NCBI RefSeq assembly: GCF_000003815.2 | Contig: NC_049986.1 | Coordinates: forward strand, 8,343,751 to 8,407,750 | DNA: 64,000 bases | DNA from: Branchiostoma floridae | Taxonomy: Eukaryota > Chordata > Leptocardii > Amphioxiformes > Branchiostomatidae | Direction: 5' to 3' | Part shown: one piece after another, positions 1-64,000 of the stretch | How positions within the stretch are numbered: position 1 is the stretch's first letter | How the letters are laid out: each line of letters begins with the position of its first letter | Notes under the pieces: model-generated | What the model was told of the DNA's origin: nothing | Database searches by the model: none | The model's input: the letters and a program-made list of their open reading frames with translations, nothing else | Made by a program: the position numbers and the translations under genes

Positions 1-284
1 TTGCTTTTTTTGTGTGTCTGTATAGTAGCAGATGTCAGACTGTCACAGAGTGACACTTTTCCGATAGCTAGTGGTTCATGCAGTCTCTCCACAACGTGCA
101 CTTTTAGCCAAACATCATTTTCTTCTTGATAAGTGTGTTGGGTTCTTGTACATGGAGGATTTGATGCTTGCTAGTAATGCCTGACCAAACCACCTTTGAC
201 TCAGTGTACACCCTTTCTTCTAGCTGAATACAAGACGGGGATGCGCCAGGTCCCTATGTGATTGAAAACAATACATAGCACTAG

Positions 285-547
285 TATAACCCTTATCCGT
301 AGGAAACACATATATCATGATCATTTCTTTTGAATTAAAGATGGTATTTAGGGATATCAAGTCAATGGATGGCAGTTTCACACTACAATATCTTATACAT
401 CTTTCATAACTTTTTACAAATTGAAAATGTTTCAATATGAAACCACTGTCCGTCGACTTGATATTCCTAGATATTGGTACCATATCCTGTTTTTAAAAAC
501 AACGGATATACATGTAGGCTACCTGACAAAAAAAGGTGAACTAGAAT
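285..547. repeat. MITE family A, copy 1 (diverged)
   Basis: It shares the internal blocks (a tract around TTTAGGGATATCAAGTC and the mirrored GACTTGATAT tract) and the right end AAAGGTGAACTAG with copies at 31350-31566, 33817-34032 and 51212-51408. The left terminus is degraded. It is non-coding. Confidence 0.55.
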
Positions 548-553
548 TACATG

Positions 554-911
554 CAGGGTTGAACAAGTTTTCTAAAATTCACTTGACCCATCATAATTGA
601 TTGATATCAGGCAAGTACATGAAAAATTTACTTGCCCGAAGAAACATTTCACTTGCCCGAAATTTAGAAAAAAAATTTTCTTTGTATTTTTACTTCCAGT
701 AATGAAATTCTTTTAGTATTGCCACTTTGTTTTCTGTGATGAACAATGCTTGATGCCATGACTGTTAAAAGTAACAAGTACATATTTATCAAAGTCGCAC
801 TTAATGAAAAATCTTACTTGCCTGATCGGGCAAGTGGTGTAGGGCATGCACTTGTCCCATCAGCACTTTCACTTGCCGGGACAATCGGACTAGTGGACTC
901 GTCCAACCCTG
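554..911. mobile_element. CAGGGTTG-TIR DNA transposon, non-autonomous, copy 1
   Basis: It begins CAGGGTTGAACAAGTT and ends with the inverted form ACTCGTCCAACCCTG. It is flanked on both sides by ACATG (549-553 and 912-916), a 5-bp target-site duplication. The interior repeats the phrase ACTTGCCC/CGGGCAAGTG and has no transposase. A second copy lies at 3975-5239. The superfamily is not certain. Confidence 0.75.
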
Positions 912-1831
912 ACATGTACATATGGCACACCAAGAGAAGTGATGGCTTCATGCCCGGTAGTTATGCCAAAAGATCTCCTGACAGGTTGACAACTGACAGC
1001 TGCTTGGGAAGTCTTCAGGAAGCAGTTAACATTATAAGTGCATATCTAATCCAGTCAGCAATTAAACTAACACAACCCTAGGAAAGGTAACCTTTTGTGG
1101 TGAGATCTGGCTTACATGCTGGAAGGACCTGGCAGTGGTTCAACACCTCCTGTGCACAACATGGTTGTTTTTAGAAGCAGCTGCACTTGTGATATGGTAA
1201 CAATAGACTTGATCAAAGCAATAGTGTCTTAGGATCATGTGGTTCTAATGATAGAAATGATAGAAAGTACTTCGAGAAACTTCAGGAAACATTCATATTA
1301 CTAGCATTTGTACAATATTTGAGCTACATACATGTATATTTAGTGTATGCAATTTTTTGATTTAATTATAAGTGCACTCTAGCACATAGATTTTTTTTAG
1401 TACACTCTAGCACATAGATTTTTTAGGTGCATTCTAGAACCGAGATTTTTGTGTAATGTGAATAATGTATAGAATAATGTATAGGCACTGATGCTCATCA
1501 GCTTGCAGCATGTTCTTGACGTGAAAGTTTCTGAAAAATACTAAAACCTTTGTTTAAAGTCTTGAAGTTAGGAATAGAATTTCAGATTCACACTCGGAAG
1601 AGAGGTAGATTGATTTGAAATCACATTTTGCCTTTCTCATATGCAGATACTCGGGTCCACTCAATTTCTACACTCTGAATCGTAGAATACATTTTACTCA
1701 CATTCTACTTTGAGTTATACACCTAATTTTTTCTGTGCTACTCGAGTAATAGGTTGATGCACCATACCAGTGCCAAAAATTGCCCAGAATAAATATCAGC
1801 CCTTGCTGTGAATGTCCCTACTTCAGAAAAA

Positions 1832-1951
1832 GTAGCCTGGTTTTCCATCCGTATTTAAGTTTCCATGCAAGTCTCTTCTGTATTTGCGGAGAGGACAGAA
1901 GAGACTCGGGAGCTATAAAAATAAGTATAATACGGCTGGATACCAGGCTAC
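1832..1951. repeat. Small TIR element (GTAGCCTGG ends)
   Basis: The ends GTAGCCTGGTTTTCCATCCG and CGGCTGGATACCAGGCTAC are inverted repeats, and the centre has a hairpin formed by AGTCTCTTCTGT and ACAGAAGAGACT. A related fragment runs into the N gap at 13256-13289 and another lies near 34866-34985. It is non-coding. Confidence 0.6.
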
Positions 1952-3445
1952 AGAAAATGTCCCTAGGAAGTTGTCCTGCTATCCTTGAATGGTGATCAAT
2001 TCATCACAGCTGATCTACTGCAACTGTGACAGCAAAATTGTACCACATGTAGTGAGATGGTGTGAGCTCAACTATTTAACCTCCTTGGACAGAGGCCAGG
2101 CAGCAACCAGGTTCTTGGGAATGTCCTTGGCAGGGTTCATAAGTGTGCCAGCCAAAAAGAGAGTTTATCCACACTTTTGTTTTGCCAAGTTGCAGCAGTG
2201 TTTCTGCAACTAAGTGTTGTAGTCAGACACTGTTACCTGACTATGCCTGTTTATACTCATAATCATTAACTAGCCCAGTATTCATCACTGTTTCCTATCC
2301 CAGAGTTGTCCTATCCAGTACCCATTGTCCTGTCCACCTCCCTCCGTTAAGATATACACAAATAATACCCACAACTATTCTCTTTACTTCTTGTGTAGTT
2401 TGGTGTCTTTTATATCATACTTTTCATTCCCGAAAGCTGCTCACCTGGGCCCAGGTTTGAAAATGTGACATAGGCCTTAAAAGGGTTCTTTCATTGGGAA
2501 CTGGCAGCTAAATACAGATGGATGCCATTGCTATACTGTAGATGAAGTGTTGACGTATTGGTACTTGGAAACTGATTTGACTAGTGGTGTTCAGCTATAG
2601 CCAGTTGCAAACGAGTACAGTAATTGGGGTGGACTGTTAGTAATGATGTAGTACATTTTTGTATGTAGTAGTAGTAGTACTAGTAGTGATCCCCAGTGTA
2701 AATTTGTAGGTATATAGAGAGTCATGTTTGCAAACTGAGCAATAACGCTGCATACCGATCACTGCCAATTACTGCCTTATCTTGAGACAGACTGCTTCTC
2801 TTGGCACGTGAGAATTTTAATGAAATGCCTGGGTAAGTACAAGGATTTGGAAAAGTGCCTAGTGAATTAGGTGGATTTAGAAGGTATCTTCGATGTTTCA
2901 ACTATGTCATGTAGTTGATGTGATGTGTCTTCCTACACCATATGGCTCCTGCCAACAAATGCACCTCATCTCTTTATGGGTACTTCATGACTGAGTTGTT
3001 TTGGTTACCTATAGAGATGCTATAGTTACTGGTGTACTGGTTTAACAGGGTTGCCCATGTTGATACTAGTAATTAGAAATAATCAGTTCACAGTCGCAGG
3101 CAAAAGGTAACGGTAAAGGCCCATAACTTCTAAATGATTCTTGTTTAGACCTTGCTAAAAACGTAGTACATGTCCAGACGCATTTTGTTGTATTATGTCT
3201 CAGGCTGTGAAACAAAACAAAAACTGGTCTAGACATCTCAGCAGCTTCAACTTCAACTGTGATACATATACTTGTATATATATTAGTCACAATGATAACA
3301 CTGCCCGCGAGCAGTTCAAAACATGAAAAAGATTATTCTACCTGTAATTGTTTTGTAACGTGTAAGGATATATATGTTGTTGCTTTCTTTGTTTCGTTAA
3401 CCGTTAACATCTTAATTGATTATTGTTCTTGTTCTCGTTATTTAG

Positions 3446-6400
3446 GGAGAGAAGGGTGATCCAGGATGGATACCCCTGGTGGCTATACCTGGCAGAAAGG
3501 TAGGCTAAAGAAAAAGTCAGCTCGTTTGAAAAAAAAAGAAATATTATGATAATATCATAAGATCACTTTTTTAACATTTGGCAACTTGTAGAAGTCATAT
3601 TTATCTATTATACTCTTGTATTTCATACTATGCTTTGATGTGGTACATGTAAGTGCTGACATATGACATATGATTCATATGTTGACTAGAAGATATGTTG
3701 TTTGAGTGTTTGGTGCCTGTTAACTGTTTGTTTTGTTTTGTTGTGTTTTCAGGGAGACAAAGGTTTTCCTGGAATCCCTGGGCCGCCTGGAAGGAAGGGT
3801 CTGAAGGTGAATAAAAGGCACATCACAATAGGAAAAGTCTTCAGCATTACGTTTTCCAGGGGGACGCAGTCCAATGAAAAAAGTCCTTGTAGTACTTAGG
3901 ACAGCCCTATGATCTGACACGCCTGCATTCTGAGACCCAACATTGTATGTTTGGTTAGGGGTGTTGGAACATAGCAGGGTTGAACAAGTTTTCTAAAATT
4001 CACTTGTCCTATCGGGCAAGTGCATAAAAAATTTACTTGCTGGAAACAAATTTTCTCTTGCCCAAAATTTAAATGATTTTTTCTATGCATTTTCACTTCC
4101 AGCGATGGGATTCTTTTATTATTGGGTCAATTTTTCTGTGTTGACCAATGCTTGATGCCATAAATGTGAAAGTAACAAGCATATCAAAATCTCATGGAAA
4201 GATATTACTTGCTCGATCGGGCAAGTGGGATAGGACATGAGCTTGCCCAATGAGCTACGAGGGCGGTTCAAAAAGTAATGCCACTGGTTTTATAACAAAC
4301 TCATGTTTTCATCGAATGAGCTGAAATTTGGCACAAATGTACAAGGCTATATCCTCTTAAGATTGAGATATCTCAATTTGTGGTTCAGATTTTTATGAGC
4401 AACTGAGATGATTTTAAGATGACCAAGCCCTTAAAAGCTTGTCAGGAGATCAGTTCCTCTAGATCTTACCATTTCAAGACTATTGTAGGAAACTGAAATT
4501 TCACCTGTATAATAGCAAATGTCTCTATAGTTTACGTGCCAAATTTCATGTTTGAACTCTCAATGGTTCATTTTTTACAGCCACTAGAATGGAGCAGGTT
4601 GCTATATTACAGACAGTTTGATTAGTAGCCAAATACGTGATTTGTTGAATAAATGTTTTTGTAGACTGCTTTTCCATTAACCAAAATATGCGAAACTTGG
4701 CACAATTATTAACTGTTTCAAGATCAAGAAGTGTCTTAAGTTTGATTTTTCTCAGTTAATAAAAAAGTCGGTTATGGACACTTTCAGCAGCTCACCCCTA
4801 ATCCACCGCTAATTACGACCCTGACGACCTCACTTCACACCAGGAACGAAAAAATGATAAATGATTGTATTTACAAAATTAAAATAGGCATGTGGCTTAC
4901 AGAGAAGTCCAACTTGATACATGTGCAATTTCAGTTTCTTACAATAGCTACAAGTGATTTAGAGACATTATCAATTGCACGTTAATTAACCCTCTAATTT
5001 CTTCCGACGGGATAACAGGGGTGTGGTCATCTTGAACTCAATTCAGTGACTCATAAAAATTCTAACAACAAATTGAGATATGTCAATCTCAAGAGGATAT
5101 ATTCTTGTACCTTTGTGCTAAATTTCAGCTCATTCGATGAAAACATGAGCCTGTTATAAAACCAGTGGCATTACTTTTTGAACCGCCCTCGTATTCCAAT
5201 TGCTCGGGACAATAGGGCCAGTGGACTTGTCCAACCCTGCATAGGGGTGTGGAACATAGCGATATCAGGGGTGTAATTATAATCAGAGGTTTAAGCTGGA
5301 GGGGATGCTAGAGGGGGTTCGAGGACAGCTAGAGGATACTACAGTGATCCAAACAGGATGTCTGTCATGATATAGCCTTCTGGAGTTGGCTTTTTATTCA
5401 CTTTCTATGCACTTTATGAACCTTGCGTGCATGTGTATGTGTGTCGCATTGTTATGACTATGGTGGTGCCAAAAGGGGTCTTTATGTTGCCAACTGGATG
5501 CGTGTGTTTGGAGGATGGGGATGATAGTAAATGAGGGGGTAGCAGGACAGGTGCCAGGGGGTGGGGGGATGTTAACAATGGGAGGGGGTGTGCTAGATAG
5601 GGGTGATGACATGAGGGGGGCCAGAACAGGTGCACGAGTTTTGTAATGTTAGGAGGGTAGGGTGCTGTTATGTTACTGTTAGTTAGGAGGAGGAGGATAA
5701 GGGAGATTGGGGTAAACCAGGGAGGGGGTGCCAATGTTAAGATAGGTTTGCGCCAAGGTTGATAAAGGCATGCCAATGTCAGGAAAGGGTATGACTGTGT
5801 CAAGAGGGGGTGTGCCAATGTCAGAACATTGTGTGCCAATGTGAGAGGGGGGTCTGCCAATGTCAAGAGGGGGGTACCAGGTGGGGGTTTTTATGGTGCC
5901 AGCAGGACAGGGTCCAAGGAGGGGGGTGCCAGGGCAAGCAGTACGTCGCTTTGGCGCCAGTAAGGCTGGATTTGGGGAGAGGAGATGTGATATGCAATGT
6001 GTGATGGTTTAGAGAATGATAGTCTCTGCCACAAGTCATTCTCCTATGCAGAGTCTAATCAGCATTGTAGAAACTTCTGTTATATGGTACGTGTTGGAAT
6101 CCCTGACAGGTAAAACTTAAGGAAACATATTGATGATCTAAGTACTATGGAAAAGCTAAACTGAAACTAACCAACACTGCAAATAAGTTAGGACTTATCC
6201 CAAATTTTCAGCCGACTCCGCCAGCCTTGTTCACGGTCGGAACCCATCTCTTGTAGCTTCAGAGGGTCGTACAACATGTAAATGCTAGATAACCAATGTC
6301 GCCCCCGGTCTCTGTTTAGCGATGGATGGTGGGCGCAGATGTACACAGCCTCCTTCACTCCTCTTGCCTGTGTACATCCGTGCCCTCCATCCATTGCTGA

Positions 6401-9400
6401 ACAGTCCCAACTTATTTGTAGTGTTAGTTAGCTAAAGTGTAGTTTATCCATAATGTCATTTGCCAACACAGATGAACTTTCATGCTAATATTGATGATCA
6501 TTGCTGACATCCCTAATGATAATAGGATGAGGCCGTTTTCTCCACATGCCCATTCTGAGCATATTTCTGTATTCACAGGGTGACCAGGGAGAAGATGGCC
6601 CTATGGGACTACCTGGAGAAAAAGTAAGACAACAAGAACTTTTGAATTAGCACATCATACTGTATTTGCAGATGGAAAACTAATTCTCATCTATAGTCTC
6701 TCTATACCCACATTTTGATATGTATACAATTTATTGTTCTTGTGAGGCATCATATGCATCCTCTTTGAGGGAGCTGCTCAAAATTTTCATTTTATTTGTA
6801 ACAATACAAATCATAATATTTGGCTTTTTTACACTAAAGGGACCCCCTGGCCAGCTGGGACAAGAAGGTCTGAATGGGTTCCAAGGAAGACAGGTAAACT
6901 GTGGATTCAGTTATGCTTTATGCAGTGGAAGACTTCTTCTATAAGATTAAGAACTTATTTGTGTTTGTGATTCATAGTTAGATCATCATTGGGATTTTGA
7001 AAAGATTTTGACATTAAAGAAATCTTTGCTTCAGTAATGTTGGGATACCGATGTTGTGATGTTGATGAATGTTGCATCCTTTGATAGATGCTAAGATTTT
7101 CATTGCAGTGTTCTATCATTACAGGGAAAGTCTGGTCCTCCAGGTCCACCTGGTCCTAAGGGTGAAACAGTAAGTACCAGGTCTCCTGGATTGATTTCAA
7201 AAGTTATATGAGATTGTACATGTACATGTACATTTATATGAAATTCTAAACAAAGGATTAACGATGTAATAAATAAGATGTACTATAAGTAGGATATAAG
7301 ATTTTACAATAAATCTTGTTGAAATCATGGAGATTTTCCCATACAAGATACATGTAACACATTGCCAAGTAAAATCTTGGTCACATATGATGATGTGACA
7401 TATTTTTTACATGATGTTTGTTTCTTTTATTGTTCATAGGGTGACCCAGGACCACTTGGACCTCCTGGTTTACGAGGCATAGATGGAGAAAAGGTAGAGT
7501 TTGTCAAATATATGACTTCTTGTTACCAATTGATGTTTGTCACTTCACTCCTTTGTTGTGATTTCCCCCCTACAAAGTTCAAAGCATAATCGTTGATGCA
7601 CAGTGTCTGATAAGAATGATGTTTTCGAAGCTAAGCTGTTGTCTTTTAACTCATATAGGGTGAGAGAGGGCCTCCTGGGAAACAGGGAAAAGTCGGAAGA
7701 TCGGTAAGTTGGAAACTTTAGATTTCAGTAGAGTCATCTGTAATCCAGAGCTGCAACTGAGTTGCTCAGTGGAATTAGGAGGACCAAAGTTGATGTATTA
7801 AGCATAGTCACACAACCTTTTTGTTAACGAATTTGCTCAGTGCAAAGCCGTATTTTTGACCACTTCAAAGCACTGAACTACGCTCACTGTGGCAGCATCT
7901 TTTCTCCCTAAGTCAGAAACATCAAGCTTCAGCAAGTTCGACTAACTGACTCATTAGGCGAAGCAGGGGTTACGAGGCTGCTTTGGAAATTCCATACCCC
8001 ATTTAGCCGGACTGGTTTGATCCACTTACACGGGAAGGTCTCCTACTCTTTTTGATAAGTGTGGCGGGTTCTTTAACGTGCCTGTGGTAAGGCTTTCCCC
8101 AGACATGGGACCTCCATTTAACGTCCTATCCAAGGGACGGCCCTAGCCGAAGCTTCTATAATTTATGAGAACTAAAGAGGATCGGATTGGTCTCCCTGGT
8201 TTTGCACTGTAACATTTCACTGTTTTACTTGATTAATGTCTCATTTTTTTAAAAGGCTTTGAATTTATGAACATATTTTTCTAACTTGATAGTAAATTTG
8301 ATTGAAAGCTTACTGTAAGTGTTTAATTTGTGAACTCACTGTCATATATCATTTGCCAATCTTAAATAAACTAAACCATGTGGTTCTCAATATCATCCAG
8401 CTGATGGCTTGGTTTTCTACCACTGACTACGTTGTTTGTAATAAATCAGTAATTATCTATAGGTGCTGACCCACTCCATATCTGGAATGGCATGCTTAGA
8501 AGTATCTGTACCAATATCTATTCTCATCCCATACAAAAATGAAGCACATCTGGAGATGAGCCCCTAAATCTCAGGTACATGTATGATAAATTATTAACAG
8601 AAATGTTCAACTTATTTGGACTGCTGTTTATTTCAGGGCTTTCCTGGAGACCCTGGTCCAAGAGGCCCACCCGGATCTGACGGAGGACCAGTAAGTCATA
8701 GTGTTTAAGTCACCAAAAATATGTGTCATGTTTGATCTACATACAATGGAATTTTTTCCAGAATTCCTACTTTTCAATAAGTAAAATATAGTGTTTACAT
8801 GCCTCTTTTTTCTTCTTCCACCATTTTTAGGGAAGAGCTGGACCATCTGGTCCCATAGGACTTCCTGGTTTACCTGTGAGTGTGCATTCATATGATGTCC
8901 TATGATTTCTATGTTGAGTAAATGTATAAAGTAGATTAATTAAAAGAAACAGTGTCTTGCTTTTATTAACCCTACACTTCTATGATTGCACAACCCTACA
9001 CACTTCTTATATACAGCTCTACATACTTCCATGTACATTATGTTACCTAAACAATACAACCTACACACTTCCAGTTCTGCACACTTTGATGTACTGAGCC
9101 CTACACACTTGTATGTACAACCGTACACTTCCATGTACACCCTACACACTTTATTTACAACACTACACACTTCCATGTACAATTTTACACACTCCCATGT
9201 ACAACCCTGAACACTTCTACAATGTACATAGTATGTACATTAATGTACAAAGTACAACCCTACAAACTTCCATGTACAACCCTACATACTTCCATGTACA
9301 ACCATACACACTTCCATGTACAACCCAACACACTTCCATGTACAGCTCTGTACACTTTGATGTACAATCTACACACTTCCATGTACAACCCTACACACTG

Positions 9401-11019
9401 AAACACAGAATGAAGCTAACCCTGACACCTGTATTACAGGGTGACAAAGGCTTTCCAGGAGAGCGCGGGAAACCAGGACGGCAAGGCAGAGAGGTCAGGA
9501 ATTTATTTTCGTGGTCATGTAAACTTCACGATACATCATATACGTATACGTTTAACTTCGGACATTAACCAACTTGGCCCATGGCTAATCAGACCATCTG
9601 GGCCCAACACCCTGGTCAAATCAGCCCAATACCATAACGCAAACTCTAAACCTGGCTCAGTTGATAAGGGTTTAGGGCCGAGTTGACCAGTGTGTATCGC
9701 GGAATTGACTGGGCAGAGTTTGTAAAGGGTCAAATAGTCCTGATCCCCATTAGCAACCTTTGAACGTTTTCGCTTTTATCCTCAACAAAAGTCATTTTAT
9801 CTCAACTGCCAACAGTAATACAGAGCATTAGTTCTGATAACCTTCATTTGACAATTGTATCTCTTAATCCCTCTGAGGTTAATGTAGGTTACACTTTCAT
9901 TTCTGGTCTGATTGGTAACTCCCACAAACTCCATTTCCTAGCACAAACTGTTGATGTCCACCAGATGTAAATCATCTCCAGTGATATGGTTGTCTGTCCT
10001 CTTCCCTGTAGGGTGTCCAAGGAGATCCAGGACCTGGGGGACCCAAAGGTGAAAAGGTGAAAGGTTAATTCAACAGCTGATGTGCTCTATCTTCTCTATC
10101 CCACACTTTGATGAAAGAAAAACTATTGGTAAAGACCCCCCTCCGGTTCACTGGAAAGGGGGCCTTAACTATATTGGTTGACCAAGATTGGATTATATAA
10201 AGTTATGATTTTCTTTGATTAAAGACAAATTATTGGTTAAGACCACCCTTCCGGTCCACTGGAAAAGGGTGCCTTAACTATATCGAGTGACCAAAATTGG
10301 GTTTTACAGCCTATGACTTTCTTTGATTAAAGGAAAACTATTGGTTAACCCCCCCCCCCCCCCCCCTTCCAGTTCAAGGGGGAGGGGGGCTTAACTATAT
10401 TGAGCGAAGCCCCAGTAGAAATCGGATGGTATCCATGCAGGCTACTGACAAACAACAACACACACAAAAGTTAAGAAATATATTTCTTTATCAATGTAAT
10501 CTTTAAAAAAAAATACATTTTTGGTTGCTTAATGCTCACTGCCTCAGTGGAAAGGTTGACAATGTATAACAAGCTAATTACATTGTATATGTCATCTTCC
10601 TAAAGAGATCTTTAGTGCAACGTCATCCAGCATATTATGCACTCCTGTATATTATGTAGACTGTGCATACGTGGGGGTATCTGCACAAGAGATCTTGCAA
10701 ACTCGTACACTTTTTCTTTCTGGAGTTTGTATGGAATGCAACAGCTCAATGTTAACATGAAAGTTAATGTTTGAAGTTTAAATGTGAATCAATCTTATTG
10801 ATAATATGTAAGAATATTATCTTGAAGTTCTTATTATCAAAAGACATGTTGGACAACTTAACATCTTCAGTACTGAGAGATATCTTAGGAACATTGACCA
10901 GTTAAGTATGTTTATTTGTTGCTTTACTTGAAGATAATGACTATCTTTTGATTACAACAAACTAGGGTGAGATTGGTGAGTTTGGACCCCCTGGAGAGCG
11001 TGGCTTCAAAGGAGACCCT
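3446..11019 (+). CDS. COL27A1-like: Collagen triple-helix exons, block 1 (12 exons)
   Basis: Exons: 3446-3499, 3753-3806, 6579-6623, 6840-6893, 7125-7169, 7440-7493, 7659-7703, 8637-8690, 8831-8875, 9440-9493, 10012-10056, 10966-11019. Each is preceded by AG and followed by GT, begins with a GGN codon and is 54 or 45 bp long. From the second exon the lengths alternate 54/45, the classic fibrillar collagen pattern. The first exon is irregular: after GDPG it reads [11 protein letters not shown], losing Gly at two expected positions. The exon 10 donor is GTCAGG. All others are uninterrupted Gly-X-Y. Confidence 0.9.
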
Positions 11020-14000
11020 GTGAGTTCCTCTATTGTAATTCACTTGTCTTCTTAGTACAATGTACCAAACTATCACGGGTATGAGAACATTCAGCTTGTT
11101 CTCAGAACTAAATTGTTCACAGTAAATAAATTATTTGTTATTGTCACCAAGACAAATTATTTTTTATCGGTAACAGTCATCACCGTGAAAACTGTAAACA
11201 TGAAAGTACAGTCAAACCTGCCCAAGACGACCACTCGGGGGACCGGAAAAAAGCGGTCGATTTGGACAGGTGGTCGCTGAGAAGAGTATCGACTCAAANN
11301 NNNNNNNNNNNNNNNNNNNNNNNNNNNNNNNNNNNNNNNNNNNNNNNNNNNNNNNNNNNNNNNNNNNNNNNNNNNNNNNNNNNNNNNNNNNNNNNNNNNN
11401 NNNNNNNNNNNNNNNNNNNNNNNNNNNNNNNNNNNNNNNNNNNNNNNNNNNNNNNNNNNNNNNNNNNNNNNNNNNNNNNNNNNNNNNNNNNNNNNNNNNN
11501 NNNNNNNNNNNNNNNNNNNNNNNNNNNNNNNNNNNNNNNNNNNNNNNNNNNNNNNNNNNNNNNNNNNNNNNNNNNNNNNNNNNNNNNNNNNNNNNNNNNN
11601 NNNNNNNNNNNNNNNNNNNNNNNNNNNNNNNNNNNNNNNNNNNNNNNNNNNNNNNNNNNNNNNNNNNNNNNNNNNNNNNNNNNNNNNNNNNNNNNNNNNN
11701 NNNNNNNNNNNNNNNNNNNNNNNNNNNNNNNNNNNNNNNNNNNNNNNNNNNNNNNNNAACCAACCCATTGACCGCCGCCATCCTTATTCTAAACATAACA
11801 TCGCATTTGCAGTTAAAATCCGACGAAATCTGACGCAAACTGGCTGAAATCGCGCTAGGTATCATTAAAAAATCAATGAAAACCTCAATTTTGAAAATGA
11901 TGCGGTCGTTATGGGTCCCAATTTGGGCCGATCGCAGTCACGTTGGCCAGGTGGTCGTTGAGAAAAGGTCGCTTAATGCTTACGTCAATGGGGAAAAAAA
12001 TCGGGACCGAGAAAAAGCGGTTGAAATGGCCAGGTGGTCGCTGAGAAGAGGTGGTCGCTCGGGCAGGTTTGACTGTACATTAAAAAAAATCAGGAATTAC
12101 TGTATTTTAATTGCTTCCCTGTACAGCTTGTGGTTTAACTTAATTAGAGCTGTTAACGAAAAATTCATAGTAGCAAAAGAAAATTTCCAATGCTTTCTGT
12201 TTAAAAACTAATTCACAAGAATGTATGGAGAAAAATTTGAAATTATACCTTTTTGAGTGTTTTGTCTGAACTATTTTCCATTTTTTCATTCAGGGTACCA
12301 TCGGAGACATAGGTCCCCAAGGCCCACTGGGAAAACCTGGAGGAGTGGTATGGTAGTCCTCTATGCTATGGATTATTTCTATTCATGATTGACTTTCTGT
12401 TTTGTCGTCATCCTACACTGTGTTACTCCAGCCTTGTTAAGTTTGATTCAACAGTCCACAGACGCTAGCTAGCCTGGAGTGCAGCTTTGTTATCTTAAGT
12501 CCACTCCTGACAGTTGATTAGCCTGGAGTCCAGCCTTGTTTACTTTGGTCCACTCCAGTTTTGGAGGGGTAATGACCATAGGAGGGGACAAAGCAAACAA
12601 GGCTGGACTCCAGGCTTGCTATTGACTGCTGAAATTAAGATTACATAGTCTTACATAGAATCTGTTGCCCCACAGGGTGTGCAGGGAGATAAAGGTGAAC
12701 CTGGTGATTCTGGACCTGCTGGACCCAAGGTAAGGAAAGTGTCAGAAGACAAACTTAGGACAAACACTAGTGCTTCTTGAAAAGTTATGAAAACATAAAC
12801 CTTTAAGTTACATTGTAGTTCTTGGTTTGATTACCGAGTTTCAAGTACCAAGTTTTAGCACCTGCTCTAGTAGCTGTGCCATTGTTGATTTTTCTCATAT
12901 TTATTTGTATCTTTGTTGCAGGGCTATCCCGGTGATATTGGCGTTCCTGGTAAAAATGGACCAGCCGGCTCTAAGGTACATCATTGTTGTTCATAATGCA
13001 GGCTTCAACTATCCTTCAAAACACTCAATTACAAAAATTGTTAATGTGAGACTCAGAAAATGATTTTCAACTGTATATCTCAATCCTTCTTTCAGGGAGA
13101 GGGCGGACCAATGGGACCTGAGGGTTTGCTTGGCCCTCCTGGACCTGATGTAAGTGCTTACACCTATCTCATTCTGGCAAATTATCATATGTTCTTTGCT
13201 AAACTTTAAAAACAAAAGACAAGGATAGGATGTAAGAGTATATCAGCCAAGTTGAGCGTAGCCTGGTATCCAGCCGTAATTATAGCTCCNNNNNNNNNNN
13301 NNNNNNNNNNNNNNNNNNNNNNNNNNNNNNNNNNNNNNNNNNNNNNNNNNNNNNNNNNNNNNNNNNNNNNNNNNNNNNNNNNNNNNNNNAAGGCAGTCAT
13401 ACCGGCTATATAGATACAGATACAGGTACAGATACAGATACAGATACAGATACAGATACAGATACAGATACATCCCAATGCTGTCCCAATAGCATTGTAG
13501 CCAGCAGTCCAGCCTTATCAGCTTTGGTCCTCTCCCAATGGGCAGAGTGGAGACTGTTGGGACCAAACCAAAGCTAACAAGGCTGGACTCCAGGCTACTA
13601 TGCTCATATATGGAGCATTGAGCCTTCTACAAAGTCTGCTGACTCCTGCAAGGCCAAATACAGTCATGCTTTTAGAGGGTGCAACCATCATGAAAGCAGT
13701 TAAGGACAAGCTGCTTGTAGAATTAGGAAAAATCAAGACCACTTGTGTTTCTATCATGTATTGGATACATATGTGTTAACACTCTCCTTGGTGCTGAAAT
13801 GCCATCAGTTGGTACATGTTGTTCTATTTGTTCCATAGGGCATCAAGGGAGACCCTGGGGGACCTGGTGAACCTGGTGGGCCGGTAAGTCGGCACTTTTA
13901 CTACCCGTGCATGTATGTATAGAATATTCTTGATAGAATATTGAGGGTATTTTGAAAGTTTTATTGTACAAAGTGACAGTATTTTTTTCTTTTTTCTGAA

Positions 14001-17000
14001 GGGAGAAATCGGTGCACCAGGTGATGCTGGTATTCCCGGGCCTGCTGGGGAAAAGGTAACACAAATATTCAACCTCATTTTATCTTTGATTGTCCAAAGT
14101 AAGACACATGCATAGATGGTGTGTATGCAAATGTTTCAATGGTATTCAGATGGTATGCTGTCCCTCCAGGTAGTGATGTTTTCAAGTAGTCTTACACAAG
14201 TTGTTATCCTGTGACCAAAGCATTTGCCTGTCGAACATCTTAAATGTATTAACTTTGATGTTTCCTATGTGCAGAACATTGTTGACTCTAACAATTGTTA
14301 ATGTATTCATGTTGCCAGGGAGACAGAGGTCCAGGTGGCAAGCCTGGTCCAGCAGGTGGTAAAGGGGAAGATGTAAGTTTCACTTTTCTCCTTCCACTGT
14401 CCTTGCACAAGGTGTTAGGATACAGTATGATATTAGCCTGGTTACCAAACCCCAGCCCGATCTCAAGTATCTATCGTGCAGGGGTCTGGCCGGATGGGAT
14501 AGGCCTTCTTCTCAATTTTGCCCCTTATAGTGGGCAAAAAACTCCACCAATAGAACAGCAGCAGGACCAGCAGGAGGTAATACACCCCTACCATGATTGG
14601 TTAAAGACCCTCAACTGTATTTTTTTAATCCATAACAGTAGCCACCAAGTACCTGATTCGCTACTGTGATAGCCTGCTGGCTACCTGTGGTGTGAGTGGT
14701 CATAAATCCTAGGTTCTCCTCCCTCTGATCAAGGGCCTTCGAGAACATTTCTACAGCCATCCTGCCAGACCCCAACACAGAAGATATTTTTGAGGTTGGG
14801 GTTTGGTATCCAGGCTAGTATGATAGCATAACTGGATAGCCCTTGACGATTCACATGTGTACAGAACAACTTATAGGAATGAATGAAACATATCTTTTTC
14901 TCTGGTGGCAAACCATGTTCTGGATAGATTTTCAACAATTATGTAGTTGTTGCTGGGTATTGTTTGTAGTGCTAACATTCCATTTAATTCCTCTCTTTCT
15001 CTGTGTACATTTGTATCTCATTTTAAGTAATAATGGCTTCTAGCATCCATTTGCAGACAACCTATATCATGTAAGTTATACCGTACAGTCATGCATGTAG
15101 TTATAATGTTAAGGATTGATAATTGTTTGTTCCAGGGTCATGAAGGTCCTGTTGGCCCACCTGGACTACCTGGCCCACCTGGCCCAGAAGTAAGATCTCT
15201 TTATGTCATGTAATCAACAAATTCCAGAATTTGACATCATTGACATGCGCTTCCAAAAATTTCTGTTAGGCATTCATGCCAAAGCCTCAAACGATGGTGT
15301 CAGGGGAGAATTGGGAACTTTCCCAGCTAGGATTGATGCAGAAATGCAACTTGTGAAATATTGGCATCGTTTAGTTAATCTGCCCGAAGATGCCCTTCTT
15401 CGTGAGGCATACAATACTGTTTCATTCGGAGAACATGATTGGATTGTCCACGTAAAAAATATCCTCAACTACCAAGGCTTTGGACACATATGGCTGAACC
15501 CGAGGTCATACCACATAGACACAATCACCACTCAGTTACGACAACGTTTACAAGATATATACGTGCAAAATTGGCATTCCTCTATTCGAAACAATTCCAA
15601 ACTCTCATCTCTTTCTACATTGAACAAGCATTACAAGCAAGAAAATTACATTTCAACCATAAAGAGCCTTGACGTTCGTAGGGCAATCACACAACTCAGA
15701 ATTGGCTGTCACAAATTAAATATAGAAACCGGAAGATTCCAAAAAATCCCTATTGACCAGAGGGTTTGTCCATTCTGTCCAGAGCTAATCGAAGACGAAT
15801 ATCACTTTATGGTTGTATGTCCCAAATATTCCGATATACGCAATTCTCTATACAGAAGGCTGTCATTTTGTACACAAGGATTTATCCAAATGGACCTGAA
15901 GTGCAAATTGAGATACATAATGACATGTGACAATCCCTGCATGGCAGATATAGGAAAATATATCAAAGAAGGTTTTGACATTAGAAATTCCCCAAATGAT
16001 TGTAAAAGCCTCCAATGATTGTAAGAAACTTATCCCATACTACAACTCCTGTATTAGTTAGATAAGCCCTAAGTTAAGTTATAGCACTGTAGTTATGTAG
16101 ATGCCATACTTTGTACCTCGTACAATTGTTGTGCAATAAAGTTATATCTTATATCTGTAACGTTACAACATGTAATTCACAATAGAAACTCAAATAGTTA
16201 AAAGTTATGTCAGTTTCTGTAAACATTCCTCCTGTGGTTTAAAAGCTGGTATGTGGTTTTTTGCAAACTAAGCACAGAGGGGTAGTCATGCAGAGTGGTA
16301 CATTCAGATATCTTGTGACCGAAAAACCTTGTCTGCATGCAGTTGGTTCTGTCACAGCCTGCTTGAAAATTCCTTGACAACCTATGTGTGACTGCCTATG
16401 ATTATAGACTTGGTTAGATGAGTTATTTGTATTTCTTACAGAGTACCAAAAATCTAAAACATGGTGGTCTCCCTACCTTTTCTTTCAGGGTCCGAAAGGT
16501 ATCCCAGGTATACCCGGCAGAAGGGGAAAGATCGGATTTGCGGTGAGAAATTATGATCATTGTCTGTTAAAATGTTTTACTATTTTAAAGTTGATGTCTT
16601 ATGGAGGATGGGTGATTTGAGCATAAATATTTGACAATCTTTGACAAAGGAATTTTGTTTTTTCAGGGTCCACAAGGAGAGGAAGGTATTCCAGGATCAG
16701 AGGGCAAACCTGGCAAAGAAGTAAGCCCATATTGTATGGTAATGTTGTGCCGTAAAAAACAAGGTGTTAGAAACCTAACAGTACTTTGTAACTGCTGTAC
16801 CTGCAACCTTTTCCTTGATAAGATCAGATAAGGAAAAGTCCTGATGAGAAGATTGTAAGTCAATGTTCGGCGTGAAAATGAATGAAAGTGAGCTCAGACT
16901 TGTTAAGCTCACTGATTCCACTGGTCATGACAGTAAACAGACACTTTGTATAGTATTAGCACAATGAGAGGTGGACCACAGCTTAACGCTGCATCCTAAA

Positions 17001-20000
17001 GCCAGCCTTACAATTCATTCAGCTGGAAGTGCCCCACGAATGCTGGCCGAGCTGCTAAAAATTGTCCAAAGCCCGCGTGATCGCCCAAACACCAGTCATA
17101 CTCTGGTGGAAATGTCCATTTGGTGCTTGCCAATAAGTCGGCTGAGCTAAATTCTTCATTTGTAAACTTAAGGGGCTTTAAGGACAACAACCTTTCCAGT
17201 ACCATGCATGCTGTGAGAAAAAATTAGATAAAATAAGAGGTGAGATTGGAACTCTAGGTCCAGAGGAGGGTTACTAACCACTTGACTGTGCCGTGCATTG
17301 ATGTGACATATGTGGGCACCATGACAATTTGTCTCAGTCTAACAACATGGGAGGAACGCATCACCCCATGTTTATAGACCCAGCAGGGGAGTGATATGTG
17401 GGTCCAGGTCCTCAGCCCAACAACACGGGCAGGGAAGGCCAAAGGAACCCACTGCCTGAAGGTGCAAGTGACATGAACCAGACCCTATAGCTTAAAGGCC
17501 TTGTCATTGTCCACTAAAAGTTCAGGATTTATGTTGGACTGGAAATAAAACACAGATGAGAATGCCTTTCATGACAAACAGCATTGAACTTAAGAGACTC
17601 TGAATCTTTAATGAGAGAAATACCAGATGCAGAAGGGATTTAGCTTTAGTTTTTGTCTTAAACTCTTTATGTTTTGTGAGAATAAGAATGAGTAAGCTTA
17701 GATGGATTGTGAGATTGTGGCTTTCCTTATCTTCAGACTCATTTTTTAGTTCACTGATGAAAGTGTGCATGTACGAGGGGCGTTCAATAAGTAATAACTC
17801 TAACTCACTTCCAAGTGTCTGATCTAAATGAAATTTTGCATGTGTAATGATTTATATATCTATAGTTTATGTTTCAAAAAAGAGCTCTGAACTAATTGTG
17901 GTTTCTGATTTACTGGTGTTTGAACTGAGTTAGGTGTGAAATGGACCAGGTGTGAAATGGAGCCAGTTGAGTGTCGCGCAGTGATTCGGTTTTTGTATTT
18001 GAAAGGACGCACACCAAAGGAGACTTTTGATGAAATGAAAGAAACTTATGTTGATGATGCCCCGTCATATGACCTTGTAAAACGCTGGCATCCTGAATTC
18101 AAACATGGCCGGAAGTCTGTGGAAACAGCTCCCAGACCTGGTCGTCCCTCTTCTGCTATTGATGAGGCATCTGTTGGAGGACCAACTTGGGGTGTCCTAC
18201 AAAAACGGTGTCCAGAGCTGCATCAAACGATGGGAGAAATGCATAACTCTGGGTGGTTCCTATGAAGAGAAAGACTAATAACTGTGCCAAGTTTCATTAA
18301 TCTCCTGCTATGGAAAATGAGTCAGAGTTATTACTAATTGAACGCCCCTCGTACATGCTGTCTGAAACATCTGACTCTAGAGACCTGAGTGAAGTGAGGA
18401 CAGTCGTGTAAAGGGTCCTTTACAATTTAGCTTAAGGGCAAGAGATTGGATGCATATCAGCAGATTTTTTTTGCCAGTTATGCCACACGACCCCACCATT
18501 ATAGTTTGATATATCTTTTATGTTCTGGATGTTTAACATTCATCAAAAAGGTGACTACTCATGTTTGGAGCTTCATTTGTTACAGTCACCCATGCTGTGA
18601 CTTGTGTTGAAGCACAAGTGACCAACACCACAATTACATGCACACCAAAACACAGTTACTCAAGGAACTGATTTTGGAAATGGTCAGACGTTTCAGATCG
18701 TATTCACTATCTTTCATCGATGTCACTGTGTCACTGTCACTTTCATCAGTGTTAGTAGATACTATCTGAAATGTCTGACTGTTCCAGAATCATATGCAGT
18801 TGTTTGAGTAACTGTTTTTTGATGTATCTTATTTCCTGGATGTCTAACTTCCATTGACCGACCACAATTATTATGTACATTGTATACTACAGCTGTCTAC
18901 ATCTCTTCTTCTCATGTCTTCCATGTAGGGTCCTCCAGGTATCCAGGGGCCACCGGGACCAGATGGTGAGAAAGTAAGCTGTTACCTCCCATTCACATCT
19001 CATACCCTCATAGAACATTATAAGCTCTGCGCACACTGGGCGCCAAATAGTTCTGGGCATAGAGAGCATTATGTAAGCCATCCTAACAGTGTTGTGTGCA
19101 GTTTATCGTGATGTAATTGCATGTGGGATGATGTTTGTTGATATGTGTTTTTTCGGATTCAGTTTTTTTTATGGAGAAGATTAAAGATGATTGAAATCTT
19201 GATAAAAAGGCGATTTAGTTGACATTGCTGTTTAAGTATTGTCGTTGAGTTTAGATTTGAATTATGTGGTTAACAGTTTTGTTTTGTAAGTCAACTAGAC
19301 TAGCGTACTGTTTGTAATGTTACAGTGGTGCAGTACATTGTATGCTCACAAACCCATGTTTGTATGATCCCAGGGTGGACTCGGACCACTTGGCCCAAGA
19401 GGTGAACCAGGACTTAAGGCAAGTACACTTAAAATGAAATCAACTTTCCCTTAAGTTAACAATGTCAGAAGCCTTGTTAGTCATATTTTGTATGTCCAGT
19501 AAGCCTGGTCTTTTCTTAAGTTGACTTAAGTTGCATGTGGAATGTCAACAATACATCATATTGTGTTGTTGTTGTTGTTTTTTACACACAGGGCTTGTCT
19601 GGTGCCAAAGGTGCTGTTGGTGAAATCGGAGAAGACGGTGATCCAGTATGTACACTTTTGCCTTCATGTTATGATTTATCATTTAGTTATCTGGACAGTC
19701 TCCAATGAGTCCAATTATAATCCACAACCTACATTTCTTAATTGAATTATTGCCAACAGACCTAGGTGTATCCTGACAAGAAACAGGGACAGGTCCGCAA
19801 ACCTTGTTTACGACTTTGTAGGAAAACGTCGTCTTCAGGCAATCATCGCGCTTATCTTACATAGCGATGTTGCCGATAGCGCGTCCACTCTTAATGAAAG
19901 TCGTCTACTTGTGTTTTAGATTTCCACCCATTAAAGCCCACCCTTGAAAATGAAAGGGTTGATTGATGTTTTGATAGCTGTAATGGGAGGTCCGGTTGCC

Positions 20001-23000
20001 ATGTGCTTGTTGTTTAGTCAGTCCAGATGGATTGAGTCTTGTCTTTGTACATAAATCTTGGGTTAATCACCTGACACTGCACCTGCAGGGAGAACCTGGG
20101 GCCAGGGGAGCCATGGGAACTGTCGGGGACCAAGGCTTACAGGTACCTCCGCAAGACATCATGTGCTTAAAGTAGTTATCTTTTAACAACAATCAGATGT
20201 GTCAGTTACACTGCATAACTCTCATAGATGGATGAAAAAAGCCAAAGTGATCTTGAACCAGTTTCGTTCTGAATGCCAAAATGAGCCATTACGTGACTGC
20301 TTTGATTTACAAAAGTCACCCTCTATATAGATGCTTATAGTAAGGTATACTTGTCTATCTATAGACTATTATCCATGGTCTATTTTTCTTTGTTCTAATA
20401 ATGATTGCATCCCTACATACATGTATTGTCTACATCAGATGATAAATATGTTTGGTGTGTGTTTTTATTTAGGGCAGAGATGGAGAGCCAGGACCACCAG
20501 GCTTTGAAGGCTTAAGAGGACCCCGAGTGAGTGTCCCTTTCATGTCTCTTGTCGCTACACATGTTCATGTAGGGTACTCTGTCATACACTGTGTGGTTAA
20601 ACTCAGCTTCAAAGTAACAGCAGCTATAGCATGTATTCCAGAGGCATTGGAATAACACAGGATATATAAGCTTGGACACTGCATGAAAGAAATCTTGGCA
20701 TGGCCATGATTAGTGATGAAGTTTATACCCTGTGAACCCGGTACATTAGTCAACAAACCAATCAGAGCTGGCAAACATAAGCCATATCACTTATTTTTTA
20801 TTACTGTCCCACCAGCAAAACAAAGCCGTTCTTGTTATTGTTGATTTTGTTTCATTCACGTTCTTTCATCTCCAGGGCAGCAAAGGTGCTATGGGAAAAC
20901 TTGGACCCCCTGGAAAAGATGGCCCACCTGTAAGTTTTTGTTTCAGCTTCTGATTCAAAGCCCAACTGATAATTATAAAACAATGTTACACCTTTTTTCA
21001 GGATGAACGTAATACATGTGGATAAGAAAAGTGCTTCTCTCAGCATCCATGTGATAGCCTCTTAGTGGAATTTTTCTCTTTTGCTTGTTTGAATAGATTA
21101 TTACAGACCCTGATATTTTAACAATTTTTATAGCAGGCCCCTCCAAGATATCTATGTTGGCTTACATTTTCGGTTTACTCTTGAATGGGCATAAACCACT
21201 GTCAAAACAATACTACACCATGAGAGGCACAAATAGTAAGTCAACTGAAATCTTATTTTCTATACCCAGGGTGCCCCTGGTCTGGCATCTGAGGAACCTG
21301 GTGAGAAAGGAGAGAAGGGACAAGAGGTAAGTCTTAAACTTGTGACTTTGACAAGAAGCTGACACGAAATGGTCTTTTCTCTTGCCATGAGGTACACATG
21401 TACAAAAATGTAAGTCTAGATCTTTAGTTTATAGGCAAATGTCATTCGTTCATTTTTTCATTTTATCTCAGTAATTGTAAATACTTATTAGACGTAATCA
21501 TCATCAAATTCCTTCTTTAGAATACTTTCTTCTGGCACAATTGCAGAGAAGCAATGATAAAAGTTTTGGCCAAAGTGAAATACTAAATTTAGTTTGTTTT
21601 TCTTCGTGAGTTTGACCAAGAGCATTTTATCCGTATATACTGTCCTTGGTTTGATAAGAAATCATCTTAAGTTTACTTTAATTGTCTATTTCAGGGTTAC
21701 CCAGGTGATTCAGGACCTGTTGGTCAACAGGGTCAAAGAGGAGATCCGGTAAGAGACAACTCTGTAGTTGTAATGATTGCTCACGCATTGCTCATTGCTG
21801 AAGTGTCATTTTGTGAAAGATACATGTATGAATGCTTTTGGGAATGATTTCATAATTTTTTATGTATATTTTTTCCATTTTTAGGGTCTGAAGGGACCAT
21901 CAGGACCAGTGGGGTTACCTGGTGCAATTGGACCTCCTGTAAGTACTTTTTTTCCTTTCTTTCTTTTCAATGTCATAGACGGAAATAGCATCCAAACCAT
22001 TGAACAATTTCTTATTACAGTACAATAGAAAGTGATTTTTATAGTGTTAATGCTATTTTTCCTCTTGTGAAAAAGGGTGCTGATGGCAAAACCAGTGAAA
22101 GAGGTCGCCCTGGCAGAGATGGCCCTAAGGTATGTGTCTTAAAAGATTACTCACAATACTGTCAGCTACGTTTTACTGACAGTACAGTGCAAAGGATTTA
22201 CAATGTTGCATGAAGATCACATCGTATAGTACTGGTAATATATACTACACAAGGACGTAACTCTTGTAGTGCATCCATTTTTTTCAAGTCTGACACCGGA
22301 CTGCTTTTTTTCCGCAGGGCCTGCGTGGTAACCGTGGTGCCCGCGGCTTCCCTGGGTTCCAGGGAGACCCAGGTCCAGTTGGGCCCGAAGGACAGGAGGG
22401 TGGCAGAGGGTCGGTGGGAGATGCGGTAGGAACATCTTGATAATTTACTCAAACAACACGTTACAAACAAAAGTTGCATATTACCGGTGAAATAGCTCAA
22501 TGGTAGAGTGCTCGCTTTCTATCTGCGAGGTTGCAGGTTCAGTATACATTGTTGTCGGGTCATACCAAAGATGTAGTGTTTTTCGTATCCTTCAGATATC
22601 TTCATAGACATGACTATATTTGCATATCAATGTGTTTGTAATATTTTATCTTCAAAGGGAAACCCTGGAGATCTTGGTCCTCAAGGAGAAGTGGGATTAC
22701 TTGGACATACTGTAAGTCTATCAAACAATTGTTAAAATCCTCATAATGATGATCTTTATTTTATTTAAAATCCTTATAGCACAGTTATACATACAGTCAC
22801 TTACTATCCAGTTTATTGTCCGTTGTTGGCTCATCTCAAGTGTTTGTTTAAGGCTTTATTTATCCATGGGAAGCTCAAATCGGCCTGCAGGCTGCTTTTT
22901 ATTGAGGTCTTGAGGGACGTAAGGGTCAGATAAAATATAACCGAGATACAGATGACATGGAGTCCTAGAAAATCTATCAACATATATCATTACGTACGCA

Positions 23001-26000
23001 ACCTTGCACATGTACATGTTATGACTTGATGGTAGACCCCCAGGTGCCAGCACTTAGCAAGTTGTAAAGGTGGAAGTGTTCCCTTATGATGTCAACCCAT
23101 CATTTATGTGGCTATCTCTTCTACCGTCCCTGTGATCTATCTTCTCTTCATCCATTCTCTAAAGTTCACTATGATGCTGTGTATCCCAAGCCTGCTTCTC
23201 ACAGCAGGTTTTTCATGTTATCATCCAGTACTTTTGAACAAGTTGAAATATATATATATATATTGCTTACTTCTCTTGCATTGCCATTACAGGGGAAAGT
23301 AGGGGTTGAAGGTGTCAAGGGAAGCAGAGGCAACCCTGGTGAGCCGGTATGGAACATTTTCATAGTACTCCTTTCTGAAAGTCCTCATACACTTATATGA
23401 CATTATCAAAATATCATCTTTAAAGTTTAATGCACTTTCATTGCTTTTACTTAAAGACAGCAATGGAGACTAAGTTTTCTTTTTTACAAGTTTTACTTGT
23501 TAAGACAAATGGTGAGCTGAAGATTTATTTTCTTTAATCTAATATACAGTTTGTCATCTTTAAGTTACGGCAAGATTTTGTGTTTACACCTGTTTTAAAA
23601 ACTGTGATATTCAATGGTACTAAAATCTGATGTTTCCATCCNNNNNNNNNNNNNNNNNNNNNNNNNNNNNNNNNNNNNNNNNNNNNNNNNNNNNNNNNNN
23701 NNNNNNNNNNNNNNNNNNNNNNNNNNNNNNNNNNNNNNNNNTTGTACCGTTACGGAGGTTTCGTAATTTATGAGGGAAAAAGAGGAAAACAAGGAGAGCC
23801 CGGTCTAGCTGTAGGTGTCTAATATTGTACTGGACATGGTTTAAATGCACTGCCTTAGTTTTAAAGTAGAACGTTTCATGTGCAAGGATATCATCATCTA
23901 CGAATGATTAGATTGGCAAAAGTGTTGCCCTTAGGGGTGGGTACTGGTACGGTGTACCCATACAAAACCGTTTTATCTTCGAGTTAGTGAACCGGTCTGA
24001 AAAAAATGGACCTGAAAAAATTAGTGGACCGGATTTTGGACCAATAAGAAAAAGAACAGATTATACCAGCACTACAGCAGCAGGTGTTTACTTGAATTAG
24101 GGTTTACAGGTCTAAGAAAATAACAAGAGCAGGTATAGAGGAGAGGTAATAGTTATTTTTTTACTATTTCTACAGTCAAACTTGGTCTAGGTTAACAGTA
24201 GCCTGGTTACCAAACCCCAGCCCGATCTCAAGTATCTATCGTGCAGGGGTCTGGCCGGATGACATAGGCCGGGTTCTCAATTTTGCACCTTATAGTGGGC
24301 AAAAAACTCCACCAATAGAACAGCAGCAGGATCAACAGGAGGTACTACACCCCTACCATGATTGGTTAATGACCCCCAACTGTATTTTTTTAATCCATAA
24401 CAGTGGCCACCAAATACCTGATTCGCTACTGTGATAGCCTGCTGACCAACTGTGGTGTGTTGTAGCTGGCTACCTGTGGTGTGAGTGGTCATAAATCCTA
24501 GGTTCTCCTCCCTCTGATCAAGGGCCTTCGAGAACATTTCTACAGCCATCCTGCCAGACCCCAACACAAAAGATATTTTTGAGGTTGGCGTATGGTATCC
24601 AGGCTAGGTTAACAGGATACTCCACCAACCATTGTTTTGAGTATCACCCATTCTCAAGTTTTGACAAAGAATTGAGTCCAAGTAACAAAGTTTTGTTCAC
24701 TGCTTACATGTATGACTAGAAGGATGTTGAAACTGTAATACTGGTTGTTTTTACCTTGATAGGGAGATGTTATCATCAGAGGCCCAAGAGGAGCTCCTGG
24801 TGAACCTGGATCTCCAGGACCTGCAGTAAGTTACCATTGTCTCTGTCCTGCAAGATTATTTACTTGTATACTTTCATATACCTGAATAATACAACTTTCA
24901 ATGTAAATTTATTCTGCTACATTTTGTATACTGCAAGGTACATTAGGGAGATCAATTCAGTTACCCTCGAAGTTCATAATACATGTATTGAGAAAATGAC
25001 ATTGTGGCTATAGTACAATTCCATCATAATATTTCCTTTGTATGTCAGGAATTTAGAACAGTGACAAGGTTTTTTTTTTTTGGTGACACCTCTGGGGTGG
25101 AGGCTTGTCTCATCATTGTGTCAAATTCTTTACAGGGTCCACCCGGTGTTGATGGACCAAAAGGGAAGCCAGGCGACAGAGGCTTTCCTGTAAGTAGAAT
25201 AAGTTTGTTTACCATATGAAATATCTCTTATATTTTCACTCAGTTGCAATCTGGCAATGCATATACTTGTTCAAATTTTTTCATGATCCTTTATTCTAGA
25301 CCCATTCATTGAACGCAACTTTTCTTTCATAATCATTGCAAGTATGTGTTTTGATACATGTGTTTCTGTACCCTCAATACTAGGGACCAGTTGGATTCAT
25401 AGGTGACACAGGCCCTGTTGGTAGCCCCGGAGTTCCTGTGAGTAGAGCCAAATAGAAACTAGCAAATGAAAAAAAAGTCATTATTGTTAAATGATAATGG
25501 TCAATATGTTCATGTAGGGTATCTTTCCTTTTGACCCAAGACACACCACTGAAAATATTGTATGTTCAACTCTACTTAGGGGAAATGTACTCTTATCTCC
25601 CATTCAAAATTGTCTATTTGATGTTGTATTCAAGTTCATCCAACAGACAGGTCGTTTTTAGTTTTAGTTGATTATATAGCCTTATTTGATTATTCCTAAG
25701 TTTGTAAACCAGCTGCACGTTCACTCTGTTACTTGATTCCTTGTTTATTTTCACGTCGTTATCATTATCTTTTGACTATGTTATTTAGTGTTTGTTATTT
25801 TGTATGTGTGTCCTTATTTTTGTCATGTGTAAGAGGAGAAGACTCGGATAAGCAACTTTGCTTTTTGTCAAATCCTCGTTAAATAAATGTGAATAAAAAA
25901 ATTTAAAAATGGTCAATATCTACTTATGATATTAATGATAAGGCACAGTGCTCAACTGCATACTGTTGTATTTGAATGAATGTGGATTGCGTTGCATTTC

Positions 26001-29000
26001 TATACAGGACAACACTAAGTGACTATAAGGCATATTGTTGCTATTTTTCTTTGAAAATACACTTAATGTTGATTCAAATATTCCTTGGGCCTAAGGCACA
26101 TTCCCAAACCGGAGCCCAGCCGGGTAGCTTTTAGGAACGAAAAGTATGATATAAAAGACACCAAACTACACAAGACGTAAAGAGAATAGCCTGTTGGTTC
26201 CAGAAATAGTCCAGTTAAGGTGCATTATTTAGTTATATTTTTCGTTTCCACAAACAGCCCGGCTGGGCCCCGGTAAGGCAAAGGCAAGTTTATATGGACA
26301 AAGGCAAACAGTAGATATAGATGGTACCTTGACTTTGTGTTCAAATCTATTACAGTAATGATGTAAGCAATTTGATATTATCTGCCTATAGGGTATGCCA
26401 GGCCTTGATGGAATACGCGGTGAAGATGGTGATCAAGGCGAACAGGTAAAATTACCATCGCTGTGGGGAGATCAAGATTATATATGTGTCTGTTTTAGCT
26501 CTATGTACAATGTACTACTCACTGTCAGTCAGTCTATACAGACTATAAATCATATCTGTGCAAACAAAAATACAATAGCTGATTCAATTTTCTTGTATTT
26601 TCAATTAGTATATGGTCAGAAAAGCTGATTACATTATTTTAACATATAACAGATGTTGTAATATCCACTAAAATTGTTCAGAACAATGTATTGTGTGTCC
26701 TATCACTCACTCACTCACTCAACCTCATTAAGTTGTTTTACATGATTCTATAGCTATGTGGTTCGAAAACAGGAAAATGGTAACATTTGCATAGAATTAC
26801 ATTATAAGGCCATTTCTTCATCAGTGATTATAACAATAAGACTTTTTCTACCCTAGGGCCTTATGGGTCCACCAGGAGTCAGAGGTATCAGAGGAAGTAC
26901 AGGCAACGTGGTAAGTACATGTTCTATCCTATTCCTGTCTTCCAACAGTTCTGGATTTACAGTTCTGGGTGACAAGAAAGGCAACTGTCATGTGTTCATC
27001 ATTATCATCATCTGTCGACCAGGGGGGGGGGGGTTATTTCATGTGTGTTACAAATGGAAGTCAAATTGAAAATACATTGAAGACAGATGTTTTTCACATT
27101 ATGGAGGGAGGATTTTGCAAACCTGCTATGTTCAGTTCCATTATGATTATATAATCGAATTTGTGGGATTGATTACTCCATGAAATTTTGAATATTGATC
27201 ACAAGTTTGATTTCCTACAGGGAAGTCGAGGAGTTATTGGAATGCCAGGGGCACCAGGCAAACAGGGACCAAAGGTAGGACACTCTCTTTTCTGTAGATG
27301 GATACTTATAAAATCATCCATGTTACGACAATTGTTTTGACCATTACTTACTGGACTTGATTGTACAATGTAGATAGATGGGATTCAACATGATATTGTG
27401 ATTTTAGGCTGGACTCGGGGGCAGAACAATGATTTACTTTGGCCCATAGTAGTGCCAAAATAATAATGGGGCAAAACCAAGAACCCGACATGTGACATGC
27501 TAGGGTACACTAACCCATAAGGGTCTCCATTTACTCATGCTCTCTGTTCCGACAGAAAATATACTCCAGAGTTACTTTATCTCCGCCCACTCACCGCAAG
27601 GCGACATTAAAGATTTTTCTCCTCTGCTTGTTGATTGCTGATACTGTCAGTGTCCCTGTCTGTTTGTTAGTTGTTCTCACCAAGGAATATTGTTTGGGTT
27701 TGATGGTAGCCTTTTCCTTGAGCTTTACTTTCTTATATTTTTCTTATAGGGGGAAAAGGGGGATGCTGGTGCACCTGGATTACCAGGCACAACAGGCTTT
27801 CCTGTGAGTACAAGTCATGTATTTCCTACTTCTGTTGGTTCCAGAAATAGTCCAGTAAAGGTGTATAATAATTGACATGGGCTTAATGTTAATCATGTAG
27901 TTTTTCAAGGTTTTTTGTCTTGTACATTGGTGTTTCATTACATGGTTTTTATGAGTTCGCATTTGTTATACTGTTATTATCTGCCTAGATGATTAAGCTG
28001 TTTGTAACCTTGAACAGATACAAATGTACATAACTACTTTCTCTGTGATTTTGTACCCTAGGGCTTTGATGGCTTTCCTGGAACATGGGGACCAAAGGGA
28101 GATCCTGGCAAACCTGTGAGTTCAAAAAGAAGTTCGAAAATTACTTAATATATCAATTCTGAAGCACAGTAATGGCATGCTGGGGAAACCCCTTCCCTGT
28201 CCATGGTGCTGAAAATGAAATCTAACAACATTCTGAGTAGAAGACTTTATTTTTTCCCTTTGTTATAGTACTTTTTCAATGTATTGTGTGTCCTATCACT
28301 CACTCACTCACTCACTCACTCACTCACTCACTCACTCAAACATATAGGTACTTATGAATGTCCCCAAATGTTGCAGCTTTGTTTCTCCAGTGTAACATAT
28401 TGACATAACATTGCAGGGTACGGTCGGTGTCCCGGGTACCGCTGGGCAGCCAGGCAGGAGGGGCAAGGTGGGGTCTGCTGGCGCGCCAGGGGTCAAAGGT
28501 AGCAGGGGACCAAGAGGAGCAGAGGTCGGTGCAAGAAATCACTATTTCAAAATAAGAGAACATGTAGAAAGAAAAGGAATTCATGTCATATAATGTCTAT
28601 CAATAAGCGAGGTACTTTTTTGCTCATTTTTAGATTTAAGTTTGCATGGCTTTTCTTACAGCAGAGCTTTATTAATTCCACTTTCTTGCCTGACTAAAAT
28701 CTCGCTTCTAGCGGCTGGCCCTACAGTTGCCACCACCTATAATAAGAAGGGTGGTCATTAACCCCAGCCAGCGAGAGATTGTGTAAACACAAGCTACTTT
28801 ACATTCAAATGATGAAAGTTGAAACAAATGTGACTTTTTTTTGTCCGCAGGGAGACGAGGGAAACCGTGGCTGGAACGGATTCCCTGGCCCGCTGGGTAT
28901 CAAGGTGAGATAACCATTTCAGACATTTCTATATTCTGGTAGCAAAAATTAAAAAAAAAAAGCAACTTAGTCTACTAGACAGACCTGTGTAATGTGTAGG

Positions 29001-32000
29001 AAAAAATTAAATGCAATGTATTTTTGCCCACAGCTGGTTTTTTTAAAGTTTATTAGAATTCAATGCCTCATGCTGACAGTTTTGAATGGTTTGTTCTCAG
29101 GGCACTGTAGGTGAATATGGTTTTGACGGAAGACTTGGACCCAAAGGCCCTCCCGGGAATGAAGGGTTAAAGGGTGTGAAAGGTCCTTCTGGTCCAGATG
29201 GCAAGCCAGGTCCAGAGGTGAGATATCCTTCCCGGTGTATCTTTATCTGACAGGGTTCTAGCCGGCATCCGTCCTTCCGCCATTTGATGAAATTTTGCTG
29301 CTGAGGGCGGACATACATTTTGCCCATTCCGTCCTCTATGATGGACAAAAACGTTAAGACATTAACACAGATGCTATTGAACCAAGCAGAGTCTACAAGC
29401 AAAATCTGCCCCTAAAAATGCCAGAGCAAGCGTTTCAGATGGTCTAGATTTCAAAATTTTCCCCTAGGATGTAAAAGATTTCAAAATCCAGGGGTCCAGA
29501 AAAAATTCATGCTGGCTAGAATACTTGTATCTGAATCACAAAACATAATACACTACACAAAGGTGCAAAGTTTGAAACTGTATTACAGCGAAATAAACAT
29601 TTGTCAACATTTTTTCTTTTGTAAGGGTTTGGCAGTAGGGATCAAACTTTAAGAAGTGATTTTTTTCCTGATATTAATGCATCTCTCAATATCTTTTTTG
29701 TAAGTTGTCATCCTGCACATTAACTAACATGTTTTTGTCCATTTTTTTTTTTCACAGGGCGAAAAGGGAGTAAAGGTACAATTTTTGTTTTCCTCTTAGA
29801 TTGACATTTTACAATCCTCTTTTAAAAATTACTGTTTCTTGAAAAGAAGAGTTTGCATGTATAGACTATATACAACATTGTCTTGTTTTGACATGGTGTC
29901 ATGGGTCTAAAATTACATATTACATATGTGTATTACATATTATATATGCGTAATTATGATACACTTTGAATACATGTGGGTGCACTGTATAGGGTTGAGT
30001 TGTTCAATAGAATTTGTCCTAATTTTAATTACAGGGTGACCGTGGAACACCTGGTACGCATGGCTTGCGGGTAAGCTTGACTTTAATTATCTTTAATTAT
30101 TAAGACTGAAAAAATTTGATTGTTATCAAATAACATAATGGACCCAAAGGTTTTATTTTTTCTATAATCCTTTATAATGATGAAGGTAAACTCAAAATAA
30201 CATTTTCTTTTTTGCTTTTCATGATCAGGGTGCACCAGGACCTCCTGTAAGTACAACATATTATGCATCAATTTGGGTCTGGTTCAATTCTTAATCTGTC
30301 TTTGTAATATTTAGCATATTATACGACATGGAATTATCTGATTGATGTCTAATTTTAATTCTTTGTCTCCTCTTCAGGGAAGACCAGGCCCTCCAGTAAG
30401 TATAAGCTACAAGATGCATTTATCATAATCTGTGCAGATACTAGTGTTTTTAGTAATGACATACCGTATTTTATGTAAGTATGTACCCAATTAAAGTACT
30501 AGTATTCACTCCTGATTTGGGGCAAAGTCTCAGGCAGATCTATGGGACTGAAATGTAAAATGTAAAAACTCAAGTTTCACTTCTTAGACAACACCAATGT
30601 GTATGTTTTGAGCCCTTCCTAGAAAGAAGTTCCACCTTGCTTTATTTTAGGCTCTTTTACCATTTATCTATTCAGTAACCTCAAATAACGTAATTTATTT
30701 ATTTATTTATTTATTAATCTTTCAGGGTAGTCCCTACAGTTTTGTAATGCACCCCATCTTTGGCAACAAGTTGTAGTACCTTTTCAATTTTTAAAAGTTT
30801 AAAAGTGCGTACTATATTCCGGAAAATACAGTATTAGTCATGTGTAGTTCAATGCTTTAGAAATATGCATGATTTGTGGTATCTTCTACGTATACATGTA
30901 TAACATATAGTAGCTACATGTTGCTGATAAACTTAACTGAGGGCTTTTTTTTTCTTTCCACCAGGGCCCAACTGGGACTTTTCCCTCACTATCTGTAAGT
31001 ATATGAACATTATATATACTACAACAAAAGTACAGGTCTTATATTAAGTTACGTAGAATATTGTACATTAAATTATCATAAGTTACGTAGAATATTCTAC
31101 ATTTACATTATCACTAATCCATTATTGTATTAGTAGCATCTTTGATTCATTTCACTTAATATATATTTTTTTCACCACTGTTTGCTTTACTTTTAAGCTG
31201 TTAGTTTATTTTATTCTTGTAGGCTTGTACAGATCTGCATCTAACATAATGATTGTGTTTGTTTACCATTTACTTTGTGTTTCTGCATAACATTTCAAGC
31301 AACTTAACATTTTAAACAACTTACGATATTTGAAGTATGCAGCACATTTAACGCTGGTTCACCTTAATCCGTAGGGTAACCTGTATCCGTTGTTTTTGAA
31401 TACAGGTTGTATTTAGGGAAGTCAGGTGAACGGTGGTTTCAAACTGCAATGTTTTGAAAATATCACAATTGTAAAACAACCGTCCTTCGACTTGATATCC
31501 CAGAATACCCTGTTTTTAGAAACAATGGATATAGGTTAACCACCGCATAAAGGTGAATTAGCGTTACTATCTCAGCATTTTCTGATACATTTTATTGTCA
31601 AGTACATCTTTAATTTCATGTTCCTGCAGACCTCAGAGGAGTTTGATGCCGCCATTAAACTTCTCCTACAGAACACACAACGGGAGTTTGACATTGAGGT
31701 AAGGGGGAGGGGGGCGTGAGGTGCTGCATGTCAAACCACATACAAGTGACAGAATGCACCAATATTTGCTTGCACATCGGTCTGTAAAAGTTTGCTTTGT
31801 GTGCCTGCTTGGTTTGTTTGTTTACCTTGCATGTCTTGATACTCTGAGTGTCACATTGCAAGCTATGACATAAAAAGTGCACAAATCCACTGCTCTTGTC
31901 ACTTTGCGGGCCTGCTAATTCATTGCTGTCTGCCATATCCTGCTTGGAGCAGTAGCTTGTAGTTTATTAAGCTTGTCACCATGTAACTTGTACTTACTAT

Positions 32001-35000
32001 ATCGCTCTTAAGCTTCATTGAAAGGTTAGCAAAGTGCTCTCATATCATCGCTTACGTTAGTTTTACACTACATTTGTTGCAATGTTACTATGCTAGCTTC
32101 TTGTTGCTGACTTCATAGAGTACTTTTACATGCATTAGTTCATAGTAGGACTGTTGAATCATTCAATGTTTTGTGGATCATGGTTTGTTGTGTTGATGAC
32201 ATATAACAATGATCTTGATTATCATAGTCAAGTACATGAGTTTCACTATAGTTAAATCATTAAAATTCATTGACTTTCACAACATGATTGCCACCTTCTA
32301 ATGCTTTTGATTAAATCATAAAATGTATCATATAAGATTTTCGCATGGTGCGTTATGAACGTTAACTTTACTACTGAAGTAGCCAATATTATATGAAAAA
32401 TAATATCAGTAACATCACGCAGAATATTGTGCCAATAGTACCATTCCTGCTAACTATCTATTTAGTTCACAGATCCAGGCTCATTGGTTTTGTTCATTGT
32501 AGAAATCCATTGATCATCATTAAGTTGTGAGTGTTGCTTGTTTCATCATCCGTAATGACATTCCATGTACAGTACTGCCACCTAACATGTTTCCATGTTA
32601 CTGCAGGTAACTTCACAATCATCTCCCCCATTATGTCCGCTCTAGTGACAGGCATGTGCATGGCCCTGCATGTAAGGCCAGGCCTGGCATGTGCCTGGGC
32701 ATGTTTGGCTGAATTATGGCATGTTTACAGGAAGAGCAATCGGGCTCGGGCTCAGGCTTTGGATCGGGCGCGGGCTCCTTCCTGATTAGGAAGGCCGACC
32801 ACATTGCAAAGTTGACCAATCTTACTCATGCAGCATTGTCCCATGTTCCGCAGGTGCCTCAAAGGGACCAACAGCAAATGGTATAGCAACATCTTCATGC
32901 CTTTTCCATTTGATTGTGTTTCCCTTTACTAGACAGGCTGACTGGGAAGAAACTGTCCATCCTGTTGAATGGTACAGGGTCCTAACCAACACAGGGTTCT
33001 AGGCAGCGTCCGTCCTTAAGTCCTTCTGACGGAATTTTGCTGCTTGGGATGAACAAAAATCTTCCTCTATGATGGACAAAAGTCGGTTTGTAAAGACATT
33101 AAAACAGATTAAACAAGCAAAATTTACCCCTCAAAATACAGGAAATAGCATTTCAGATGGTCTAGATTTCAAAATTTTCCAGGTGAAGCATGCTCCCAGA
33201 CCCCTCCTAGGAAGGATTTCCAAATTCAAAATCCAGGGAATGAAAAAAAATTCAAGCTGTCTAAAACGCTGAACCAACATAAAGAAAATTTTTTGTGAAA
33301 AAAAAACACGGCTAAAAGTACAGGACTACCTACATTTCTATAGTGGTGTCTAATCTCTGCCATTTAATGATGGATGTCTCTTCCTTACTCAGCCATGGTC
33401 TCCCTTTCATTGATCCCTGCAAATGTTTTACTGAATGTGCTTGCCTTCTTTCAATACACTCTTTCTCTGTATATTTCTACGTCTTTTTCTTCTTTCTATT
33501 GACGAAGCCACGTACTTGTGGATTTTGTCAGCTCCATTCTTTTGCTAAGCCATTTTTTCAGAGTAGCTTTGTGTGTGATGTACATGTATGTATCATTTCA
33601 AAAGACTTAGACCATAGATTATGCTAAAATATTGACGGAATCACTGAATTATATCTACAACGAATTCTCTTTAATACTGGTATGATAAGGATATCTTAAA
33701 TTTGATTTAAGCAATGAATTTTACATAACTTACTGCAGAATAGAATGAAGATTTATTTTAAACCCTACCTAAACAACATGACAGTTGTAACTCATTAACA
33801 GTGACTGTACAGAAAATGTTAGTTCACCTTTATCCCTGGGGTAACCTATATCTGGCCTTTTTAAAAACAGGGATATTATACTTAGGGATATTAAGTCGAT
33901 GAATGTTGGTTTCAGATTAGAATATTTTCAAAACTGCATTTTGAAACCACTGTTCGTTTGCATCCCCAAATACTCTGTGTTTTTTTAAACAACGAATATA
34001 GGTCAAACTGCAGATAAAGGTGAAGTAGTATTAATGCCTTTTGGATTGAAGTGAAAGTTTTGACAATGATGTAACAAGTTCAACTCTTATTTTGCAGCAT
34101 ATGGATGTTTTTGAAACCCTCCAGTACCTCACTTCTTACATAGAAAGTATTAAGAATCCTCTGGGCACAAAAGAGAACCCTGCGAGAACATGCAGGGACC
34201 TAGTGGACTGCAAGTACAAGAGAGATGACGGTGAGTGTTACAGTGGAGGAAATGTTATGATATCTATCATAAGCAAAATTGGGGTCATGAGGCATACCTG
34301 AATGGTGTTTGGCCCTGAAGCCAGAGGTCCTGGGTACAAATCCTGTCACAATGCCAATCTTATGCCCTTTTAAAACCCTTAGACTGCCAAGCCCGGATAT
34401 ATCCGGCACACATATACATGCCCTGTGTGCCACGCCCGGATATATCCAGGATAGCGTATTCCCCCAAAGTACCAGCTTCGTGCGCGTATAGCGCACGGAC
34501 TTCGAAAGTTAGGAACTTCGGCCTTGTTCCAGGGGTTATTTTTGGAGGTCAGCGGCCAACCCTGGCATTGATGGCATTTTAAAGGGCTGGAACACTGGCA
34601 GTTTAAGGGTTAAAAGGCACTTTACATGACTTTCCTTACTCCAACAAGGTGTAAAATTGGGTTCCTGACTTTGGTTGGGGAGGTATAAGGTGGTGGGAGG
34701 AGAGGGTAAGGCTACGCCTTCCAATGCCATAGCCTACACATTGAATTACGATCTATTGCCCCTACGGCCTAACAAAGGCCATGGGACTACCTTTACTTTT
34801 ACCTTGAATTGATTGGAGGTTATACATTTATTTGTGTTGGGATGACAAGAAAGAGATCATGAGAATAGCATGGTATCCAAACCCTCTTTACAGCTGCCAT
34901 ATCTCTTTCTTGCTCCCTTCTATCTGCAGAGAAGATGAGAGAGACTCGGCTGCTATAATAGTTTTGGATGACAGGCTACATGATAATTCATCATTTGGAA

Positions 35001-36941
35001 GGTTGCAAAGCAATTTGACAACTTCAAATTCTTACATTTTTATGCACCGGTATTTCAAAAATAGAAGCAAACCAATCAAGAAAGCATATTGGTGTGACCT
35101 ATTTGATCCTAACTACTAAGTAACAGTTTGGTTTATGACTCCTCCAGGCATTATGGTTGGGTCACAATGTTGTAGTTTTTAGTTTCTCTATGTTGATACA
35201 CTGTTCTTACACCCTACAGGAAAATATTGGATTGACCCAAATCTGGGCTGTTCCACCGATGCCATAGAGGTCTATTGCAACTTTACATCAGGTGGACAAA
35301 CCTGTGTTAAACCTGCCACACCTGGAAGAGTAAGACGCATCTTTTATCTCTTCTTAATGTGTAATCTTGTATGACAATAGACCAATCCCAAAGCCCCACC
35401 CACCTCCATCAAAACACAAAAATGGCAAATATAATCATAAGATACTTGCAGCCGCTCTCTCATTGGTCAAACCAATAATTGTTGTTCTGTCATTGGTTGA
35501 ACTTCTTACTGTGATTGACAGTCAGGATCTCGGTCTATAAAGCTATGCTGGTAGATATATGCCCCTGTCCTTGGTGCTGAAACTGAGATCTAACAACTTT
35601 TCTATGATAAGAGTTGAATATTGGTCCTCTTTTTGCTCACTATGCATCTAAATTACGATGAGATTTAAAGAAATATTCACATACATCTGTATTATAAAAG
35701 TGTTATAATAATTCTATAAGAATGTCTTTCAATATTGCAGTACCATTAAGGATACAGAAGCTTTAATGTGAAATATTTTGCATGCAGTTCCATATCTACA
35801 TGTAGAAATTAACTGAAAGAAACAAATGTTTGTAACACAAGCAGGGCAGTATCTAAAAAAAAAACACTAGCCACAGCATTTTCTGTAGCTAGATTGTATC
35901 GCATAGAAAATTTACAAAGGCCATGTACATAGTTGAAATTGACCATCAGCCTGTTAAACCTATATTTAGGACTGCCTGCACTGCCATCAACTCAAAATCA
36001 TCACGAACACTCCATTTCCATAAATCACTTCATACTCAAAGGCATTTACAGTAATACCTGTGTAGAGCAAAACGTGGGGTTGTTTTGTCCAATGACAGTT
36101 GTCCCTTTCTTTTCAGTTTAACTTCACCATAGGGAAAGTTCAGATGAACTTCCTGCACTTACTGAGTGCAGAGGCAGCACAAGTTGTCACCGTCCACTGT
36201 AAAAACAGCCCTGTATGGAGAACGCCACACAGAAGTATTCCTGGGGTCAAGTTTAAAACGTGGAGCGGTCCTGTCTACCACTACGGCGGGCCGTTCCAAC
36301 CAGAGGTTTTAGAAGATAATTGTATGGTAAGATCTTCATGCTTGTCTCTTTAAGCCAAGCCAAATGTCAATAATGGCAAGAGTGTGATACAGGAAAAACT
36401 CATGTGAGGACCAAGAAGAACTTTAATCTTAAAGACTCTTGCATTTTAAGTATTCTATTGGACTGCAGGTGGCGCTGTGTTCTACATTGAAATGTATTAC
36501 CCTTGACTTTGTATTGTGAATTGCTTGCAAAATGTACAACTATGACTGAAAAGACACACACAGCCTTAGATTCATTTCTTATTGATGAAAGTCGTTGAGC
36601 GCTCTGTCAACTTGATTCGCCACAGCATTGCCTCCAACGTTAACCATGAATCTTGTTTGATGTTTTGTGAGTAATGTAGTTACTTACTTTTATTCTGATT
36701 ATTTAGGGCAATGTAGTGAGAACAGTTCTATGATTGTTGAATTTCAAATGCACTACTGGTGTATAATTGTTGTATGTTTGTTTGTTCTTTGCAGAAAGAA
36801 GATGGTAAATGGCACAAAACCAGATTACTGTTCACAACAACAGATGTCCACCACCTACCCATCTCAGATGTTGTTATTCCAGAGGACAAAAGACTAGGTC
36901 TCCACTACAGAATAGAAATCAGTCCTGTCTGTTTCATATAG
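3446..36941 (+). CDS. COL27A1-like: Clade C fibrillar procollagen alpha chain (type XXIV/XXVII-like), 5'-partial
   Basis: This is the 3' portion of a fibrillar collagen gene: about 52 exons of Gly-X-Y repeats (listed in the block entries), a telopeptide, a linker and a four-exon COLFI C-propeptide ending in TAG at 36939-36941. Fibrillar procollagens trimerise through the C-propeptide in the ER and assemble into extracellular fibrils after it is removed. The C-propeptide contains [24 protein letters not shown] and [11 protein letters not shown], which closely match my memory of human COL27A1 and fit COL24A1/COL27A1 better than types I, II, III, V or XI. About 905-915 helical residues are visible, against roughly 990-1000 known for this class, so a few helix exons and the N-propeptide lie upstream. 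The helix has short Gly imperfections, which clade C chains also have. All helix exons are phase 0 and start at Gly, as in other fibrillar genes. Which vertebrate paralogue is closer cannot be decided by eye. Confidence 0.93.
3975..5239. mobile_element. CAGGGTTG-TIR DNA transposon, copy 2, split by a nested element
   Basis: It has the same termini as the copy at 554-911, with a perfect 5-bp CATAG duplication (3970-3974 and 5240-5244). A 934-bp TA-flanked element (4258-5191) sits inside it, so its own sequence is 3975-4257 plus 5192-5239. The nesting gives the order of insertion. Confidence 0.8.
4258..5191. mobile_element. Mariner-like non-autonomous element with long TIRs
   Basis: It starts CGAGGGCGGTTCAAAAAGTA and ends with the reverse complement, TACTTTTTGAACCGCCCTCG, flanked by TA (4256-4257 and 5192-5193). 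The inverted repeats continue for roughly 165 bp with scattered mismatches. The TIR style (CGAGGG..TTCAAAAAGT) and the TA target are typical of mariner elements. I see no transposase. Confidence 0.8.
5480..5960. repeat. G-rich degenerate minisatellite
   Basis: This is a purine-rich tract of imperfect units around GTGCCAATGTCAAGAGGGGG, clearest at 5760-5890. The long open frames on the minus strand here are a by-product of the repeat composition and are not called as genes. Confidence 0.6.
6164..6436. repeat. TIR MITE (ACTACAAATAAGTTGGGAC ends)
   Basis: The left end CTAACCAACACTGCAAATAA and right end TTATTTGTAGTGTTAGTTAG are inverted repeats, with subterminal TAAGTTRGGACT. A hairpin at the centre pairs GATGGATGGTGGGCGCAGATGT with the later ACATCCGTGCCCTCCATCCAT region. 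A solo fragment occurs near 53130-53155. Confidence 0.6.
7860..8170. repeat. SINE-like or low-copy repeat fragment
   Basis: It contains the phrase GATAAGTGTGGCGGGTTC followed by TTTAACGTGCC, echoed in diverged form near 128-165. It is non-coding and inside a collagen intron. The family assignment is uncertain. Confidence 0.35.
8960..9400. repeat. Minisatellite, about 20-bp unit
   Basis: This is a tandem array of CACACTTCCATGTACAACCC variants directly upstream of the collagen exon at 9440. It creates open frames on both strands (runs of CTFHVQPY or MYMEVC type) that are not genes. Confidence 0.85.
10110..10410. repeat. Tandem repeat, about 105-bp unit, three copies
   Basis: Three diverged copies of a unit containing AACTATTGGTTAAGACC, then TCCGGTCCACTGGAAAGGG and CCTTAACTATAT, end in a poly-C tract at about 10350-10366. 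It is intronic and non-coding. Confidence 0.7.
11209..12075. mobile_element. TIR DNA transposon (CAGTCAAACCTG ends) containing the first N gap
   Basis: It starts CAGTCAAACCTGCCCAAGAC and ends CTCGGGCAGGTTTGACTG, flanked by TA on both sides (11207-11208 and 12076-12077). The phrase GGTCGCTGAGAAGAG recurs inside. The 459-bp N run (11299-11757) is internal to it. A smaller relative is at 62802-62979. The TA target suggests the Tc1/mariner group; no transposase is visible. Confidence 0.7.
12294..16720 (+). CDS. COL27A1-like: Collagen triple-helix exons, block 2 (10 exons)
   Basis: Exons: 12294-12347, 12676-12729, 12922-12975, 13096-13149, 13839-13883, 14002-14055, 14319-14372, 15136-15189, 16489-16542, 16667-16720. 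All are 54 bp except 13839-13883 (45 bp), all in phase 0 with Gly first, and none has a helix interruption. Introns carry MITEs and a 5'-truncated LINE beginning just after the donor of 15136-15189. The preceding and following N gaps sit in transposon sequence, so no exon need be missing here. Confidence 0.9.
12519..12617. repeat. Hairpin MITE (AGCCTGGAGTCCAGCC)
   Basis: The arms AGCCTGGAGTCCAGCCTTGT and ACAAGGCTGGACTCCAGGCT are inverted repeats around a short spacer. A half copy precedes it near 12470. Relatives lie at 13498-13598 and 38283-38390. Confidence 0.65.
13404..13470. repeat. Hexanucleotide microsatellite (ATACAG)n
   Basis: It is about eleven units of ATACAG, next to the N gap at 13290-13389. 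It is not coding, although it reads as alternating Tyr-Leu or Cys-Ile on the minus strand. Confidence 0.9.
13498..13598. repeat. Hairpin MITE (AGCCTGGAGTCCAGCC), copy 2
   Basis: The arms are GTAGCCAGCAGTCCAGCCTT and AAGGCTGGACTCCAGGCTAC, of the same family as 12519-12617. Confidence 0.6.
14433..14818. mobile_element. hAT-like MITE (TAGCCTGGTTACCAAACC), copy 1
   Basis: The ends TAGCCTGGTTACCAAACCCC and GGGGTTTGGTATCCAGGCTA are inverted. The flanks share GTATGATA on both sides, an 8-bp target duplication as hAT elements make. It is highly similar over its length to 24199-24606 and carries no transposase. Confidence 0.7.
15192..16160 (+). mobile_element. 5'-truncated non-LTR retrotransposon (LINE) 3' end
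   Basis: An uninterrupted frame at 15203-16018 encodes about 270 residues ending in a C-terminal CCHC knuckle (CPFC, then H and C in [10 protein letters not shown]), characteristic of the region after the reverse transcriptase in many LINE ORF2 proteins. The RT catalytic core is absent, as expected of a 5'-truncated insertion. After the stop there is a short 3' UTR, AATAAA at about 16135 and an AT-rich tail of TTATATCTTATATCT type. It lies within a collagen intron on the same strand, its 5' edge a few bases beyond the donor at 15190. The intact frame argues for a young insertion. The clade (CR1, L2, jockey or similar) cannot be fixed without the RT core. Confidence 0.8.
17774..18351 (+). mobile_element. 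Internally deleted mariner transposon, copy 1
   Basis: The termini CGAGGGGCGTTCAATAAGTA and TTGAACGCCCCTCG are flanked by TA (17772-17773 and 18352-18353). The remaining transposase has the N-terminal mariner helix-turn-helix region (from about 17957: [13 protein letters not shown], then [13 protein letters not shown] and PRPGRPS). It then jumps to the C-terminal tail, readable in another frame as [18 protein letters not shown]. The catalytic DD34D core is missing, so it cannot transpose by itself. The copy at 51431-52001 shares the same deletion. Confidence 0.88.
18649..18817. repeat. TIR MITE with 45-bp arms
   Basis: The left arm (AGTTACTCAAGGAACTG, then GTCAGACGTTTCAGAT) pairs with the right arm (ATCTGAAATGTCTGAC, then GTTTGAGTAACT). 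The centre has TCACTGT repeats. It is non-coding and intronic. Confidence 0.6.
18929..22711 (+). CDS. COL27A1-like: Collagen triple-helix exons, block 3 (12 exons)
   Basis: Exons: 18929-18973, 19374-19418, 19592-19645, 20089-20142, 20473-20526, 20876-20929, 21270-21326, 21695-21748, 21885-21938, 22076-22129, 22318-22425, 22658-22711. The exon ending at 19418 is followed by GCAAGT, a GC donor. Exon 21270-21326 is 57 bp and holds an imperfection, [10 protein letters not shown], one residue longer than Gly-X-Y allows. Exon 22076-22129 has Ser (AGT) where Gly is required (GKTSERGRP). Exon 22318-22425 is a 108-bp double exon. All the rest are regular. Confidence 0.9.
22484..22556 (+). repeat. tRNA-derived relic (tRNA-Ala-like)
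   Basis: TAGCTCAATGGTAGAGTGCT matches a tRNA D-arm/A-box. CTCGC and GCGAG form a 5-bp anticodon stem, but the loop is 9 bases, and GGTTCAGTATA is only a damaged B-box. The acceptor stem does not pair. It is probably a SINE head or tRNA pseudogene, not a functional tRNA. Confidence 0.5.
23293..30994 (+). CDS. COL27A1-like: Collagen triple-helix exons, block 4 (18 exons) to the end of the helix
   Basis: Exons: 23293-23346, 23775-23810 (candidate), 24763-24825, 25136-25189, 25384-25437, 26392-26445, 26857-26910, 27221-27274, 27750-27803, 28062-28115, 28417-28524 (108 bp), 28851-28904, 29101-29217 (117 bp), 29758-29775 (18 bp), 30035-30070 (36 bp), 30229-30246 (18 bp), 30378-30395 (18 bp), 30965-30994 (30 bp). 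The exon at 24763 (63 bp) reads GDVIIRGPR, with Ile in a Gly position. The last helix segment is split into tiny exons, including GEKGVK, GAPGPP and GRPGPP. Exon 30965-30994 ends the helix ([10 protein letters not shown]). The 36-bp exon at 23775 lies 33 bp after an N gap and is the least certain. Confidence 0.88.
23933..24060. repeat. GGGTGGGTACC repeat fragment
   Basis: It starts AGGGGTGGGTACTGGTACGG and contains GGACCTGAAAAAATTAG. It is a partial relative of the longer TIR element at 41893-42328 and the fragment at 47466-47598. Confidence 0.5.
24199..24606. mobile_element. hAT-like MITE (TAGCCTGGTTACCAAACC), copy 2
   Basis: This is the same element as 14433-14818, with an extra internal duplication near 24450-24475. 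The flanking GGTTAACA occurs on both sides (24190-24197 and 24607-24614), an 8-bp target duplication. It inserts into a collagen intron. Confidence 0.75.
26109..26273. repeat. Hairpin MITE (CCGGRGCCCAGCCGGG arms)
   Basis: The left arm CCGGAGCCCAGCCGGG ending in AACGAAAA pairs with the right arm TTTTCGTTT ending in CCCGGCTGGGCCCCGG. Its inner part (GTATGATATAAAAGACACC) reappears inverted at 2371-2465. Confidence 0.65.
28286..28338. repeat. (CTCA)n microsatellite
   Basis: About twelve CACT units follow the phrase TTGTGTGTCCTATCACTCAC. The same phrase with three units occurs at about 26691-26720, which suggests a repeat-associated tail. It is intronic. Confidence 0.8.
29250..29521. repeat. TIR repeat (TTCTAGCCGGCAT), copy 1
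   Basis: It starts GGTTCTAGCCGGCATCCGTC and ends ATGCTGGCTAGAATAC, inverted at the tips. It contains TTTCAGATGGTCTAGATTTC, as does the second copy at 32993-33274. It is non-coding. Confidence 0.6.
31350..31566. repeat. MITE family A, copy 2
   Basis: The termini AACGCTGGTTCACCTTAATC and AAAGGTGAATTAGCGTTA form inverted repeats. The interior is itself nearly palindromic (CGTTGTTTTTGAATACAGG mirrored by CCCTGTTTTTAGAAACAATG). Confidence 0.7.
31630..31698 (+). CDS. COL27A1-like: Collagen C-telopeptide/C-propeptide start exon
   Basis: This is a 69-bp phase 0 exon after TTCCTGCAG and before GTAAGG. It encodes 23 residues rich in acidic and hydrophobic positions ([20 protein letters not shown] and DIE). 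It follows the helix-ending exon at 30965 and precedes the globular domain. It has no Gly-X-Y repeat. Confidence 0.8.
32731..32853 (+). CDS. COL27A1-like: Proposed collagen linker exon (Gly/Ser-rich, NLT sequon)
   Basis: An open 123-bp segment lies between TTTACAG and GTGCCT, in phase 0 on both sides, so it fits between exons 31630-31698 and 34098-34230 without disturbing the frame. It reads [17 protein letters not shown], then a charged helix-like stretch with [21 protein letters not shown] is a potential N-glycosylation site. It has no ATG and would be missed by ATG-based scans. Clean splice sites, frame and non-repetitive protein-like content support it. The donor (GTGCCT) is weak, so it may be alternatively spliced. 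Confidence 0.55.
32993..33274. repeat. TIR repeat (TTCTAGSCRGCRT), copy 2
   Basis: It is a diverged copy of 29250-29521, starting GGTTCTAGGCAGCGTCCGTC and ending AAGCTGTCTAAAACGCTG, with the shared internal tract TTTCAGATGGTCTAGATTTC. Confidence 0.6.
33817..34032. repeat. MITE family A, copy 3
   Basis: It starts GTTAGTTCACCTTTATCC and ends GATAAAGGTGAAGTAGTA. The internal GATATTAAGTCGATGAATG block matches the other copies. It sits about 65 bp upstream of the next collagen exon. Confidence 0.7.
34098..34230 (+). CDS. COL27A1-like: Collagen COLFI exon 1
   Basis: A 133-bp exon enters in phase 0 and ends with one base of a split Gly codon. It encodes [19 protein letters not shown], then [11 protein letters not shown] and two cysteines (TCRDLVDC). 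These are the first cysteines of the fibrillar C-propeptide, where the Ca-binding and trimer-forming base of the domain begins. Confidence 0.95.
34305..34830. repeat. tRNA-derived SINE split by a TTAA-flanked MITE
   Basis: The head carries CCAGAGGTCCTGGGTACAAA (B-box-like) and TTATGCCC. The body resumes after the insertion with AGGCACTTTACATGACTTTC and the phrase GACTTTGGTTGGGGAGGT, shared with SINE copies at 46402-46960 and, in part, 58921-59045. Confidence 0.65.
34374..34609. mobile_element. piggyBac-like MITE
   Basis: It is bounded by TTAA on both sides (34370-34373 and 34610-34613). The inverted ends are CCCTTAGACTGCCA and TGGCAGTTTAAGGG, and the internal repeat is CCCGGATATATCC. TTAA targets with CCCTTT-like tips are typical of piggyBac. 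It has no coding capacity. Confidence 0.75.
35220..35329 (+). CDS. COL27A1-like: Collagen COLFI exon 2
   Basis: A 110-bp exon completes the split Gly and encodes [20 protein letters not shown], then NFTSGGQTC, three of the propeptide cysteines. NFT is a potential glycosylation site. YWIDPNLGC is the signature of fibrillar C-propeptides. Confidence 0.96.
36117..36326 (+). CDS. COL27A1-like: Collagen COLFI exon 3
   Basis: A 210-bp exon encodes 70 residues beginning [17 protein letters not shown], with one cysteine at VHCKN and another at DNCM. The donor is GTAAGA. NFT is a second potential sequon in this domain. Confidence 0.96.
36795..36941 (+). CDS. COL27A1-like: Collagen COLFI exon 4 with stop codon
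   Basis: A 147-bp exon encodes [13 protein letters not shown] through [12 protein letters not shown] and then TAG. The terminal Tyr-Arg-(Ile/Leu)-Glu..Pro-(Val/Ala)-Cys-Phe-(Ile/Leu) arrangement is the usual end of clade C chains. With COLFI exons 1-3 the domain has eight cysteines. Confidence 0.96.
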   Translation, partial: KEDGKWHKTRLLFTTTDVHHLPISDVVIPEDKRLGLHYRIEISPVCFI

Positions 36942-38282
36942 ATATACAGAGAGAGAGAAAATATTATATTGTGTCCGATGTCTCGTGGCCTATATCTTCA
37001 AACATTTCCAAGATCAAAAGATACAAATGAAGTATGATTTAGAATTATACTGCTGCAGTAAGTCCTATACAGAGTACAAAATGGTAATATAGATAGTAAA
37101 GTGGTCTTAATGCCCCCTTAATTAAATGACATAATCTGTCCGTCATTTTCTTTACATATTGTGACTTTCTTTTGAGACAAAAAGCCCAAATATCTGTTTT
37201 AGTGATAACTGTAAAATGTCCCTTTACAAAAATATGTCTTACAAAATTATTGTATTAGAGTGATGTTAAGGGGGGAAATTTTATTTGTGACTTGATCTTA
37301 AGAAGAGTTAAACTTATCTGCTGGCAGAGACAACTTACAGATGAAAAAGTATGAAAACCAAGGAGGTTGGCATCAAGTAAACATACCTCACTACCCACTC
37401 AGTATTTTGTTCTATACAACTCAACTGGGTGCCGATTGCTCTTTCCCCGTCACAAATGGTGCTGTAATGATATAATAGTCTTTGTAATGACGGGGAAAGG
37501 GGTAGCACATATAAAGTACCTCTATCTGAGTTTTGGTATGCAAAAGATTGTAATCTTTGACAGAGAAGCAAAGTGGCTGGCTATAGGAATAGAGCAAGGA
37601 AAAGTATGATATGCCGGTCACTTTGCATCTTTACACACTCAAGCAGATTATTATGCAAGATTAATATGTGAAAATATCATATTGGTGCTGTACAAGTACG
37701 ATCACTCTGTAGTATGGTCTAGCCACTTTCTATCTTTGTAAATCATGCACTTCAAATCTCATGGAATACCTGACCTGTCGTGTAAATATCATGTTGTTGT
37801 TTTTAATTGGCTACGATATTGCAAAGTACATGACAATGTTTTATTGGTTCTATGTACCATGATTTTTTATCAGCAGGAATTTATTTTTATTTTATTACTA
37901 TGTCAATACTGTCATTGTATAACAAATGCAAGAGTTTATGGAGTGAGTTAGTTTTTTTTGCTCTTGCACGTGGAAGCTGTTGTACTGCAGGGAACGCCAT
38001 TTTACCGGCTTTGGTGCTGCGTCATCGTTTTTAAAGAATACTTGAAAAGAAAATTTTACCATCTATAATATACCTTAATATGTACGTTTTTAAGATGCCT
38101 ATGAAAATTGTAATTACGCCTATACAGGTTATGTTTATGTCCAGTGTATTGAATATTGATATAAAATTTGTTGGGACTCGGTAGATAAAGAGATGATCAT
38201 TGCTGTTAACGTCGACAGATTTTTCTTCATACAATTTCGAATAATAGTACAGTACAGTTTTCAGATGCATGTTGTTTTCTGT

Positions 38283-38538
38283 TAGCCTGGAATCCAGCCT
38301 TGTAGGCTTTGGTCCATTCCCGAAAGTTGCTAGCTAGTGGAGTGGCGACCTTTGGGAGCTGACCAAAGTCAGCAAGGCTAATTTCCAAGCAGATCCTATG
38401 GTGCCAGAAGACAGTATCAAAGCTGGCAAACGAGTATAGCCGGCCAAAGGAAGTCAGACGGGCATACACCCTCTTTGACCGGCTTTACTCCTCTACCGGC
38501 CTTTGATACTAGCTTATCCTACTGCAGGATCTGCTTGG
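38283..38538. repeat. Two adjoining hairpin MITEs
   Basis: The first part (38283-38390) is a relative of the AGCCTGGAGTCCAGCC family. The second (38386-38538) has the inverted tips CCAAGCAGATCCT and AGGATCTGCTTGG, with mirrored tracts around AGTATCAAAG and CTTTGATACT. Confidence 0.6.
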
Positions 38539-39238
38539 AGATTTAACAAGGCAGGCTAGATTTCTGTACTCAGCTTGGTTGAGTGTAGATCTGAAGTAGA
38601 GGTGCACCAGGCCAAGCTAAAGGGGTATCTCTCTGGGCTGTACTACATTAGCAGCAACGCTCTGTCCTAAATTGATTTGTTGTTAGCTTTAACTTTATCA
38701 TGGGAACACCATGCAAAACGTTCAGGTATGACTAGAAACACCTTTAAATGAAAATAATTGAGCGCTCTGTCAACAAAACAAGATTCGTTTTTGTTTTAAT
38801 GAAAATAGTTCTCTGAGTGCTCTGTCATCAACAAAACACAAGATTCATCGTGTTTTTTTTTAAATGAAAATACTTGAACGCCCTGTCAAATCACTTGGCC
38901 ACAGTGATGCCACCAAGGTACCACAGCAGCAGTGAGATACCCCCACGAGGTAGACTTTATACATCCTACTCAATGTACACAAGGCTGCTGTTATGTTGGA
39001 TGTGAGTGGCATACTTGCTGTAGGTGATAAGCTTCGCTACAACCGCCCCGGTATATCTGCCTGTAAATCAGCTACAGCCATGGAGTGTTGTACATGTTGT
39101 AGCATTTTCTAAGATCTCCATATTTCTATAGTCCAGGCTTCTATATGTTGTAAATAAGGTCGGGAAGCCTTCTCGTTCTCTGTACAAGTAGGCATATCAC
39201 TTTTATGATTCCACGTTATGAAAATACTGGCTGTTATG

Positions 39239-39244
39239 AATAAA
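39239..39244 (+). terminator. Candidate poly(A) signal for the collagen gene
   Basis: It is AATAAA, 2.3 kb after the collagen stop and before the convergent minus-strand frame. Assignment rests only on position. Confidence 0.4.
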
Positions 39245-40053
39245 ACACGGAGTTATGAAGAAGAAAATTTTAGTCTGATCACTGTTTCTGACTTTTTCCC
39301 CCCAATATGAACATTGAACCCGAAACACAATCTTTTTATACTCAGAAAGTACCTTCTCTTATTGGCCCCTTATGTAGCTAGGTTAGACAACACATAGGAA
39401 CACACATCAGCAAAATTGAGAAACAAATGGCCTGTCCATCTGAAAACGTTTTCAAATTGGCTTCAAAGTACCAACATGGAGGCTCTAAAAAGATAAAAGT
39501 TGAATAAAACACGTAAAAAGAATGAAAGCTGAAATAGTGTGTATCTCATAGCTTTATTACACGATAATAGAGAAATAAATATCCCGGTATCTGAGTTGTC
39601 TGCTAGTTGAAATATAACAGATGAATCTGCATTGAGGCTGTCCATAACATACATTGTAGCTTGCAGTCGCTCGTTTGCCGAAGAAACGCGTCTGTGAGTA
39701 AGGCTAGTCATTAGCGCCACCTATCTGATTCCTATAGCTTGACAGGCGAAAGCCGCAGATGACGAGATCAGCACCAAGGCCAGCACTACGAATAGTTGGA
39801 CATCATCCATCTTTCCGGGCTCAACGGTAGATCATGGGCAATAGTCTCCTGTAGTTTTTGTTAGAATCAACGATGTTTTGTATTTTGTTCAGTAAACAAA
39901 CTTTACCGGGGATTCCCGACAGTCGGTCACATTGATTAGAGTCTGCAGTGACATACAAAGCATCTTACAAAATAAATAACCAACTCTGTCAATGTACACA
40001 CCCCAGCCCCCCTCCCACATCCAATATCATGCAAAAACTACATGATTCTAGGA

Positions 40054-41220
40054 TTAAAAGAGTCCAGCTTCCCTTTTGGCAGCAACTATCATTTGGAGCA
40101 TGATTTTGGCCTGGGGGCTTCCGTCCCAGCAGACAGGTGTGAGCTGGCCCGTACGAGGATGATGTATCAGAATGGGCCGAACCATGGCTAGAACGGGATG
40201 AATTGGGATTGTGGGGCGAGGAGTGACATTAGGCTGATGCTGGCCAGGAGAGGAGTCGGACTTCTGATGACCGGCGTCGTTCTGGGCAGACGGAGAGCTA
40301 GAGGCGCTGGAAGACTTGGCGGGTGCGGCAGTTCCCTGCTTCTGGGCAGACGGAGAGCTAGAGGCGCTGGAAGCCTTGGCGGGTGCGGCAGTTCCCTGCT
40401 TCTGGGCAGACGGAGAGCTAGAGGCGCTGGAAGCCTTGGCGGGTGCGGCAGTTCCCTGCTTCTGGGCAGACGGAGAGCTAGAGGCGCTGGAAGCCTTGGC
40501 GGGTGCGGCAGTTCCCTGCTTCTGGGCAGACGGAGAGCTAGAGGCGCTGGAAGCCTTGGCGGGTGCGGCAGTTCCCTGCTTCTGGGCAGACGGAGAGCTA
40601 GAGGCGCTGGAAGCCTTGGCGGGTGCGGCAGTTCCCTGCTTCTGGGCAGACGGAGAGCTAGAGGCGCTGGAAGCCTTGGCGGGTGCGGCAGTTCCCTGCT
40701 TCTGGGCAGACGGAGAGCTAGAGGCGCTGGAGGCCTTGGCGGGTGCGGCAGTTCCCTGCTTCTGGGCAGACGGAGAGCTAGAGGCGATGGAGGCCTTGGT
40801 GGGTGCAGCAGTCCCCTGCTTCTGGGTGATGGCCTTCTTATCGGTCTCGGCCATAGCACTGCTCTGGTTCTGCGCAGTGGGGGAAGAGCCGCATTTCTCC
40901 CCGGCCCCAGCAGTGGTCGTCGTTTCTTTCTTGCCCTTGAGACCCAGCAGGAAACCTTTCTTTAGACCTCCAAACGTCGCCTTCTAGCCGGCCTTTTTGG
41001 TGTTACTGCCACTGCCGGGAGACTTTGAAATACTGGATTTGATGTTGACGCCATCATCATGGTTGGAGGGACTTTCATTCAAGTCACTCTGTTTGGTTTC
41101 CTTCTTCACAGCCTCGGGCGGCTTCCTGTGCTCCACAGGTGGCTTCACCTGGGCTGCAGGTGGCTTCACCTGGGCTGCAGGTGGCTTCACCTGGGCTTCA
41201 GGTGGCTTCCCCATCTGCAT
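40054..41220 (-). pseudogene. Low-complexity repeat protein, frame broken by one in-frame TAG
   Basis: One continuous minus-strand frame runs from 41220 to the stop at 40054-40056, interrupted only by TAG at 40986-40984. The upstream part (78 residues) has AQVKPPA repeats of 24 bp and a Lys/Ser-rich tail. The downstream part begins KATFGGLKKGFLLGLKG. It then has nine 20-residue units of the form QKQGTAAPAKASSASSSPSA, seven of them identical, and a conserved-looking C-terminus (HPRTGQLTPVCWDGSPQAK to REAGLF). I do not recognise the family. TAG could be a real nonsense mutation, an assembly error, or the end of a skipped segment, because CTAG/AAGGCG is also a plausible splice acceptor. If so, the downstream 310-codon exon would be joined to an unseen upstream exon. 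TTGATAG just before the first ATG is another possible acceptor. An alternative start is the ATG at 40854. TTTATT at 39553-39558 (AATAAA on this strand) could end it. Confidence 0.5.
40267..40815. repeat. 60-bp tandem repeat, nine units
   Basis: The period is exactly 60 bp, and the central units are identical or nearly so, showing recent expansion. The unit includes GCGGGTGCGGCAGTTCCCTG and is much more GC-rich than its surroundings. Because 60 is a multiple of three, all frames that avoid a stop in one unit stay open in all, which explains several long overlapping open frames. Confidence 0.95.
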
Positions 41221-43120
41221 GCTATCAATAGAATGAATAAAACAACAAACGCAAGATCTGCTTGGAGATCATTATTCTGCTCTGTGATAGGTCCCGTCCC
41301 TTAAGCTCATCTTCCTTCGTGGGTACTACAATTTGGTATCACTGTGATTTCGCTTACCGTTCTTCTACTCGCCAAGGTGGAAAAGCTACTTTGGGGCCAA
41401 CCCGGTCTCGAATTTATAAGTTGAGCACTGCGCTATCTCAATAAGACATTCCCCATTCCTTCTTTACACTGGTTTTCTACAGCGCACTACCTGGACTATC
41501 AGCAGCATTTCTCTTTCTTTTTCTAAACGTGGGTAGCTACTTTGGCAAATGTAGAGGCGTGACTTTACAGCTGTTCGTCATATGTGAATGTCCTTGGTTT
41601 GGGGGGCTAATTCCGATTCAATTCTTATCTAAATGTCCTCACAGTTACTATCTCTTTCTTTTGCAGCATATACAAGTGGTTTAGTATCGATAAAAGTGAT
41701 TTCTTGCATTCTATTCCAGTTTAGATGAAAACAAGATGAACAGAGCATATTATTCTAACCCAATCTGGTAAGAAAGCACATCTAATTGCTACTCCGACAC
41801 GTCAAAATAGCAATTAAAGTTCTTTTTTAAAAATTGTACTTTTACCAAACTCAGGTAGGTGGCGCTTCTCATCATGCAAAATGTGAGCTACTAGGGGTGG
41901 GTACCAGTACAGAAAAATCAGGTCCAGGTCCGGTTCAGGTCCAAATGATCAGGTCCAGGTCCGGACCTGAACCTGGACCTGATGCAGTATGACTCATACC
42001 AATGGTCCATTTCACTACAAAGAAATCTGTTCGGTGGAGTATTAGACTTAAACTGGCGTTTTACAATCCTACAACGCTAACTGCACCTATGCGATTGGCT
42101 GTACAACTTGGTAGAAATTACTATAAACTCTGCTCCACTTCACTCTTGTTATTTTCTTCCACATGCAAGCACCAAAACGTGTAAATGCCTTATAAAATAG
42201 TTTGTTAATTTTCTAATCGGTCCAACATCCGGTCTACCTAATTTTTTTCAGGTCTGATTTTTCCTGACAGGTCCAATATAAGAAAAACCGGTTTTGTACC
42301 GGTACGCTGTACCGATACCCAGCCCTATGAGCCACATTTCCTGAGGCTTTGCTTGGTAACAGAGTGACTTGAGACGGAAATATTCTAAGAGTTTATTGGG
42401 GGACAAGTATTCTTTTGTTTGCCAAGTCATCTTAATAATCAATGGAATTAAGGTCTCGTTCCTGTATTACTCCTAGCGGGCAAAGAATCCCTTCCAAAAT
42501 ATAAATTGTCCCCCAAAATCGTGTGCTTATGTAGATGATAAATTGCCTTTTATCGCCCCCTCTCATATAAAAAGGATTTGAGATGAAAGGTTGTGTATTT
42601 CTGACAGGGTCGTGTAGCAAAGTTTCGGCATTCGCGCGAGTGTCGGACGTTTGTTTGTCCTGAGTAATGCGGTCAGCGGTTCACTAGAGGAAAGTCCCTC
42701 TTTGTGGATAGTATTTCAGTGCAGTTATAGATGTTATAAAAATCGACTCACCGGTCAGATTTTGGGGACATTTTTAAAGTTAATTACTGGATAATTGCTC
42801 TTGCAATTGCAATTAAAACATCTCCGGCAGAACTGTTTTTTTTATTGGATTTTCGCCCAATAATGTAGCATATTTAAGCATTATTGTTTAAAAATGAGAC
42901 AACAAAAGTCCGGTATGAGATTTTCACCAAATAAAGTAGCATATTTAAGCATTATTTCAAATGAGACAACAAAAGTCCGATATGAGGCCACAAATCAATA
43001 CACGCTGATTCGAACCCTGCATCTTCATAGAGTATCCGGTATTATTCCGCAAACTACAAAAGCTTCAGAGTCAATGATTGGCGGAAAGTTGATGCCCGGT
43101 CAATGACCTAGGGGGCGGTG
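41221..43120. other. Intergenic region with repeats
   Basis: No exon is supported. It contains the TIR element 41893-42328 and a tandem duplication of about 70 bp at 42848-42985 (AGCATATTTAAGCATTATT and GAGACAACAAAAGTCC in both units). 5' exons of the minus-strand repeat protein might lie here but I cannot identify them. Confidence 0.5.
41893..42328. repeat. TIR element (TAGGGGTGGGTACC)
   Basis: The left end TAGGGGTGGGTACCAGTAC and right end GTACCGATACCCAGCCCTA are inverted repeats. The interior has repeated GGTCCAGGTCCGG. Partial relatives are at 23933-24060 and 47466-47598. Confidence 0.65.
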
Positions 43121-43124
43121 CCTT

Positions 43125-43250
43125 TACGTACGCATGCGCACTCCGTCACCCGGAAGTAACTTTAAAGAGCGTGGTATATACAGACAACAACTTGACGAAC
43201 CAGTTGCACTGTAGTATTCTGTAATTATCTCTTCGCAACTGTTGTCTACA
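43125..43250 (+). promoter_or_regulatory. Candidate promoter of the JmjC/EF-hand gene
   Basis: CGCATGCGCA at 43131-43140 resembles an NRF-1 site. CCGGAAGT at 43150-43157 is an ETS core, and GTATATAC follows at about 43173. These cluster 160-200 bp upstream of the ATG in a locally GC-richer stretch. Sites are by consensus only. Confidence 0.45.
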
Positions 43251-43331
43251 GCTTTGATAGCATTGTCTTAACCGTTTCAACTATTCCTCCTCGTCGCTAC
43301 AAGGCACAAGAACGTGGCACAAGACCAAGAC

Positions 43332-46300
43332 ATGGCGCGACGTGTGAAACGGGTTTTCTTCACACTCGCGTTTTTCCTGGGGGTAAGTTTGACTTCGAGC
43401 GACGATATCAAAGAGACTGAAGCCACTGGAAAGGAAGACGACGGTAGGGTGGAACAAGAAGCTTTAACATGGCCGCCGATAGGGGTGACGCTAGAGGACG
43501 ACCCTTCTCTCTGGCCGGGCCATTTGAAGCCGATAGGGGCGAACGTACCAAACAAGGAAGTAAAAGTCCTGAATGGTTTCCCTCCCCCCGAAGTGTTTCT
43601 CCGTGACTACGCCATCCCGTCCGTCCCTGTCCTGTTTAAGGCAGCCGTGACGGACTCAGTCGCCTTCAAGACGTGGAACTCGGACGAGTATTTCCGACAG
43701 TTTCCGGAAGCGGGCACGCAGAAGCACCTCATTGAGACGAGGAAGAAGGAGATCCGTACACAACCGCCCACTGACATGACCCTGCGACAGTTCCTGGATA
43801 GGTACAGCAAGGAGGACATCTACATGGTAGAGGGAGTACCCAAGTTCTTAAGGTTAGTGTTAGAGATCATCACATGAAGTTTGTTTGTTTCCTACCTGTA
43901 TATCATTTCATGATCATGATACACCAGTCATGTCATACCATAAGCCGTTTCACAGAGATCAGGACGCATGTGCGGCAACAGGAATTCTAGATAAAATAGG
44001 TCAAAGGTAAAGGCACACAAAAATGAAACAAAACCCATCTGGACATTGTTATGCAAATAATGATAAAAAATGGTCGAGACAAGAACTGTTAACTTTTTAT
44101 GAGCCTTACCCTTTGACATATTACCTAGAATTCCTGTCGCCGAACATGCATTCTCACTTCTGTGAAAGGACTTGTCAAGTTAAGTTAAACTGTCTTGTAG
44201 ATGATACTCACTGGCAAAGAATGGAAGGCTGTTTCTTGTGCATATAGAATAAATGAATTGCATCTACACATAAATATGACAATAGAGACTGTTGCCAGAC
44301 TGCCTTGTCCCTTTTGCTTGATCAAATCATATAACCTCCTTGATCAAATCACATGTTACAACATTGTTTTTTTTTGTTTTTTTTCAGGAAAGATGTTCCC
44401 ATGCCCAAGTCTCTCCTGTGTGAACCACTTACCAGGATGCTGGTGGACACGGTAAGGGGGAAAATGTTCTCATTCTAATTTTCACATAATTAAGGAGTTA
44501 TCCATATATAGAATACCCGGTATGTTTCTTTGTGTGGGATATGGTGCAAATCATTGTCTGCAGTTATTGATTCACTTCAAATCACCCGGATGGAGGCCTC
44601 CAGGCGGGGTTCGCTTAAAAGGCTGGGCTGTCTACCAGGCCAGGCTACCTGGCCTGTCTACCTGGCCTGGCTATCACGTCAGGCTACTCAGATCCCCCCA
44701 TTCATAGCCCCATCATGTGGCACTCAGCCCAAATAGCTGATTGACAGGCATAGTAATTGCTAATCTTCAACCCTGTTAGTGCCCTGGGGTTGGCCTGTCC
44801 ACTGGCTGGACCCTTCGGGAATGTATCTGGGAGGCCTTCCTTGCAGCTGTCAGGAACACATTCAAGTACTGTAACGTTACCAGTACTGTGTTCGGTAAAT
44901 GCTTTAGGGTGTTAGACCTAGAAACCAGAGGTCCTGGGTTCAAATCCTTTGACATGTCACAAAATCTGTGCTGTTAACAGTACTTTCCCCACTTCAACTT
45001 GTACAAGGGGTTGGAGAGATTATTGGCAGTGGAAGGAGAGGATTGGGCTCTGTCCTGGACACAAAAATTGTACAGTGGATAACAATCCACAGCCTCAAAA
45101 ATGCTATATGACTACAAGGAGGTACATGTAATTATACCCCCCTTGGTCAGTACAAGTTTAGCTTTACAGTGAGCAAGTGATTTATGCGCTCCCTTCTTGT
45201 TGCACAAGCTGAGATAGTTTCTGTTCTAGAAGATAGATATTCAATAAAGAAACAAATTTCTGTTGTTGGCAAGCCCATTCTTACACACACACACACACAC
45301 ACACACACTTACACACTTACACACCCACAAACATACACAAACACAGTGCTGGTACTTGTGTTCCTGACATGCTGCAAGCAAGGCCTCCCAGACACATTCC
45401 CGAAGGGCCCGGCCAGTGGTGGACAGGGCAACCTTGGGTCACTGGCACTAGCATGGTTGGAGATCAGCAATTACTATGCCTGTCAATCAGCTATTTTGGC
45501 TGAGTGCCATATGATGGGGCTATGAATGGGGGGATCTGAGTAGCCTGGCGTGATAGCCTGGCCAGGTAGACAGGCCAGGTAGCCTGGCCTGGTAGACAGC
45601 CCAGCCTTTTAAGCGAACCCCTCCAGGCGAACCTCTGTCTTGTATCAGCCACACGATAATTACATCATTCACCCTGACAGGAGACCTGTCGCATCCCCGT
45701 CTTGTAATTAGCCAGCGAAAGGGTATGTCGCCCCGTAAGGGGGGGGGGATAACTTTGTCGTGTGTTAGCACATGAAACGATGATGATGATGGTAACAGCC
45801 TAGTGCAAAAGTATCATGTTCATGCTATTAGCTAGGCATACCACATGGTGTCATTTGAACTTTTTCTTAAAATAACACAAAATTGGATGCACTAGACACC
45901 CTTACTCTTGGGAGCAGATCCTCTGACAAGCATGAAATTCTGATTGACCAGGGATGCAACTAGGCCATTTGTGGTCACAGTCTTTTATACTGTGGCCTCT
46001 CTGACAGTAGTTTTGCACCTCAGGATACCTTAGAATGCACCATTTTAACTTAAGATTCTCCCGAACTCTGCACCATGGAAGGTGGATGCCCCTGGAACCC
46101 CCTACAATACCGGTAGTTACGCCTATATCACTTACTAGGACTCACCAAGAAATTTGGACCCCCTATAATAAGATTGTAGCTAAAAGCCTCATCATGTTGT
46201 TTCCCTATGTACAGGTGATGTGGTTCAGTAGTGGTGGCACCAAGTCTGTTCTACACAACGATGACGTGGACAACATCAACTGTCTGTACGATGGGAAGAA

Positions 46301-49300
46301 GGAACTCGTTTTCATCAGTTACCAAAGATACAGAAACAAGGTAGGAGGACATCTAAGAAAACAATTAGGCAAGATTTTCACATTACAACTCTCTGTGTCA
46401 CTGTGGTAGGGTGTTTGGCTCAAAGCCCAGAGGTCCTGGGTTGGAGTTTCCTGATATGCTCGGACGTTGTGCCCTTGGGAAGGGTACCTTTCACGAATTT
46501 CTTACTTTCATTGAAAATGAGTTACAATGTACTTAATAGGGACATCCCTCAGATAGGATGTTAAATGGAGAAGACCTGTGTGCGAGTAGAACCTCACCTT
46601 GAGCATGTATTAGGAGACTCAGTACCAACCTGGGGTGTTATGCCATGTGGCAATCACAAACAAACTCCCTCTTCATTAAAGAAGTGGATTGGAAACTTTG
46701 AGAAGACTGCTTTGTGATATGTCCAATGGCATCATAGAAAGCTTAAAGATACATGTAGTTCTCCCCATGTAAACAATACTAATAGCCAACTTTCCTCACA
46801 GACCTGACTCGGGTATAAATGGGTACCTGACTTTGGTTGGGGAGATAAAGGGGGATGCAAGAAGAGGGATTGGCCCCACCTTGCAATACCATGCCAAAGA
46901 CACAGTTGGTAACAACCCACTGTCCCTATGGCCTCAAAAAGACTAAGGGATTTTAGAGAATAAACTTTGTTTTGTTTCAGGTGACCCTTGACCACCCAGA
47001 AGGCAGCTACTCCAGTATGGATGTTGATGCGGTTGATTTTACCAAATTTCCTGGCATGAGGGAGGTGGAGTATCACCGAGTCAACATGTCTGCCGGGGAC
47101 TGTCTATACATACCCTACCGATGGTAAGTTAAACTACAGTAGATCTTGATGCTTTGGCAGTGGCTTTATATCTGCAGTTTTGGCTGTGACATCTCCGCAG
47201 ACGCCGGAAATATGTCTCCAAAATTCAGTTTCGACCACAAACTTAACTTTCGAAGGGGGGATTTTTGTGTTCTCATTCCAGCTATTCTAATGTGCTGATA
47301 ATCTCAGGCTATAAATTTTCATCATGGTCTCTTGGCTTGTTTGTGGCTTTTTGTTGGTAGAAATTCATTATGTCGATGATACCCACCACTGCCTCTAGCC
47401 TGAGTTAGTGGGCAGGGGACTCCAAAGGAATGGCTCAAGGAGCATTAAATTTTACTGTTGCAAGTAGGGATGGGTACCTGAGTACAGAAAAATTCAGGTA
47501 CAGTTCAATTTATTTAGTCGAGTATTAAGCCCCCACTGGCATTTTAGAATCCTGTCTTCATGTAGTAAACTCATCATGGTACCCACCCCCAATTGTAGCC
47601 AAATCTAATCATGTTTCTATACAGACCGCCTAACATTGCTGGCCTCTGCAGCTCAGACAGCAGAGTTTGTGTTACATAGACTACTCAAGTTGCAAGTGTA
47701 ATGAAGGAGCAGTTTATCAGCCGAAGTAATGTATTCTTAATTTCATCTCCTATAACTCCACTGTAGGTTCCATCAGGTGAACTCTTACGGCCGTAACATC
47801 GCGGTGAACGTGTGGTGGGAGCACAACCTCAGGCAGTACGTGGAGGCACTGTCCGAAGGCTGCGGGGACCTGGCAGAAGACTCGACCCTCAACGACTTTC
47901 AAATTGAGCCGCCTTCAGATTCCTCAGAACAAGGACCACTGTAGGTTTACAGAGTCCCTTTATCTTCACACCCTATGTATCTTGTCATCCTTGTACAATT
48001 TATGCGACTGTAAGGCAATATTGTGATATTGATCGAATTATTTAACCAATTTGGAGAAACAAGATAGATCTATACATTGGGAATAATCCTTTTTTTTTTG
48101 TTGAGAAATGAAAATGGCTACGAAACCTGAGTATACAAACTGTTTTTATTGAAATTGCAGACAATGCAATCATACTGTTGAGTATACTGTTGACTGTATC
48201 AATTTTGTAAAACATCAACATAACATTACATCATACCTATCATCTTGGAATTTCATCATGAAAAATTAAGTAGGTTTCTTTTCATCCCTCAGGATGGAGT
48301 TACATAGTGCTTTAAATGCCATCAAAGACAAGGCAGTAACCCTGGAGGAGTTTGAGGCCATAGTCAAGAAGGTAAGACAAGCCGCAGTACTGCATACCTC
48401 CAACTTTTTATTTTCATGACTTTTCATTGCATCGTTTGCCAAAAACAAGAACACAAAAACAAGAGGTTTACGTTATACTTTGTATGGCAACTTTTGTTTC
48501 TTGAAATTCTGGTTGTTGCATGCACACCTTGGGGGCCCATATTGTTGATTTTTGTTGTTAATTTATGGTCTCATTCCCACTAATCCAGTGGAAAATTTGC
48601 CCCTAGCAACAGACCACTGTGACATATGCCATAGTGTGTCACATTTATCCTGAGCTTTCTCTGTAGTCTTTAAGAATCAGTTCCTTTCTTGTTTCTTGCA
48701 ATTCTGTTTTTTGTGTGCATAATTTGACATACAATTTATGGTATCATTCTCTACATCCCCGGGCCCCCCACAGGACAAATTGCTCACAGAACTGATCACT
48801 TGGACACCAAAATGCAGCTATGCTGTTAAAGAGGTAGGTGGCACTTGAAAAGACGTTTTGATTACATCGGACAATAACTTGTAATGCTGAAACTTTTAGA
48901 GGCGAGTAGAAAGAGTCTCCTGGCTCCCAAACCTGCATCAAACCCGGGCCACCATCTCACAAACCAAATGCCTTAAAAAACTTAAAAACCACTATGCCAA
49001 AAGGTTGGACACTTGGGCATTGAGCTTGAACCCTGCTGTTACGGTGCAAAGTTAAATTTGTTGTCTCTCTGTAGTGGTGCATACCTAAAGCCCGGACTTA
49101 GAATTGGACCTAAAAATGTTTAGGTCCAAGTCCAAAAAAAACCTAAATTAGTCCGGACTTGCAAAAAGCTATCTGTCCCTTATATTCCCTTTTCTTGTTC
49201 TAAACCATCTAAAACCTTCCATAGACAGTGAAATTTGCACTGGAAAAAGCCAAAAACATTTTGTGTTTACACTGGCTTTATATAATTTGCATGTATTTTT

Positions 49301-52198
49301 ATCATTGCATTTCAGTTCATGCTAACAGTCAATTTTATATGCATCATCCCCCCTCCCCCTCAAAAAAGAAAACTTTCTATCGCACATAATATGCAATGAT
49401 GGGTTCAGGTCCTAACTTAAAGTCCGGACCTGAACGTGAACTGCTGGACCTGAATTCAGACCTGAACCTGAAATTGAGTTTAGGTACGCACCACTATCTC
49501 TACTTGTCTGTTATTACATGTAGTTGTTGACTTGTTGAATTTTTCTGTTGAATAGATGTTTGAGGCGATTGACAGGAACAAAGACTCTGTGCTCTCACAA
49601 GAGGACTTGGAGGGTCTCACAGATGAGGTAAGTATTCAACTTAATTAAGTGTTAACTACCAATGAAGGGACTGAAACTTAGCAATTAATTTGCCAAGTTT
49701 TGTTGCCCTTAAGTTTTTGGAAATATTATTTTACAAAGTTCAAAGTATATTATATAATTATCAATTATCTTTATAGATAAGCCTCCTTCACAGACTTTGA
49801 GCAGACTAGCTGTTATTTTAGGGGGAGGGGGCGGCTGTTTTACTACTTTCAATGTAGAAGGTTCTGTAATCCCGGGAAATGGAGTTTGCTGAGGAAGGGG
49901 ATTTGCGTAGAAAAGTAGTTTGCCGTGGAAGGGAGTTGGGCAAAACTTCCAAGTCGGCAAAGGAGGCTACAGTATATCAGTCACTGCACATACACAGATA
50001 GAATCATGAATACTCTTACAGGTATGAGATAAACGTGTTTGTTTTTTCAGATGGAGGAGGAGCTAGATGAAGTGCTCATGGAGAATATGGATGACATAAT
50101 GAACATTAAAAACGACCAAGTAGCACAGCTGAGAGAGGTAAAATCTTTTACCATCGGCCCTTCATTCTAACAGCAGATGCAGGGGTGCCTATTAAAAACC
50201 CTATGAGATTCGCACGAATATTATGTGATACGCACGAATCACTATGCGAAAACGCACGAACCTTATGATAATCACACGAATCACTATGCGAAAATGTACA
50301 AATCTTATGTGATTCACACAAATTACTATGTGACACACAAGAACCTTATGCGATTTGCACGAACCTTATGCGAAACCGACCAACCGCCGCCAGATCACAT
50401 GACATCACGTCATTCGCATAAGGTTCGTGCAAATCACATAAGGTTCGTACGTTTTCGCATAGTGATTGGTGTACTTTTCGTAAGGTTCGTGCGTTTTCGC
50501 ATAGTGATTCGTGTGTATCACATAATGTTCGTACGAATCTCATAGGGTTTGTGCAAATGCTTAGGCACCCCTGAGATGGGGATTGTCTGATAATCTGCAT
50601 GTTTTCGTTTTAGTATTAAGATATAGCGTATTTCAGTGCTACGTTATTGCTGTGTCTGCTGCCATGGTGGTGGCCCTGTTTGCATTTCATTGAATCGTAC
50701 ATAATATACTTGGACATTCTTTAAACATTAAATGTCAAAAGTGTCCCTTTGAAAGGGTCAAGAGATATTTTTGAATAGATCTGATATTTCTAAAGTTAAA
50801 TGTCTCTTGACCCTCTCAAAGGACAAGTCAACGTACGGAAGAATTCTTTAAATGTAAAACACAAAAAGTTGTATGTGCTTGAGCTAAAATGCAAATATGA
50901 ACACCAACACATCAGTTCTTGCTCCTGTGAAAGCACATATACTCTTCTTCAAACTGATAAGCCTTATAGATATTAAGCTTTTTGGACAGGACAAAAAGTG
51001 CAAAGACTTTTATTGTGGTCAAAATGAGAGTGAGATGATATCAAGAGCAGTTGCATGTGGGTTAGTTACAACAAAAGTTCTGGTACAACTCAACCAAAAG
51101 CAAGGGAAAAAAACGCTAACTTAAAGGAATATAAGCAACTGATATTTTGTGTGTGCCAAGGACAGGACGAGTAAAGTTAGTTGGTTAGTAAAACACGTTT
51201 CAATTCACATGTAATGCTGGTTCACCTTTATCCGAAGGTGACTTATATTTGTTGTTTGTAAAAAAACATATTTAGGGATATGAAGTCGGCAGATGGTGGT
51301 TTCATATCGGAACATTTTGAAAATATTGCAAATTTGATACTCCTAAACGTGCTGTTTTTAAAGACAACAGATAAAGGTCACCCCATGGATAAAGGTGAAC
51401 TAGCGTTATGTATATACAAGAAAATGTGTACGATGGGCGTTCAAGAAGTAATCCACCTGACCCACTTCCACTTGTCTGATCTAGATGAAATTTTGCATAT
51501 GTAATGATTCATATCTCTATGGGTTATGTTGCAAAAAACAGCTCTGAACTAATTTTGGTTTTTGATTTAAAGGTGTTTGAACTGAGTCAGGTGTGAAATG
51601 GACCAGGTGTGAAATGGAGCCAGTTGAGTGTCGCGCAGTGATCCGGTTTTTGTATTTGAAAGGACGCATACCAAATGAGACTTTTGATGAAATAAAAGAA
51701 ACTTATGGTGATGATTCCCCATCATATGACCTTGTAAAACGCTGGCATTGTGAATTCAAACATGGCCGGAAGTCTGTGGAAACAGCTCCCAGACCTGGTC
51801 TTCTGCCATTGATGAGGCATCTGTTGGAGGACCAACCTGGGGTGTCCTACAAAAACGGTGTACAGAGCTGCATCAAACGATGGTAGAAATGCATAACTCT
51901 GGGTGATTCCTATGAAGAGAAAGACTAATAACTGCACCAAGTTTCATTAATCTCCTGCTTTGGGAAATGGGTCAGGTGGATTACTTCTTGAACGCCCCTC
52001 GTAATATAGCTTAAATCATTGAACACTGGTGAATGTTTTAATTTGTTGTTGTTGAACCTCCAGGCTGTCGCAGCAGAGGTGGCAAAGGGACAGGCAGAGA
52101 GTTATGTAGAACTGGTGAAGAAGCTGCTTGATGAAGGAAGAACCACCATAGGAGACTCTGATGAGGTGATAGGAGAACATGGTCACCAGGAGCTGTGA
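43332..52198 (+). CDS. Secretory-pathway JmjC/cupin-like oxygenase with EF-hand and HQEL tail
   Basis: Ten exons: 43332-43852, 44388-44451, 46215-46340, 46981-47123, 47767-47940, 48293-48371, 48774-48833, 49556-49627, 50051-50137, 52064-52198. They join in frame to 486 residues plus TGA. I start at the ATG at 43332 (MARRVKRVFFTLAFFLG), because this gives an immediate signal peptide. The JmjC/cupin-8-like domain spans roughly residues 70-315. It shows an HxD iron motif in VLHNDDVDN and a distal His in YRWFHQVNSYGRN, followed by NVWWEH. Residues about 345-410 hold a degenerate and then a canonical EF-hand loop (DRNKDSVLSQED). The C-terminus is acidic and helical and ends HQEL, a KDEL-like signal. 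Known JmjC/cupin-8 enzymes are Fe(II)/2-oxoglutarate hydroxylases or demethylases. Signal peptide plus HQEL imply an ER-lumenal enzyme. The substrate is unknown and I do not assign an orthologue. Confidence 0.9.
44599..44870. repeat. Left arm of a large inverted repeat
   Basis: It is about 270 bp, including GGGTTCGCTTAAAAGGCTGG and AGGCCAGGCTACCTGGCC, and is repeated inverted at 45358-45632. The two arms flank about 490 bp with a SINE fragment and a CA repeat. They are either long TIRs of one element or two opposed copies of one repeat. Confidence 0.7.
44900..45120. repeat. SINE fragment
   Basis: It contains CCAGAGGTCCTGGGTTCAAA (B-box) and a degraded body ending in GATAACAATCCACAGCCTC. It is related to copies at 34305-34830, 46402-46960 and 58921-59045. 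Confidence 0.5.
45282..45345. repeat. (CA)n microsatellite
   Basis: A perfect CA run at 45282-45309 is followed by imperfect ACAC units. It is intronic. Confidence 0.85.
45358..45632. repeat. Right arm of a large inverted repeat
   Basis: It is the reverse complement of 44599-44870. Matching tracts include GGCCTCCCAGACACATTCCC, TGCCTGTCAATCAGCTATTT and CCAGCCTTTTAAGCGAACCC. Confidence 0.7.
46402..46960. repeat. tRNA-derived SINE interrupted by about 280 bp
   Basis: The head has CCAGAGGTCCTGGGTTGGAG and TTGTGCCCTTGGGAAGG. The body resumes at about 46790 with CTTTCCTCACAGACC and GGGTACCTGACTTTGGTTGG. The intervening piece is unrelated to the SINE. It ends just before the exon at 46981. Confidence 0.6.
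47466..47598. repeat. GGGTGGGTACC repeat fragment
   Basis: Its tips are TAGGGATGGGTACCTGAGTA and CATGGTACCCACCCCCAA. It is a short member of the family at 41893-42328. Confidence 0.5.
49073..49495. repeat. TIR element (AGTGGTGCATACCTAAA)
   Basis: The termini AGTGGTGCATACCTAAA and TTTAGGTACGCACCACT are inverted. The interior repeats GGTCCGGACCTGAACC-like phrases on both strands. It is non-coding, in an intron of the JmjC gene. Confidence 0.7.
50180..50573. mobile_element. Nearly palindromic MITE (CAGGGGTGCCT ends)
   Basis: The tips CAGGGGTGCCT and AGGCACCCCTG are inverted. Each half is built of tandem CGCACGAACCTTATGCGAAA-type units, so the whole 394 bp can fold into one long hairpin. It lies in the last-but-one intron of the JmjC gene, about 40 bp after a donor. 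Confidence 0.8.
50755..50830. repeat. Short hairpin repeat
   Basis: CCTTTGAAAGGGTCAAGAGA is mirrored by TCTCTTGACCCTCTCAAAGG, separated by about 35 bp. It is intronic. Confidence 0.6.
51212..51408. repeat. MITE family A, copy 4
   Basis: The termini TAATGCTGGTTCACCTTTAT and AAAGGTGAACTAGCGTTA are inverted. It lies immediately before the second mariner copy. Confidence 0.7.
51431..52001 (+). mobile_element. Internally deleted mariner transposon, copy 2
   Basis: It is flanked by TA (51429-51430 and 52002-52003), with ends CGATGGGCGTTCAAGAAGTA and CTTGAACGCCCCTCG. The N-terminal helix-turn-helix region (from about 51614) is joined to the same C-terminal remnant as in copy 1, with the core missing. 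A further small deletion after PRPG shifts the frame so that the tail reads [12 protein letters not shown] and then stops. It ends about 60 bp before the final exon of the JmjC gene. Confidence 0.88.
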
Positions 52199-53986
52199 GA
52201 TTAGACACGGGGTGGAGCAGAACGACAAAATTGATGCTTTTCTGCAGTCCGCAATCTTGCTGCTAGGGCCTAGGGAAAAAATGTTGTTTCCAGTTACCTG
52301 ACTGATCCTGGCTTTTTTTTGTCAGCTGCTTGCAAAGGTCATAAGAGTTACGATCTGACAATTTTGTCACAAAATTCAAGCTTTTCTGTATGTAGATCTA
52401 TTTTTGAACATTTGATGTAAGAATGTGGAGCAAACACTGTTCTTCTTTGTTCAGTTTTCAAACTTTATTAATACACTTGTGCTAAGGCTTGTACATATGT
52501 ATATCGGTATACATGTAATTGCAATATGATGTTGCATTTCAGATTTACAGTACCAATCTCAGCATTTGTTGAATCACTTTGGCCAAGATCTTAAAAAAAG
52601 AAAAAAGAAAATCCCTACATACCAACACTATTTTTTCTGGACTGGAACCACATTTTCTTTCCTAGGCCTAACTCCTGTTGTAAGCAACAGAAATTTGATA
52701 CATGGATGCAACCTTAGTAGGTTGAATGTTATTTATAAAAGACAAAAAGGGTGACATAACCTTAGACTAAGTGTGTAATTTGGTATACACGTATCAATGA
52801 ATTAGACAATCAAATGTAGTTCGAGAAACTGGTGTATTCCTTCTGAAGTGTAGACTAGAAATCTTGCCATGGAGAGAGATCATTTGTGCAGGGGCGTTTG
52901 TTCAGATGTATATTTTTGTCCTTTACATTAGCAAATGACAGTACAAAAGCAATGTACTCATTTTTAATAAGTGAAAGTTTTGAGGAGAAATATTCATGTA
53001 CACGATGCAATACTTACTATGAAATATAAAAACAAATATTTCAATAAAAATATTGAAACAACCAAGGGAAACTAAGAAAAAGTGGATTATGTCCAAAATC
53101 CAAATTAAACATGGACCTGAAAGTTCAGGATAAGTCCCAACTTATTTGTATTGTTCGCTATTTTAAGTTTAGAATATCAATAATCATGGACCTGTTTACA
53201 TATCAATGTTATAGGCAGTACTGTCAATAATAACGGTGTTTCTTTTCTTCAAAGCTTTGCTTGGAATGAAGTTATACAATGTATGTTCTGATATACCTTT
53301 ATAGAAGATTTTAAGCACTATGCTCTAAACAATGTAACAAGGCTGTAATTTGTTTATTTATGAGATCTATTTTTGAGGCTAAGATAAAATAAGTGGTGTT
53401 TCTTGAAGATATCTTGTTGTATGGGGATTTGGTTAGTATAACATTTATGTTGATGCTGCTATTTCTTTAGGGGTGAATTTGAATGTAAGATATCTTCCAA
53501 GTTTGGTATTTCACATTATATCTTATATATGGTATTTGGTGTTTAATCCATGGTAGAAGGGCATACATGTAGGTACAAATGATTAAATCATTTTCAATCT
53601 TACTTTGTCTCTTGCTCATTCTCCAACACTAAGTTTGAAAAACTTTACTGATGTTCAGTAGAATTCTGTAAATAATGTGGAGTGCTTTAAACATTGAGCG
53701 ACAGAGAGTAGTTCTTAGAGCCTTGTGCAAAATACTAGTACAAGAAAGCGTCTCAAGCCATATTCTTGAGTGAATATTCCTCCTAGATTATGAAAGTTCC
53801 CTAAGGCCACACCAATTTAATTTCTTGGTTCTCGGATTTCCCGACCCATTTTTTACGATTTTGAAAAAAAAAAAATTAGTCCCAATAGAAATAATATAGG
53901 TTTACATTATGGTAATAGTAGTAATTAAAAATAAGTAAATGCAACACACATAATTTCAGTATAAAAACAGTTCCCCGATCAGTTCC
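52199..53986 (+). other. 3' UTR of the JmjC gene and intergenic space
   Basis: No coding sequence is supported. AATAAA at 53043-53048 is the best poly(A) signal, giving a 3' UTR of about 850 bp. The rest is AT-rich, with a solo MITE piece near 53130-53155. Confidence 0.55.
53043..53048 (+). terminator. Candidate poly(A) signal for the JmjC gene
   Basis: It is consensus AATAAA, 845 bp after the stop, on the gene strand. Confidence 0.5.
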
Positions 53987-53987
53987 C

Positions 53988-53993
53988 TTTATT
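53988..53993 (-). terminator. Candidate poly(A) signal for the C2H2 array gene
   Basis: TTTATT on the plus strand is AATAAA on the minus strand, about 120 bp after the stop of the zinc-finger gene. Confidence 0.6.
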
Positions 53994-54114
53994 CAGAACA
54001 GTGGTATCAAATCAAAGGAAGATCAAATCAAAGGAGTGATCAGTCCACTACAGGAGACGACTCCAATCCTTCCTTGACTGAATACGGTTTTTATGCAGGT
54101 ATAAATTACACTGG

Positions 54115-55995
54115 TCACAGTTGTTCATTTGCATGAAGTCTCATGATATGCTTGGTTAGGTGGGACCTCCGAGATACCCTGTATCCACACTCATCACACA
54201 TGTAGGGCTGAACTCCAGTGTGGTGTTTTAGATGATACTTCAACGAGAGTTTTGTTGCTGCAGAAAAATTACACTGGTCACACTTGTAGGGTTTTTCCCC
54301 AGTATGTGTTCTCAGATGTACATACAAAATATGCTTGCTAGTTGTCCTGTGTCCACATTCCCCACACATGTAGGGTTTCTCTCCAGTGTGTTTTGCTAGG
54401 TGGCTGTTTAATTTGCCTTTCTGCACAGTAGAATAGTCACATTGGTCACACTTGAAAGGTTTCTTCTCTCTAGCGTGTTTTGCTAGATGGCTGTTGAAAT
54501 TGCCTTTCCGTACAGTAGAAAAATCACACTGGTCACACTTGAAGAGTGTTTTAACGACATGAGTTCTCATGTGTACAGTTAATTGAGACTTTCCATATGC
54601 CCTGAAGCCACACTTGTCGCACAGGTAGCGTTTCTGTCCAGTGTGGTTGGACATATGGATGCGAAGTGCAGATTTAGTTGCTGCAGTATAATCACACTGG
54701 TCACACTTGAAGGGTTTTTCACGAGTATGTTTTCTCATATGTGAAGTTAGGGCAGACTTTTGAGTTGCCCTGTACCCACACTCCCCACACATGTAGGGCT
54801 TCTCTCCACTGTGTAATACTAGATGGCTGTCCAACGTAGATTTCTTTGCTGCAGAATAGTCGCACTGGTCACACTTATAGGGTCTTTCACCGGTATGTAC
54901 TTTCATGTGATGAGTTAAATGACCTTTTCGATGTGTCCGGTAACCACACTCCCCGCACATGTAGGGTTTCTCACCCGTGTGTTTTGCAAGATGGCTGATT
55001 AAATTGGCTCTCTGCGCAGCAGAATAATCACACTGGTCACACTTGTAGGGTTTTACACCAGTATGATTTCTCATATGTATGGATAAGCCAGATTTCCGGG
55101 CTGCCCTGAACCCACACTCCCCACACATGTAGGGTTTCTCTCCAGCGTGTTTTTTTGCTAGATGGATGCGCAGTGCAGATTCCCTTGCTGCAGAATAGTC
55201 ACACTGGTCACACTTATATGTGTGCTTTGCTAGATGGCTGTCCAAGCTGCGTTTTCGTCTTGCAGAATAGTCACACAGGTTACACTTGTATTCTCCGGTA
55301 TGCACTATTTCCATATGTTGGGATAAGAGAGACTTTTCATGTGTCCTGAACCTACACTCCCCACACTTGTAGGGTTTTTCACCGGTGTGCGTTGCTAGGT
55401 GGTTGTCCAAGTTGTATTTTCGTTTTGCAGAATAGTCACACTGATCACACTTGTAGAGTGTGTCTTTGGTATGACTTCTCATATGTTGGGATAAGAAAGT
55501 CTTAAAGTTTGTCCTGAAGCTGCAATGCCCACACACATAGGATTTCTCACAATCATGGCTGTTCAATTTGCCTTTCTGTGCAGTAGAATAATCACACTGG
55601 TCACACTTGTAGGGCTTTTCACCAGTATGATACCTCATATGTACAGATAAGGAATTCTCGTCCGTTGTTCTATACCCGCATTCCACACAAACGAAGGGTT
55701 TCTCTCCCATGTGTTTTGCTCGATCACATTTTTGAAGCTTTTCACCTGTATGAGTAATAGGATAATTATGATCAGATAAGTGAGGTACTTCAGTTGTCAT
55801 ATATTCATACTTCCCACAGGTGCATGGTTTCTCATCGGTATGTTGTTCTGGCTGATGACAAGAACTAGTTATGCTTGCAGTGGGCTGGTCTTTGGCATTG
55901 CTTGCATCCCTGTCCCGTAAAACTCCAGTGGGGGACTCATCATCACAGAAGTTCTGAGAAACTGCAGTAGGAGACCCATGACCTTCCTCTGCCAT
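54115..55995 (-). CDS. Poly-C2H2 zinc finger protein (about 19 fingers)
   Basis: A single uninterrupted exon encodes 626 residues, starting MAEEGHGSPTAVSQNF. About 19 C2H2 fingers run from residue about 100 to the end, mostly joined by TGEKPY-type linkers. It is a likely sequence-specific DNA-binding nuclear protein. The fingers alternate between two types, CGECGYR and CDQCDYS, which points to growth by duplication of a two-finger unit. Irregularities: finger 2 (CDQCDYSTAQKGKLNSH) runs directly into DCEKSYVC and lacks its second His, and the linkers around residues 250-270 are shortened (HLAKHTYKC, VHTGEYKC). A degenerate Cys/His segment precedes finger 1. There is no KRAB, SCAN or BTB domain at the N-terminus. 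TTTACTTAG just upstream of the ATG is a likely acceptor for a 5' non-coding exon. Such arrays are strongly expanded in lancelets, and I cannot name an orthologue. Confidence 0.9.
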   Translation of the reverse strand: MAEEGHGSPTAVSQNFCDDESPTGVLRDRDASNAKDQPTASITSSCHQPEQHTDEKPCTCGKYEYMTTEVPHLSDHNYPITHTGEKLQKCDRAKHMGEKPFVCVECGYRTTDENSLSVHMRYHTGEKPYKCDQCDYSTAQKGKLNSHDCEKSYVCGHCSFRTNFKTFLSQHMRSHTKDTLYKCDQCDYSAKRKYNLDNHLATHTGEKPYKCGECRFRTHEKSLLSQHMEIVHTGEYKCNLCDYSARRKRSLDSHLAKHTYKCDQCDYSAARESALRIHLAKKHAGEKPYMCGECGFRAARKSGLSIHMRNHTGVKPYKCDQCDYSAAQRANLISHLAKHTGEKPYMCGECGYRTHRKGHLTHHMKVHTGERPYKCDQCDYSAAKKSTLDSHLVLHSGEKPYMCGECGYRATQKSALTSHMRKHTREKPFKCDQCDYTAATKSALRIHMSNHTGQKRYLCDKCGFRAYGKSQLTVHMRTHVVKTLFKCDQCDFSTVRKGNFNSHLAKHAREKKPFKCDQCDYSTVQKGKLNSHLAKHTGEKPYMCGECGHRTTSKHILYVHLRTHTGEKPYKCDQCNFSAATKLSLKYHLKHHTGVQPYMCDECGYRVSRRSHLTKHIMRLHANEQL

Positions 55996-56310
55996 GTCTA
56001 AGTAAAAACTCCTTGTTCTAACCTAAAGTACGAAAGATTAGACAAGATGAGACACATGAATGAAAAATATGACTAGTCACGAGTGCAATATTCTCGACTA
56101 GATACATTTAACATAATGATTATGACTCATAATCATAATATGAGGTCATTTAGATGCAGGATTTCCAAAGCAATAACCTGATGCACACAGCACACTTTCA
56201 CACACACTTGGGTCTCTGTGGACTTAACAGAGTAACACTAATGGCTACTAATACTAATAGCAATCTATCAAATTATCTACATACATGTAAATATATATAC
56301 TTTTATGAGC

Positions 56311-57298
56311 GAGGCTATTGACACACCCAGTGTGTCAATAGCCTAACAGGCTATTGACACACTGAGTGTGTCGATAGCCTGTTTAGGCTATTGGCACACT
56401 GAGTGTGTCGATAGCCTGTTAGGCTATCGACACACCCAGTGATAGAAACCACTAAAATGAGGAAATCTTACGATTATATTTGACAATCAACACTCTGAAA
56501 AATACAAATGGCATCCTGTGTCCATTATCAACCCAAAATACGATCTTTTTCACGTGTTTACGGCACAATTTTAAACATCGGAATCTGCTATCATATAGGG
56601 TGCTAGTTTTACTGTCACCGCATGTGATCATGGCAGCCATGTTGGATCGGTTCGGAACACGTTTTCAGCTGTGTTTACCGACGAATTCCTGCCATATTGG
56701 AGAATTTTCGGCCTCAAAACTTATATCACTAAGGAAGCGAAGTTATAGTTGTTGTTTTACCTCCATTATTTTTAATGTGAAAGAAATATTCTTCCGAGTC
56801 GCTGCCGATAGCGCCGGAACCACACGGCCGAAAATTATGACATGTTTTGTGGCCAGTGTTATTTTTGGTTTATATTGTTAACAGAAACTGTAAAAGTTGT
56901 TTATATATAAAATATTCTTATATCAAATGGATGTTTAAAAAGGGAGAAGAAAAATTGAAAAAAAAAAAAATTAAAAAAACTCCGGCGCGGACTCGAACCG
57001 GGTCGGAGCTGGTATCATGAATTCCCGGGTCAACGCTCTATCCACTACTCTACGTCGTACATACACGATGGGGGCTGTATTATTAGGTATCCAGATGTAG
57101 GGCATAACTTGAATACGTCCGTTCAATCCAAGATTCAAAGATTCCAATGTCTAATCTTCCGAACAATGTCTAATCAACTATTGCTTGTGTAAAATATTGC
57201 CGGAAAGGCATGTTACAAGCTCTGATTGGCTGACTGGCATCTCGGTGTGTCAATAGCCTGTTTGGCTATTGGCACACTGAGTGTGTCAATAGCCACAG
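56311..57298. mobile_element. Element of about 1 kb framed by arrays of GTGTGTCAATAGCC hairpins
   Basis: The left side (56312-56440) has four tandem copies of a perfect or near-perfect palindrome around GGCTATTGACACACTGAGTG. The right side (57243-57294) has the same unit. The outer flanks share TATACTTTTAT on both sides, a possible target duplication. It contains a tRNA-like sequence and a short open frame at 56480-56881 that I do not accept as a gene. The superfamily is unknown. Confidence 0.6.
56978..57062 (-). repeat. tRNA-like Pol III unit
   Basis: On the minus strand GTAGAGTAGTGGATAGAGCG resembles an A-box/D-arm, GGTTCGAGTCC is a perfect B-box, and a T run follows, as at Pol III terminators. 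The acceptor and anticodon stems do not pair convincingly, so this is more likely a tRNA pseudogene or SINE head than a functional tRNA. Confidence 0.45.
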
Positions 57299-58670
57299 CG
57301 TATACTTTTATATAACAACACATTACTTTAAAGGTCTACTACGCAGTTTTTTGCGCTCAAATTTGAAATATTCTAGAACTAAGAAATCTCAGATTTACTA
57401 CTACTTTTGACACTTTTTGATACTTTTGTGTCATTATTTCACGTTTGCAATGTAGAGAATTAGCCTACAAACATTTCGTCCTACGCGCGCTGTAACTTGT
57501 TGACCCCCCTAGTTAGGCACTGGTGAGAATTCAAACAAGAATCAATCATCAACGGTTATTGGTCGGGAATCTACGCATTCACTATGGCTTATTGTATTTA
57601 GAGTATCATAATGTCATCTATGAACATATCAGGTGACATGGCATGGCAAGTGTGAAAAAAAAACTCACTCTAGTCTAAGCAATTCTTTACGGCGGAAAAC
57701 ACGGCCCAAGTTTCGTATCATGCCGCCATTTTGAATCATGTGATGAGGTGGTTAGGAACTGACCATATTCCAAACTACAGTAGCCTTTCAAAGAAATTTG
57801 GACCATAATCTGAGAGTTTACACCCTGCACTGTTCCATCCATCCAAGATTTTTTTTCATAAAAAATACTTTTAAAAGTCTTAGCCTAACGTTAGATCACT
57901 GTGGGATTTTTATAACATAAATTTTAGCCTTTTTCTCACCGATTTGGGTGCACTATTTTCGCCAGTCGATGCCATCCTTGCCAGGTTCTGCAGAATTTGA
58001 ACTGAAGATGAGTTCTCACCAGAATATGATCGATCCATGTTTAACAGACAACTCGTCCCAAACAGACCATTCAATGACAGCACAATTTGCAGTTTACGGA
58101 AAGATACGGAGGAACTTCCCCGCCAAGAAAGACCAACCTTTAACCCGGAAGTTTATTACAACCGAACCACATCGCGTGTTGATATTTTTTTTTTAAATAA
58201 GAAAGAAAGCCAACCAGGGCAAATATTTTAGAAAAAATAATTTTTGATGAAATGATTTGATATTCTTATTTTGTACTAATTTTTTACCTTCTTTTTTCAT
58301 GGTTGAAAAAATAGAACGGTAAATTATGTTGAGACTTTTTTCTCTCTACACCCGGAAGTCGGACGTACATAGCTGTTGTTCGGTCGTACTATTCGATGGG
58401 GAGGGCGGCCACACTTCTTTTCCTTTCGTTTGAGGGATCCATCTTCTTAGTTTCACCACAGTTCTCACAGGAAAATCTTGTTCTCTTCGCCTTCTTGGCT
58501 TAAGGCTGAATTTACGGTAGTCAGACATTTAGAAAAGGTTTCTTTTCTAAGGGGAATGAAGAAGAAGAAGCAACGGACAAAGCGGAGAGGGTCAGGGCTT
58601 CAACACCGAGGCTATAAGTATAAAAGGGATAATTTGATTCCACAAGGGAAAATCCTTCGTACTTGCTATC
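57299..58670. other. Divergent intergenic region / 5' flank of the FAR1-like zinc-finger gene
   Basis: No coding region is supported. Two ETS cores, CCGGAAGT at 58145-58152 and 58352-58359, lie 320-530 bp upstream of the proposed ATG at 58671 and mark the likely promoter area. The short frames here are not conserved-looking. Confidence 0.45.
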
Positions 58671-60554
58671 ATGAACAGCCTGCATGGGTCGAGTTCTCCA
58701 TCATTTCCTGATGAGACTTCAAAGTCAGTTCAGCTTCTCCAGAACCTGGCAAGGATGGCACCGACTTGCGAAAATAGCAGTGCATCAAAAGCGGTGAGAA
58801 AATAGTTCAAGTTGTTGGTTTGCCTCCAGATGTTGTTGTTTTTGGTGTGTGTGTGTGTTTGTGTAGTATGTTGGTTGAGTTGAGAAGACGAAAGACAAGG
58901 TCAATTTCAGACTTCATAGTGGGACCGCGTGGCGCAATCGTCAGCACGTTTGACTCAGGCCCAGAAGGTCCTGAGTTCAAACCCCGCCGTGTCACTGATC
59001 TTGTGCCCTTGGGAAATTCACTTTACACGACTTTCCTATATAGGCTACAAAAGGCTAAAGCAAATTGAAGTTAGTAGCTTCAAAAACGGAAGAAAAAAAA
59101 AAGACTTCTATTTAGACAGCCATCAATCAAATCCCCACCCCCATGCAGATTTAGACCCTTTTGTAATTATGACTACAGGAATGTGGGCTTTATCAATTGC
59201 AAGTCTCTGGTTGTGTTGACTTTATCTTCATCTTAGTGTTGTTTTTTTTCTTTTATAAAAAGTACATGTGTATATCTAATGGATGTCTTTCCAATTTCAG
59301 CAAACACACTTTTCCTGCAGCCGCTGCAACTTTGTCTTTTTTTGTGAGGACAGTTTGAAAAAGCACTTGGCTGAGGTGCACAAAGAACTGCAGGAAGATC
59401 CAGACAAGGCGAACAAGACAAGTGTTCATCCAAGTGGTGATGAATTTACCTGTAGTCTCTGCAACAAAACTTTCAATCTTAAAAATACCTTAAACAGGCA
59501 CTTGATTCGGGCCCACAAACTACCGCGAGAAGAAATTTGCCCAGCAAAAGAGAAGACACGGCGGCCGAAGGGTGGTAAATTCTCATGTACGCACTGCGAC
59601 AAAAGCTTCAGTTGCAAATTCAACTTAAAAAGGCACTGGAGAGACTTCCACAAGCAAGAGTATGACGATCCGCACAAGGCGAAAATGGCGACCTGTATCC
59701 AACCGAACTGCGATCGCGTCTTCTACCACAGAACCAGGATGCTTAAACACCTCGAAGATGACCACAATCTTGTACTGTCCAGTAGTACTCATCGGTTTGA
59801 CACAGAGAGGGATTTCCTTGATTGGAAGGAGAGAGAAGAGAGGAAGAATCTTGTGCAATTCACTAAGCAAGGTGGATCCACTCTTGGGAAACTTTCGCGG
59901 TACTCCTACTACATTTGCCAGCACGACGGATCCGACCGGGCTCACTGCGCCCGCGGGCAGCCTCAGCGGCTGTCGTCCCGACGAAACAAGAAGGGTCGGG
60001 TCAAGACCGGCGCCATCTGTCCCGCGAGAATGCTGGTGAAGGCAGAGCTGAACTCGAGTGTGCTGAGAGTGACGTACGTAAGCAGTCACAATCACGAGCC
60101 ACGACCGCGTATACTGAGCGCACGCTCCCGGCGCAAGTGTTCTCGGACCACTCCCTGGGGCACGGGCAAACGAAAGACACGGGGCAAAGTAGCTCCAGGG
60201 GGGCGTGGTATACAGAGTGATCATGAGATACGAGCTACAAACCCAGCTACAATACATACAGAAGGCAATGATGCTGCTATGCTCATAGCTACAGATCTCC
60301 ATAATGGGGACGCAGATTCTGACACTGATTTTGAAGCTCCTAGTCCTGAATTTTCAATGCTGGAAGAAACTAAAGGGTACCTAGCAGAACTGATAGGGCT
60401 GATCGAAGACAAGCGGGTCCAGAGAACAGTGCTGCCTCAAATTCACGACATGTTGAAGAAAACTGTGGATCAGTGCGAAGCCATCAAAGCCCAAGTACAT
60501 CTGTTCCAGCCAGAACCGTCAGCACAGAGGGAACATGACTACTTCTGTATATGA
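58671..60554 (+). CDS. C2H2 and FAR1/FLYWCH-like zinc finger protein, two exons
   Basis: I propose exons 58671-58793 and 59301-60554 (458 residues). The first starts at ATG, encodes MNSLHGSSSPSFPDETSKSV and more, and ends at GCG/GTGAGA in phase 0. The second follows CCAATTTCAG at 59291-59300 and opens QTHFSCSRCNF. The ATG at 59283 would use the acceptor itself as code (SFQFQ) and is less likely. Four C2H2 fingers occupy about residues 45-185; the last is atypical (CIQPNC). From about residue 195 a second domain has FLDWKEREE, YYICQHDG, GAICPARM and SHNHEP, whose Cys, Cys and His-X-His fit the WRKY-GCM1 type zinc site of FAR1/MULE/FLYWCH proteins. A basic stretch and a predicted helix (MLEETKGYLAELIGLIEDK) follow. 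It is a likely DNA-binding protein, possibly of transposase descent. No orthologue is named. Confidence 0.82.
58921..59045 (+). repeat. tRNA-derived SINE
   Basis: It has an A-box (GTGGCGCAATCGTCAGCACG) and a B-box (GAGTTCAAACCCC) with tRNA spacing, then the SINE body phrase TTGTGCCCTTGGGAAATTC and ACTTTACACGACTTTCC. It sits in the intron of the preceding gene. It is truncated at its 3' side. Confidence 0.75.
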
Positions 60555-61150
60555 CAGATTGAAGACGCCTAAATGCCAGCTGCTGATCCCTTCACTATGA
60601 ATTGTTTAAGAGTTTCTTAGAAAAATGACCTATTACACTTGCTAATGTACTAGTAACTTGTTGACGCTAATGTAAAAAAAACATGGATAGCCTACTAGTA
60701 TGTTGTTACCGGTAGGTCCGATGGGCTTTGTTACAGTTGTTCATTTCTAAGCTTACTACATTACTAGGCTTACTAACTAATTCTAATGGCTGGAAATTTC
60801 TTGCTTGAAAAAAAAACTCTTTTTAAGTTTCTTATAAAACATCTTGGTTGGTCATAATCTTGCATAGGTATTTTGCATCTTTTGTTTGTTGACCTTCTAA
60901 CTGAAAAGTTAAATCTTGTGCATTCAACAGTTAGTTACAGTTTGTATACTAAATCTAGCACCCTTTGTATCTGGTTACAAATACTTGCTGGATGAAAAGC
61001 ATATTGAGTTAATTCAAGATCCTTGTTACTTCATAAATGTAAGGAGTAAGCTTGTTCCTACATTCTAACACTTTATTCAAATTTTGTTTAGATGACAACA
61101 GGTTTTGTTCAAAACTGTTACCATGCAATAAACCTTAACAAAATTTTCAA
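60555..61150 (+). other. 3' UTR of the C2H2/FAR1-like gene
   Basis: It is AT-rich and ends near AATAAA at 61127-61132. No coding sequence is seen. Confidence 0.6.
61127..61132 (+). terminator. Candidate poly(A) signal for the C2H2/FAR1-like gene
   Basis: It is consensus AATAAA, 573 bp after the stop. Confidence 0.6.
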
Positions 61151-61793
61151 CTTCAGACGCTGACTTCTTGTGTTTATGTTTTTTTTTTAGGTTGTACGCT
61201 TGTTTAGCGTACAATATTTACAATGATGAAATTCTACCGAATACACACAAAGCAGGGTACATTCAACAATACAATGTATTAACTGCATGCATGTTTTATA
61301 TATCAGTACACTGATCACAAACTTACTTCTTCAGACTTATACAGTTCAATCATAAGTATGGTACAAAAGTTTGTACATGAAATTTTATTCAGCATGATCA
61401 GCATTTTTGTTGATGATAAAACCTCCTTGTCTTACAATAGTCTCCTTTGCAGACTTACAAGAGCGCTAGCTTGTATCATTTGGGGGGGGAGGGGGGGAGT
61501 ACCGATTTGTGTCTTTCAACGAGGGCCTAGTTCTCTTACGCTGGAAGAGAAAGTTTTGCCATGCCGAGAAGCAGAATTCTCTCTCCCAGCATCAGAGAAC
61601 CAGGCGAATGTTGAAAAACGTGAATCAGCATGCCCAAAGAAATAAACGCCGGTGCTCCTAGAAGCACTTAATAAAGAAACCAGTCAACTCTCTCTTTCGA
61701 AAACACATAAAACAATTCCAGTCTTCACCAAACTTTAATGCAACATGCATATGGAAGCCAAGTCGGTCCTAAATATGTTCTACAAAACGATGG
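61151..61793. other. Intergenic / 3' flank of the TMEM141-like gene
   Basis: Nothing coding is supported. A TTTATT at about 61384-61389 could be a minus-strand poly(A) signal. A poly-G run lies at 61482-61498. Confidence 0.4.
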
Positions 61794-62588
61794 TCACTGT
61801 ATGGGGTCTCCATATTTGTTGGTTTCTGATAAAACAGGACTTGATTGATGAGGCTGTTCAGGGGGTTTTGGAGCTACTTCTGTTACTTGAGTGGATGTCC
61901 CTGTAAGGTACAAAAATGTCAATATCAAATGTCATTTGAATCCATAAATCTATTAGTTCATTTGTAAATTTGAAAAAAGAATTTACACCTATATTAAATT
62001 TAATGGTCTAGGTCAAAGTATAAAAGAAGTAAAAGGACAGAAACAACAGATGAATAGTACCTGAGTCTTCTTTCGCCAACAATTTCATTTTCTCTTCGTG
62101 GGCTGACCTGATCTCGTACCATTTCTGCTGACACTCCCTGCTTCTGGTGTAGGCAACTACCCAACCAGAGCCTGCCGCTACCGCTAAGGAAACAACAACA
62201 AGGTTTTAGTTGTCTTAGGGCAAACCATTGCTTGTAGCGTAATACCTCTTCATACTCCATATAGCAAGTTAGGCTTTACCTGAGGTATTTCCTACATATA
62301 CCTCAAATATATAAGCAAGAGCATGCATTATTCAAAAAGTGCTTCGTGTTAAGAAGGTACATCAGGGGACAGTGTTTCTGTATAGTATGTGACTGTAGGC
62401 ACTTTCATGAACTCAAAACCAGTCAACACTCCATTTTGTCCCTATAACAAAATGAAATCCTTGCAAACTCAAATACCTGCTTATTTTTTAGTTTGTGACC
62501 TTACCAATAGAGATGACCATTGCTGGGTTACTCCCCCATGGCAGTCGTTTCCTTAGAGCACTCTGACCTATAAATGTTACCAGCCCAC
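61794..62588 (-). CDS. TMEM141: TMEM141-like small membrane protein, 5'-partial (three exons)
   Basis: The minus-strand exons are 62588-62505, 62183-62061 and 61900-61794 (TGA at 61796-61794). Phases are consistent: each boundary splits a codon after its first base. The product reads GLVTFIGQSALRKRLPWGSN, then a hydrophobic segment AMVISIAVAAGSGWVVAY, then TRSRECQQKWYEI and a Glu/Lys-rich and Pro/Ser-rich tail ending YGDPIQ. As I recall it, human TMEM141 shows the same order: a membrane segment, a basic RKxP turn, a second segment with VAAGS-like residues and then TRxxSxKC..W. Vertebrate TMEM141 is a small two-span membrane protein of unclear function. The first exon(s) are not identifiable and lie upstream, perhaps beyond the window. 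The longer C-terminal tail differs from what I remember. The name is probable, not certain. Confidence 0.65.
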
Positions 62589-62801
62589 CTGTTAAAAAAA
62601 GAGTATTCAAAATTTGTAAGGACTTTTGTATGCTGCAAAATAAAAAAAAAGGATGATAGAGCAACCTTGAACTAGGTTAGCTCAATAAGCTCATTCACAT
62701 TTCTGAGTATGCATGCACGTCAACATGATGTGTTGTGGGTAATATCTAGTGGGCGAAGGCCCCTGACTTGTAAACAGTTCACATTTGGACTATTGTCTCT
62801 A

Positions 62802-62979
62802 CAGTCAAACCTGTCTATAGCGGCCACTCAAGGGACCGGACAAATGTGGCCACTATAGACAGGTGGCCTCTGTATAGAGGTGGCAACTTGTAGATAAAAT
62901 ACCCAAGGGACCGACAAAAAGTGGCCACTATGGACAGGTGGCCCCTCTGTAGAGGTGGCCCCTAATACAGGTTTGACTG
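62802..62979. mobile_element. Small TIR DNA transposon (CAGTCAAACCTG ends)
   Basis: It is flanked by TA (62800-62801 and 62980-62981), with ends CAGTCAAACCTGTCTATAG and ACAGGTTTGACTG. The internal phrase GTGGCCACTATAGACAGGTG is repeated. It is related to 11209-12075. Confidence 0.75.
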
Positions 62980-63189
62980 TATTTGCATGACAATGCCTAG
63001 ATGTGTTTTGTTTATGTCTTTAGGGGCCTTCACCCTTGACATATTTCTGTCGCTGTTGCTGTGTAGTCAGAAGTGTGAACAAGCTTATAAAGAGCTTATT
63101 TTCCACATGTTTGACAGAAGAGACTACTAATCTTTATATGGAATTTAGAGTTACATCATACCAGGTAAAATCCAATAGCTCTTTTTTTA

Positions 63190-64000
63190 CATGTACAATG
63201 CGCGTATCAAATTACATGATGGTCTGTGAACCAACTCGTAATGTGGGGCAAACTTCGAACACCCTGGATCTGTTTCTCACCACAAATTCCACCTTAGTGG
63301 AGAGAGTCAAAATCTTACCAGGTCTCAGCGATCATGACATCCCGCTGATTGATGTTCAAGTAAAGCCCCAAACATCAAACTCAAAAGATCGGCTCATATA
63401 CCTGTGGAGGAAAGCTAACATCGATGCACTCCAGCAGGATATGGCAACATACAGTCGAGAGTTTGCAGACCAGGCTCAGCACAACACTGCCTCAGAAAAC
63501 TGGGAGCTGTTTAAGGCAGCCGTTAGTGGTGCTGCCAATAAGCATGTCCCCAGGAAAAAAGTGAGGCCACAATCCAACAAACCTTGGATAACTCCCCAGA
63601 TTCGCAAAGCTATGCGTAAGCGGTCTGAACTTTTTTCCAAGGCTAGGAGATCCAACTCCAATGAAGCCTGGGCAAAGTTCAAGAGGTGTAGGAAGGGCGT
63701 TAAGCAGAGAGTTAGGAAGGCCCATAGGGATTATGTCTCCAATTACCTGGAGTCTAACATCGAGGATAATCCCAAGGCCTTTTGGAGCTATGTCAAATCC
63801 ATCAGACAAGACTCTACTGGTGCGTCCGCCCTAAGACATCAGGGGGTGCTAACATCTGACCCCAAAGAAAAGGCTGATGCACTGGGGGCCCAGTTTGAGT
63901 CAGTGTTTACCAGGGAGGATAAGACCACCGTTCCTACCCTTGGCGAACCCAAAGCTCCAACTATCCCCTCCCTTAACATCACAGTGGAGGGGGTAGCCAA
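63190..64000 (+). mobile_element. Non-LTR retrotransposon ORF2 fragment (endonuclease end and linker), runs off the window
   Basis: An open frame, in frame with ATG at 63216, runs to the window edge without a stop. It starts MVCEPTRNVGQTSNTLDLF, includes LPGLSDHDIPL (the SDHD motif of apurinic-endonuclease-like LINE nucleases), and continues into the basic linker with KPWITPQIRKAMRKRSELF and ENPKAFWSYVKSIR-like residues that precede the reverse transcriptase. The N-terminal half of the endonuclease is missing. The intact frame suggests a young insertion. The type is CR1/L2/jockey-like. It may lie inside the 5' intron of the TMEM141-like gene, on the opposite strand. Confidence 0.88.

Follow-up and report, generated by a model that had tools for sequence, protein, structure and literature searches.

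A ten-exon gene of Branchiostoma floridae was found to encode a 486-residue cupin/JmjC protein that is likely to be a competent Fe(II)- and 2-oxoglutarate (2OG)-dependent oxygenase, placed in the lumen of the endoplasmic reticulum (ER) by a signal peptide and a C-terminal HQEL and hydroxylating basic side chains. The gene lies on the plus strand of the window, by which is meant the whole stretch of 64,000 nucleotides analysed (G000:C8:8343751-8407750). Its start codon begins exactly at 43332 and its stop codon ends exactly at 52198; all nine introns have GT donors and AG acceptors with phases in frame, and the donor of exon 1 is GTTAGT. The parts of the gene, in window coordinates, are as follows.

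43332..43852, plus strand: exon 1, residues 1-173, with the start codon, signal-like N-terminus, linker, GHLKPIG motif and N-terminal part of the cupin
43332..43400, plus strand: predicted N-terminal signal peptide, residues ~1-23, by sequence and hydropathy
44388..44451, plus strand: exon 2, residues 174-195, holding C185; of equal length in the C9 paralogue
46215..46340, plus strand: exon 3, residues 196-237, with W198, S206, H209-N-D211, N215, C218 and K224 (the 2OG lysine)
46254..46262, plus strand: codons of the HND iron-binding motif (H209, D211)
46981..47123, plus strand: exon 4, residues 238-284, with the sequon N272-M-S and C278
47767..47940, plus strand: exon 5, residues 285-342, with the distal iron ligand H287 (codon 47771-47773) and the end of the cupin domain
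48293..48371, plus strand: exon 6, where the C-terminal EF-hand-like region begins
48774..48833, plus strand: exon 7
49556..49627, plus strand: exon 8, EF-hand
49571..49606, plus strand: EF-hand loop DRNKDSVLSQED, residues 395-406
50051..50137, plus strand: exon 9
52064..52198, plus strand: exon 10, coding for the C-terminal tail with HQEL, followed by the TGA stop
52184..52195, plus strand: C-terminal HQEL, a retrieval-type tetrapeptide

The exon edges were reproduced by our own spliced aligner when fed the 486-residue protein, which is a self-check only and not independent. Independent support for the ten-exon model comes from exon lengths in the nearest paralogue, on contig C9 (L039; 55% identity, repeat tail excluded), which has the same ten-exon layout: exons 2-9 measure 64, 126, 143, 174, 79, 60, 72 and 87 bases in the window gene and 64, 126, 143, 180, 79, 60, 72 and 87 in the paralogue, exon 5 alone differing. 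The original prediction would have been weakened by a different C-terminal exon; the last exon of the C9 paralogue (1260 bases long, containing many repeats of the DDASKSKVSKETK type) likewise ends in HQEL, this exon having been placed first by alignment and its HQEL first noticed in a scan for KDEL-type stops. On the matching exon lengths and the shared HQEL end, an artefact in the gene model or the HQEL exon was rejected, and the architecture of signal-like N-terminus, HxD...H iron site, EF-hand-like region and HQEL is confirmed, with an EF-hand that scores below threshold. In the C9 gene (G000:C9:14828500-14838400, minus strand) the last exon, at 8587-9846 of the reverse complement, carries a long lysine/serine/aspartate repeat tail before HQEL. 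Inside intron 9 of the window gene, ahead of the HQEL exon, a fragment at 51581-51886 (plus strand) was recognised by eye as similar to a mariner-type transposase in its N-terminal domain.

Relatives were sought in the gene's own genome (513 Mb, 431 contigs), where the window protein gave 54 matches at E up to 1, mostly single exons. Fourteen related loci, the window gene included, were modelled, the paralogues with our own spliced aligner, and all have HxD...H and the 2OG lysine; C11 L037, C306, two more C12 copies and L052 (C1:1.23 Mb) are outside this set. Only seven C-termini were counted, because five of the 14 models end before the EF-hand region and those on C18 and C19 are without a confirmed stop. 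Alignment A1 was made without the five short models and the C9 repeat tail, and A2 holds the same nine members. For L040, the two final introns were set manually once its frames had been read; the L043 model as used leaves out its Met, situated immediately upstream of the model, and the L045 model starts inside its open frame. Three loci (L011, L012 and L013, on contigs C3, C4 and C1) each consist of one open frame with a hydrophobic start, their ends being KRDEL, PRDEL and HDEL, and are possibly functional retrogenes. In L043 (G000:C2:3421500-3431400) the exon with the HxD iron site is tandemly duplicated, at 4808-4977 and 5408-5577 (LHNDGADN and LHFDAVDN), and the two copies are candidate mutually exclusive exons. 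Outside the animal genome, one search of viral contigs gave 18 pattern matches, none of them a relative, and another gave no pattern match; 19 pattern matches in bacterial and archaeal genomes likewise included no relative.

The catalytic core was identified by Pfam as Cupin_8 over residues 86-305 (E 2.6e-32, 113.2 bits against a cut-off of 27.4), and the JmjC model PF02373 matched below its cut-off (22.3 against 24 bits). In a phmmer search of the PDB the window protein matched human JMJD5 first (1.7e-12), then C2orf60 (TYW5), JMJD7 and FIH; a profile of nine members, run against the PDB, gave JMJD5 at 9.2e-33, JMJD7 at 6e-24, C2orf60 at 1e-21 and FIH at 1.2e-12. The iron and 2OG surroundings of human JMJD5 are described in the available text of its structural report as H321/D323/H400, N327, K336, Y272, S318 and W310, with the substrate arginine held by E238 and Y243 (PMC5862942). 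In the phmmer alignment, with JMJD5 residue numbers assigned by counting from H321, the first eight of these fall on H209/D211/H287, N215, K224, Y164, S206 and W198 of the window protein, whose iron site is H209-N-D211...H287. By alignment, the 2OG pocket (K224, Y164, S206, N215) matches that of JMJD5.

All eight residues are invariant in the nine aligned members, and across the 14 loci H209, D211, H287, K224 and Y164 are kept in every one, S206 and W198 in 12 and N215 in 11. Loss of the iron ligands in close orthologues had been named beforehand as grounds for refutation; among the modelled paralogous loci of this genome no such loss was seen. The coding sequence is under purifying selection, with Nei-Gojobori dN/dS against the C9 paralogue of 0.134 in the cupin and 0.40 in the EF region, at an overall dS of ~1.4, which is near saturation. 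These data bear on the reading that the protein works in the lumen by binding and not by catalysis, as a JmjC pseudo-enzyme or a folding factor. Such a role has been proposed for JMJD8 of the ER lumen, in protein folding and complex assembly, in the accessible part of its description (PMC5684140), and has a precedent there; here, however, none of the 14 loci lacks H209, D211, H287 or K224, and constraint is stronger on the cupin core than on the tail. Because binding alone would require neither the kept iron and 2OG residues nor the constraint on the core, this reading is disfavoured and we regard it as unlikely.

The substrate pocket differs from that of JMJD5. The equivalent of E238, placed by eye at E135, is acidic in 13 of the 14 loci (Val in the C9 paralogue), and that of Y243, placed by eye at E140, is Glu in 12, Asp in one and Trp in one. 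The acid at the E238 position suggests a basic substrate side chain, though not the exact specificity of JMJD5: with Y243 replaced by an acid in this by-eye alignment, the arginine specificity of JMJD5 is not simply transferable.

Descent was examined with IQ-TREE on a midpoint-rooted tree with nine outgroup rows, two of them half empty, and with several weak deeper forks. The 14 loci fell together on the same side of a branch with 99/96 support, separate from JMJD5, from rows presumably FIH-like and JMJD7-like, and from four other JmjC loci; human JMJD5 paired at 100/99 with L007 of the same Branchiostoma genome, a locus named JMJD5 by alignment to the human domain. A provisional human JMJD8 sequence scored 16 bits against the family profile, the weakest of nine non-family sequences, and took a long branch of unsure place. 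That the window gene is a JMJD5 family member relocated to the ER is a reading we consider improbable: JMJD5 is its best solved relative and 12 of the 14 loci keep the counterpart of S318, but the genome has a JMJD5 of its own on the human branch and the 14 loci share another. A plain JMJD5 orthologue was rejected by the tree, and Y243 of the arginine pocket is also replaced.

Compartment was read from the two ends of the protein. The window N-terminus runs MARRVKR and then VFFTLAFFLGV (mean hydropathy 2.54 over 11 residues), and all 14 loci have a hydrophobic N-terminus, with 11-residue peaks of 1.85 to 3.30, hydropathy being the one measure applied. At the other end the window protein closes with HGHQEL. 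The seven modelled C-termini are HQEL (two), RDEL (two), HDEL, HDDL (L040) and HDEF (L043), which makes five KDEL-type ends and two near variants. The PROSITE-type pattern for ER retrieval is [KRHQSA][DENQ]EL, and the chance of such an ending from composition is ~5e-4. In the available text of a structural study (PMC8248988), R169 of the KDEL receptor makes the contact with Asp at -3; HQEL has Gln at this position, so its retrieval strength is uncertain, and no paper joining HQEL, KDEL and endoplasmic reticulum was found in the literature searched. Three cysteines are kept (C185 in 14 of 14 loci, C218 in 13 and C278 in 12), a pattern compatible with an oxidising lumen. With hydrophobic N-termini in every locus and KDEL-type or near-variant C-termini, predicted residence in the ER lumen is the best reading, and the lumenal type of oxygenase originally proposed is supported by signal-like and retrieval-type ends, which its paralogues in this genome share.

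The C-terminal region is less clear-cut. EF-hand models of Pfam matched residues 386-427 (EF-hand_7, E 8.5e-4; EF-hand_1, E 2.2e-3), with scores below the curated cut-offs (20.1 against 30 and 17.9 against 25.4). In the loop, D-R-N-K-D-S-V-L-S-Q-E-D, positions 1, 3, 5 and 12 supply oxygen ligands; Ser stands at 6 and Asp at 12, where EF-hand loops usually have Gly and Glu. The earlier description of its ligands as good holds for the side chains at 1, 3, 5 and 12 and is slightly generous given Ser for Gly and Asp for Glu. Against the PDB the window C-terminal region alone reached E 0.044 with the EF-hand protein GCAP1. A C-terminal profile of the nine members gave hippocalcin at 2.7e-8 and calmodulins at ~1e-6 as whole sequences, E-values that sum repeated weak matches within each EF-hand protein (single hippocalcin matches were of 14.8 and 13.5 bits, i-Evalues 0.24 and 0.58), and names of EF-hand calcium-binding proteins occurred in 58 of the best 60 of 553 matches at E up to 1. 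EF-hand_7 was matched at E up to 0.01 by six of the nine members; L040 alone passed the EF-hand_5 cut-off (26.2 against 25.9 bits), and L043 gave no EF-hand match in Pfam at E up to 0.1. Loops of canonical appearance occur in three other members (for example DTNGDGQLSVEE), and that of the C9 paralogue is strongly altered (DDSGNFVFDYDD).

Because of the family-profile matches and the three canonical-looking loops, we take the EF-hand domain of the family as real in ancestry, and calcium binding by the window copy as putative. The EF-hand called in the original prediction thus survives as a region that recurs in paralogues, in a form that is sub-threshold in Pfam here and under looser constraint than the cupin (dN/dS 0.40 against 0.13). 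A calcium-free structural remnant in an ER JmjC hydroxylase that works without calcium control has somewhat short of an even chance: the sub-threshold matches, the dN/dS of the region, the single clear loop and the altered C9 loop speak for it, and the persistence of ligands at 1, 3, 5 and 12, the canonical-looking loops of three other members and the one member above the EF-hand_5 cut-off speak against it.

The reading preferred, that of an active ER oxygenase, can be set out as a sequence of steps. The signal peptide would take the JmjC oxygenase into the secretory pathway and HQEL would return it to the ER. There H209, D211 and H287 would bind iron, and K224, Y164, S206 and N215 would bind 2OG in the manner of JMJD5. 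Hydroxylation of side chains, probably those of a Lys or an Arg, would be the most likely reaction, with freshly synthesised membrane or secreted proteins as substrates, and the EF-hand-type module may provide substrate docking or calcium dependence, a role suggested for the EF domain of P4H-TM. The ER residence, activity, substrate class and calcium role of the window protein we infer from its sequence.

Known systems share parts of this arrangement. To our knowledge JMJD5/KDM8 is without signal peptide, EF-hand or KDEL-type end, JMJD8 is shorter and without EF-hand or KDEL-type end, and the ER FKBPs are without an oxygenase domain. JMJD8 has HxH in place of HxD, and the ER FKBPs are prolyl isomerases with EF-hands. 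JMJD5, an arginyl C-3 hydroxylase, is like the window protein in its cupin/JmjC core and its iron and 2OG ligands (S318, a distinctive one, among them), as far as the consulted text describes them (PMC5862942), and differs in Y243, which the window protein has not kept, and in its separate branch of the tree. JMJD8, with which the signal-like N-terminus of the window protein may be compared, is a JmjC protein with a signal peptide, reported in the ER lumen; the text available, from 2017, presents it as the first of the JmjC proteins found there (PMC5684140). P4H-TM, from the portion of its report at hand, is an ER 2OG oxygenase whose EF domain lies beside the active site and has calcium affinity in the ER range (PMC7948501); it is a transmembrane prolyl 4-hydroxylase with the EF domain inserted within the catalytic domain, whereas that of the window protein is C-terminal. 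AspH is an ER 2OG oxygenase with predicted EF-hand motifs (PMC6817910, in part); it differs in its membrane anchor and TPR domain and in having only two protein iron ligands (PMC4543633, in part). Retrieval signals of the HDEL and HEEL type are recorded for FKBPs in the excerpted text of PMC8248988.

No fusion of JmjC with an EF-hand, in connection with the ER, KDEL, hydroxylases or amphioxus, was found in the literature searched, which was covered partly by titles and the starts of abstracts. A JmjC-only hydroxylase type with ER termini and an EF-hand tail is therefore new with respect to that literature. The Branchiostoma floridae genome has a gene group in which catalytic residues are kept and which combines an EF-hand-type tail with ER-type ends. 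Should its products be active, they would form a new class of ER hydroxylase and a testable source of unrecognised modifications on secreted and matrix proteins, with a possible link to ER calcium as suggested for P4H-TM in the accessible text (PMC7948501). More speculatively, and we consider this possible rather than probable, some animals may have a group of calcium-tuned ER JmjC hydroxylases (at least 14 loci here) by which basic residues in secreted and matrix proteins would receive a modification not yet described. Such a group would parallel the collagen hydroxylases on a JmjC basis, with one member exchanging its iron-site exon by alternative splicing.

A collagen gene lies on the same (plus) strand as the JmjC gene, with triple-helix exons from 3.7 to 30 kb of the window and COLFI matches at 34101-36335, 7.0 kb before the JmjC start codon. 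Genome-wide, COLFI matches occurred at five places (C16:7.45 Mb; the unplaced contig C264; C8:13.57, 13.73 and 8.38 Mb), counts that are lower bounds and map fibrillar collagens only. In this search no COLFI match was found less than 0.8 Mb from the other 13 modelled loci (C264 being unplaced). The neighbourhood pointed out originally is correct as to strand, and as a hint of function it is not supported: since the other 13 loci were not found near COLFI, position is no evidence of function. The genome-wide search rejects a collagen link by position, and the adjacency is probably a coincidence. A collagen-modifying enzyme whose substrate is its genomic neighbour deserves hardly any weight, even with a same-strand collagen gene ~7 kb upstream and with collagens hydroxylated in the ER (PMC4543633, text seen in part), as one of 14 loci is near COLFI, the next nearest being ~0.8 Mb away, and no collagen prolyl or lysyl hydroxylase domain was among the 10 Pfam families matched at E up to 1.

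Other open frames of the window were noted. Between the collagen and JmjC genes, 40057-40983 (minus strand) is a 309-residue frame with QKQGTAAPAKASSASSSPSA-like repeats. Directly downstream of the JmjC gene, 54118-56022 (minus strand) is a 635-residue frame with C2H2 zinc fingers; 59280-60551 (plus strand) is a 424-residue frame encoding C2H2-like fingers and perhaps a FLYWCH-type region; and 63024-63998 (plus strand) is a 325-residue frame resembling part of a non-LTR retroelement, these last three as judged by eye.
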